Positions 1 through 64,000 of a DNA stretch of 64,000 bases are shown one piece after another. Source of the stretch: Liolophura sinensis. Its lineage: Eukaryota > Mollusca > Polyplacophora > Chitonida > Chitonidae. The first letter of the stretch is position 1. Each line of letters opens with the position of its first letter. The notes below the pieces were generated by a model. The model was not told the origin of the DNA. It saw only the letters and a program-made list of their open reading frames with translations, and did not search any database. The translations under genes were made by a program, and so were the position numbers. The DNA lies in contig NC_088300.1 of NCBI RefSeq assembly GCF_032854445.1, positions 54,722,984 to 54,786,983 on the forward strand. The letters run 5' to 3'.

Positions 1-105
1 AGGGGATTTGATGCAGTTTCTTTCTAAGAATTCTTAAGAAACTTGGTAAAGTTTGAATCGGAGTTTGGATCACCTGTGTTGTTTGATTGCGGTTTGGTCA
101 GTGAC

Positions 106-2442
106 ATGATCAGTAAGGACCGGGAGGACGATGGCGTTGACCAGTCTACGGACTCTCACCTGCCGCCTGCCAAATTAGGGCAGGTACAGTCTCAAACCGA
201 GCCCGATGTGGCCAGCATGTCCCGACCTTCTCCCGTCGCTAATTCTGTCCCTGGGGACAAGACAAGTCTGGAAACAAGAGAAGAAGCCAAAGACAACTGT
301 GATAGTGTCCACAGTTTATTGGGCCGACCTTTCAACGGTGACTTAATCGCATCTCAAGTTTATTTGTGTATTACCTGTGGTCTAGAATTGGAAGACGCGG
401 ACAGTCTGCGACGTCACGAGCTTCACTGCTGTGCGCTCGACACCTCAACAAGCCTGCCTGGAGCGGCCATGAGTTTAGAAGAGGCCGAAGGTTTTCGGAA
501 GCTCGTGTGTGAGATCTGCCGAGCGTACTTCAGCGAGACAGATCATTTGCAAGAACACAAACTCTTACACTTGAATACCAGTAATGTTTGCTATCTTTGT
601 GACACCTTCTTTGCCAATCGCTACCTGTTGGCGCGTCACGTGGTCTGTCAACACAGCGAAAGGTTCGGGGTAAAGCAGAACGAGGAGGGTGTGCACGAGC
701 CTTACACGTGTGCCATCTGCATCCTGCGCTTCTCCACCCTCATCGCCTTGCAGGCTCATGAGGATTCCCACGGAGTTACCGAGAAGACACCTACCTGCCG
801 AATCTGTTCGGTAAGCAACTCCAGCCACCAGGCTCTCCAGTCGCACCTCAAATCCAACTTACACGCAGAGATGAAGCTCCAACTACAGAATTTGTTCACC
901 TGCATTGACTGTAGCACGGTTTTTCACTGCCGAGACGCGTACGCCATGCACATGATGATGCGGGCAAAGGACGAATCTTGCAAAAAGGCCCACAAAGTGA
1001 GGGTACAAACAGATGAGGAGGTGAAAAGCACACCTAGTATCGTTATAGTGAAGGAGGAACCCCCAGATACCGTTCCCTCATCGGAGTGCGCACACGGGAC
1101 CTCCTCCACTTCACTTCCTTCCCGGGCTGACACCTCCAGCCCTCTTGTCGGTCACCAGACCAAACTGGACTCCCCGACTGCCGGTAACACACAGGTGTGT
1201 CCTGGCTGTGGCATGCTGTGCTATGATTCCAACCATCTGTTGAGCCACCTTCGCTTATGTGGAAGTGTTTTGAATCCACAGGCTAATAATGACTGGGCAC
1301 AATCGCAGAATGGACTGGTGTTCAAATGGGCAGTGAATAAAACCTATTCCTTGCACTTACCAACTGCAATGAGTCGTAAAGAGAAAAGGTGTTTCCACTG
1401 CCACAAATCTTTCTTGGACCAGGACGATTTGGCCATGCACGTGATGTCGGACCACTCTCGCGAGATCACGGACTCCGATCGGACCAGCAGCCCACCAACC
1501 AATCCCCGGGGATGGCAAAGTTCGGACAGAAATGGAGAGTGTCCTTTGATTGTTTATTCGCCCCACAGCGTGGCTGTTCTTGGGTCGAGCGATCATCAAG
1601 TGAGCCCGTCAGTGGGTTTGAGCCACCATTTAGTCTCTCAGGAGAAAGGCACCACTCCACAGCCAACAGATTCGGCTGGGAAGGAGAAAGTTCGGGGAGG
1701 AGACTTGTCTCCATCACAAAAAAGTCCAACTTTCTCGCAGACTTCTCCATCGGAATGCACAGGATCTCAAGAAAAGTTTACAGACGAGAATTGTGGCGGT
1801 AAAAAAAGGCGTAGGGGCCTGTCGCCTACAGCACCGTTCTCCCCAAATCAAAATTCGCACGATAATCGCTCGCGATCTGCTGAACTCAGCTACACAAGTG
1901 CCGAGGAGCCAGGGGTCAAACGACCACACATGTCCACTCCCCCAGGTGTGCGTTCCGGCATAACTATCAGTCCGTTAGACTTGAGCCAAGGTTTCCGGGA
2001 TGCTGAACCGCCCGAGAGTGGGCGAAGACAAGACATTAGTGACAACATTAAGCGAGAGATGACAGTGGATGGTCGGGGAGATGGTTGTCAGGCTGCTTTG
2101 GGTGAAATACCTATATCACCGACTCACTCTTGCAGAAATCAAGAAAGTGACTCTAGAAAAGCGGACGGAAGTTTAAAAATCGCGCTCGCTAGTGAAGTAT
2201 CGACCGAAGTGGTAGACAACTCTGCTCTTGGCGAGGACGAAGAACCGCCTATAATACAGCTGCTTTTAGACAACAGTAAAAACTTGTTTCAATGCCCTCA
2301 CTGTAAAATTGTGTATATGGACAGAACCCTTTATTGTCTCCATATGGGACTCCATAACGTGAACAATCCTTGGCAGTGTAATATGTGCGGAAAGTCTTTT
2401 CAGTCCGTGCACCAATTTTCTTCTCACGTTTTACACTTTTAA
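106..2442 (+). CDS. C2H2 zinc-finger transcription regulator, Ikaros/Hunchback-like C-terminus (last coding exon)
   Basis: Probable nuclear DNA-binding regulator. The frame is open from base 28 (stop at 25-27); the first ATG is at 106, but AG sites at 27-28 and 37-38 make it likely that this is a 3' exon joined to exons outside the window. Numbering from base 43, C2H2-type or degenerate fingers start near residues 109, 156, 183, 223, 252, 287, 386 and 450. After a long Ser/Pro-rich linker come two closely spaced fingers (751-775 and 779-797) of the Ikaros/Hunchback dimerisation type (CPHC..LHMGLH, CNMC..SSH), ending two residues before the stop. The linker holds a basic KKRRR stretch (587-591), a PLDLS motif (644-648) matching the CtBP-binding consensus, and VKEE and IKRE sites fitting SUMO-acceptor consensus. 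Function as a CtBP-recruiting repressor is inference; I cannot assign an orthologue. Confidence 0.85.
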   Translation: MISKDREDDGVDQSTDSHLPPAKLGQVQSQTEPDVASMSRPSPVANSVPGDKTSLETREEAKDNCDSVHSLLGRPFNGDLIASQVYLCITCGLELEDADSLRRHELHCCALDTSTSLPGAAMSLEEAEGFRKLVCEICRAYFSETDHLQEHKLLHLNTSNVCYLCDTFFANRYLLARHVVCQHSERFGVKQNEEGVHEPYTCAICILRFSTLIALQAHEDSHGVTEKTPTCRICSVSNSSHQALQSHLKSNLHAEMKLQLQNLFTCIDCSTVFHCRDAYAMHMMMRAKDESCKKAHKVRVQTDEEVKSTPSIVIVKEEPPDTVPSSECAHGTSSTSLPSRADTSSPLVGHQTKLDSPTAGNTQVCPGCGMLCYDSNHLLSHLRLCGSVLNPQANNDWAQSQNGLVFKWAVNKTYSLHLPTAMSRKEKRCFHCHKSFLDQDDLAMHVMSDHSREITDSDRTSSPPTNPRGWQSSDRNGECPLIVYSPHSVAVLGSSDHQVSPSVGLSHHLVSQEKGTTPQPTDSAGKEKVRGGDLSPSQKSPTFSQTSPSECTGSQEKFTDENCGGKKRRRGLSPTAPFSPNQNSHDNRSRSAELSYTSAEEPGVKRPHMSTPPGVRSGITISPLDLSQGFRDAEPPESGRRQDISDNIKREMTVDGRGDGCQAALGEIPISPTHSCRNQESDSRKADGSLKIALASEVSTEVVDNSALGEDEEPPIIQLLLDNSKNLFQCPHCKIVYMDRTLYCLHMGLHNVNNPWQCNMCGKSFQSVHQFSSHVLHF

Positions 2443-3665
2443 AAATTCAACCAGAAGCTATTCTCTAAATCCACGTTTTCACCTGAAACTTTTCTGGCAA
2501 TGTTTTCAGTACATTATTAAAAAGTACAGGTGTGCATTGCTCTGTTAAAGCAGTGGATTAGCCATCTTCGTTATCGATTAACGGTAATGAATAAGCACAA
2601 ATGTATTAATGTTACCAGGTTGGAAGGCCAACGGCCCGTTTCTATGCGCCTTTGCGCCGTCTTATCTATACAGAATTTACTTTGCGTGGAAGACATAAGG
2701 TCGAGTTTGCCATGAGGACAGATATGCTAGACAGAACCAGCACTTAAAATTATGATCAACAAAACTTAAAAATGTGATAAAGCAACATTTGATGACTGGG
2801 GAGATGAACCCATTCAAATACCAAGAAGCAAACGTATATGTCTAGATACCTGAATATTAAAGTTGAGATAAAGAAAAAATGTCGAAATTTTGAACTAATG
2901 AGTCACGGCTGGTTTTGCCATTTTCTAAATTTCTATTGCTTTACAGTACGTTCAAGTCAGGATTGTCACAGCTAAACTTTTTCTGAGGTATCGCTAAGAT
3001 TTATCTGGTATGGGCTTTTTCTTTCTCGTAATGACGTATTTGGAAAGGCTGAAGATATAAAAATAGACCTATCCACAGAGCGTTGGTGTTGGTGCCAAGA
3101 TCTTTACTTTTTAATCAGGCCTGTCATCACTTTTCCAACGTGGTAATCTGAAAGATTCGTCGATGACGGTATGCTTTGTAGCAGCCATGTTTTATCCTTT
3201 TTTTGGTCATTGTCCTTTATCTCAGTTTTATTCCATGCCATTCCAAACACAAATTGTTGTCTCATACTTTTGATCTAAAACCCTCAGTGTGACACTTGTA
3301 GATTTAAAATCAAATTTGAACATCATTTCAAGTCTTCTTAATGTTTAATCCAATGCAAAAACGGATCTTGGTATTACATTTGTCAAGTTGTTTCTAAACA
3401 TAACATTGTTAAAGGCATTTAATTCATTAATAATAAATGTAAATTGGACAGTGTTCAACTTGGGTTTTTTCTTAATGATAAGCCAGTGGCAGGAATGATA
3501 GGTTTACATGCAGTGAACGTTATTTACTAATTATATTACAACATTTTGATATCGTACAATCCTGATTACTTCTGTGATTAACAGTATGTACAGCTTAACA
3601 CATCTTTATCCTCTTTAACAGTAATTCATGTGTTAATTCATCAATAAACCATTCCAACAATAACA
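2443..3665 (+). other. Probable 3' UTR of the zinc-finger gene
   Basis: AT-rich non-coding sequence follows the stop. AATAAA occurs at 3432-3437 and again at 3643-3648. The second is followed within 25 bases by a T/G-rich run, the usual layout of a cleavage and polyadenylation site, so the transcript probably ends near 3665. Confidence 0.55.
3643..3648 (+). terminator. Polyadenylation signal AATAAA
   Basis: Canonical hexamer with a downstream run of T and TTTGTTTTGT, matching a poly(A) site with its GU-rich element. Placed 1.2 kb after the zinc-finger stop codon. Confidence 0.5.
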
Positions 3666-3669
3666 GTTT

Positions 3670-6039
3670 GCTTGTTTTTTTTTGTTTTGTCCAATATTTG
3701 GTAATTTTGATCTAAGTTGCATTTATATTCTGTAATGCATGTATTTTATTCATTATTCATTTGCACGCTTGGTGTGTTTAATACCGCTCTCAAGAATCTT
3801 GAGGAAACCGGAGTGCTACAGTAAAAATGTAGCAACTTTGGTCACTTATACACGTAGGACATCCTAATGAGACACTAAATTTGTGGCCACTGTATGTTCT
3901 GTAAAAAGATATTGAAGCTGAAGACGGATGACCTGGTACAAAAGGGGTTCCCATCCTGTACTGACTTAGTCGATGTTAGACTATGTTATACACCAAATGC
4001 TTTTTCATTGCTTCTTTTGGTTAGGTGAAAATTCCAAGTAAAGGAAAGTGAAAAAGAGATATAACTACATTCATTTAATAAGATCACAAAAATTGGTTAA
4101 TTACATGTCGGATTAGAAAACTGTAACCCCATAAACTTCAAGACGAATTAATTGTTGATTCAAGTCAAGGTCATCAATGGTCGTTAAATACAGTCAGTCC
4201 AGGTTAGATAGAGCGATGTCTTCTGAGACGGGGACGGAAAAGGATGCTTTTATTCTTTTTCTTTCCTACAGCATTTAATATTCTATTTGCTTATTTATTT
4301 CATTGGTGTTACTCAAGAATATTTCACTTATACCACTACGGCTAGCATTACGGTGAGAAAAAAAACGGGCAGAGATGATGTGTAAGTGTTTAAGGACAAG
4401 GCGCTTTCATTCCAGAATATTTGATGATAACATGCGTTATACATGATACACCAATGTTGCCTAAATATAACCATGTGGACACATTGCTTCAGCGAGGATA
4501 TTATTGTGTTGTCATTTAAAAGACGTAACATATATTTTCGACATTCGCTCTTGGAAAAAATAATACAGAAGTGCATCTGTCTATTAGGAACGATGGTTAA
4601 GACATTGGTTATCTAGCTGAGTTAAGCAGAAGGACTTAGCTTTCGCTTGTCCCAACAGGCGGCGGATCAGATCGTGTCAGTCGCCATCATTTTGTGCTTT
4701 AAAGCCTACTAAATACCTGCTGGCTTGCGAAGAACCGTGGAAGGTATATATTTTAGCATTTACTTGTACATTATTCAGTCATGGCCTCAACTGATATTTA
4801 ATAATGTATGGCAATTGTGTCTCGCCATTGATTGATCATCTCCCAAGTTGCTCACGCTGCGCAAAGCCTTTCGACAAGGTATACAGCGTCGTTAATAATT
4901 GACTGCCCGGGAGTGAGGGCTGAAAACCCTCTCCACGATGACTTCGTTTTGAGATTTAAATTATTCAACGTGGAGCTAAAAAGAGCCGACGTGGCGCAAG
5001 TTGTCCACAGGAGAAGCACAGGTCGTCAAAACGCGTGGGTAACACCGGCGAACAATGACCGGATGGCTACATCCAGCCTCCTGTTCTAACACGGGACACC
5101 GATTGACATGGTAATAAATAAATTGGCAAGTCTTCGTTGTAAACAACTGGTCAGCCGTGACCATGTTCCGATAAAGGGAAGAAGAAATCTCTTCATCGTC
5201 CCACACGCTTCTGGATTTCCGGACATAGCTATAAACATATTGTCTATACTTCGTTCTAACGAGTGGATGAACATGTATCCGGAAAGGTCAAAATAAATAA
5301 ATAATTAGCCAATACTCGTTTAAAAAAAACTGGTTCTGTATCCTTGGATCGATATTTGTTTTTAATTCATTAACATTTCACTGATCAACGGATATAGCAA
5401 ACCTTTTATTTCCAATCACTATGGAGTTAATCTGTGGGACGAGAAGACATGACAAGTAGTTCGTCATATATGCCTATATGTATGTAGATTTCTTGTAGGG
5501 TACAGTGTAGACAGCTGACAGGTCGATACCTCATACTAGCAGATTATTAATCATGCAGATAAGTACCACAATTACCACGCCCATAGCCCCTGTGCACAGT
5601 TTCCAACCTGGGTTACTAAACCATGAAGTATCTAATTAGGTTGTCTATACCACATGGTATGGCAGCTGTAGGCGGCAACCGCTGCTGACCATGCAAGCTA
5701 CTACAAAATAAGCTATTTCTATTTTGTGGCTTTATTTATGTCAACCTCGGGGCAGGGAAGATTGTCCTATAATCACCTCCGTACTGCGTTACTTAAATAC
5801 GCTAAAGCACCCATCTATCCAGTCAATTAATCAGCAAATCACGCAATCAATTCATTAATATACCCAATCGCAACCAATTATAATCAATGTTATAAACTGG
5901 TCAAAAAGGAAATAACTGACAGTTACCTTCGTATGATTATATTTATTTTCATTGAGATCAATGCAAACCAATAATGTGGGATAAATTAAAAAAATTTTCT
6001 TAGCTATATACTATATATTAGCATATGTTTTACAGTATG
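3670..6039. other. No gene seen; AT-rich intergenic
   Basis: Only short ORFs without recognisable domains. One decayed SINE piece lies at about 4286-4362; nothing else is supported. Confidence 0.5.
4286..4362 (-). mobile_element. SINE-1 3' fragment
   Basis: Read on the minus strand it holds the SINE-1 3' end: the TAATGCTGGCC-like block, the GTGAAATATTCTTGAGTA block and a TAAATAA tail, all diverged. Confidence 0.6.
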
Positions 6040-6513
6040 TTTTACCCTATAAATATTTATTACATGCAGTAGTTCAGTATTTCCACTTGTTATAGTAGGC
6101 CTCTATTTATGTTTCATGCAGTAGATACCGATATTTGTTACAGTAAACCCCTGTTGATGTTTATTACAGCAGGCCCCAACCAATATTCTTCCACGGAGGA
6201 TCACTATAAATATTTATTACAGCAGGCCCCCATTGATGTCTGTCACTGTGTAGGCTCCTGTTGGTGTTTGTTACCGTAGATCACTATCAAAATTCTTTTA
6301 CAGAAGACCACATTTAATATTTGTTACTGTAGGCCCATATTTGTTACAGGAGGCCCCTATCAATATTCTTTTTCAGAAGGCCACTGTTAATGTTTGTTAC
6401 AGTTGGCCCGTATTGTATTTGTTAAAGAATAAGCCCTTATCAACATTTCATACAGTAGTTACAACATGTATTAACATTTGTTATAGCAGGTCTTATCAAG
6501 TATAGGTCCATAT
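6040..6513 (+). repeat. Degenerate minisatellite, about 30-bp unit (left part)
   Basis: A loosely conserved unit of the form ATGTTTGTTACAGTAGGCCC recurs about every 25-40 bases. It breaks off at the foldback element and resumes beyond it, so it was one array before the insertion. Each unit contains TTTRTTACAG, which looks like a 3' splice site, but no gene is seen on this strand. Confidence 0.7.
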
Positions 6514-7070
6514 TTAAGGTGGAGAAAACATAAAATTGTCACAAAGTTCAGATGAAAGAGTGCGAAAAGTTATTCCTAAATGTGGTCTTCAATATTCTTT
6601 CCGATTTTTCCTTAAGGAGAAAAAGACACTTGAAAATAATTTTTGTATGGTGTGTATTTGATATGTATAATCTTTGTTCAAAACAGGTTTAATAAATATT
6701 TTTGCACCAGAATTTGTTCTTTTCAGCTCACAAATGTATTAAATCTCAGTTTGGATCATATTTATATTTTTAATATATTCTTAAATATTATCATTATTTA
6801 GGTTAAATGCACATGTTTCGATATAAACAACAAATTTGCATTCAAATAAATTTATTACACAAGCATCACATCCTTATTTGGAACATTATTATGCAACAAC
6901 AATAAATACCAAAAGTTGGTCCCAAATACCCAACATACAAAAATATTTTTAAATACCCTTTTCTCTTGAAAAAAAAAATCACCAAAAATATTAAAGATCA
7001 TATTTGCAAATAAGTTTTGACGGTCTTTCATCTGATTTTGGCGTCATTTTTATGTTTTCTTCTCCTTTAA
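6514..7070. mobile_element. Foldback / MITE-like element with long inverted repeats
   Basis: The ends are inverted copies: GGTGGAGAAAACATAAAA on the left matches the reverse complement of the right end near 7035-7066, and both share TCAGATGAAAGA further in. Similarity continues inwards for well over 100 bases on each side, so most of the 557-bp element could fold as one hairpin. It is bounded by TTAA at 6514-6517 and 7067-7070, the target duplication of piggyBac-type transposons. It has no ORF, so it would be non-autonomous. Confidence 0.65.
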
Positions 7071-7215
7071 TTTGTCACAGTAGGCTTCCGTTAATGATTG
7101 CCACAGAGGGTTTCCAACAACATTTTTACAGCAGGCTTTATCAGGTAAGCCCATATTAATATTTGTCAAAGTAGGCTTCCATTGATGTTTGCTACAGTGG
7201 CTTGCCAACAACATT
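7071..7215 (+). repeat. Degenerate minisatellite (right part, after the foldback element)
   Basis: Further diverged copies of the GTTACAGTAGGC unit resume directly after the element: TTTGTCACAGTAGGCTTCCG, TTTTTACAGCAGGC and TTTGTCAAAGTAGGCTTCC. Confidence 0.6.
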
Positions 7216-8682
7216 CGTTACATTCGACCACCAATGACGGGATATTTTTTAGTGGAAGGCCATTGCAACAGCAAATATAACCTGTTACATGGTGATGATA
7301 ATACATTCTCAGAGAATATGACAAGAACAGACATTTTTGAGACAAAGTTTTTCACGAATAAAAGCCAATTGCTGCAGTCCTTAACAACGTATGGATACTT
7401 TTTGTGATGAGGAAAATCATTCGCGTGAACAAAATCGATCCTAAATAATCTGGAATTTCGCTTCATCCCCAAGTCCCTGGAGGCCTAGGATTAACGTTAA
7501 AGGGCTTGACGGTGAATTCTTGACATAGCTATATAGTTGAACAAGAAAACCAAGTTGAACATCGTCATACTAAATACCAGCTCTGTACTTTTGTTTGGCT
7601 ACTGGCTGTTTAGGCTGCCTGCCTGCCTTCTCTATCAATTATTCTTCACCGTGTAACTCTTTTGAAAGGAGAAACTTTCTGCTAATGTTCTTTTATCCGG
7701 CTCACTGTCCTCTACCAATGAAAACATAGCTTTGAGAAGGGAAAGAAGCTGGTGATATTTGTTGGCGCATGGCACAATGGTATAAAAGTTGCATGCTAAT
7801 CGGGACTAGGGACAGGCTACACAGAGCTGACCTTTCAAACGGGAAATCACAAGAGAGTGCGCACCACTTTTGGAGGCCCCTGAGTAATTAAACACAGATA
7901 ACACCCTCGTTGGAACTTTGTTCAATTTTTCATAACATCCTGCATCAGTACTCAATATTTGATGACCATCTCTCCGCGCATACGTATATTATTGTAAATA
8001 ATGAATACCGGGGAAAGCAGTGCATATCATGTTGAGGCAGCTAAAGCTCTGTGCCAACAGTGCTGCCTTGTATGTGAGATGGACTGACGGAGTGGCAGAA
8101 AGTGGGACCTATCTGAGAGTCGGGAGAGGACAGGATGCGCCACTTCCCCTGTTTAACAGGCCCAGGAGTCCATAGCAGCTTCCGTGACTCTTTTGTCTCC
8201 CTGCTTCCCCGTCTATGGCTCTTGGTTTCTGTAGTAAACAGTATCTTCTGTTTTATTGATGCATTTGCCAGTGGCTATAATTGAAACAGAAATGCATTAG
8301 ATCAATTATACATAAGCATACGGCTTCTGTCGTGTTGTCAGTCCATCACGTGATGGGCTCCTCTAAAAGTATAGAAGCGGCCCTAAATAGTCAATAACCT
8401 GGTCCATTATACACAAATTATCAAATATCATACAGGAAATCCTTCAGACTCGCACTGTGTGACTGGCTTTTTTCTCTCATTTATTCATAAAGTGGAATTA
8501 TACGACATCGGAGATTTAAGGTCAACTTAAGTAGTTAAATGGACGATTCATATATTTTAAACATCCTCAACAGCATGGCCTCTTCCTTCGTTGGCAAGAT
8601 GTTGGCATCTTGTACGTTCAGATGATTAATACCAAGGACTGTGCACGTGTAAGCTTTATTTTTTTCATTTATTTATTCGTTA
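7216..8682. other. No gene seen
   Basis: Overlapping ORFs on both strands at 7189-7472 are under 90 codons and show no domain or splice context. No repeat is recognised. Confidence 0.45.
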
Positions 8683-8985
8683 CCGCTTCGATGGCCTAAT
8701 GGTTAGAGCGCCCACCTCGAAGTCCGGAAGTCCCGGATCAAACCCAGGGTCAGGTCATACCGAAGATTTCGAAAAATGGTACTTGTTGCTGAGAGGTTAG
8801 AGCAAGGAAACACGACCGGTTGGCCCAGTGTCAGTATAATGTGAATGGGTGGGGTGTCATGTCTTGTGTCTTCGGCATGATACTTCAGTGGCGGAAGCAC
8901 TTTGGCGGCATGTAGAAATACATAATGACTGAAAAACTGTTAAGTACGACGTTAGGGCCCAAGCATTCATTCCTTCTATATAGTG
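8683..8985 (+). mobile_element. tRNA-headed SINE (SINE-3)
   Basis: The head GATGGCCTAATGGTTAGAGC is A-box-like and is followed by a B-box-like GGATCAAACCC. The middle (GTTGGCCCAGTGTCAGTATAATG) and the tail (AAGTACGACGTTAGGGCCCAAG, then CATTCATTC) are related to SINE-2, so this is a sister family with a different tRNA head. Confidence 0.75.
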
Positions 8986-10255
8986 TCCGATTGATTCCAG
9001 ACCAGAAAAAAGAATCTTAGTCCGTGATCACTTTTGCGTCATGATTCCAGGTGAATGTTCTGCTTCGTCAGATATTTGAACCATTGAATCAGATTGCTTG
9101 GTTCGTGACACAGACGGACCCTTCAGTTAAAATATGGGTGGACGATTTTCAGCATACAACTGTTAAATAATCCCTCTAAAATATTAACAGGACTTGTTGA
9201 ATTTTTAACCATTATAGCCGTTTACATAAACAAGAATCATACTTCCATGTTGTACCATTGTTTGCCGATGGCACCGCCTGTCACGCAAAACCTTCCAGAA
9301 GCTGTTCAGTCATGACTAGTACACGCTAACTCCCTATTAACCGGTTTCGTTTCACCAAAATCAACTGTCCTTGACACGTGAGTTCTGGTGAAGTCAACCA
9401 ACCCAGACAAACCTGTCAGCATAGATCACGGTGTGGGACAGACATATACTGTTTTTGTAGACCTACAGGCAAAAGGCTTTACAGTGTCAAGGAGTGTCTT
9501 ATGAAAAACCTACCTTTTCCACAATGAAATATTCGACTGATCACCTCGTTAGAACCACTAAACCACACGAGATTCTTTGAATCAGAACATGAATTATTGG
9601 CATATGATGGCACTTGGTCAAGGGTCAGTGTATTTAGAATATTCAACATAAAAAAAGCAGGAAAAAAATGGTACATCAAGTACTGGTCGATCCGAAGTCA
9701 ATATGGTCGAATGGACATCATGTATGGTACGAGAATATTGTGGCTGTGTAGGACCTTATGCCTGCTGTAAATATACTGTGGCTGGGTGTGGCGTTTGGTG
9801 TCTATATACTCCGCTATTAGACTACATTGTTTTTGTAACATAATTTCCTAACAACCTGTAAACAATTTCAGAAAGAGGGTTAACAGTAAAGTCAGTAGCA
9901 GTTTAGCTAACTGGCGCCATCCTCCGTCAAAACATCTTGAACTCCGCCCAATATCCAGCAGGCCACTGGTTTTGGAATGATAATGAGGTCACCAGAGGCA
10001 GTGAGGGTATATGGACTTTCAACATATCCATGCGTAGACATTGTGACTAACGGCAATTTTTGTCACGAGTATGACTGATTTTACAGACAGCTGGACATGG
10101 GCGACGGGCTAAAAGAAACAGACTGCTGCTGTCAATACACTGCAACTGGGTTGTACTTGGCGTGTGGTGTCCGGCTGGGGACCTCATGTCTTGGTGTTAG
10201 TATACTGTGTTTGATTGAGGGCCTCATGTCTGGTGACAGTATACTGTGTCTGTGT
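8986..10255. other. No gene seen
   Basis: Short unsupported ORFs only. From about 10140 the sequence begins to show degenerate copies of the 76-bp satellite that follows. Confidence 0.4.
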
Positions 10256-10857
10256 GGGGCGTCATGTGTGATGTAAGTACACTATGGCTGTGCCAGGCGT
10301 CTTCTCTCGTGTCATTGTACTGTAACATGTGTGATGTCAGTACACAATGGCTGTGCCAGGTGTCTCCTCTCGTGCCATTGTACTGTAACTGGGTGGGGCG
10401 TCATTTGTGATGTCAGTACACTGTAGCTGTGCCAGGCATCTTCTCTCGTGTCAGTGTACCGCGACTGGGTGGGGCGTCATTTGTGATGTCAGTACACTGT
10501 AGCTGTGCCAGGCATCTTCTCTCGTGTCAGTGTACCGCGACTGGGTGGGGCGTCATGTGTGATGTCAGTACAATGTAGCTGTGCCAGGCATCTTCTCTCG
10601 TGTCAGTGTACCGCGACTGGGTGGGGCGTCATGTGTGATGTCAGTACACTGTGGCTGTGCCAGGCGTCTTCTCTCGTGTCAGTGTACCGCGACTGGGTGG
10701 GGCGTCATGTGTGATGTCAGTACACTGTGGCTGTGCCAGGCGTCTTCTCTCGTGTCAGTGTACCGCGACTGGGTGGGGCGTGATGTGTGATGTCAGTACA
10801 ATGTGACTGTGCCAGACGTCTTCTCTCGTGTCAGTGTACCGTGACTGGGATGGGCCG
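10256..10857 (+). repeat. 76-bp tandem satellite
   Basis: About eight copies of a unit running GGGCGTCATGTGTGATGTCA through GTGTACCGCGACTGGGTG. The last copies are nearly identical, the first ones diverged or shortened. The repeat makes 69-codon ORFs offset by 76 bases, which are artefacts. Confidence 0.9.
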
Positions 10858-12470
10858 GGGAGGTTAGGAAGTAACACTGGCAAAATAATTTCAGTTCAAT
10901 CCAAAACAGACAAAATGCTGATATATTTTAACTAGTTGTAAACTAGCAGTGCAGAAATGTACAGTGCATCAGCAACCTAAAATGTGTGTATGGCAGTGTT
11001 ACCCAATCAGTGCTCCTTCACTTTTAAGTTTGGAAGCAAATCTTGGACCCATTTGCCTGAATTGTGCATACGTAATATACCCAACCATTCGGTATGAGAA
11101 GGTATGAATCCACACGTGGAAACAGGCATTAGTACATTCGTATACCATCCATCAACTATATTCGGGTCAATAATCGCATGACAAATTTCTAAAGCACAAT
11201 CTACCAAAGAAACTAAGAAAGTTGAAACTACGAATCGCACTTCGGCCGCCACCTGAAAGAAAAATTTTGGGGAAAAGCCTCGGCCCTCCATGCATTCGGC
11301 AAATCGTTTCGTCTGAACGCAGCTAAAATGACTGGAATCAAAAACGGCGGGTGGTCAAGGCTGACCGGGTTTTCAGTTACTGACGAAAATATCTGCGCAT
11401 TGGACATTATAAACAAGGGATGTGTGCCTAGTACATACATATGTATATAAGGTACAAAACCGATTTGAAATCTTAATGGCTGGAAACTATAGTTTAGAAT
11501 TTCCGAAACATTGCTGAAGTGCATTTTATACCTTTAATTCTTTATATGCATTGTACGGCATCAGAAAATGGGTTGCTGAATAAGAGCGCCTGTGGATCAA
11601 ACGTAATTAACAGAGGGTAAAACCACGGAGTTAACCATGATAAAACGTCGCGGCCTGATGTACCTCATAAGTAAGCCAAATATCAAATTCTTTTTTAACA
11701 ACGATTACTAAAAATATTTCTGAAATCGTGACATATTAACAGATAAGCGGTGTGATGTGACGTTTCAGAAACAAGATCACGCAATCCGGTGTCCTCTCTA
11801 TTGATCATCTATATATTAATCACGATTCTCAAGGCGAATCACAAGAATACAGCATCATGCCATTAAATAACCTTTATCACATTTCAACACATTCTTAAAC
11901 GGTGATATTTAGGCAGATCTAAGATGTGATGATTTACAAACACAATTTGCGACACTTAATGGCGATACTTGGCACTGTCAACAGTTTTCCTAAAAGAATA
12001 ATGCAATGAAATCTAAGAACAGAAACTGTTCAATCTCTGGCTCTCGTCTACTGTGACTTAACGTTACGTTGTTCATACCTCACAAATGAGCATTGCATGG
12101 AACCTTACACATTAAAACGAAGTGTCTAATGCAAGCGTGATTTCTGAGATATAGGTCAGTCCACTTAACAGCTCAGAATAGAAGACGACAGCAATACATC
12201 ACAGATGTCCGGTGGGAAATATGCACGTCACAGGTGGTAGCAAGTGGAAGCCAACACGATTAACCCGTTAAGACAGGAGGTATTTGGAGGCGAGCTATGG
12301 GTATATCAATGATCATGTTATAAAACTAACAATGTCATTATTCACACCTGTCCCTTGATCTAGTTAACACGTTGGCGCCATCAGTATTGATCTGCCGCCT
12401 TCACTTTTTTCGGCCGGGTTTAAATCGGGACATTTGACTGATGATAGCTTGACGAGTCTTGCACCTGGTG
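10858..12470. other. No gene seen
   Basis: Minus-strand ORFs at 11007-11524 are under 100 codons and carry no recognised motif. Nothing else is supported. Confidence 0.4.
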
Positions 12471-12471
12471 A

Positions 12472-15229
<2,758 letters not shown>

Positions 15230-15974
15230 GGCGACTTAAATGGCTTTCTGAGCTACAAAGATCACACAGACGCTACATATTAAAAGCATACATCCACTAC
15301 GTAGAGAAGGCTGTTGAAAATCATAAAACAGAACTGACAATACATTTTTTGGCATTATTAATGCAATGCGGTCTAATTGTAGCGCATAAAGTGCACATTA
15401 TACGGCCGAAAGACGTGTTCGTGCATCCAGATTTTTGGCCTAATTGTTAAGACACATTTTCTAGGAATAATCAGATAAAATTAATGAATTCTAAATGGAG
15501 ATGATTAATACTTATAGTGAAAACTGATTAACACGGGAAATCAAAAGTCTTTCTAAAGATACATGGGCAGTTCCAAAAGCAATTTCTTTCACCTAAGACA
15601 TCTAGGGGCGTTATGGCAGACATAGTCGCCAACCGTCCAGGCCAATAATCGTAAGGTCAATTTCCAAAGCACCGGTCAACACAAACTACTAAAGAAGTAA
15701 GAAAGTATTTAAGAAATTAGAACGAAGCCATAAAAGAAAAGGGTCAACGGTTTTGAATGACACCGGAATGACGCAAGGAATGTTCTGTGGCTTGTAAACC
15801 ATGATATAATAATTGTTGAACATTAACGAAAAATATGAAGCATAGTGCCAAAATATTCTGGACACTTCATCCATGTTAGGCCTAAATCACCACGGAATAT
15901 TACTCACTGTAAAAAGACTTGGTATTGCAATTAAGACGGGGAATCAGCTCCAGTACAAGAAACTTTGCACCGCA
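15230..15974. other. No gene seen; upstream region of the small gene
   Basis: It would hold the promoter of the minus-strand small gene, but no TATA or CCAAT arrangement is convincing. ORFs are short and unsupported. Confidence 0.35.
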
Positions 15975-16152
15975 AGAAGCGACTGGCTTCCTCTTTGGTT
16001 GTATGTGGGAAGGTCTCCTAGTAACCTGTGGATGGTCGTGGGTTTCCCCCGAGCTCTGCCCGGTTTCCTCCCATCTTAATGCTGGCCACCGTCGTATAAA
16101 TGAAATATTCATGAGTACGGCGTAAAACATCAATCAAATAATTAAATAAATC
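15975..16152 (+). mobile_element. 5'-truncated SINE-1
   Basis: Starts within the body (GACTGGCTTCCTCTTTGG) and continues through GGTCGTGGGTTTCCCCCGAG to the tail GAGTACGGCGTAAAACATC and TAAATAA. Moderately diverged. Confidence 0.85.
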
Positions 16153-18185
16153 AAGTAACAAAACTGACTATAGCTGTTTTTTCACTTCTGTTTTTCTTCC
16201 ACTGTGATATGGAAAGCAAGCATTGGAGCAATGTATTGGTCATAAATTAAAAAAAATGGTGGCCTTTCCCGTCACACTGAAATATCCTTTTTTGTATTAG
16301 ACACTGCAGAGTGGGAAAAACCACTGCACCAGGAATGTAACTTTCTAAAAAATTCTTCAGCACGCAGCTGTGCATCAATCATTTAAATACATATATAACA
16401 AATGACAAAACTACGCATATAACATGTCAGTGTTGATGATAGCTACAGGACCACATATGCTCTCAACCAGGATTCACATATGATTTCGCTATACTTGCCA
16501 CACGTTACGTAATACCATGGCTTAACAATTATACACTCTAATTCATGATAACACTTATTTAATGCAAGACAGCCTATGTCCTTACTCGCACAAAAATGTA
16601 CGTTACCAAAGAAAAACAAATCCACACAAAGATTAGAACTCTTCATGAAGTGCAACTTGTTCTCCACAGTGACTTCGTCAGTTCAAAGTACTATGAAGGA
16701 TGCCTGACAAACTATGGCAGAAATGCTGATTTTAAACTTCCCAAAATACGACAAACCTTATTACACTATAAAAGTTTATTTTTTACAAACTTTGACAGCA
16801 CGTAGAAATACATACCGGTACATGAAAGTTTCGGTAAAGATATTTTTCTGGTTAACGTTGATCTTCATACTGTAAATTAAAGACGCTGTGCCTCGTTTGA
16901 ACGAAGAATTGGCGTATTTGATCGAGAGTGAAGTTTTGGCGAGTTATTAATAAGCAATCATTTCTTTTATAGTCATATAACTTTTATGGGTGATTTCGGT
17001 TTATACTTCTGATTTGGAAATTTACAGAACTGTGCTGGGATTTTGAAATTTGCACTTTCTTACCGTACCTCTCTCTGGCCGATTCTCCGCCATACCGTAC
17101 CAGGTCCTTTCAGAAAGTTAGATTAAAGGTCTTTGAAGAAATAGACTGTATTAGACTTGTTCTTGAAGTAATAACGTGCGACGCTGATTATGATCTTCAT
17201 ATAGCACACATCAGGGTCCGGCAAATGATACATGGCGAGGTAAAGACACGCCACGTATGTATATGAAAGATACATCTAGGGTTCAAGTACTAGTACGGAC
17301 TTGTAGCTGGTCTCAAGCGGATTTCTACCCACCCACCTTATCCAACCTTCCCACCCACCACCACCATTTTGAGTATATCTAGATAGATGATGTCTAACAA
17401 ATTGCACCTAACATTACTGCTTTGTTGTTGTCGTTTTTAAACCTAATTCTGCTTCTGCCATTGTGCTATGGGATGTGTGCGTTAGTTCTTTTAAGTGTAT
17501 ATATGTATATGAACTTATAGAATAATTTTAAGCCTAACTGAGGTAAACTGACAAGAGGTCTGACTTCACCGGTACAGTTTTACGTGTGATCATTTGCCTG
17601 CTATCACACTGTCGTCACTGTTCTGTTTTTACCCTCTGTGTTGCAGTCCTTTATATTATGATTACATTTAATGACTGTGTTTACTTTTTAAATTTGAAAT
17701 ATTGCTCGCAATCATTTGAGCATAGCGCAAGGACTTACTTTTGGCTGGGGCTATAACACTCATATGTCTGTGTTATCCGTTATATTAATCCCAGCTTTTG
17801 GGTATATTTTTTTGACTTACCTGAGAATTTATCGGCTGCGCGGGCAAGCGGATGCTTATATCTTATATGAAGTGGTCAGCTACAGAGTAATGGTTCAGAC
17901 GAGATTCTGTGTGTGTTCCCGGGCGTGGACATGCAGACCAAACTCAGCTGCAGTGCTGTCGGTATCAAGTCTGGATAGGTATAAAAGTAATGTTGATATC
18001 ACTAATGACGTAACGACACACCTGGTTACTAATTCCCGTTAGGCTGGTTACTTTGTTAACTTGAGCTCATTTATATGTGAACAGGTAACATAGACGTGTT
18101 GGAATCGATCCGCAGGGGAGAAAGTGATTATCTGTGCTGACTGCAGTTTGTCACGCCTAGTTACCTGGTCTTTTGGCTTCAGTCC
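16153..18185. other. No gene seen
   Basis: ORFs such as 17716-18042 have no recognisable domain, no splice-site support and ordinary AT-rich composition. Confidence 0.4.
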
Positions 18186-18578
18186 ATGTCTGCAGCTCCA
18201 AGGACTAAGACGGACATGTGGTCATTATCCTTACCAGACGTGCTGTTGGGTAAATCACATCGCCCATCCCCCGGCCAGTCACATCCACTTGGGCCATTGC
18301 AATCAAAAGTTAAACACTTCATTTGGCCTATGCAGTTCACCCAAGTTGCTGTTGTAAGCGACCTTGGGGAATTCGTAAGAATCGATATGGGCCCAAATAA
18401 CAATGGAAAAGGGTACACAGCTGAATTGAATGACACAACACAGTGGTTCAAACTGAATGATATGTCAATAAGTGCACTATGTAACCAAGAGGGCAATGTC
18501 AGGTTTGATACAGCATTCTCCCAAGTGATTCAAAACAATGGTGTAGGTCTATACCGGCACCGAGTACAATATTATTAG
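18186..18578 (+). CDS. Doubtful ORF, weak resemblance to a ubiquitin-protease C-terminal motif
   Basis: A 130-codon frame. The stretch GKGYTAELNDTTQWFKLND resembles the catalytic-histidine block of USP proteases (GHYTA then W-Y/F-K-F-D-D) but has Lys where the histidine would be. An overlapping minus-strand ORF of 105 codons and the lack of flanking exons argue against a functional gene; it may be chance or a relic. Confidence 0.15.
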   Translation: MSAAPRTKTDMWSLSLPDVLLGKSHRPSPGQSHPLGPLQSKVKHFIWPMQFTQVAVVSDLGEFVRIDMGPNNNGKGYTAELNDTTQWFKLNDMSISALCNQEGNVRFDTAFSQVIQNNGVGLYRHRVQYY

Positions 18579-18599
18579 CCCCTATATGCAGGTCTACTC

Positions 18600-21500
18600 T
18601 GCACATAGGGCCCTATACAGGAGTCACCTTTTTAGTCTACAGCGGATTTGTATGCACCTCTTCATATACGAATCAGAATTATCCGGGCATCTATATAAGC
18701 AGAACTCCTGTGTTCAATGTTCTAAAATTACCTCAGTTTGCCTCATAGAAGAAATAATAGCAGAAGTGACAACGATCAGTTCGTTTGGCACCTGTATTTA
18801 TAGCCTAGCCTTTAGTGAAGTAGCCTACCATGCGACAGATCTCAACCAATCAGTGATCCGTACGTTTTGGGCAAGAGCACTACAAGAAGTATTTTCTAGG
18901 AAGGAATATATAATTTACTCTGTAAATACACAAAAATACCTTGTGTTATATCTACTGCAGATATTGAGCGTTCTGGCTGCTTTCATTGTAGGCTACCATA
19001 TACGTTTAGAAACATTAAAAAGCACATATCAAGAGTCGTCAGATGACTTCGTTAATCAGATGTGGTAGTTTGAAGACATAGTGCCCAAGTTTACTCCATT
19101 TACAATAATAATACGGAGATTTAATGAAAGTACAAAATACTAAATATTTCCTTTCATAACTATAAATACATGGGAGATTACTCTTGTACCACTTACGTAG
19201 GCTCATTGGGCTGCAAGATGACGACACTGACACTTGATCGGCGTTCCTAGCGGCTGGACGTATTAATACGACTGAAGTAAACCGGCTAACATAGTGCCAT
19301 GCATATTTTGAAAGTATTGCAAAATACGATAATCAGCAAAGCGAACATATTGTTTAATTGTATTTTTAGGAATTTATGACAGTTCCAAAAGTAGTTATCC
19401 CTTGAATACACTGAAATATGACTGAGGAACTCGATCTGGAACTACTTCCCACACATACCATTGCGGCTTCTTACAAATTTGAATGGGTGGAGAGTGAAAG
19501 TCATTCGGATTATTCTGTAAAATGTGACAAAAAATAAAGCTTCCAAGTACAAACAACCAACATGGCTCAACCCAGGAAAGGTCCTAGACACAAGGTAAAC
19601 TGAAATCATGTCATATCAGACATTAATTCCAGCAAAAATGTGTAATTCTAACAGGAATGTATCAACAACAACAGCAACGTGAAAGTTTATCAACGAACAG
19701 TAGCCAAATTTAAGTGCATTAACTAAATTAATTATATGCAGTGCATTACACTGTAAGCTGTAAGCAAGTATGCTTTTGTCCACACGCAATATCTGATAAG
19801 TGCCCCAGATGTCCGTATTTGGGCCATTTTCAGGAAAAGGTACAAATAAGGGTAAAGAGACTTAGGGTTTTCAAATTTTCATATAAAACATTGTTAGTTC
19901 GGTGTAGTATGAAAATTGCATGCTTTTCTATGAAATATCATTGATTTGGTGGAAAATTCAGCTCATTAAAAAACACATATTCTGATCTGAAGAGAAAATT
20001 GCCTTTACCGTTAGCATGATAAAAGTGACAAAGTGTGGCATCTGTAACTTCTACTAAGAACTTATTCATCACAAGCATATGTTTGATGCATTAAACATGG
20101 ATTTAATTCTATGACAGTATGAGTATTTGCTTGTTTGCAATATTTTTTACCTTGCATTTTTCAGAAAATGTTGGCAGACCTTGGATTGTCTTTATTGTTA
20201 ACATTTGGTCATTAAGCGCATGTATACATGTCGCAAAGTGCTGATAGGGGGAACTTGTATATTCGTCTTAAAGTATCAAGATATTAGTCAGCTATTTTGT
20301 TGTTAAGGACCCACTAGACAGCACATGGCAACATCAAAACTGGATTTATCTGAAATGTCCCACAAAAAGGATGTTTTACCAATTTCCACTTAATTAAGTT
20401 GAACCATACAGAATTGTTGGCTTTTGCAGAATGTAGAAAAGTTACAAATGCACACTTGATAAAGAATTAATTTAAATTGATACAGTTAAATTTCCACATT
20501 AGTCTGATTGTGACAAAATTTGTATTTACCATTGACATTTTTTTATTTACAGTAATAAATTGAACTAATGACAAAGACAAACAGTCATGCTAATGGTGCA
20601 AGACTGATGCCCAGGTAATAATATTATGATAATAAATATTTATATTTTTTTATTGTAAGTTTCTAAACAGGGTTCTTTTTCTCTTCTAATAAGGGTTATG
20701 TGACCAAAAGAGAAATCAGAACAATTTAATTTGACTTAATTGCTTTTCAACCCAAAATGTGAGACAAATTATATGACCATAATCTTCATTTTGTAAAGTT
20801 TTGCTAATTTTGTTAATTAATCAACACTGATGCTGGTAAAATTGCTTTATACTGCAGATGTAGTGTTTACCAAAAATTTGGGACATTTAAATTCATTATA
20901 TAAGGATGTAATTCAGCACAGCCTGTATGGATATCTCACTATGAATGTAACTGTGGTTTGTTCCCAATATGTTCTCAGCTTTTTATGACAATGACTGAGA
21001 CAACTGACATTATCAGTTATTGTAATAAACAGACCATAGCATCAGTGGATTGGGTTTGATGAATTAGCAGGTTTATTTATGATGTAAATGAAATTGAACA
21101 TTAGTTCATTGCAAATGCATGAATATTTGTCACAAGGCAGGCACAATTTAGTTCCTGTAGTGGAAATACAGTCAGAATTACTGGCGCTGACATTTTTGGG
21201 GTTGAGACAGCCCGTTTAAGGTTGCATTTACAGGACAAGGTTCTACACTGTTCACACTAATGCTCAGTACAACATGTTTCTGTAACTTGTTAAAAAGTTT
21301 GTTCAAAGAAAAACAAAAAAAAACAGGTGTGATAGTCCTCCTTTATGACCAGACTGCTGAACTCAATATTGATGTTCTTGTGTAATCCATATTTTGATAT
21401 ACATGTGTACTAAGCTTATAGAGAAAATTACAATGTCACTGAAACAGAGAATTCAGTTTCATATACTGTGATTTTCAGTAGACTACAAATATAAATAGTG

Positions 21501-21983
21501 CATACTGTTTTCTAGGAAAAATGGGATTACTAATTAATGATCATTAAATGACTATTCCTTGAGCAGTAGTTGATAAACTTACTTTTAGTTACACTCAATA
21601 TCTGTTCTTTCTTGTTAATAAGCCAGCTCAGAATAAAATTGTCATGTTCTGTCCACTTGCAAATGCAGGGTTTTATCTTTGTACCAATTAATAATTGTCA
21701 ACTTGAATATAGTTCTGTCTCCACCATTTCGACCAATATGATGGCAGCAGAAGGTCTGGGTACCCTGCTTATAGTCAAATAATCCAAGTTCAGTCCAAAT
21801 CCATGCCACATACAGTACTAAAGGTTGGCGCACAAACTCACCTGCTCAGTATCAGTATTTTGTTTATTCCACTGTTGTCTGATACCATGCCCAAGATTTT
21901 TTTGCTATTAAGATGGATGGCAGTTTTATGGGTAGTTGAAATGACAAACCTTAGACAAGATACTGATAACTTTCCTTATATTA
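18600..21983. other. No gene seen; AT-rich
   Basis: The 160-codon ORF at 18586-19068 has no recognisable domain. The rest is AT-rich with no repeat I can define. Confidence 0.4.
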
Positions 21984-22125
21984 TTTATTTATTTGGTTGG
22001 TGCTTTACGCTGTACACGAGAATATTTCACCTATACTTCGGCCAGCATTATGGTGGGAGGAAACTGGAGGACCACCCGCAGGTTGTTGGCATACCTTCCC
22101 ACATACTGCCGGAGAGGATCATGAA
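21984..22125 (-). mobile_element. SINE-1 3' half
   Basis: Minus-strand match to the body and tail (TATGTGGGAAGGTATGCC, CATAATGCTGGCC, GAGTAC-like block, TAAATAAATAA), diverged. Confidence 0.8.
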
Positions 22126-22684
22126 CATATATTTAAACCTTATAGGGGGAAGACATTTCAGTGAACGTTAGACTGTGAAATGGACATGCCAGCGGCATTT
22201 GTATGTCACTTTAAATTGTCACCTAACATAATTGTCACCAGCATAATTCATAAGAGCAAGGGAATCCACAAATTCTCTGTCCAAGACCAGGAATAAGGTG
22301 TTTTAACTTTTAAGTTTAAAGAAAGATTAAAAATTAGGCTCATCAGATGGACAGCTAAAAACCATGTGCGAGTATTTTCATTCATTCTTTAGATGTCTTT
22401 TGTTGTAAATAATGTTGAATGCAATCCGATATTTGAATAATGGTGAGCCTGGCTGTCACTGCCTGGCTGTGTATACCACTGAGTATCCAGTTGTCTCATT
22501 TTTCAGCAAAATTTCTGTGCACCACTAGATATTGGTTAAAATCACGTTAAGACTCCTCAAACAGACTAAAACGTGAAAACTATGCATAAAAGTACGTTAA
22601 CTTTTTGTTTTAGAAAGATTTACCGTTATTTGTACATTTTCCCCAAAATGGCCCATTTATTCATCATTCTTCGAATGAAGTACT

Positions 22685-23018
22685 CGTCCGCTTCGGGACC
22701 GGTAGATCCAGGATCAATCCTTGGTCGAGTCACACCTAAGACTTTAAAAGAGGAAGTTGTAACTTCCTCGCTTGGCGTTCAGCATGAAGGGGATAGTGCA
22801 ACGACTGGTTGACCCGTATCAGTATAATGGCTCGGGCGGGGCAGCTTACTTGCCTTCGGTAAGTCGTCTCAGTGATGCAGCACTAAATAAAAGAGCGGTG
22901 GAAATCCGTCCTGCAACAAGGAGGCACATTACACGTGCATGCACCCTAATGATTCCTTCGTCGTCATATGACTGAAAAATTGTTGAGTACGACGTTAAAC
23001 CCCAAGCACTCACTCACT
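22685..23018 (+). mobile_element. SINE-2, slightly 5'-truncated, with exact target duplication
   Basis: Starts at CGTCCGCTTCGGGACCGG, lacking the first roughly 27 bases seen in the 33.9-kb copy, and ends GAGTACGACGTTAAACCCC plus CACTCACTCACT. The 13-mer CGAATGAAGTACT flanks it at 22672-22684 and 23019-23031. Confidence 0.92.
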
Positions 23019-23031
23019 CGAATGAAGTACT

Positions 23032-23640
23032 GTATTTGAGTGCCTCACCTTGGTGGTAAATAATGGACAAATGAACGCCATTCTGGGTATCGAATTATTA
23101 TATGTTGTGTAGTTATTTGTGGAGATATAGATAAATATTGCAATTCTTCAACCTTTTCGCATGGTTGCAAGGTGTTCAAGGTATTCAAGCATATTCTGAA
23201 GGCATTATTCAGTGTGGAATGATAAAAATTATACTTTTTGTGAAGCCGCGAAATTGCCAATCCATTCTGTGTAGGTTTTGTCTCCATATACGAAATCAGA
23301 TTAAAAATGTACATAAATTGTACTGAAAGTTGCTCTCTATATGCGAAAAGGGTTAGAGTATATTAGATTTAACTAATGATAAAAACTGTAAAAATGTGTG
23401 TTAAGAACAAAGTTTAAACAACGGTAATTTAAAGGTTGATGACACACTGTTACCGTTTAGTTGGATTAAATCGCCAACCATCACTATTATTGTAATGAAA
23501 GAACCAGACTCACACAAGCAGTCATTTTAATAACTTTATCAGTCCATATCGAATCCCAACCCCCACTGTTACACACATTTCCCAGTACATACAATTACGA
23601 GACGTACGTGATATCTAAGCCACATCTTGGAGGAAATTCT
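23032..23640. other. Downstream of RasGEF-A; no gene seen
   Basis: Non-coding AT-rich sequence that may include the 3' UTR of RasGEF-A. No confident poly(A) signal is placed. Confidence 0.35.
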
Positions 23641-24140
23641 CCACCAGAGCGTAATCGGATAGAACTGGTCTGCGAGTCAAGAAGGCATCTACCGTAGAGT
23701 TGCTAATATACTTGTATCTGGCTGCCGACAACTGAACTCAAGCAACAGTTTTCCTGGATCGCCACGATAATGGCAGTCTTTTGTGAAACAAACCTGACAA
23801 AACTTCTCCTTTGCGTTCGAGTTCTTGTTCGTTTTTGTAAATCTATTTTTGATGCTGCAAGTCCAGATTGGAAGGCAACAGACTCCGTCTCCGTGTCGAC
23901 TCACTGGGCGTTGCATGTTTCAATGTGGGACCGTACAGTTTCCGGCAGGTCATGGGTGACCTTGGTGACACGTTGTTGAACAGTTCCTAACCACGACCCT
24001 CCACCTTTCGCATCTGGGTTGCAGATTCATCACTCCGTCCTCCTTGTGGTGTTGTTTGCCACGGACTCCCTGGACGTACATGTTTCAGTTTGGAGCGCAC
24101 AGTTTCCGGTAGGCCATGGGCGACCTTGGTGACCTGGTTT
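23640..24140 (-). pseudogene. Out-of-frame C-terminal remnant of RasGEF-A
   Basis: Three-frame reading on the minus strand recovers pieces matching the RasGEF-B tail: GAVQNQVTKVAHGLPETVR, TVQQRVTKVTHDLPETVR, KFCQVCFTKDCHYRGDPGK and VDAFLTRRPVLSDYALVE. They lie in different frames with stops between. A one-base shortfall near 23730, relative to RasGEF-B, throws the last block out of frame. The two VTKV/LPETVR pieces are a 165-bp tandem duplication. Confidence 0.7.
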
Positions 24141-24580
24141 TGGACAGCTCCAACCACGACCTTTCTCTACCTTTCGAATCTTGGTTTGCAGATTCATCGC
24201 CTGCGATAATGTGGTACGCTTTGCCTAACACGGAAGTTTTGTCGTCCTTCCTTACCTCCACGATTTTCTGCCTTACTTGTTGCGCAATAGTTTGGAACCT
24301 TGCCTTCGCTGTAATCCCTTTCATCGTATTATTAGTTTCATGAGTGTTCTTCATGTTTGAATTGGTCGTGGGTAGGTCGAAGAGGGGGTGGAACTTCAAA
24401 TGGTCTTTGGGAAAGTCCGTTCTCTGTTGTTGATGTTGCACCTCGTTGACTAATCGACAGAGCAGAGCGGGAAACCAGGGGATACTGGCATCCTTTACAG
24501 GCAGTTGTTTCTTCCCAGGACCAAATTTCTGTAGCTTGAAGATCAGGTTGAGCATCTTATCACACATGGTCAAGTAGAGT
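24085..24580 (-). CDS. RasGEF-A exon 8 (shortened last exon)
   Basis: Encodes LYLTMCDKMLNLIFKLQKFG, then the PWFPALLCRLVNEV block, then a Lys/Asn-rich tail ending in TGA. The last 25 or so codons are a shifted reading of sequence that in RasGEF-B reads LGAVQHRVTEILPET. Confidence 0.7.
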
Positions 24581-27500
24581 CTGTGGCGAGAAAACATTGG
24601 GATAGTGAATATAAATAACTTCATTCACCTTGCACTTTCTTTACATCGCTATCCGTCTGCATCAGTAAAACTTTTATGTGGACTATATCCAGTACAATGG
24701 ATTAATTTTAAGCTTTATTTTCCCAGCTTATAGGCTTGACAGTGTTACAGAACACAGATTGATCGATATTAAAAGAAAATAAGCGAGGTAAACATGATCA
24801 AATTCTTATGGAAGCCGTATAGCCCCAGACCAGGAACAATATTTAAACGACACTGTAAGATTTAGTGGAGATTCAGTCAAGATTAGGACGACATCGTGAC
24901 ACTCTGCCACGTTTCCAACGACAGGGACATTCTTTCAAAAATTCATCTGAATATCGTAATGATGTTGTGGTCTCCTCCAAGTAATTAATCTAATTCTGCC
25001 AGCTGAAACTGGAACTCGACTCGGGAAGACCGACATTAGAGAACGTGAGATCAGGACAAGATTTGGAAAACAAGGCAACATTGCAAGATTTACAGGAATG
25101 GCGTGCTTTGGAAACATAGCACGATAGAATCTTGTCCGAATCTCGTCCTGTCATCCGAGTCTCGTCAGAATGCATCATTCCTTAAGACTGGAAGATAGCT
25201 TAGAAAGTTGAAGTGGTCAGTATAAAGAAGGTGACACTCTGACTAGACTCGTGCGACAACACGAGGTTTGGTCGAGATTTAACACAGCGAGAGACTTAAT
25301 CCTTTAAATTTCATATTGTCGACTGAATGTTGTCTTCATTTCACAAGAATATTTCGCTGTTTTCTGCATCTTCTCTCAAGGTTACTCTTCCCGATTTAAG
25401 GTGTAGAATCAGATTTATTATTTGGAGACCACAATATTTCAACGAAATCAAGTCGACAATTAATGCTCTGTGCGAGAGTCGGTCGAGATTTAAACGAGAT
25501 TGGTCCAGCAATGGAGGAAGCGAGATTCCTTTGAGGACGCCAGTTTCTGTAGACTGTACATGCGAGTTGTCAGGCGAAAGGTGCGTGATTTGCACCAGGT
25601 TCTCGACTCCTAGGAATGACATATGATTTGCGAGGCGTTTTTTCCAGAACTTACTGACAGATGTTGGGATCACTTTTCTGAAGTTTCTGCCAGACAATGC
25701 CTTGGCGGTACACGGAGTAAAATTGCAGACCTCTCATCACGTTGACGAAGCTGTTGAAATTCCGGATTATCAGGCAAAATTCTGCCACCTGTTAGTAAAA
25801 TGAAAGTGGAAACTGAGCACCAATAGTTGTGAATTGTCATACCGGTCAGTAAACCTGAAGTGACTATATTTTCGTTATAACAGTTGTTCATGAAGGAAAC
25901 CTGATTATAGGTGATGTATGTTGATGGATCAATTTGCACAGATTGACGTTCCATGTACAGAGTTTAACCAGCATCTTTGCTCCGATGTCCAAACCCATAC
26001 CTCACACATCTTTAGATATCTTGCATACCTTGATGAAAAGCTTGAGGGCTTCCACAGAGCTCTGGTAGCTTGGTTGATCCAAAACTTCCGTGGCCACCAA
26101 ACGGGGGATTCTCTTCGCCCAGGCGGCCATCTTCTCCAGAGCAACACATCTTGCGACCTGCGGAAACAACATACACACACATATATAGAGAATATACCAA
26201 AGCTTGAATCCAAACATGTGGATCATTCAGTACCCACTGGGGCCTAAAGAGGACTGATACACGTTTTAACATCTTCGTGATCTCAGTTTTCTTATGAATG
26301 GAAGTATCTTCCTATTTCGCCTTCTCTCTGTCTTTGACGAATCAACAAAAAAAACTTTACAGGCTGCTACAAGCATCCATGTTTAAAAAATGCCAATATA
26401 TTTTTCACTCCAAAATAAATATAATGGTATATTGTTCTAAAAAAGAAACTAAACAACTGTCCTGGACAATTTACTTGATATTAGTGTTTTCTTTGCCTCT
26501 CAGTTACCCGACGTATGGAACTAGGAGCCGAGGACAGTGCCAGCCTGGTCAAGTTACTCTGGGTAAACAACCACAGAAGGTTCCTGTCCCTCACGCTCAG
26601 CTGCATGGCGATCTCGCCGGCGTCAAACTCACGCGCATCATTAGGGCTAAAATATGACAAGATAGTAGTCTGTGGTGATTGATAGACCAACAATAGGAAG
26701 TACCAGTATATATATTCTGACATGTTAAGGTAAACTGTGAATACGTATATTAACATCTGCCTTCAAAGTTAGCGGTTTAGAGTAAACAGGCTTAAACCAG
26801 ACATAAAGCATTATCACCAGTTCATTAGCTTCCATAATTTTTGACCTTCAGAAATATCTCACTTCATGAACAGTGGCTGCTGGATCCCTGCAGGATTGGT
26901 AGGGGATGTTCGTTTTACTTGCCCGCAATGTCGACAAGGTGCTGCTCCTCCAGTTTGTGGTTCATCAGATCCTGCCATATACAGTGAAACCAAACTTATT
27001 TACCTTGACCCTTTGTTTCTTTTAACTTAGTGTTCAAACATGGTATGCTTCTCGAAATTGCTTCCTCGAGACATATCAAGACTTCGTTCAAAGATTTCTT
27101 TTGTAAATAAGGTGATGTTCATTTTTTCTGTACGAATTTTGATGAACCTTGACACAATTCTGAACCTGCAGATGGTCGTAGGTTTCCCCCGGGCTCTGTC
27201 CGGTTTCCTCCCACCATAATGCAGGCCGCCGTCGTATAAGTGAAATATTCTTGAGTACGGCGTAAAACACCAATCAAATAAATAAATAAATTGACACAAT
27301 TCTGTCAGCAAAGAACCCACAAACACAATTCTATATCGGTAAGCTGTTTCAGTTTAACATAGTTTTCAACATAACGTGAATCATATCGAGGCGGTAATGC
27401 ATGTCACCCCATTGATAATGTGCATTAAGCCATGATCATTCATTCATTCTATTTCTAATGCTGCCACAATGAAGAATCACACTGAAAACCATACACCATA

Positions 27501-30500
27501 CAATCGTAGTATAATGCGCCTAAATAAACCTGTCCATCTATAATTTTCATTTAAATGTAGAATCCCGAGGGAACTATGCATGGTACTTTAAAATGCGCAC
27601 AATACTCCGGTTCACACATCCAAATAACTTAATTTGATCACAAGGATATGTCAGTTGTATCCGTGAACAACAATCCCACATAATTTAGTAATGCCTCGGC
27701 TTTGCCTGTTTGCCACGGGAATGGTTATAAAAAAATAAAACAAAAACATAGTTTTTAAAATATTTTACTGTACACAGTAATTTAATGCAAGGTATTAATT
27801 CAATATCGATATTAAGATAATACTTGATTTCATTAGTATGCAAAACTTTAAAAGTGTTCAGCTTTGTAATATTTGTATTACATCATTTATTTTCTTGTTC
27901 ATCATAAACTATAGAAACACTGAAGCACATAATAACAACATATTGTGTGTTCTTGACCAAACAATACATGTGCCAACCTGGTACACCATTATAGTTACCG
28001 ATAATGTTTTTAGCTTTCTCCAACAGTGCATTCAAGTCTACTTCCGCCTCGGTGCCTCCGTCATTCCAGTTCCATCTAGACAAATAGAATGATAAAGCAT
28101 TAGTAAATAATGACCATTAATTAATTGCTAAAATCGGAAAATTTCTGAACATACAAGTTTCTGATCAAATGTGGAATCTAGAAATTTGGAGTTTTTGGTG
28201 TATCGGTCATACTCACGTATAATCCGTGTCGCGCTTCCTTGAAACTTGTGATGATTTGGCTTGGTTTTGTCTGTACTTCAGCATCTGTAAAGCATTACAC
28301 TGAAGAGTTAAATATCTGATGATGCCAGTTAAATACAACTGGTGGATCGAAAATTGGAGATGTTTTTCTTTCTCTGTATCACTGCATCAAGACATCAGAA
28401 TAAAATTTCTCCCATACCTATGCCATTTTCTGCCATGAGAATTTCCGGTCCAAGAAGCCCGATCTGTCACATTTCGTTGTTTCGATCAAATGGTCACCTG
28501 AGTACCTAACACACTGCCACACATACACCTAACATATATTCTGGTTTAAAGTCTGTCAGCAACCTGCGGTTGGTCGTGGGTTTCCCCCGGGCTCTGCCCG
28601 GTTTCCTCCCACCATAATGCTGGCCGCCGTCGTATAAGTGAAATGTTCTTGAGTACGGTGTAAAACACCAATCAAATAAATAAATAAATAAATAAATTAA
28701 TATATTCCGGTGTAATAAACATTTCAGACTTACACTCCATTATAGGCGGCAAATGATACAAATTCATTTGATCCTTCAAACCTTGGAAATAAGAGCAAAA
28801 GATGTACTAAGATACACCATGGCCCGGTCTACGAAAATCGGTGCAGTATTTACATTACAGTAAACATGTATATCACTCTGCATGAATTAACAGTGTTAAG
28901 CATCTATATCACAAAATATACACATCCAGAAGAACGAAGTTGATTTTTTAGATTGATGTTTTACGCCGTACTCAAAATATTTCACTTATACCACGGTGCC
29001 CAGCATTATGGTGAGAGGAGATCAGGCATGGTGTATCTCTGTAACCCACGACCATCAGCGTGTTGCTGACAGACCTTCCCAAATACGGTCAGAGAGGAAG
29101 CCAACATGCGCTGGACTTGAACTCAAAGTGACCGCATTGGTGAGAGGCTCCTAGGTCATTTAATCGCGCTGGTACGTTAACCACCTCGGCCCCCAAAGTA
29201 CCATAAAGTGAAATGAAGCCAAAAGGCCAAACATCTGCATGTGGTACACTTTACGCATATGGCATGGAAAAGAATGGCATACAAATTAGTGAATGAAGCT
29301 ACAGGGTCAAGTATCTATGGCAAAGCAAAGTAGCATGAAGTCGAAGGCGGAAGGCTAAGCATCTATATCACAATATGTATGAAAAAAAAACCCCACTGAA
29401 ATGTGGAGTGAAATGGAGCTGAAATGTCAAGCATGTTTATCACAATATGAACCTGGAATAAACCAAACACGAAGTGAAATGAAAGGTCAAGCTTCTTTGT
29501 CACAATATGAACCTGTGATAAACCAAACACGAAGTGAAATGAAAGGTCAAGCTTCTTTGTCACAATATGAACCTGTGATAAACCAAACACGAAGTGAAAT
29601 GAACGGGGAGGTCAAGCAACTTATCACAATATAAACATCTAGTAAACCAAACACGAAGTGAAATGAAAGGTCAAGCTTCTTTGTCACAATATGAACCTGT
29701 GATAAACCAAACACGAAGTGAAGTGAAAGGTCAAGCTTCTTTGTCACAATATGAACCTGTGATAAACCAAACACGAAGTGAAATGAACAGGGAGGTCAAG
29801 CAACTTATCACAATATAAACATCTAGTAAATCAAACACGAAGTGAAATGAACCCGGAAGGTCAAATATCTTATCACAATAAGGACCTGAAGTAAACCAAA
29901 CAGGAAGTGAAATGAACCCAGAAGGTCAAGCATCTGTATTACAATACATGTATATGCAAACAGAGAAAAAAAAACCAAACGTAGCTTGAAGTGAAACGAA
30001 GAGCATCTACATTACACATTACAAGTGAATCTAACAGCAGTAACGTGATGATAAAGCGGGTGGGGATGGTGGTTATAACATACGGAGCCCTCACCTCCTC
30101 CACTATGACAGCTTCCTCATCGTTTAGTTCTCTTCTACAAAAATGACGATTCAACGCTTTCTTTTTCTCCACTGTATGAACAGATTCCGGAGGTTTCCAC
30201 AACCAACAACAAGACGATGACTTACGCGGAATTCTGCTCTGCTTTCTGTCCTCAACAGCGGTGGTAGAGCTACTTTTCAAGCAACCAACACTGTGTTTAA
30301 TTTTACACAGGCTAAAGATTTCTTCATCGTCGCAGAACGTTACTCTATCCATGGCGGCCTGGTATTCCTGCACCACGATCGGTTCTAGCTCATCCAGGTA
30401 CGTCTTACCTCGCTGTTTTCTGGCGGGCAGGTTTGGCAGTGGGTCCGTCTGCACACCTTTATCTGTCACCTCATGACACACAACAGGGTACGTCACGTAT

Positions 30501-30925
30501 CTACCGACAACAGAACCAACGTTGTCTACATGTATCTGACTATGACTTCGTCTGTGTTTGTTGGGTTTTTGGTCTCCTTTGTCTGCAGCATGTTCCCACT
30601 TGACCCAGTCGTTTTGGGGCTTACACATTTCATAAAAAGTGATGATATTCTTGTCCGTTGCCACTGCCATACGTTTGGCGCGATCATCTATCACCAAGAT
30701 CTGGATAGACTTTACAGGCAATGCCTTCTGCAGCCTCAGGGACCCCTTTTTCCCCGTCACGTTTACTCCAGTCGCCTCTTTTGTGGTCTGTTCTTCGTTA
30801 TCTATTTCACTTATAATTAATTCATCTCTCGTCAACTCAAGCCACACCAGATCAATAGGCTTTCCCGATGCGTTTATCTCGAAAAATCTCCCCTCCACCA
30901 GTATTTTGTTTCCATCAGAATCCAT
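24085..30925 (-). CDS. RasGEF-A: RasGEF (Cdc25-type) domain protein, eight exons
   Basis: Predicted exchange factor for a Ras-family GTPase. The eight exons join in frame to about 660 residues. Residues 1-110 are strand-rich (KILVEGRFFEINASGKPIDL ... VWLELT) and could be a PH-like fold, which is inference. A CRHC pair lies near 335-345, then the RasGEF domain at about 363-560: AGEIAMQLSVRDRNLLW, KMAAWAKRIPRLVATEVLD, IRNFNSFVNVMRGLQFYSVY and ASIPWFPALLCRLVNEV, matching the family blocks in order. Exons 2, 3, 6 and 7 have exactly the lengths (68, 77, 129, 134) of their RasGEF-B counterparts. Compared with RasGEF-B the reading ends early because of a frameshift, leaving the homologous C-terminus out of frame downstream. 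It may be a shortened protein, a decaying duplicate, or carry a sequence error. Confidence 0.75.
25655..25788 (-). CDS. RasGEF-A exon 7
   Basis: 134 bases encoding VAEFCLIIRNFNSFVNVMRG and on, the most diagnostic RasGEF block; donor GTAAGT. Confidence 0.82.
26029..26157 (-). CDS. RasGEF-A exon 6
   Basis: 129 bases encoding VARCVALEKMAAWAKRIPRL and on to LKLFIK; acceptor TTTCCGCAG, donor GTATGC, phase 0. Confidence 0.8.
26508..26646 (-). CDS. RasGEF-A exon 5 (RasGEF domain start)
   Basis: 139 bases encoding PNDAREFDAGEIAMQLSVRD and on to LSSAPSSIRR; acceptor TTTTAG, donor GTAACT. Confidence 0.8.
26863..26971 (-). CDS. RasGEF-A exon 4
   Basis: 109 bases between a GGCAG acceptor and a GTGAGA donor. 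It encodes SDEPQTGGAAPCRHCGQVKR and on; the PCxxCG block is conserved in RasGEF-B. This choice is the only one that satisfies the phases of both neighbouring exons. Confidence 0.65.
27163..27290 (+). mobile_element. 5'-truncated SINE-1 with exact target duplication
   Basis: Body from AACCTGCAGATGGTCGTAGG to the TAAATAAATAAA tail. The 14-mer TTGACACAATTCTG flanks it at 27149-27162 and 27291-27304. It lies in RasGEF-A intron 3. Confidence 0.92.
27999..28075 (-). CDS. RasGEF-A exon 3
   Basis: 77 bases encoding WNWNDGGTEAEVDLNALLEK and on, acceptor TCTAG, donor GTAACT. Same length as in the paralogue. Confidence 0.75.
28217..28284 (-). CDS. RasGEF-A exon 2
   Basis: 68 bases encoding MLKYRQNQAKSSQVSRKRDT and on, between a TTACAG acceptor and a GTGAGT donor. 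Same length and phase as in RasGEF-B. Confidence 0.75.
28545..28699 (+). mobile_element. 5'-truncated SINE-1
   Basis: Body from CAGCAACCTGCGGTTGGTCG to GAGTACGGTGTAAAACACC and the tail. Flanked by ATATATTCTGG and ATATATTCCGG (one mismatch) at 28534-28544 and 28700-28710. Confidence 0.9.
28951..29194 (-). mobile_element. Near full-length SINE-1, diverged
   Basis: Minus-strand copy from a decayed tRNA-like head (near CACCTCGGCCCC on the + strand) to the GAGTACGGCGTAAAACATC tail. Lies in RasGEF-A intron 1. Confidence 0.85.
29395..29935. repeat. 60-bp tandem satellite in RasGEF-A intron 1
   Basis: About nine copies of a unit containing AACCAAACACGAAGTGAAAT and TTTGTCACAATATGAACCTG; several central copies are identical or nearly so. 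Short ORFs on both strands here are artefacts. Confidence 0.92.
30095..30925 (-). CDS. RasGEF-A exon 1
   Basis: 277 codons starting MDSDGNKILVEGRF and ending VIVEE at a GAG/GTGAGG donor in phase 0. Homology to RasGEF-B continues upstream of this ATG but is out of frame, so the start is plausible rather than certain. It contains a VQTDPLP and a FCDDEE block shared with the paralogue. Confidence 0.75.
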
Positions 30926-31255
30926 TCAGCGTCTTGTGCTCACAGCCTAAGTCTTTATGTTTGTTCATCACCATGGCCGTGATGTGTTTCGCCCATTGCT
31001 AAACCCTTGCTCAACAACCGTTCCCATAGCGGCGTTGACTGCGACGTCATTATTGCGTCACAAATTCCATGTGCGACTTCCATGATTTTGCATACTAAAG
31101 TCGTAGGTATAGGCCTGTAAAAAGGTGCAATCTGGGAATATTTATGTTTTATGCTTGCTCCAGAATCCAACACGTGCCGATATGTCCCGTCATCGATTCA
31201 ATAATAGGACTTGAGCTCTATGGTCGAGTGTTTTTGTCGCGTACCCATTTCACTC

Positions 31256-31292
31256 TTGATTTTACGCCGTAATTAAAATATTTCACTATATG
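31256..31292 (-). mobile_element. SINE-1 tail fragment
   Basis: TTGATTTTACGCCGTAATT and TATTTCACTAT match the reverse complement of the SINE-1 3' end. Confidence 0.5.
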
Positions 31293-31339
31293 AAGGCTAT
31301 CAAAGCGCTCGTTCGGTATCTGATCACGACACGACTGAT

Positions 31340-31378
31340 ATATTATCAGTGTCGTTAAACCAGAGTCATTCATTCATT
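31340..31378 (+). mobile_element. SINE-2/3 tail fragment
   Basis: GTCGTTAAACCAGAG followed by CATTCATTCATTC resembles the SINE-2/3 tail. Confidence 0.4.
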
Positions 31379-32234
31379 CCTATTTCATTCAATCAGCTGA
31401 ATCTTTATTTCACTGAACCAGTGAAGGTCCTTCATTCCAGCATTATAGGCCCCATACAGAAGAAAGAAACTGTCACTAATTTTATCGTGCAGACATCGCC
31501 AATGAGGCAGAGGGCCAAACTATATCTTGACCCACTCAGAGCTCCTCGTTATCGTAACCTGAAACTATAATCCCAGTCGTAACGAACCAGCCTCGGACGA
31601 CAATCTATCCATCTTCGTAATGAATGTGTACTAATGCAGTCGAGTTGGCGAATGGTGACGTCACGATGAGCGTAGCGTCGTCAAGTGTGAATCGTGACTC
31701 AGCGAACATGGTTTTGCTGACGCCATGACGCTGCAGAATATCACTATTCTTTAATTGGCCGGTTCCCTGCGCTGACGTCAGATGGCACTAATAGCTTCAA
31801 GGTACGCAGGATACGTAAGGGAGCCATACTAAGGTTTTGTATTGTCTGTGCATGGATATCTACATTCTATAGCAAGTGTGCAAATATAATCAAGTGGAAA
31901 GTTTAAGCGATGAATATCAATGAGAACAAACTTGAACTATAGATACATTGGACATTTGTTAACAACTACGTTGAAACGATTCAGGCTATAAAGGCGTATA
32001 CAACAATAGCTGAGGTCTTTGACTTAATGTTCTACATCAACGAACCTTCGGTATGGAATAAAATGTCTAACAATGACAACATCAGCGGTTTCTGGATAAC
32101 GTCAGTTGACTGATTGTATCGACGAATATCATAAGCAAAAGAAGAAAAGAAATACTTTTTTAGATGGCAGATGAGAAGGAACGCACTAAACACTGACAAC
32201 CTGATTTAGTTGCTTAGTAATAGTGAACGAGGGA

Positions 32235-34915
32235 AGGAAAATCCTAGGCACGCACTGAATAACTTGTTCAGTTGTCGAGTGGTGACAGATGGAGTAGGAT
32301 AAACCCTATCCGAGATTGCACCGAACAACTGGCCCAGTTGGTGAGCGGTGAAAGATGGAATAGGATGAACCCTATCCTCGACTGCACCGAACAACTTGGC
32401 TCAGTTGGTGAGTGGTGAAATATGGAATAAGATGAACCTATCCTCGATTGTACCGAACAACTTGGCCCAGTTGGTGAGTGGTGAAATATGGAGTAGGGTA
32501 AACCCTATCCTCGACTGCATCGAGCAACTTGGCTCAGTTGGTGAGTGGTGAAAGATGGCGTAGGATGAACCCTATCCTTGACTGCACCGAACAACTTGGC
32601 TCAGTTGGTGAGAGGTGAAATATGGAGTAGGATGAACCCTATCCTTGACTGCACCGAACAACTTGGCCCAGTTGGCGAGTGGTGAAAGATGGAGTAGGAT
32701 GAACCCTATCCTTGACTGCACCGAACAACTTGGCTTAGTTGGTGAGTGGTGAAAGATGGAGTAGCGTAAACCCTATCCTCGACTGCATCGAACAACTTGG
32801 CTCAGTTGGTGAGAGGTGAAAGATGGAGTAGGGTAAACCCTATCCTCGACTGCATCGAACAACTTGGCTCAGTTGGTGAGAGGTGAAAGATGGAGTAGGA
32901 TGGACCCTATCCTTGACTGCACCGAACAACTTCGCCTAGTTGGCGAGTGGTGAAAGATGGAGTAGGATGAACTCTATCCTTGACTGCACCGAATAACTTG
33001 GCTCAGTTGGTGAGTGGTGAAAGATGAAGTAAGATGAACCCTATCCTCGATTGTACCGAACAACTTGACTCAGTTGGTGAGAGGTGAAAGATGGAGTAAG
33101 ATGAACCCTATCCTTGACTGCACCGAACAACTTGGCCCAGTTGGTGAGTGGTGAAATATGGAGTAAGATGAACCTATCCTCGATTGTACCGAACAACTTG
33201 GCTCAGTTGGTGAGTGGTGAAATATGGAGTAGGATGAACCCTATCCTCTATTGTACCGAACAACTTGGCTCAGTTGGCGAGTGGTGAAATATGGAGTAGG
33301 GTAAACCCTATACTCGATTGTATCGAACAACTTGGCTCAGTTGGTGAGTGCTGAAGGATGGAGTAGGATTAACCCTATCCTCTATTGTACCGAACAACTT
33401 GGTTCAGTTGGTGAGTGGTGAAATATGGAGCAGGGTAAATCCTATCCGAGATTGTACCGAACAACTTGGCTCAGTTGGTGAGTGGTGAAATATGGAGTAG
33501 GATAAACCCTATCCTCGATTGCATTGAACAACTTGGATCAGTTGGCGAGTGGTGAAAGATGGAGTCAGGTGAACCCTATCCTCGATTGCACCGAACAACT
33601 TGGCTCAGTTGGTGAGTGGTGAAGGATGGAGTAGGATGAACCTATCCTCTATTGTACCGAACAACTTGGCTCAGTTGGCGAGTAGTGAAATATGGAGTAG
33701 GGTAAACCCTTTACTTGATTGTACCGAACAACTTGGCTCGGTTGGTGAGTGGTGAAATATGGAGTCAGGTGAACCCTATCCTCGATTGCACCGAACAACT
33801 TGGCTCAGTTGGTGAGTGGTGAAATATGGAGTAGGGTAAACCCTATCCTCTATTGCATCGAACAACTTGGCTCAGTTGGTGAGTGCTGAAAGATGGAGTC
33901 AGGTAAACCCTATCCTCGATTGCACCTAACAACTGGACCGGCCCGGATAGCACAGTTGGTAGAGCGTCCGCTTCGGGACCGGTAGATCCAGGATCAATCC
34001 TTGATCGAGTCACACCTAAGACTATAAAAGAGGAAGTTGTAACTTGGCGTTCAGCGTGAAGGGGATAGTGCAACGACTGGTTGAACCGTATCAGTATAAT
34101 GGCTCGGGCGGGGCGGCTTACTTGCCTTCGGTAAGTCATCTCAGTGAAGCAGCACTAGATAAAAGAGCGGTGGAAATCCGTCCTGCTACAAGGAGGCACA
34201 TTAAACGTACATACACCCTAAGGATTCCTTCGTCGTCATATGACAACGTTAAACCCCAAGCACTCACTCGTTCACTCATCTAACAACTTGGCTCAGTTGG
34301 TGAGTGGTGATGGATGGAGTAGGATGAACGCTATTCTCGATTGCACCGAACAACTTGGTTCATTTGATAAGTAGTGAAATATGGAGTAAGATGAATCCTA
34401 TCCTCGATTGTACCGAACAACTTGGCTCAGTTGGTGAGTGGTGAAAGATTGAGTAGGATTAAGCCTATCCTCGACTGCACCGAACAACCTGGCTCAGTTA
34501 GTGAGTTGTGAGGACTGAGGTAGAGGGACCTCTATCTTAGAACAGTACGACTTAGTTCAGATGGTGAATATTGATAGCTGAGGGAAACTGAACTCTGTCC
34601 TAGCACAGAACAGCCTGGTTCAGTTGGTAAGTCGCGAGGGCGGCGGGGGGATGAACAACTTAGCTCAGTTAGTGAGTGGTGAGAGAGAGCGAACTCTATC
34701 GTCAAAACAAAACAACCTAGTTTAGTCGCGGAGTGACGGCCTTTGAGGGAAGGTAAACTCTAAGCACGTACCGAAAAACTTGGTGGAGTGTGAACTCTAT
34801 CCACGCTCTAAACATTGAACAACTTGGTTTATAGTTCATGGGAGCCTACGGAAGGTAAGCTTGGTTCAGTTGGTGAGCGGTGAAAGCTGGGGAAGGATGA
34901 ACTTTATCCTTGCAC
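32235..34915. repeat. 67-bp satellite between the two RasGEF genes
   Basis: About 30 copies of a 60-68 base unit built on TTGGCTCAGTTGGTGAGTGG, then TGAAAGATGGAGTAGG and AACCCTATCCTCGATTGCAC. Copies decay towards both ends, and a SINE-2 interrupts the array. Each unit has TGGCTCAGTTGG, a match to the Pol III A-box consensus that is also present in the SINE-1 head, and a small inverted repeat (TAGGGT/ACCCTA or GGAT/ATCC). No B box is seen, so the repeat is unlikely to be a tRNA gene. Confidence 0.95.
33935..34279 (+). mobile_element. Full-length SINE-2 inserted in the 67-bp satellite
   Basis: The head GGATAGCACAGTTGGTAGAG (A box) is followed by GGATCAATCC (B-box-like). The middle has CGTATCAGTATAATGGCTCG and the tail ACGTTAAACCCCAAG plus CACTCACTC. 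A 9-bp duplication CTAACAACT (33926-33934 and 34280-34288) comes from the satellite itself. Confidence 0.92.
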
Positions 34916-35154
34916 AGACACACAGACAAAGTACGAAAACATTTAACATTTCAAAACATTTACTTGTGCCAGGCACAATTTTGGTTACCTATAGACCGTG
35001 ACAGTGTTAACATTCCTGATGAAATTAATGACTGAATAACGTCATTCTGAATGTGCGGAACTTTGCAAAGATCGTCAATCAAATTTACCATATACACAAA
35101 TGCAAACATAGAAGATGTTGCTTTTGAGTTCCTCTGAATGGATGTATGAGATAT
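34916..35154. other. Downstream of RasGEF-B; probable 3' UTR
   Basis: Short AT-rich stretch directly after the RasGEF-B stop on the minus strand; no poly(A) signal is confidently placed. Confidence 0.35.
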
Positions 35155-36826
35155 TTAAGCCAGACCTTGTCGGAAGCTCTCCAGCAATAGGTAATTGGAG
35201 AGAACAGGTCTGCGCGTCAAGAAGGCATCCGCCTTGGGGTTATGGATGTACTTATATCTGGCTGCTGATAACTGGACCTCCAGTAATAGTCTTCCAGGCT
35301 CGCCATAGTATGGACACGTTGTAGAGAAGCACACGGGACAAAAGTTTGTAGAGCGTCTTCTGGACTTTCTTGGAGGCCAAAGTATGCTTATTTTACGCGA
35401 CATCTTCTTTGCATTGGCATTTGTGTTCAAGTCTTTAAACTTACTGTTGGCTTTCGCAAAGGCTGCACTGGAAGCCAAAAGAGTATTGCTCTTTGCCTTA
35501 TTTCTTGGTTCCATTTGAGTTTTCAAGGCATGTGTTAACTGCATGCCTTTCTGGTCCATACTGTATCGCCGTTTGGCTAGATCTAAATCAGCAGGAGATG
35601 GGAAGCTCATCAGGGCCATTTCTGCTCTTGTCGGTTCATGACGAATCCCACCTATCGACTTCGCTGATTTGCTATCTTTCCACAGAAATTGTCCCAAAAA
35701 ACGGACAATTTTCGGTGTTCTTTTTTTGTTGGCCACAATATGCACGTGGTTCTTTGGCGCATCTTCTTCCTCTTTTTCCAATGTGTCTAGAAGTTTGCTT
35801 AGATCGTCGTCGATGACTTCGTGCTCGTAAGGTTTATGCTCTTCCTCTTCTTTTTCCAATATCAGTTCCTTCACCTTATCCACCACAGTTGTGGGCGGTT
35901 CAAACTCGGGTTCAGTCTTGCCGGACAGTTTCTCTAATAGTGTCAGTTTCCTAGGTTTGGCTGGTTCAGGTCGCAGAGTTTCCGGTAGGATCTCGGTAAC
36001 TCGGTGCTGGACAGCCCCCAGCATTGTTTCATCATCATCATCGCTGCCAACCTTGACTACATTCACTACTTTCTCCTTTATTTTATCAAAAGTACTTTTG
36101 TTGCTTTCCATCTCCTCACTGTGGGAAACATCTCTTTCTAAGGCCTCAAAGGCTTGAGCATCAATATCATCTACAGCTTCATCTGCACTTTCACAGCTTG
36201 AGCTGCCACTGTCATACAATGGTAACTCCTCGACCGGCGTAATCTCCCGATGACTCTCTTCAATGTTTGTAATCTCCTGAGAATTCTCTTCAACTTGTGT
36301 AGTCCTCTGAAAGCCCTCTTCAACGTATATAGTCTTATGAGAACTTACTTCAACTCGCATAGTCTCCTGAGAACCTTCTTCAACTTGTCTAGTCTCTTGA
36401 GAACCTTCTTCAAGGTGTGTAGTCACATGAGGACCCTCGTCAACGTGTGTAGTCTTCTGAGGACCCTCTTCAACTCGTGCAATTCCCCGATGACCCTCTT
36501 TAAATTGTGTAATGCCCCGAGGACCCTCTTCGGCGTATGAAGTCTCGTGAGCACCCTCTTTAACTTTCTTGTTTCTGAGTTTCATAATTGCGCTTCGCAG
36601 TCCTTCTAACTTTTTGAATCTAGGTTTTCTTTTGACTGGCCTCCACTGATATTTCCTCGAACCGCATCTGTCTTGATGATGGCGTACCTCATTCACTAGT
36701 CGACATAGAAGGGCAGGGAACCAAGGGATACGAGCTTCCTCAGAGGGAACACATTTGGCTCTTGGACCAAACTTGTACAGCTTGAAGGTCAGCCTGAGCA
36801 TCTTATCACACAGCGCCAAGTAGAGT
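35155..36826 (-). CDS. RasGEF-B exon 8 (long last exon)
   Basis: 557 codons including the stop, after a CGCCACAG acceptor. It begins LYLALCDKMLRLTFKLYKFG, finishes the RasGEF domain at PWFPALLCRLVNEV, then runs through a basic stretch, the decapeptide repeats (36225-36540), a long acidic disordered region and the conserved Cys-rich C-terminal block. Confidence 0.85.
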
Positions 36827-39800
36827 CTGTGGCGAAAAAGCATCGGAATTCATCATCAAATAACACAAATACCTTCCTTCTCCCGACGAGTCATGAATTC
36901 ATCAATTTTATTTTTACCAAGTCGAGCTATATTTAGTATTTACAAACGCGTATCTTGTTAATATACACAAAAAACACTTGTCTTTCTAACACAACAACAA
37001 ATGTGTTACCCCAGCACAAACATGTTTTAAACAAATGTGAAATACACATTTTTAAGTTACAAAATAATACTCTGACATAACTTTGTGTTCATACAACATA
37101 AGTGTTTTCTGGGCGTATTAAAGCGTGATAACGAATTTGTATGTAAGCCAATAGCGTCTACTCGCTATCTGGCTATTCCGACTATGTCAAAATCTCAAAA
37201 AACATGCTTGTCGTATCGGCTTCCATAGTCGCGGTCATATTTTAATCCATTAATCATGCCTCTTCAGTTTGTCATTCACACACAGCACAGCCAAAAACGA
37301 AAACTCAAGCCTCTAGAACTTACTGATAGATGTGGGGATCACTTTTCTCAAGGTACTCCCAGACAACCCCCAGACGGTAGACGGAATAAAACTGTAGACC
37401 TCTCATCACATTGACAAAGCTGTTGAAATTCCGGATTATCAAGCAAAATTCGGCCACCTGTCCAGCAAAGGAGAGTAAAAGTAATGGCAGGAATGCATCA
37501 ATACATTCGGGCTCAGCGTTGTAATTCACCTTACATTTGGTATCTAAAGAAGCACTTTCAGAAGCACATAAAGGCTTTAAAATGAACGTTTTTGATGCCA
37601 ACATTTAAGTTTTTCTGATAAAAAATTCATCCAACTTCACAAAACACTCTCAGTGGCAGTATAACGTGAATGAATCAATCACAATCAAGCAAAAAAAGTG
37701 TCACCTGAAAAATGCTAAACTTTAGGTGAAATAAAGTACATCTATATCGTCAGGCATGAATGGCAATTTCAATCAATGACAGAACGAAGTTACTGAAACT
37801 TTGCATTGGCCAAAAGAATTCTCCAAGATTTTCACAAACTTCATCATTCCTATATATGCACCTACTGGAGACCGAGAATGGCTGTTCAAGATAATAATCA
37901 ACATTGCTGTTTTCAATAGATATGCGACGGCATTCCCACGAAAGTCGGACGTCATATCCCCTTCTTTACTATACTAGTACTATATACTACTGAATGATTC
38001 TGATTTCATCAAGACGTACATTTCATTAAACGGCATTTGTGTTTTTATTTTACCTTGATGAACAATTTGAGAGTTTCCAAACAGTTCTCATAGCTCGGCT
38101 GATCCAGCACTTCGGTGGCCACTAGCCGGGGAACTCGTTTCGCCCAAGCCGCCATCTTCTCTAACGCCAAGCATTCTGTGCTCTGTGTTTAAACATAATA
38201 CAATATATGAAAACAGGATAAACGTAGATTTCAGTTACATATGTAAATAATGGTAAACTATCATAATATTACAAATGAAATTCTAAGCTTCACGGTCGGG
38301 AAGGACATTTATATTGTTGACCATCGATGACTTCACAGGATAACGCACTTTTCTGCCTGTGCGTTTGATTGTTATAAAAATCCAGTGAAGTACATAAATT
38401 ATTGAGTACTAGTACATATAACAGAGCTATTCTGAGTGTTAAATATTCTTATATTCTGAATTTAGTCTTTTTTAAGTATATTATATATCAGATGGCCATG
38501 TCTTCATTTTATAATGCTTTTCTTTTAATACCAAGTGTTAAATTTTCTGAGAAGAAGCAAAGTACGCCGTCACAAGCTTCCGACAGAGAGCAGCTTCAAT
38601 ACGTACATTTGAGAATTCGAGTTTAATTGCAGTCTTATGTTGACGACCTATTTACCTGTATTTATGAAATCTCTGAAATTGCAGACAAGTAAAAACTGTC
38701 TGGTGAGAGTGCACATCCAGGAAAGTACACAGCCCAGTGTACAGATAAGATAGTGCCCATGCAGTTAATAACCAGGCAAGTTAAAACACATGATTTTATT
38801 GCTGTTAAACTTCATACTTAACTTTTCAAGAATTATACGATGACGGTCAGATCGGTAGCTGGAGAAACCTGGATTGCAAGGCTTTAAACCATCGGCCTTT
38901 GCTAAGAAAGTGGCAAATAACTAAGAACTTCCCCACATGTTGCCGACAGATACACGGTATTGATAGAAGACAGCCGGTTAACTAACATTAAAGTTCGCAA
39001 TCGGCCACATGAGCGTGTGCGACCGCTTTTGTACCCAGGACGACGTGTGGTGGGGTGGGGTGGGGGGTGGAGAAACCGGCCAGCGGGCAGGGGAAACCCA
39101 CGACCACGCGCAGGCTTCTGGAAAACCTTCCCACTTATCACCGGAGAAGAAGCCAGTATGAGCTGCACTTGAACTCATAGCGACCGCATCGATGAGAGGA
39201 ACACAGGTAACTTAGAGCGCACGGGTAAGTTAGTGTACAGGTAACTTAGTGCACAGGTAAGTTAGCGCACAGGTAAGTTAGTACACAGGTAAGTTTATGC
39301 GCATGTAAATTACTGTACAGATAAGCTATTGCACAAATAAGTGAGCATTTACTCGTATGAAGCTAGGTGCTGAGGACAGTGCCAGCCTGGTCAAGTTACT
39401 CTGGGTTAACAGCCACAGAAGGTTCCTGTCCCTCACGCTCAGCTGCATGGCGATGTCACCGGCGAGAAAATTACGCACATCACCAGGTCTGAAATGTGAC
39501 AAAGGAAATGATGGACCAACAATAGGAAATACCTATGCATAATTATTATACCTCACAGAGCGATTCTCGATTTCCATCGGTCGAGAGATCACATGATCTT
39601 GCGCAATATATGATGTAAAACGATCACGCGGGTTAAAGTACAACCAGAAAAGGTACACTGATTTTTCGGTATAATAAAACTATAATTTCGGTATATAATG
39701 TGCATGCTGTGGGGTGAGATAACAGAAAATGTCACTTCCTTCAAGCTGATAATTTCTGATACCCCCATCCCACAGCATACACTATCTGTATCAAGTTACA

Positions 39801-42800
39801 CGTTTTCAATACTCTGCTTTAAGTTTGGACAGAATTACAATTTCGCGAGTGCGTATAGACATTAAATTTCAAAGTGTCCTCACCCGATGTACAAAACGTC
39901 CTGACGTGAGGTGCCAAAGGCCCTGACCTGATGCACAAAACGTACGGACATAAAGTGCAAAAGGCCCTGACCTGGTGCACAAAACGTACGGACATAAAGT
40001 GCAAAAGGCCCTGACCTGATGCACAAAACGTCGTGACTTTATATGCAAACGACCCTGACCTGGTGGACAAAACGTCCTGATCTAATGTGCCAAACGTTCT
40101 GACCTGATGTGTGAAACTTCCTTGTGGGTTCCCGTAGGATTCTGCCTTGGTCTTACGCGTTGTCTTTGCACTTCTCCACACTCCGGACATGGTGTCAATG
40201 ATTCAGTCTCCAGCAGATCAGATTCTATCATTAGCAATGATAACCAAAATGTACATTGATCGTTTATATCATGACTTCTGTAATAACAACAATACCTCAC
40301 CATCATGTGCCAGATGATACAAATCCTAGGAACACACATTCAAAATGGTTTTCGGCGCGAGGTCATCATGAAACCGACGCAGCTTAATTTAGCTTACAAT
40401 ATTATATCGTTGATAACATTACTTGGTTTTTCCAAATACCACCATATTCATAATAAATCCACCTTGCCGATCACAACGCCTTACCCAGGGCCAGCGCTCG
40501 CTCTTTTATTACTCAGTAAATGCATCATGAATATAACTCTTCATGAAAACTGATTTATTTGATTGTTGTTTAATACTGTAATCCAGAATATTTCAATCAT
40601 ACGCGGCGGTCAGTTTTGCGCATCGAAGACAGAATATGTTTGAGTGGGACTTAAGTACCGGAAGAAAACTATTAGGATTTGGCAAGAAACTGTAACACTT
40701 GATTTTCACCCACACATCTAACTCAATCTGTATAGCATAGTGCATGATTACCAATCTTTTTTTGAGCTTCATCCAGGAGTTTGTTCAAATCTTCTTCAGC
40801 CTCGCTTATTCCATCGTCCCAAATCCATCTGAACATAAAACTCAGTTACAAAAACTTATCTCTACTATACTTTATTTTACATTATTGTCCTCTACTCAAA
40901 TACATGCCAATAACAGTGAAGTTTACGGGTAAGAGAAAAAGGACAGACTAGAGAAAATTGACCAGAGAAATCCTGTCAGGAAGGTCGTCAATACGTCCAT
41001 ATTGGTGTCAGGCGGATATCTACTCTACATAAGACGACACAGATCCTGCACAACCAGTAGAAAAAGACAGCTCTTGTTTCAAATTTCGTTTTATGATAGA
41101 CAACGAACATGGTCCATGCACTTGAAAAAGAAATACCCACGTGTATTCGGTATCCCATCCTCCTGAAACTTTTGGGGCTTTATCCTGTCTTTTTCTGTAG
41201 TGCAGCATCTGTATAAAAAAACCACAATGCATACCACATGTTAAATGAAGGTTATGTCTGGCTTTACCGCATTTTTAATGCAAGCCTTTTCTTCAAAGCT
41301 TTTATCGCTCATAATCCTAAATAGACCTTGAAGATTGAAAACCAACATTATGTATTTGTATTTGTATATTAGTCAACTGGAGTTGCATCGTATTCTTGAT
41401 TCAGTGCTTTTAAACATAATTATCTCTTGCGGATGTACTTAAATTATCAACAAAAGATTTGGTCGAAAACTTTGAAAGTTTTGCCAGTGAAAGTACATTC
41501 AGGATAAAGTGCTTGTGAGATATAGGCCGACTGTGGTTATATGAGAGGTGATTCGGCGATGGATTGACCAGATGTTCAGGAGGACTTAACAGAACGCTCT
41601 CAGGAGGGCTAAAAGAAGCACTGGCCTTGTGTGAAGATATTTAAGAAAGACTGACAGTACCGCTTACCTTGCCTCAGGATATTTAGAAGGACTGACAGTT
41701 GCACTTACCTTGTGTCAAAATATTCAGGACTGAAAGCAGCACTTATCTTGTGTCAAAATATTCAGGAGGGCTGAATGTAGCACTTATCTTGTGTCAGAAT
41801 ATTCAGAAGGACCGAAAGTAGCACTTACCTTGTGTCAGAATATTCAGGAGAACAAAGCAGCCCTTACCTTGTGTCAGAATATTCAGGAGAACAAAGCAGC
41901 CCTTATCTTGTGTCTGAATATTCAGGAGGACCGAAAGTAGCACTTACCTTGTGTCTGAATATTCAGGAGAACAAAGTAGCACTTACCTTGTGTCAGAATA
42001 TTCAGGAGGACCGAAAGTAGCACTTACATTGTGTTAGAATATTCAGGAGGACTGAATGTAGCACTTATCTTATGTTAGAATATTCAGGAGGACCGAAAGT
42101 AGCACTTACCTTGTGTCAGAATATTCAGTAGGACCGAAAGTAGCACTTGCCTTGTGTCTGAATATTCAGGAGGACTGAATGTAGCACTTATCTTGTGTTA
42201 GAATATTCAGGAGGACCGAAAGTAGCACTTACCTTGTGTCTGAATATTCAGGAGGACTGAATGTAGCACTTATCTTGTGTCAGAATATTCAGGAGAACAA
42301 AGTAGCCCTTACCTTGTGTCAGAATATTCAGGAGGACCGAAAGTAGCACTTACCTTGTATCTGAATATTCAGGAGGACCGAAAGTAGCACTTATCTTGTG
42401 TCTGAATATTCAAGAGGACCGAAAGTAGCACTTACCTTGTGTCAGAATATTCAGGAGAACAAAGCAGCCCTTACCTTGTGTGAGAATATTCAGGAGGACC
42501 GAAAGTAGCACTTACCTTGTGTCTGAATATTCAGGAGGACTGACAGTTGCACTTATCTTGTGTCAGAATATTCAGGAGGATCGAAAGTAGCACTTACCTT
42601 GTGTCTGAATATTCAGGAGGACTGAATGTAGCACTTATCTTGTGTTAGAATATTCAGGAGGACCGAAAGTAGCACTTACCTTGTGTCAGAATATTCAGGT
42701 CTGGATAGGCTACACCATGCAGTTGAGACTACTCTAATGCTACTGCACAGTGATTAGTCTCTTCTCGTGATGAATAAGATAGAAAAGCTCGGAATGAAAT

Positions 42801-43907
42801 GATGTCGAATTTAGTCAAGCATTTAGACTATATTCGTACGGAATTTATGGAAGTGAAACATAATGCAAAGAGTCAAGCAATTGTAATAATACACTTTAAC
42901 AGTTAAATAGCTATAACCGGGAAACTTTTCAAACGTCGTGTGAAGATTGTGACCATGGAAACCTCACCTCTTGTATAATCTTGAGTTCCTTCACACTCAG
43001 GTCTCTTCGAGCATAATGACGATCGAATAAGTCGTTGTCATTCGCGAAAAGAACAGATGCCGGCGGCTTCCATAACCAAGGACAAGAGGATGACTTGCGG
43101 GGAATTCTGCTCTGATTTCTGTCATCAACCACGGTGGTAGATTTACTTTTCAAAAAACCAACATGGTGTATGGTTTTACATAGGGCTAAAATTTCCTCGT
43201 CTTCGCAGAAAGACACCCTCTCCTTAGGCACCACGTACTCCTGAACAACAATCGGGTGTATCTCGTCCAGACACGTGCATATGGTGGTAGACTCATCGCT
43301 GAGGTCAGATAACGGCAGTGGGTCAAGCAGTGGCTCTGTCTGAACAGCTGATTCCGTCACCTGACGACACAGGAAGGGATACGTCACGTATTTGCTGATG
43401 CATCGTAATTCTCTGCCGTCTTGCCTTCACTTTGTCTGTGTTACTGTGTTTATGGTGCAATTTGGTTGCAGCATGTTTCCACCGGCCCCAGTCGTTTTAG
43501 GCGTACACATTTCGTATAAGGTAATGTTTTTTGGTGTCAGTGGTCACAGCCATACGTTTGAGGCGATCATCTATCACCAAGATCCGAATAAACTTCATCG
43601 GCAATGTTTTCCTCAACTTCAAACCGGCGTGATCAAGTGGGCCTTGTTTTCCGACCCCCTTATCTCCGTCATTGCTCTCCTTAGCGTCACTCAATGAGTC
43701 TGCATCTACTCCTTCTGATATCTGGGCCTCATTTTCTATGTCACTTATAATCAATTCGTTCTTCGTCAGCCCAAGCCAGACCTGACTGACGGGTTTCCCC
43801 GATGAGTTTATCTGCAAAAAGCGTCCTTCCACTAGTACTTTGTGTTCTGGTGTATCCAACGTCTTGTATTCGCTGCTCAGCAGACTGTGTAAACTGGGTT
43901 TGCTCAT
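35155..43907 (-). CDS. RasGEF-B: RasGEF (Cdc25-type) domain protein, eight exons
   Basis: Paralogue of RasGEF-A, about 1090 codons. It opens with MSKPSLHSLLSSEYKTLDTP and the same strand-rich block (KVLVEGRFLQINSSGKPVSQ). The RasGEF domain has AGDIAMQLSVRDRNLLW, KMAAWAKRVPRLVATEVLD, IRNFNSFVNVMRGLQFYSVY and ARIPWFPALLCRLVNEV. The long last exon adds ten imperfect decapeptide repeats (EEGSQETRQV type), an acidic region, and a Cys-rich end (FCPVCFSTTCPYYGEPGR) followed by FLTRRPVLSNYLL. Exon 1 has frame lesions relative to RasGEF-A, so the continuous product needs confirmation. Domain homology predicts GTP loading of a Ras-type GTPase at membranes; the substrate is unknown. Confidence 0.75.
36225..36540 (-). 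repeat. Coding decapeptide repeat in RasGEF-B
   Basis: About ten tandem 30-base units encode EEGPRGITQF, KEGHRGIARV, EEGPQKTTHV and similar. They are absent from RasGEF-A, so the array expanded after duplication or was lost there. Confidence 0.9.
37324..37457 (-). CDS. RasGEF-B exon 7
   Basis: 134 bases encoding VAEFCLIIRNFNSFVNVMRG and on to EKSDPHIY; acceptor GGACAG, donor GTAAGT. Confidence 0.82.
38054..38182 (-). CDS. RasGEF-B exon 6
   Basis: 129 bases encoding STECLALEKMAAWAKRVPRL and on to LKLFIK; acceptor AACACAG, donor GTAAAA. Confidence 0.8.
39066..39200 (-). mobile_element. SINE-1 internal fragment in RasGEF-B intron 5
   Basis: Minus-strand body from the GCGGTCGCTATGAGTTCAAG end to GGTTTCCCCTGCCCG, lacking the normal tail, with a G-rich run (GGTGGGGTGGGGTGGGGGG) next to it. 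Confidence 0.8.
39205..39350 (+). repeat. Short tandem repeat of CACAGGTAAGTTAG
   Basis: About nine units of roughly 16 bases; several read CACAGGTAAGTTAG exactly, a full consensus 5' splice site on the plus strand. It lies just outside the donor end of RasGEF-B exon 5, antisense to that gene. Confidence 0.85.
39353..39488 (-). CDS. RasGEF-B exon 5 (RasGEF domain start)
   Basis: 136 bases encoding PGDVRNFLAGDIAMQLSVRD and on to SSAPSFIR; acceptor CATTTCAG, donor GTAAAT. Confidence 0.8.
39855..40117 (-). repeat. Donor-derived minisatellite at RasGEF-B exon 4
   Basis: On the minus strand the exon 4 end CACATCAG/GTCAGAACGTTT is followed by repeated versions: CACCAGGTCAGGGTCG, GCATCAGGTCAGGGCC and GCACCAGGTCAGGGCC. 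The basic unit is about 21-22 bases, often in dimers of 43-44. Confidence 0.8.
40104..40224 (-). CDS. RasGEF-B exon 4
   Basis: 121 bases encoding SDLLETESLTPCPECGEVQR and on to EVSHIR; acceptor TGATAG, donor CATCAG/GTCAGA in phase 2. The PCxxCG block aligns with RasGEF-A. The donor is the first member of a repeat array that follows in the intron. Confidence 0.65.
40555..40618 (-). mobile_element. SINE-1 tail fragment
   Basis: A decayed minus-strand match to the SINE-1 3' end (TTTATTTGATTGTTGTTTAA, CAGAATATTTCA, then the GGCGGTCAG block). Confidence 0.5.
40752..40828 (-). CDS. RasGEF-B exon 3
   Basis: 77 bases encoding WIWDDGISEAEEDLNKLLDE and on; acceptor TGTTCAG, donor GTAATC. Confidence 0.75.
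41141..41208 (-). CDS. RasGEF-B exon 2
   Basis: 68 bases encoding MLHYRKRQDKAPKVSGGWDT and on; acceptor TATACAG, donor GTGGGT. Confidence 0.75.
41590..42705 (-). repeat. 41-bp satellite in RasGEF-B intron 1 carrying consensus 5' splice sites
   Basis: About 27 units. On the minus (sense) strand each contains GAATATTCTGACACAAGGTA, so most copies present ACAAG/GTAAGTGC, close to the ideal donor. Some copies read GATAAG instead of GGTAAG, destroying the site. No parent exon is recognised. Confidence 0.92.
42968..43907 (-). CDS. RasGEF-B exon 1, reading frame disturbed
   Basis: It starts at MSKPSLHSLL and ends at a GAG/GTGAGG donor like RasGEF-A, but is 940 bases long where phase 0 at both ends needs a multiple of three. 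Against RasGEF-A there is one extra base near a run of six A (about 43530), one missing base near 43500 that creates TAA, and another shift near 43390-43430. Downstream the frame is clean (KYVTYPFLCRQVTESAVQTE and on). Confidence 0.6.
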
Positions 43908-44335
43908 CTCTGTCTTGTGTTACTTTTCGCTCACCACGAAATCCTCCATCTCCACGGTGACGTTAACAGTGTCGTCAGAGCACTACGTCACAAATGAGTG
44001 TCTAATCGTAACGTTGTACATCTTCCATATGGGGCGTTAGAAACGTCACAGTTCATGTGTGATGAAAACATTTTTCACTATGACGTAAAATGGCTTTTTA
44101 CTTAAAGTCGAACATTGTCGGCAGCGCCTCGGTATATCATACAAAGTAGAACTTTGTGACGTTATGCAATTCATTTTACTCCGCGAAGGTGACGTTTTGT
44201 ACAACATGTATAGATCTATACATTCATAGATGTATGAAGACTACCCCTGTAAGCCCAATTTCACAAACTTTTGTAAATCTTTCAAATCCAAATTGATATG
44301 CTTTCAAGTTACGGTAAAGTACTCCTGAGACTGGT
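43908..44335. other. Upstream of RasGEF-B; no gene seen
   Basis: Would contain the RasGEF-B promoter and 5' UTR. No clear core promoter element is visible. Confidence 0.35.
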
Positions 44336-44440
44336 GTCGCAACCCCTAATGAAATAATATTTCAATAATTGTTGCAACTGCAACCCTTACTGAAATAGTT
44401 TTTCATTAGTGGTTGAGACTGCAACCCCTATTGAAGAAAA
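44336..44440. repeat. Left cluster of GCAACCCCTATTGAA motifs
   Basis: Contains GCAACCCCTAATGAAATAAT, GCAACCCTTACTGAAATAG and GCAACCCCTATTGAAG with inverted partial copies (TTTCAATAATTGTTGC). The same motif cluster occurs 2.3 kb away on the far side of the Tc1 relic. Confidence 0.7.
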
Positions 44441-45198
44441 ATTGTTTCAATAAGCACTTTGTTTTACATTTATGACCCTTGTTGAAATAAGTCGACTAGA
44501 CACCAAGTTATGTTCGTTTGAACATTTTACGTGATAGTACTATGTAAAACTGTAATATTGCTAGGTATATAGGGTGATAAGTATTTTTATACGAATTCTT
44601 TTGAAACAGAAAAATATTACAAAGTTGTGCTGTGTAATAGCGATGTCCACATACATGTGGTACCATTTTTAATACTTTTAGATGTGGTATCTTTGTTTCT
44701 TGGGTCTCACTTGTTTCTGTCTTTTTAAAGAGTAAACCAGTGAGGTGCATGCGATCAGTGAACAAATTCAATATTCGCCCTTCCATCGTCTGCTCCTTAG
44801 CATAGAGTAATTTCCACTTTAATATCCAATGACCTCTAATACCCATTGAATGACTTGCGGTAGATCTTATGCTTTCCAGAGATTCCCACTGCAAATTTGG
44901 CCCTCTTCAGATTCGATTATGGATTATCTGTTGCATTCTGTGTAAATAACTATTCTTGATTGTTGATGAGGCGAATCTCTTTAATGATCTCTTCTAATTT
45001 GTGAACATCATCAGTGATGACTGTTTATTTGTGCTAATTAAAAGGTGACTTGATAGCAGAAATACTGTACAAACGATGCAAATCCTTTGAACTTCATTGT
45101 TAAGTATAAATGAGCATGAGGTTAAAAGGCGTCAATAGCGCTGTGAAATTCAGTTTCTTTAATTCGTTTTATTTGTTCTCAATAAAGTACCCCTTGCT

Positions 45199-46050
45199 TC
45201 AATGCATGCAAAAACTCTCCGACGCATAGAAAGTCAGTCGTTTGATGAGATGACATGGGATTCGTTGCCATTTATCTTGGAGAGCGAACGCTAGTTCTTC
45301 TTGGTTGGCTGCAAGGTGTGGCCGTTGTCTTACTCGACGACCCATGATATCCCTAAGGTGTTCTAGGGGGGACATATCTGGGGAACTCGCAGGCCACAGC
45401 AAGACGTTGACGTCCAGGGCGTTCTGCACAACTCGAGCTGTATGGGGTCTGGCGTTGTCATGCTGGTACAGGACACCACATGGCTGCTGTTGAAGGAATA
45501 ACAGGACAACAGGACGTACAATTTCATCCACGTATTGTTGAGCTGTTAGGTTCCCGTAGATTATGGCCAGTTGTGTCCGTTCCTCTCCACACATCCCACC
45601 CCACACCATCACGCTGCCGCCACCACCTCCTGGACGCATGATGCAACCGTTAGTTCGCCTCTTCGACGGTGAATTCACTGTCTGCCATCCGCTCGGAACA
45701 GGCAGAAACGGCTTTCATCCCTGAAAACAACACGTTGCCAATCACGTCGCACAATTCGAGCCCATCGCAACCTCTAGCAGCGATGTTCGGCTGTCAACAA
45801 CTACCCTCTGAATGTCGATAGGCCAAAATTCCGAGAGCCACGAGTCTCCTGGACACGGTCTGCCGACTGACCGGGTTAACTAAGGCAATGATTGACGACA
45901 ACGTCACTGTCAGGAAGTGGTTCCTCAGGTGTAAGGTGCGCAGGTACCCGTATTCTCTGGGCGTTATTACTCTAGGCCTGCCTGTTCTTGGCCTGTCCGA
46001 TTTCTGCCATGTCCGTCTGTAACGTTGTATCGTTTGACACAGTTACACAA
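45199..46050 (-). pseudogene. Decayed Tc1-like transposase
   Basis: The minus-strand reading recovers a helix-turn-helix part (TGRPRVITPREYGYLRTLHL; NPVSRQTVSRRLVALG), then WARIVRRDWQRVVFRDESRF with the first catalytic Asp, GGGSVMVWGGM, YQHDNARPHTARVV with the second Asp, and WPASSPDMSPLEHLRD with the final Glu. The pieces need frame changes near 45670 and 45800, and there is an in-frame stop near 45681. The second Asp and Glu are 31 residues apart instead of the usual 34. It is a Tc1/mariner relic, unlikely to be active. Confidence 0.85.
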
Positions 46051-46639
46051 GAGCAGCCGAAGGAACTTGCAATATGGGTATGGGTAGCTCCCATGGACAC
46101 CATACCCAGGGCCCTCTCACGTTTGTTCTGGAGTCAATCGAGGCATTACTTTGGTCGTTTTTAGTCAGTGTGCAAGTCCAGCACAGTGTGTGCAACGTTT
46201 TTACACACTTATTGCAAGTGCAGTTGTGGCCATCAATGGGTCACGTGATTTTTCAACTTTCTTTGTTGTCTTAAAACAAATTCGTGTGGGTGTCTATGGC
46301 GCTTGTCGCACATGGGAATATGCTTCGTACAATGTTTTCCTGCAATAATTTGGTATTAATGCGCTGAAAAGGCTGGTTAAATTTAACTCATGGAGTCGTA
46401 AAGTTTCTTTTGGCTGTCAGTTTATTTAAGCCACCCCTACCCAAAGCCACTAACGTGTCGTGGAAAAATCATCTACAATTCAAAATATTTGTAGAAAATA
46501 AAACGGTTTCTGATATTTTGAACACGCGATATTCTATCAATTAGAGAGATAATGTCTTTGAAACTATAACATTACAAAGGTGTAAAATATTTCAAATGGC
46601 GAGTAGAATATGCGCAAAAGTGTCTCATTGAAATAAATC

Positions 46640-46765
46640 TTCTTTACTTCAATAGGGGTTGCCGTCGCAACTGCAACCCCTAATGAAATAATGGTTACGA
46701 CTGCAACCCCTATTGAAGTAATTGCTTCAATAGGGGTAACTTATTTCAATAGGGGTTGCGAAAGA
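46640..46765. repeat. Right cluster of CAATAGGGGTTGC motifs
   Basis: Holds ACTTCAATAGGGGTTGCC, GCAACCCCTAATGAAATAAT, GCAACCCCTATTGAAGTAAT and TTATTTCAATAGGGGTTGCG in both orientations, forming several potential hairpins. Confidence 0.75.
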
Positions 46766-46769
46766 CGGG

Positions 46770-47105
46770 TCGTGGTTTTGTGAGAGTGTGCCATGTGCCA
46801 GTTGTGGTTTTATGTCCAGAATGTAGCACTTAACGTTCTTTTTTGAAAGGTGTCATATCTTAATGTCCAGAAAACAGCGTAAAGTATACTTAGATACGTG
46901 GTGATTTTGTGAAAGTGTCATGGGCTGGCTTTGGCTTTACGTCAAGAATACAACACATACCATACCCTGAACATCTTCTCGAGCCAAGGTATGATAGAGT
47001 AGAGTATCTGATTTATTTCACTTGACTGGCGGAGATGTACTCTGAAAGGCGTGGTTTTGTGAAAGTGTTTCAGTTAAAGCTTTACGTCCATAATACAGCT
47101 TAAGT
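46770..47105. repeat. Three imperfect copies of a roughly 120-160 bp repeat
   Basis: GTGGTTTTGTGARAGTGT followed by a GGTTTTATGTCCAGAAT-like block recurs at about 46775, 46895 and 47050. Copies are diverged. Confidence 0.5.
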
Positions 47106-48360
47106 TGGTTTTCTACTCCAATAAGCCAGACAGCAGCATAAACAAGTGCATTCATGTACGAGGAAACTATAGGCACACGGCTCGCTTCCACGGTTGTTAC
47201 AATTTGCTTGGCCGGTATCATAACTTTGCATTAAAGCATCATTTTGTCCATGGACAACATTTACTCAGGAAAGCCATATACGTGTACAGCATAAAGAAAG
47301 TTTTCATGTCTAACGCATTTTGTTTTGTTAACGTCGAATAACTTTCACCCGATTTTTGGTGTCTGTGTTAATCTATATTAAGTACAGACTATTGTATGTC
47401 CAAGATTGCGTTGGGCTTATATTAAGATTTGTTCTTGACCCGAGATTGCACAAGTTATAGCTACCATTTCCCAAGTTGTTGAATGCCATTGTATCTTTTG
47501 ATATAATTGGTATTGTCAAGGTAGGACTTACTGGTCGTAGCCGCGTGTATAGTGATATATTTACAGACAATCTTGAACAACCCACGGGGATTTGTTTGTT
47601 TAACTGGGATTAGTTCGGTCATAAGACGATCCAGTGCTGGCATATTTATAGTTCTGTCTCAGTGGAACGCTGTGCACGAATTCCTCATGCGTCCACCCAG
47701 TCACATTATATGTTGACGTTAAATCTTTTGTATGACTCGATTCAGGATTGAACCCGGGACCCCCGTCAGCCTGTACACATGGGGACAATATAGAATACAC
47801 ATGTATATTCGATCCTGGTACAGTAAACTACGTCATCATATTGTTATACAGAAGTATTGTGGAATAAATGTACATCTGCTGTCTAACACACAATTCAAAG
47901 TTCCTGGCTGTCTACCAGGGAGTCAAACTTAACTGATGACGCTATAAAACATACATGCAGTTACTATACATGTACACATAAATATGAAAAATATAACGGA
48001 TAAGTATAATGATGTGAAAATTATCTGTCAATGCTTTAGTACAAGCAAAATGTCGCTCGGTGTCAAAATGTCGCTTGGTGTCAAAATGTCGTTAGGATTT
48101 ATGCTCCACGTGACTTTCCTTACAGCAAATCTCGTCGGACGACAAAATGTGTTATTAGGACAGCCTGATGACATTCCTATAGTTTATGACCTCATCCCTC
48201 ACGGTTTTTTCTATAAACTGATAACTGTAATGCTGTTAGCAAAGAGAAGAAAATTTAATATTTACAGATCGAAGCCTCATTATGACAAACATTAAAAACT
48301 TGGGGAAAAAAATCGAACAAATCATATTACAACCGATCTTCTGGTGGTAAAACATGGAAT
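47106..48360. other. No gene seen
   Basis: Short ORFs only. A probable decayed SINE-2 head in minus orientation lies near 47712-47782 (GACTCGATTCAGGATTGAAC), and three 18-base copies of TCAAAATGTCGCTTGGTG occur near 48047-48095. Confidence 0.4.
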
Positions 48361-48779
48361 TTTATAACATTTATTTCTTAATAAATTAATATTATCTCGC
48401 TCATTAGGGCCAGCCATGTTCGAACACAAGTAATCAAATATTACAAAGTAGCCTTCTACAATATTTTTAAACAGAAAAGATGGTTTCATTTACAAACTTC
48501 ATGTAAACTATATTTGCTCTATTTACAAGATATAGTCTTATTAAAAGGGCTATTCACGTGAAATGTAACACTAACACCTTAGAAACCGCTGGGACTCTCA
48601 AAGACATCATTCCAGTTATACATTCCCAAAAAGATACAGACTTATCTCTCCACAATCTACCTACACACTGTACAACTGAAGCACAGAACAAATGAATGAT
48701 TTGCGCTGAACGCCTCAGTTTAAGCACTGTTTCTATGTATAATTACCTAATAGTTTGAACGCCAGTTTCATCTATCATT

Positions 48780-49135
48780 ACATACATAAAGCACAGCTTC
48801 TATCATTATGTAACAGTTTAAGCACAATCTCTGTCTATTATCATGTAACAGTTTAAGCAGTTCCTGCCCATCATTATGTAACAGTTTAAGCTCAGCTTTT
48901 GTCCAATATTATGTAACAGTTTAAGCAGTTTCTGTATATCATTATGTAACAGTTTAAGTACAGCTTTCGTCTAATATTATGTAACAGTTTAAGCAGTCTA
49001 TCGTTATGTAACAGTCTATGCACAGTTTCTCACTATCATTATGTAACAGATTAAGTGCTGTCTCGGTCTATCATTACACGACAGTTTATTAAGGCATAGT
49101 TTCTATCTATCAATTACATAACAGTTTCTGTTTAT
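48780..49135. repeat. About 35-bp degenerate minisatellite downstream of the SLC9C-like stop
   Basis: Around ten copies of CATTATGTAACAGTTTAAGC with variable spacers. On the minus strand it sits just after the SLC9C-like stop codon, so it may be in the 3' UTR. Confidence 0.8.
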
Positions 49136-49194
49136 CACTAAATATGAGATGTTCAGGTCAAAGTGACTGTTAGAAGTGTAAATGAAGGCAGTTG

Positions 49195-49615
49195 CTATTG
49201 GAGGTAATTAAATCTGTCAGCCCGCTGCCCAACACTGTTATAATCTACGGAGAGAGTCCGATTGCGCAATATAGGAGGTCGAGGAGGCTGTTTGCTCTCT
49301 AAACGGTCTAATACAGAGGTGGCACTAGGTGTGTCAACAGAGGGCAGACATATCTTTGCTTCAGTGGTACCCATGCAGGCCACAGATGGGCCCATGCAGG
49401 CCACAGACGGACTTAAGGACACAGACTCCTTATCTATGTGCTTAGTTCGTCTTAAGGAACCCCCTGAGTGTTCACTTTCACTAGTTCCATGGAGACAACC
49501 CATTGGCTTATCATTGGAATCAGTATCTTTCTTATCCTTGCTTGCTGATGAGGAAGTATTTTCAGGGTCGATGGTCCAACTTTCATTCTGCCTGGAAGAT
49601 GAAACAGAGACTTTC
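49195..49615 (-). CDS. SLC9C-like last exon
   Basis: About 139 codons after a TTTGTTGCAG acceptor, Ser-rich and probably disordered, with a short internal duplication SVACMGPSVACMG, ending RADRFNYLQ then the stop. Confidence 0.8.
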
Positions 49616-52600
49616 CTGCAACAAATGTAAATTTTTTTTTTCACATTTTAACTTTAATATATTTGAGTGAAATTTTCTTAAAGATAAGATACTACAGCAC
49701 GATGACCAGCTTTATGGTTATTTTCAAACTAGAAGTTATATGGTCAGGTAGGTGTATACGGATTATGTGTTCCAGGACAGATCACCACACCCACCACACA
49801 GATAAGCCAGCATATTCCACGGGATTCTGTTAATATGCTCTTCAGTTTTCTTGTGCTGATGAAAATAAAATGGAAAAGTGATTTATGATTATCAAGTGCT
49901 AATTAATTCATACTTTGCTATGGCGTCAGCTTCCTGTTGTGTTGCAGTGAATGCGCCTTCTTCTTCTTCCTGCGTCTTGGAATCATTCTTCTTCTGCGGA
50001 AATAACCAGTACAAGTCAAAACCCACAAAAAAAAACTCACCTCCCACAAATACTGCTGCTTAAACTAATACACAAGATTTCCAATATTGTTACAACACTG
50101 ATAAACAAAGTGAGACAACACATTCTGATGATTAAACCATTTTCTTTAAAATGCACCATCCATAGTCACACTCTTTAATCCGAATTGCGACAATATTCTA
50201 CTTTTTTTCAAATTTATAATGCTATAGTAGTATTAAATTAGGCCTAAGTTAAAGTGTGAGCCATTTTGCTATATCGATCCCACATGTTTTAGCACTAACA
50301 TTTCTTTCTTCCAGTTTTAGTTTGGATGCATGCAAAAGACAAAGTCCACTGTTGGCTGCTTTCGTCTGTTTCTGTGGCACATTACTATGGTCCTTGGCTG
50401 TGTTTATGTTCTTGCTAGCTTCGTCTCCAGGTACCACTAATATAACAGGCTTGATATCATCTGACTGCAAAAACCAAAAAATAACTTCACTCATCTTGAC
50501 ACTTGAGAAACTTAACTTGTACACTACCAATGACTATAGCGTTCAAGTTTTGGAGCCAATGGTTTGTGGTGCTGGACTTGACAGAGTATAAGTTGCCAAG
50601 CCGTTTCATGAAAAGATGATTTAAGTCCTTGACCAATAAGGTCAAATATTTACTTATTTATTTTGTTGTTGCTTAATGCCATACTCAAACATCTTTCACA
50701 TACTTTGACATTGCTACTGAGTTGTGTAACTGTAAAGAATGCCTCTATTGTAGCTCTTCAGTTAGAAGAAAAAACACATTTATACAACCTCTACTTTAAA
50801 TGAAAGAGCTGTACAAACTGTGTGGCATTCTATTTGTTTTAGATTTTTTGTGAGGAAATAGCTGTTTTAAACCTCATCATTTTCTACAAAAACCAGCGAT
50901 TCAGGGCCCACTGAAAGTCACGCCATGTTTTATGCTTGTCCAAAGAAAAGCCTCCTTTCCTACTTTTGAATACTCATTGTGACATCAATGTGCTTAAAGT
51001 TTTACAGCTACCATAAGATTAACGTGCATTTCCAGTCTCAGTTATCATGATAATCATGCATTTTAAAGTCTGTGAAATTCTGAAAAGGTTACACATTCAC
51101 AATTCAAGGAACTGGGTCCAATATTTGCCTCCGAACTGAAGAGCAAAGAAGCAATGATTGGGTAATACTGCCACATAGACATTTTAGGTTGTTGACGCAC
51201 TATAAATCTCTGCACTGTTCGTTTGCACCTAGTTGAAGTCTATAAGAATTTTTTTGGTTGGATAGAACTGAACACTTTTTTGCCAGTGTAACTTCCTAAA
51301 CCTCTGGAGGTTATCAAGGAGACAAAATGCTATGACTAAACTAAAATCCAGCAATCACAGTTCAAAAAATGGCGGTCATGCTAGGTTGATTTTTTGATAT
51401 GTCGTAGAGAAAAGTGCAAGCTACATGTGGTAATATGGCACTGTACCATGCGAAAATTAGGAGGCATATATTTTTGACAAATTTACTACATAAATAGTAA
51501 GTAAAATCAAAGGTGCTTGTGTGACCTTTGATTTCTAAGGAGATTTCTAAGCCTTTTGATGTTTAATCATTAAATACTCAAATAAGCACCACTGGCAGAA
51601 AAATGAGATGCTTTATTTAACCTTAAATATAGCTCTTGCATTTAAAAGAGCAAAAAGTTTAAATATCAAACAAATACCACTGAAAGGAGTATGCATTTCC
51701 TTGCAGGTGCATGCCATAAAAAAATTCTAATATTTACCTCAAGTTGATAAATTATAAATAAAGTCAGCGCCTAAATCCACTGTGAACGACTCCATTTTGC
51801 CTAAGAACTAGTCCTGAAGTCTTCCGTGTTTGGAAGAGAATTGCTTTCGGAAACCGCCGAAGTGCAGTTTGTACATTTCCTTCTTCCCAGAAAGTAGCCA
51901 ACAGTACCGTTTGTTTTCTTTCCTCTTGATGATCGGGAAACCGCAAAGTTGGATGTAGGTTCCGAGTTTACACGAACAAGCCGGCAGTTTTAACGACTCT
52001 CATTGGCTGAGAGGTAACACACCCCCAGCTTAAATTACAGGGTGTTAAAGATGGAGGACGCGATGGACTCAGTGATTTATGTCAGCTCTGCCGTTTTCAG
52101 GCTTTACTTGTATGGTGAGGAAAGATCGCAACATTATGCAGCAGTCACCATGAGATGTACTCTTTTCAGCCTTTAGTGTCATTTTTTAAAGTTTTCTTCT
52201 ACTTTAAGGCATAGGTTGCATAAATGTGTTTTTTCTTTTAAGTCATGGGGTCATCTTGCGAGGAAACATACCACTGCAGTCAGTCTTGTGGGTGGAGGCA
52301 GAAAAGCCTTATAAGATAGAGGGCAAGGAAAAGTCTCCTCAGGGCTCTTCATGGCTTTGTTCACCGGTAAACTTAATACTGTTATGTACATGTGTGAAAC
52401 TTTATCCAGATTGGAGTTGATTCTATTAATTATTTAAAGTGTTGAGGCAAATGTTTCTTTAAGTCATTTAATGTTGAACATCATATAACTTCAGTCATCG
52501 TGTAAACCTGTAAATGGGTACTTACCACAAACTCCAATTCTGTTGCTGTCCATGGGATGTAATATGGTCCTACATATATCTCTTTCGTATAGACATCTTT

Positions 52601-55600
52601 CACTGTTCCTGAATATGAAAAGTTCAGAGAGTTCAACATCACGTTAATAAGTAATAGTTACTGCGTGTCTCAGGATATGACACAAAATATAATCTTTATA
52701 GGGTGGAAATCTGTAAATCTGTAGTAATGATCAGGAGGGTTGGATGGTTTTGGGTTTCTCCCACCGTTCTCTGCCTGGTTTTCTCCCACCATATTACTGT
52801 CCTTTAAGTGAAATATTATTGAGTGCAGCTTAAAACGCATAAAATAATAGATAGATAAATAAATAAATAAGATACACCTAATATCAATCAACAGCAAGGA
52901 AGCATTTAATGACATGCACTGTATTTGTAACAGACACTGACAGGATGTATGAAGAGGTTCACCTGAAGGAGCGGAGAAAGCCCCAAAATCGGCTACACTA
53001 CATCAGATGAACATGATACCAGGTATTTCGAGAATTTAATATGAAACTGGCAAACCATTAAACACAGATATATTAACCTGTATGAAGCAAAAACAGTCCA
53101 TCACATGTGACTTCATTTTTTCAGCTCACCCTTCTGTACTACAGTCCATCCAGCAGGGTGATTTGTTAGTGAAAAATTCCATGAAATAAACGTGATCGAC
53201 TCCAACTGTTGTAACATGAACCTGCTGTTTTTTAACGATGTGACACACAAGAATTCAAACTAAAGTGTCGGGTAAACATTGCGACTTTTGTGCCACAGAT
53301 AAAACATACTTTGTCAAAAATCCACTACAGGCGTTCATTATAAAACCAAACTGGCCAGCTATGAACTACACAACATTGTAGTTGGAAAGTAGGTATGTTC
53401 TCACCATAGATTAGGATAATGTCTACCATGGATGAATCTACTGTAAAGGTATCCAAGCCAGCTGTATTCACTAAATATGATGGTTCAAGATGCATCTGAA
53501 CCTTGTCCTTGGACAGCCCCTAATTAGAGATAGAAAAAAAAGACGTAAACCACCAGGATGACTGATGCAGCCCTGCATATAAGTACAAATATATAAACTT
53601 CATTGATAAGAATAGGATGTTCGAGACTGCAGTGAGAATACAAATATGTGGCAAGTTGAGAAGGCTCATTTGTTTGTATTACTATCACCTCTTCACATCA
53701 GAAAAATCCTCCTTTAACACCTATATATATGTACATATGTTTTTTGATTGCGGCTCAACTCGATTCTCAAAAATTTTCATTTCTTGGATGGCAATCAGTT
53801 TATTGATTGGAGGACGCTGGAGTGCCTGCCCTGCATACCACTGGTAACTTTTCCACAAAATATGCAAAATATGCACACCATATTGGTGAAAGACAAATGT
53901 GCTTCAAAAGAACTGCACAGTCGAGGAACACTGACTGTTTCTTGTCACCATTTAAAAGGTTCTAGAGCAGTGAGCGTGAGGGACAGAATTTATATCATCT
54001 CTGTTCAACTCTCAATGTAAGCGTACTTGGATCTGCATTGCTGAATGGAATGCAATGCTGAAACCTAACTTAGTCATCACAAAAGATTAGACATGCAACT
54101 CTCACTGAAAAGCCACAGCTTTATTTTCAAATTAAAATGACAGCAAGCTAAAAGTAAAAAATGGTCGACATGACGGTATTAAAATCTGTACCTTTTCAGA
54201 CTTTGAATAATCTATTCAAACCTATTGCACATGAATGGATAAGAGAGCCAGAACAGACATATTATGCAGGAGTGGACCCTTGTATTAGGTGGGCTTACGT
54301 AGTAAGCTGGCTGTTCCAGTAGGACACCCGTGGCTATTCTTATAGCACACACTCTCCACAGGCAATACTCCAGGGATGGCTCTTTGTCCTGAAACTCCAC
54401 AAACGCCTCCAACATGTCAGCCTTACTCACAAAAAATGCCTGTGGTAAGTGAAAAGAAGAAACAAAAGGCACTACATGAAACAGGGTAACAGTACAGAAA
54501 GATTACTTTGTATTAACAAGTTTGACACTGTTGTAAGATGGATTATTTATTTATTTATTTATTTGATTGGTGTTTTATGCCGTACTCAAGAATATTTTAC
54601 TTATACGACGGCGGCCAGCATTATGGTGGGTGGAAACTGTTCAGAGCCCGGGGGAAACCCACGACCATCCGCAGGTTGCTGACAGACCTTCCCACTTACG
54701 GCCAGAGAGGAAGCCAACATGAGCTGGACTTGAACTCATAGCGACCGCTGTGTCATCATGCTGCGCTAGCGCGCTAACCAACTGAGCCACGGAGGCTCCT
54801 AAGATGGATTAAAATCAACACTTAAAAATGTTTGTACTACAGGCAATTCATATTCTGCTTGTCCTCAGCCCTTACTGTCAAAACTGCCCTTAGTCACAAA
54901 CATGCACCAGTACTCCTCAATTTTTGTTCCCGGGATTCACATTTCATGCTACCAGAACATGTACGCACCTGACAGATGTTGGGGGTATTTCCAATACATC
55001 CTGATGCTGATAACCACAAGAAATCGATACAAATAATGTTTATATGTCAACTAGAACGCTCTAACTTAGTTTCTTATCCCTACCCCAACAGCTATATCTC
55101 CTTACTACTTACCATTATACAGAACTACATTACATCAATGGTACATGACATTATTAAATGTATTTATATACAGGCCATGCAGTCTGCTACACTTAACCCT
55201 CATGCTTACTTGCCAATCAGTTAGCCCCGATGTTTATGTGCCAGTCAGTTCGTCCTGATGTTTATTTGTCCATCAAGTAATCCTAATGTTTATTTGCCAA
55301 TCTGGTAGCTTTAACATTTACGTGCAGTCAGTTAAGCGCGGATGTTTACTTGGCTGTCTCTTAGACCTGATATACATTTGCCAATCTGGTAGCTCTGAAG
55401 TGTATATGTCAATCTAGTACCCTTCACATGTCAAACTGGTAGCCCTGATGTTTTTATGCCAATCTGGTAACCCTGATATTTATATGTCAATCTGGTAGCC
55501 ATGACGTTTATACGTCAAACTGGTGGCCCTGATGTTTATATGTCAGTGTGGTAGCCCTAATGTTTCTACGTCAGTCTGGTAGCCCTGATGTTTATTTATT

Positions 55601-58600
55601 TATTTATTCATTTGACTGCTCTTTCTCACCGTACTGAAGAAAATTCCACTTATATGACTGTGGCTAGCATTATTGTGGGAGGAAACCCACAATCATCCGC
55701 AGGTTGCTGCAAGACCTTCCCACTTACGGCCGGAGAGGGAGCCAGCATGAGCTGGACTTGAACTCACAGCGACCGCACTGGTGAGAGGTTTCTGGATCAT
55801 TAAGCTGCGCTAGTGCGCTAGCCAATCTCCGATGTTTATATGCCAACCTAGTAGCCCTGATGTTTATATGCCAACCTAGTACCCCTGTTGTTTATATGTC
55901 AACCTAGTAGCTCTGATGTTTATATGCCAACCTAGTAGCCCTGATGTTTACATGCCAATCTGGTAGCCCTGATGTTTATGTACCAATCTGATAGCCCTGA
56001 TGTTTATATGCCAATCTGGCAGCCCTAATGTTTATATGCCAACCTGGTAGCCCTGATGTTTACATGACAACCTGGTAGCCCTGATGTTTATATGCCAACC
56101 TGGTAGCCCTGATGTTATGTACAAATCTGGTAGCCCTGATGTTTATATGCCAATCTGGCAGCCCTAACGTTTATATGCCAACCTGGTAGCCCTGATGTTT
56201 ACATGCCAACCTGGTAGCCCTGATGTTTATATGCCAACCTGGTAGCCCTTATGTTTATGTACGAATCTGGAAGCCCTGATGATTATATTCCAATCTGGTA
56301 GACCTGATGTTTATGTACCAATCTGGAAACCCTGATGTTTACATGCCAATCTGGTAGCCCTGATGTTTACATGCCAATCTGGTAGCCCTGATGTTTATAT
56401 ATCCATCAGTTAGTCCTGACATATCTATGACTACACCACCAATCTGGTAGCCCTGATGTCTATGTGCAAATCTGATGGCCCTGATTTCTCAATGCAAATC
56501 TGCAAAGTCAAATTTCATTACAGTTCTAATCTTAAAATCAACCATTTCTGCAGGGAAAACTGTTTAAGTATTACTGGAATCAAGGTACTTCATACGCTCA
56601 CCTGAACTGTTGTTTCACACCATATGGTAACATGACGTTCATGGCGAGTCAGAAGGCCAATTTCCCCGAGCACATTTCCTGCAGACAGGTAATCAACATT
56701 CATGACGGCAGAGCCTTTATCGGTCACATCTGAGGTCAGATTTTGAGGGGATTCCATCTGCAAACACAACAATTGTTGCTCGATGTGTAGCATCTACATA
56801 CACACTGTATATGGGGAAAGTGACAGTCGATGACAACCATGCCACATGAACCACAACAAACACAGGAGGTGCACATACAACAAGTACAATGTAGAAGGTA
56901 AGATGATTGCCAGTACAGTGAAGCCTCGCCCTAGGATGCCTTGATATCACGTGACCCAAATCTTGTCCCCCCAAAACATGCGGTCTACTTTCATGTGAGA
57001 ACGGCTGAAACCATAAATGGATCAAAATTTTTCACATATGTTTGAAAGCATATGTAAATAATGCAGCATCATTTGCTTCATTTCCTACAGTTAGTGTCTG
57101 ATCCATGCGTTATTTGATATTTTATGCTTAAGCTTTTGAACATCACATGAGTGTAATCGAAATGAAATGAATTTTTCTAATGGAATAATGCAAGAGGTTA
57201 TACCTGGTTACATTTCCTTGCGACTGAGTTGAATTCCAAACGCACATGCGTGTGATGTTGTTGTTGCAGCATTACTTCTGCGTGTTTGGCCTCGTCAGCA
57301 ATAAGAACACAATTTGCTCACTGTGACAGGCATACCTCATAAAGGGATTAATATAGCTTTAATCAGCTTATTGAATGGCTATAAAACAAGGTGTGAAACT
57401 GTAGGGAGTGAGATTTGGCTTACCAGCAAACTGACATGTGAGAGCTGAGATGAGCTCACTCAAACATTTGAGAATGGCTTCCTAATGTTTTCCTCTTTCT
57501 TTATTTAATACATTGATTTAGCATGATATACATTAAAATAGAATTTTGAATCTGTGGAATCTAAGTTCCAGGAGTTACTTCTGATACGAGCAGACATGGA
57601 CGAATTGGATACCAAATGCACTGTAGCTGTTTCTATTTAAAAATGAAGTGGATGAAACTACGTTACTTGAATTCATGCAGCTTGTGGAAATGTTTAACAT
57701 GCACCCAGTTCTGTAGATCAGCTCGGGCCCGTGATTGGGTGATGCGAGGCTAGCTCCGTAGGATGACTCATAGAACAGTGCTGAGATATTTGTGGTCTGT
57801 ATGTGAAAACTTGTGTACCGTAGAATACTAGTTGAATCTTCAGGAAACAAAAAATCTCAGGCGTTTAACTTAATAGTAAACTAATTAACAATAACAATGC
57901 ATCTAAAACTTCGTTCAATGTCAAAATCATAGCCTATAATATAGACTGTACATGTAACCCTATTGTATATACTGGATCCCAAGGTCATTTCATCATAGCG
58001 ATAGGTAGCCTATAATGCGCTCAGGAACCTGTCCCCCATGCTGGGTGCTATAGTGAGGTGATACTGTAGTAGGTACCTCATTCATGAGTTCTTGTAATCG
58101 TTTAATACCGTACCCTAACTAAGCCACAGACAAGGATGTAGATCCCTTCGGTGAAATCTCCTCGCCGCATGATCACATCACCGTAACTAAAGTTCACCAT
58201 GACAGCTCGCTCCTGAAATAACAAACAAAAAACAATTCATCAATGTAGCTCACATTAAATCAATAAGACAGCACTTCAGGTCATCCCGCATTGAGAGATG
58301 GAGTAGGGTAAGAGAGGGTAGGCAGAGGTGGAAGGTAAGGCGAGGGGGCTGTGCATATAATTCTCCTTCGTTTCCTTTTTGATAATGTCAAAAATGATTT
58401 GTCAAAACGATGTAACAATGTAATTCACTGGTTTATCCTTCTACTTTAGTACTGAAGCACCATATAGGTCTACTTGTGTGGAACAGCCACAGGAATGTAT
58501 AACTTGGACACTAGGAAGTATAAGCTAAAGGAAAGTAGATATTTGGGTGCACTGAATAGGTCAATGTGACTGATAATGGAGGCAGATTCAATGGAAATAA

Positions 58601-61600
58601 GAGGAGGGTGTGTCTCAAATTTTAACAACCAGAACCTCAAAATGGAGTTTTTTTCAGGTCCAGACTGAGTTCATTTATATTTAAAACGCTGACCATAACC
58701 TGGTATTGAGTTTAATTCCACTTAAGCGACTGGTAATTTTGTGAACGTGAAAGTATATATGAAGTATATATACAAAGTTTAATTTCATTTGAGGTTCATT
58801 TCTGATCATGATTTTACTGTTGACACATATGTGTACATATAGTATTACAAGTATATTAAATTATCCTGGTCATAGATATACATCATTATATCAATGAAAA
58901 GAAAGGAACTCACAAAGAGTATATCAAAAGTGAACATGTTTGAAATAGAGATAAGGCTTATCCCATGTAGATTAGAGGTGAAACAGTTATAAACGATGTA
59001 TGTTTGTTATATTAAAAGAAAGAAAGAAAGAAAGAAATATTAAGTAACAAATAAACAACATGAGCAAAAATCAAAGACAGGACTTATAATGATCAGGGAT
59101 ATATAATAGTTATAAACAGTTATAAAACATCTATGTTCAGTTGTCGGTTATTATATTAAAAGAAAAAAGGAACTGCAGTGTAACAAACATTATATTAAAA
59201 GTAAACAAACAACATATGCAAAAAACAAATCTGTTACTCTGAATATACTAAAAGTAATGAACCTGTCTTTTCAGAAAAGCCAAAGGAGCCTCGACTCAGT
59301 TCAATGATTAGCTTTGACCTAATTTATATACATTATCTGTAAATACACTTATGCTTCAGGAAGAGGGAAGTAGGTGCATTTTCCAAATCAGTTTACAATG
59401 TAACAGTAAAAGGATACATTTTTCATTAACCAAAGTTCCACCAGGCTCTGTCCGGTTTCCTCCTATCATAATGATGGCCGTTGTCGTATAAGTGAAATAC
59501 TCTTGAGTACGGCGTAAAACACCAATCAAATAAATAAATAAATATCCACCTAAGTTTTCATGGCATTATCTATTTTTCACGGATGCATCCGTTGATGATC
59601 GCAGTCAACTGCTCAATGCTACACAAATATTTTCAAATTAAATTGTTTTTATCCAAAAAATTGAGTATTTGTACTAGAAAAACACAAAACTGAGTGTTTA
59701 TCATTGCATTATTCCACCAAATATCGAGGTCTAAAATCGACATGTATTAATCCCTGCACCCATAAAACTGATGATCCTTGCAAAAGAGAAAAACTTTTGC
59801 TGTGAATATGGCCCTAAACACCAATCAATTAACCAAGCATTCTGCAAGTATTGCAAAAACAATACATGTGCATGTACTCTACCGGTTAAAGCCATCAGTG
59901 ATGTATCTGATGAGGGAGTGCCAGCTGGCTGTGATGTATTTGATGAGGGAATGCCAGCTTGCTGTGATGTATTGATGAGGGAGTATTAACAGCGTACCCT
60001 GCTATATCTGATGAGGGAGTGTTAGCTTGCTGCGATGTATTTGATGAGGGAGTGTTAGCGTGCTGTGATGTATTTGATGACGGAATGCCAGCTTGCTGTG
60101 ATGTATTTGATGAGGGAGTGTTAGCTTGCTGCGATGTATCTGATGAGGGAGTGTTAGCTTGCTGCGATGCATTTGATGAGGGAGTGTTAGCCTGCTGTGA
60201 TGTATTTGATGAGGGAATGCCAGCTTGCTGTGATGTATTTGATGAGGGAGTATTAACGGCGTACAGTGCTATATCTGATGAGGGAGTGTTAGCTTGCTGC
60301 GATGCATTTGATGAGGGAGTGTTAGCGTGCTGTGATGTATTTGATGACGGAATGCCAGCTTGCTGTGATGTATTTGATGAGGGAGTATTAACGGCGTACA
60401 GTGCTATATCTGATGAGGGAGTGTTAGCTTGCTGCGATGTATTTGATGAGGGAGTGTTAGCGTGCTGTGATGTATTTGATGACGGAATGCCAGCTTGCTG
60501 TGATGTATTTGATGAGGGAGTGTTAGCTTGCTGCGATGTATCTGATGAGGGAGTGTTAGCTTGCTGCGATGCATTTGATGAGGGAGTGTTAGCCTGCTGT
60601 GATGTATTTGATGAGGGAATGCCAGCTTGCTGTGATGTATTTGATGAGGGAGTATTAACGGCGTACAGTGCTATATCTGATGAGGGAGTGTTAGCTTGCT
60701 GTGATGTATCTGATGAGGGAGTGTTAGCTTGCTGCGATGCATTTGATGAGGGAGTGTTAGCCTGCTGTGATGTATTTGATGAGGGAATGCCAGCTTGCTG
60801 TGATGCATTTGATGGGGGAGTATTAATAGCTTACCCTGTTGTATTTGATGAGGGAGTGTTAGCTTGCTGTGATGTATTTGATGAGGGAATGCCAGCTTGC
60901 TGTGATGTATTTGATGAGGGAGTGTTAGCTTGCTGCGATGTATTTGATGAGGGAATGCCAGCTTGCTGTGATGCATTTGATGAGGGAACATTAATAGCTT
61001 ACCCTGTTGTATTTGATGAGGGAGTGTTAGCTTGCTGCGATGTATTTGATGAGGGAATGCTAGCTTGCTGTGATGTATTTGATGAGGGAGTGTTAGCTTG
61101 CTGTGATGTATTTGATGAGGGAATGCCAGCTTGCTGTGATGTATTTGATGAGGGAGTATTAATAGCTTACCCTGTTGTATTTGATGAGGGAGTGTTAGCT
61201 TGCTGTGATGTATTTGATGAGAGAATGCTAGCTTGCTGTGATGTATTTGATGAGGGAGTATTAATAGCTTACCCTGTTGTATTTGATGAGGGAGTGTTAG
61301 CTTGCTGTGATGTATTTGATGAGGGAATGCCAGCTTGCTGTGATGTATTTGATGAGGGAGTATTAATAGCTTACCCTGTTGTATTTGATGAGGGAGTGTT
61401 AGCTTGCTGTGATGTATTTGATGAGGGAATGCCAGCTTGCTGTGATGTATTTGATGAGGGAGTGTTAGCCTGCTGTGATGTATTTGATGAGGGAGTGTCA
61501 GCTTGCTCTGATGTATTTGATGAGGGAGTATTAATAGCTTACCCTGTTGTATTTGATGAGGGATTGTTAGCTTGCTGTGATGTATTTGATGAGAGAATGC

Positions 61601-63291
61601 TAGCTTGCTGTGATGTATTTGATGAGGGAGTGTTAGCCTGCTGTGATGTATTTGATAAGGGAATGCCAGCTTGCTGTGATGCATTTGATGAGGGAGTATT
61701 AATAGCTTACCCTGTTGTATTTGACGAGGGAGTGTTAGCTTGCTGTGATGTATTTGATGAGGGAATGCCAGCTTACTGTGATGTAATTTATGAGGGAGTG
61801 TTAGCTTGCTGTGATGTATTTGATGAGGGAGTGCCAGCTTGCTGTGATGTAATTTATGAGGGAGTGTTAGCTTGCTGTGATGTATTTGATGAGGGAGTGC
61901 CAGCTTGCTGTGATGTAATTTATGAGGGAGTATCATTACATGTAGCTTACCCTGGTGTATTTGATAAGGGAGTATCAATACATGTAGCTTACCCTGGTGT
62001 ATTTGATGAGGGAGTGCCAGCTTACGGTGATGTACTGGATGAGGGAATGCCAGCTTGCTGTGATGTATTTGATGAGGGAGTGCCAGCTTGCTGTGGTGTA
62101 TTTTATGAGGAAGTATCAATACATGTAGTTTGCCCAGGTGTATTTGATGAGGGAGTGCCAGCTTGCCGTGACGTATCTGATGAGGGAGTGCCAGCTTGCT
62201 GTGATGTATTTGATGAGGGAGTGCCAGCTTGCTGTGATGTAATTTATGAGGGAGTATCAATACATGTAGCTTACCCTGGTGTATTTGATAAGGGAGTATC
62301 AATACATGTAGCTTACCAGGGTGTATTTGATGAGGGAGTGCCAGCTTACGGTGATGTACTGGATGAGGGAATGCCAGCTTGCTGTGATGTATTTGATGAG
62401 GGAGTGCCAGCTTGCTGTGGTGTATTTTATGAGGAAGTATCAATACATGTAGTTTGCCCAGGTGTATTTGGTGAGGGAGTGCCAGCTTGCCGTGACGTAT
62501 CTGATGAGGGAGTGCCAGCTTGCTGTGATGTATTTTATGAGGGAGTATCAATGCATGTAGCCTACCCGGGTGTATCTGATGAGGGAGTGCCAGCTTGCTG
62601 TGATGTATTTGATGAGGGAGTGTTCACTTAGCCTAAAATATTTTATGAGGGAGTATTAATAGCTTACCCTGATGTATTTGATGAGGGTCTCATCCCCCTG
62701 CAGCCAGGCGACATTTTTCAGCAGCCTCTCTGGGGGTGGTGGAGTCATAAGTGGTGGGGCTGTGAGTAACCTCTTCATCTTCATCTCAACCATCTGACAA
62801 CAGATAACAAACTTGTAAGTCAAACCATATTCCTGCCCAACCTGTCTCCTGTTGGCTTTGCAGCATATACAGTGCCTCAGGTTAGCTCTTTCCTGCTTTA
62901 AATGAATTTGTACACTTAAGGCAAATAAGAATTCACAAAACTGGCAGCTACTTCATGCCATAACAAAAGTTGAAAAGCTTCAAAGAGCACCTACATGTAA
63001 CTAGACCACTTTGGCTCCACTTCAAAAAGATTTCATTTTACTGTGCTCAGCATATATCACGTTGTTACTGTCAAAACACACAATGCTGCCATGTGGATCT
63101 GTAATCTGAATTTGGTTTCTGTACCTACTGATGTTTACTTACAGTTTCTAGCTCTGTGCTTTCTGTATCATCCAGTATGCCATCTTCGTGCAGTCCTCGT
63201 ATGGAGTCTCTCAGGGTGTTCAATACTGAGCGTACTGCCTGTCGACTTTTCACGGACATAGCCACATCAGGATGCTGCTTCTGAAGTAAAC
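49195..63291 (-). CDS. SLC9C-like sperm Na+/H+ exchanger, C-terminal ten exons (5' part outside the window)
   Basis: Ten exons join in frame to about 510 residues; the membrane part lies beyond the window. Residues from LLKNVAWLQGDETLIKYI through FSYGDVIMRRGDFTEGIYIL, YLSAGNVLGEIGLLTRHERH and AFFVSKADMLEAFVEF form a cyclic-nucleotide-binding domain with its GEIGLL cassette and a following Arg. After it come LEYCLWRVCAIRIATGVLLE, VYTKEIYVGPYYIPWTATEL and a low-complexity Ser-rich tail. A C-terminal cNMP-binding domain followed by such a tail fits SLC9C1/sNHE exchangers, which alkalinise sperm under cAMP and voltage control. HCN or CNG channels are less likely given the long tail. Identity rests on domain pattern and recall, not on a search. 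Confidence 0.65.
49914..49993 (-). CDS. SLC9C-like exon i
   Basis: 80 bases encoding an acidic stretch KKNDSKTQEEEEGAFTATQQ and on; acceptor TTCCGCAG, donor GTATGA, phase 2. Confidence 0.7.
50300..50464 (-). CDS. SLC9C-like exon h
   Basis: 55 codons, SDDIKPVILVVPGDEASKNI and on to KLEERN; acceptor GTTTTTGCAG. The AAT/GTTAGT donor was chosen to keep phase 0 with the next exon. Confidence 0.7.
50650..52000. other. SLC9C-like intron h; nothing further defined
   Basis: Non-coding AT-rich intron. A very decayed SINE-1 tail may lie at about 50655-50710; no other structure is supported. Confidence 0.35.
52002..52006 (+). promoter_or_regulatory. Possible CCAAT box (inverted)
   Basis: ATTGG within TCTCATTGGCTGAGAG, about 45 bases before the ATG of a possible plus-strand exon. 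Weak alone, but well placed for a promoter. Confidence 0.25.
52051..52366 (+). CDS. Possible 5' exons of a nested plus-strand gene
   Basis: ATG at 52051 opens MEDAMDSVIYVSSAVFRLYL, with donors at 52110 (GTATGG) and 52115 (GTGAGG). A second segment, 52243-52366, follows a long polypyrimidine acceptor and encodes HGVILRGNIPLQSVLWVEAE and on to WLCSP before a GTAAAC donor. Only the weaker 52110 donor keeps the frame between them. No downstream exon is identified and the protein is not recognised. It lies in an SLC9C-like intron on the opposite strand. Confidence 0.3.
52526..52608 (-). CDS. SLC9C-like exon g
   Basis: 83 bases, TVKDVYTKEIYVGPYYIPWT and on to ELEFV; acceptor ATATTCAG, donor GTAAGT. 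Confidence 0.75.
52728..52872 (+). mobile_element. Diverged SINE-1 3' half
   Basis: TGGTTTTGGGTTTCTCCCACC, TCTGCCTGGTTTTCTCCC, AAGTGAAATATTATTGAGTG and a TAAATAAATAA tail match the SINE-1 body and tail. Confidence 0.75.
53405..53519 (-). CDS. SLC9C-like exon f
   Basis: 115 bases, GLSKDKVQMHLEPSYLVNTA and on to DIILIYG; acceptor TAATTAG, donor GTGAGA. Confidence 0.75.
54299..54439 (-). CDS. SLC9C-like exon e
   Basis: 47 codons, AFFVSKADMLEAFVEFQDKE and on to EQPAYY; acceptor TACCACAG, donor GTAAGC. Confidence 0.8.
54546..54799 (-). mobile_element. Full-length SINE-1 with exact target duplication
   Basis: Minus-strand copy from GAGCCTCCGTGGCTCAGTTG to the TAAATAAATAAA tail. The 12-mer TAAGATGGATTA flanks it at 54534-54545 and 54800-54811. 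Lies in the SLC9C-like intron between exons d and e. Confidence 0.95.
55205..56490. repeat. 28-bp satellite in an SLC9C-like intron
   Basis: Roughly 35 units of GGTAGCCCTGATGTTTATAT plus GCCAACCT or a close variant, with a SINE-1 embedded. On the minus strand each junction reads CTACCAGGTTGGC. Similarity decays at both ends. Confidence 0.93.
55591..55828 (-). mobile_element. SINE-1 inserted in the 28-bp satellite
   Basis: Minus-strand copy from a decayed head (GGCTAGCGCACTAGCGCAGC) to a TAAATAAATAAATAA tail; satellite units resume on both sides. Confidence 0.9.
56602..56757 (-). CDS. SLC9C-like exon d (cNMP-binding cassette)
   Basis: 52 codons, MESPQNLTSDVTDKGSAVMN and on through GEIGLLTRHERHVTIWC to TVQ; acceptor TGTTTGCAG, donor GTGAGC. 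Confidence 0.8.
56800..58100. other. SLC9C-like intron; nothing further defined
   Basis: AT-rich intron sequence with short ORFs (for example 57575-57850 minus) that show no domain or splice support. Confidence 0.35.
58114..58212 (-). CDS. SLC9C-like exon c (cNMP-binding domain)
   Basis: 33 codons, ERAVMVNFSYGDVIMRRGDF and on to LVCGLVR; acceptor TATTTCAG, donor GTACGG. Confidence 0.8.
59010..59037. repeat. (AAAG)n microsatellite
   Basis: About five AAAG units within a wider AT-rich area (58880-59240), where TTATATTAAAAGAAA-like phrases recur loosely. Confidence 0.75.
59438..59541 (+). mobile_element. 5'-truncated SINE-1
   Basis: From CCAGGCTCTGTCCGGTTTCC through GAGTACGGCGTAAAACACC to the TAAATAAATAAA tail. 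Short TCCACC matches flank it. Confidence 0.85.
59896..62667 (-). repeat. 2.8-kb splice-donor-derived satellite (33/36-bp units)
   Basis: About 80 tandem units. On the minus strand the commonest unit reads CTCATCAAATACATCACAGC then AAGCTAACACTCC (33 bases). A 36-base form reads CTCATCAAATACAACAGGGT then AAGCTATTAATACTCC. Both copy the border of the adjoining exon, which ends ATCAAATACATCAGG and continues GTAAGCTATTAATACTCC. Because unit lengths are multiples of three and free of stops, frames of 870 and 626 codons stay open on opposite strands; they are not taken as genes. Confidence 0.92.
62668..62793 (-). CDS. SLC9C-like exon b
   Basis: 42 codons, MVEMKMKRLLTAPPLMTPPP and on to DETLIKYIR; acceptor GTTGTCAG, donor AGG/GTAAGC. 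Its donor border is the founder of the 2.8-kb array. Confidence 0.8.
63143..63291 (-). CDS. SLC9C-like exon a
   Basis: 149 bases encoding LLQKQHPDVAMSVKSRQAVR and on to TESTELET; acceptor GTTGCCAG, donor GTAAGT. Its acceptor border is the founder of the 50-bp array. Confidence 0.75.
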
Positions 63292-64000
63292 CTGGCAACA
63301 TATGACATATTCACAACATCAGGATCGAGGTTCTGAAGTAAACCTGACAACATGACATATTCACAACATCAGGATCGAGGTTCTGAAGTAAACCTGACAA
63401 CATGACATATTCACAACATCAGGATCGTGGTTCTGAAGTAAACCTGAAAACATGACATATTCACAACATCAGGATCGTGGTTCTGAAGTAAACCTGACAA
63501 CATGACATATTCACAACATCAGGATCATGGTTCTGAAGTAAACCTGACAACATGACATATTCACAACATCAGGATCGTGGTTCTGAAGTAAACCTGAAAA
63601 CATGACATATTCACAACATCAGGATCGTGGTTCTGAAGTAAACCTGACAACATGACATATTCACAACATCAGGATCGTGGTTCTGAAGTAAACCTGACAA
63701 CATGACATATTCACAACATCAGGGTCGTGGTTCTGAAGTAAACCTGACAACATGACATATTCACAACATCAGGATCATGGTTCTGAAGTAAACCTGAAAA
63801 CATGACATATTCACAACATCAGGATCGTGGTTCTGAAGTAAACCTGAAAACATGACATATTCACAACATCAGGATCGTGGTTCTGAAGTAAACCTGACAA
63901 CATATGACATATTCACAATATCAGGGTCGTGGTTCTGAAGTAAACCTGAAAACATGACATATTCACAACATCAGGATCGTGGTTCTGAAGTAAACCTGAC
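63292..64000 (-). repeat. 50-bp splice-acceptor-derived satellite, running off the window
   Basis: Fourteen visible units. On the minus strand each reads GAATATGTCATGTTGTCAG then GTTTACTTCAGAACCACG and ATCCTGATGTT. The adjoining exon starts GTTTACTTCAGAAGCAGC and ATCCTGATG after TTGCCAG, so the unit is the acceptor plus the first 28 or so exon bases. The true array length is unknown. Confidence 0.95.

Follow-up and report, generated by a model that had tools for sequence, protein, structure and literature searches.

A probable mirage-type minisatellite at a 5' splice site of an SLC9C1-like gene in the chiton Liolophura sinensis

A tandem array of 82 units was found inside an intron of an SLC9C1-like gene (a gene of the sperm sodium-proton exchanger kind) on the minus strand of a 64,000-nucleotide stretch of Liolophura sinensis DNA (hereafter the window; contig NC_088300.1, here C6). 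The array is very probably a minisatellite of the mirage type, which arose by tandem duplication of a 5' splice-site segment into the intron, expanded there and is removed with the intron. Mirages are minisatellites lying over exon-intron borders and are described, in excerpts of PMC3087553 and PMC3902484, from the amphioxus genes Adh3, TnC and PGBD5 and from the globin genes BflGb6 and BflGb9. With the chiton array, a structure of this kind is found in a mollusc.

The exon border and its array

Features of the locus were placed as follows (a slash marks a splice border here and below):

63143-63291, minus strand: upstream SLC9C1-like exon (GLLQKQHPDVAMSVK...), from homology and sequence, with the ends placed by eye
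62668-62793, minus strand: exon ending IKYIR, aligned by phmmer with residues 906-948 of sea urchin SLC9C1 (chain 8xq8)
62652-62687, minus strand: true border unit of 36 bases (20 exon and 16 intron bases), donor AGG/GTAAGC, score 8.8
59898-62687, minus strand: border-derived minisatellite of 82 units, from TRF and unit parse
58213-62667, minus strand: array-bearing intron of about 4.45 kb, from flanking-exon homology and acceptor sequence
58114-58212, minus strand: following exon (ERAVMVNFSYGDVIMRRGD..., cyclic-nucleotide binding domain region), 3' end provisional

As judged by homology, the minus-strand gene is SLC9C1-like. The exon at 62668-62793 gave a best E value of 3.4e-10 against sea urchin SLC9C1 (phmmer). 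Its end and donor read ATCAAATACATCAGG/GTAAGC on the minus strand, and its last 20 bases (62668-62687) make up the exon part of the repeat unit. The acceptor before the exon start at 58212, TTTGTTATTTCAG, is plausible. Homology of this following exon is weak when taken alone (i-Evalue 0.052 for the stretch; E 4.9e-4 against human SLC9C1, chain 9ydf); the exon carries the protein on in register (IKYIR/ERAVM), matching the residues that come next. Since the junction is in register, the donor at 62668/62667 fits, and homology together with the junction to 58212 supports the exon end at 62668 that was proposed in a preliminary description of this DNA. Apart from one poor match (29% identity, E 0.68, internal stops), a genome search with the two-exon peptide returned only the gene's own two exons; thus, no second gene copy was seen.

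The border had been described as repeated about 80 times, and 82 units were indeed counted from 62687. This count takes in the true border as first unit and leaves 81 decoys. Units were parsed in transcript orientation, and the parse runs to 59884 with a last, degenerate unit. Unit lengths were 33 bases (62 units), 36 bases (12 units), 42 bases (7 units) and 32 bases (1 unit), the 42-base class being absent from the preliminary description. TRF gave periods of 33, 135 and 168 bases, the latter two of which are higher-order, and block duplications are visible in the array, e.g. as a 324-base spacing in the proximal part. The array is known here from one assembled haplotype.

Every unit repeats the terminal 20 bases of the exon together with the beginning of the intron. 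The best array copy agreed with the border at 35/36 bases, the maximum in 30 Markov shuffles being 22, so that the units match the border better than random sequence does. Agreement with the exon stops after 20 bases: none of the 81 units agrees at the 21st and 22nd bases, and a few isolated columns beyond the 22nd exon base do agree. For the 36-base form, GTAAGC had been reported in about 11 copies. Retention of GT in this form was confirmed and the count was corrected: the 12 36-mers comprise 8 with GTAAGC (true border included) and 4 with GTACGC. In total, GTAAGC occurs in 15 units (8 36-mers, four 42-mers and three 33-mers).

Proposed origin and the decoy donors

According to the preferred model, a 36-base segment across the 5' splice site of the SLC9C1-like exon would have been duplicated in tandem into the intron. 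Expansion to 82 units would have followed by slippage or unequal exchange of single units and blocks, a course that is conjectural in its details. A derived 33-base unit, with GT lost and 3 bases shorter, would have become the commonest by amplification, and the array would be spliced out as part of the intron. The exon end resembles that of sea urchin (LIDFIK in sea urchin, LIKYIR in the chiton), which argues for derivation of the array from the exon rather than of the exon from the array.

GT at the donor position was present in 12/12 36-mers, 5/7 42-mers and 3/62 33-mers, i.e. in 20/82 units. Among the decoys, GT is kept in 19/81, so that many but not all copies carry the splice signal. Donors were scored with a matrix of approximate human frequencies; on this matrix 11 decoys equalled or exceeded the true donor's score of 8.8, namely seven 36-mers (8.8), three 42-mers (8.8) and one 42-mer (9.3).

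60834-62316, minus strand: stretch with the 11 decoys that equal or exceed the true donor's score (seven 36-mers, four 42-mers)

With these figures, the earlier picture of one intron holding many decoys copied from the real donor, most of them weak, was upheld. The weakness of the 33-base form lies also in position -1 (G to A), not in GC alone. Splicing presumably uses the exon-proximal donor, since no other donor adjoins the exon. Translated in the gene's frame, the intron gives V, S and Y and then a stop four codons past the donor (IKYIRVSY, then stop); a protein made with a decoy donor would therefore be truncated ahead of the cyclic-nucleotide binding domain. The locus offers a natural test of spliceosome choice, with one donor among eleven equally good-looking neighbours over almost 2 kb.

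Loss of GT from most units had been tentatively attributed in the preliminary description to selection against mis-splicing. GC was present in 59/80 units examined, and none of four copies in a 72-base donor array of the same gene (see below) keeps GT at the copied place, as read by eye; both observations are in line with selection. A neighbour-joining tree argues against it. The tree was built from 80 units (32-mer and terminal unit left out; few columns) with the donor columns left out, and the dinucleotide states were explained by about 5 changes, where shuffled labels needed 19.1 on average and never fewer than 15. In this set 57 of the 59 GC units are 33-mers, so the GC state is tied to one unit form, and 54 of the 61 33-mers carry ACA/GC or GCA/GC. 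With about 5 changes on the tree, most GC copies look amplified and not mutated singly; they are likely amplified copies of a few events. Moreover, all 12 36-mers keep GT, and the 11 decoys whose matrix scores reach that of the true donor have themselves been multiplied. No sign of selection on the donor dinucleotide was seen in the 80-unit tree, which with its few columns is a weak test. Selection as the cause of the GT loss is therefore unsupported and considered improbable.

Coding and dispersed-repeat explanations

The array might instead encode a long in-frame protein repeat. In favour of coding, 81/82 units have a length divisible by 3, a frame of 887 codons is open over 59968-62631 on the plus strand, and its translation as a whole protein passes the Pfam cut-offs for NOD2_WH (34.4 bits, cut-off 23.1, E 2.4e-8) and LRR_6 (23.7 bits, cut-off 23.4). 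However, no single stretch passes the NOD2_WH or LRR_6 cut-off alone, and a repetitive translation can probably give such scores when summed over many repeats. The plus-strand frame over the whole array holds 8 stops, as compared to a simulated mean of 13.4 and a minimum of 6 in 300 simulations with differences placed at random. As 8 stops lie within the simulated range, the open frame is not unusual, and it was taken as a by-product of the repeat. In the gene's own reading frame the array is not open, the stop four codons after the donor coming first; on the minus strand, stops over the array numbered 25 in frame 0, which differs from the gene's frame, and 6 and 52 in the remaining two frames. 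Coding is accordingly held to be very unlikely.

Least credible of all is the insertion at the border of a dispersed satellite or mobile repeat from which the exon end was captured: tRNA-SINE-like pieces do occur elsewhere in the SLC9C1-like gene, but the exon end resembles sea urchin, and with one 201-base array probe against the 609 Mb genome (simple repeats skipped; counts are lower bounds) 19/19 matches listed lay inside C6:54782881-54785670, which is the array itself, and none at other loci.

Further border-copying arrays and other features

For the SLC9C1-like gene, 17 borders were placed by homology and by eye. Copies of the border were found in the adjoining intron at 4/17, two donors and two acceptors, with scores of 51, 76, 93 and 88 against own shuffle maxima of 24, 31, 30 and 25, respectively. 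The other 13/17 placed borders scored below their own shuffle maxima and had no copies. Hence, the gene appears to have four border-derived arrays. The second one begins in the window:

63264-64000, minus strand: border-derived array whose 50-base unit repeats the 3' splice site (CAG/GTTTACTTCAGAA) of exon 63143-63291, from TRF

This array goes on outside the window at L009:288-1239 (L009 and L010 are further stretches of sequence), after about 290 bases without recognised copies. With a tolerance of up to 6 mismatches, 34 copies were recognised (the true one among them), and all 34 keep CAG. Two more arrays lie in L010, a 72-base one derived from a donor and a 74-base one derived from an acceptor. 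In the 72-base array the exon portion by itself scored 19 against 22 for shuffles, and only the whole border beats the shuffles.

A random-seed test was worked out after the arrays had been seen. Arrays were merged by hand to 6 (55198-56502 as one, and 63264-65239 as one despite the gap of about 290 bases); the set excludes three short TRF rows (1.9 to 2.2 copies) from L009 and L010. Under random seeding, with 17 to 40 borders assumed, the expected number of border-spanning arrays among the 6 is 0.10 to 0.24. P for four border-spanning arrays was 4e-6 to 1.1e-4; with the given array left out, P for three was 1.2e-4 to 1.4e-3. By length, arrays make up 23% of the mapped gene stretch, so 4/17 borders in arrays is no enrichment, and the enrichment therefore rests on counting array seeds. 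Donor-like sequences were not enriched in arrays generally, either in the window plus the following 40 kb (23 arrays, Fisher p 0.14; 4/23 with p<0.1) or across 14 evenly spaced 10-kb stretches of contigs C1-C4 (39 arrays, p 0.97); only consensus units are scored in this test, in which the array at 59898-62687 itself gives p 0.67.

Splice borders could be preferred birth places of minisatellites in the chiton, by a border-tied seeding independent of cephalochordates in which donor copies decay and acceptor copies are kept. We regard this proposal as tentative and rather doubtful. If true, it would point to a seeding process at borders, e.g. stalled spliceosomes or R-loops on nascent RNA. Four arrays in one chiton gene suggest a process wider than amphioxus.

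Acceptor and donor copies differed in the retention of their signals. AG was kept in 34/34 copies of the 50-base array (true one included) and in 5/8 upstream copies of the 74-base array, whereas donor copies are mostly without GT (19/81 keep it in the array at 59898-62687, 0/4 in the 72-base array); the places concerned in L010 are 2190-3060 and 8476-8781. This asymmetry may be a chance of amplification. At L009:1610 (C6, upstream of the window), the next intron upstream, which holds the acceptor array, apparently begins with a GC donor, CTGG/GCAAGT.

The likeness to amphioxus mirages, as far as excerpts of PMC3087553 and PMC3902484 describe them, extends to several traits. The unit spans the exon-intron border (here 20 exon and 16 intron bases), and the array adjoins the real border inside the intron, at 5' or 3' sites in amphioxus and with the true border as first unit in the chiton. 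Many, not all, copies keep AG/GT, and the chiton unit length falls within the reported range (10-72 bases in Adh3, 150-160 in BflGb6). Amphioxus mirages are reported in these excerpts as not disturbing splicing. Unlike them, the chiton array is hosted by a mollusc and not a cephalochordate, and four arrays occur in one gene; BflGb6 has 6 and 3 units in the same excerpts, as against 82 with higher-order blocks here. No border-spanning minisatellites outside lancelets were found in the literature (open-licence PMC papers). As in intron gain by tandem duplication of AGGT-containing segments, described in an excerpt of PMC3087553, the duplicated segment holds a splice signal; unlike in that process, no new intron is shown, and the chiton copies lie inside one existing intron. 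The array may also bear on the proposal that repeats of this type give rise to new introns.

Diverged tRNA-SINE-like copies with AAATAAATAAA tails lie at 54560-54800 and 55600-55830, one of them inside the 28-base array 55198-56502, which it splits in two. A literature search with six SINE-like strings gave no match, and nothing was found by Rfam and tRNA scans. Eight haemocyanin beta-sandwich domains were counted in the genome and none in 14 control genomes (0/14); the family is typical of molluscs, and its presence supports a molluscan origin of the DNA.

Two tandem paralogous minus-strand genes, RasGEF-like by eye, occupy 23600-30925 and 35155-43919, and their homologous introns hold different arrays (29420-29916 and 41600-42699). 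The latter, in an intron of the second gene, comprises some 27 units of 41 bases, with 16 minus-strand donor-like sites, among them several AAG/GTAAGT donors scoring 12.6 on the approximate matrix. Comparison of the intron borders with the intron gave 20 against 23 and 14 against 25 for shuffles; as neither border matches above shuffles, the 41-base array was not counted as a mirage. At 39202-39335, the plus-strand unit of a 16-base array contains CAG/GTAAGT (12.8), on the strand opposite to the local gene. A 30-base repeat at 36241-36531, within the long open frame 35155-36849, is probably a coding decapeptide repeat, and a DDE_3 transposase fragment lies on the minus strand at 45199-45714 (Pfam E 3.4e-7).
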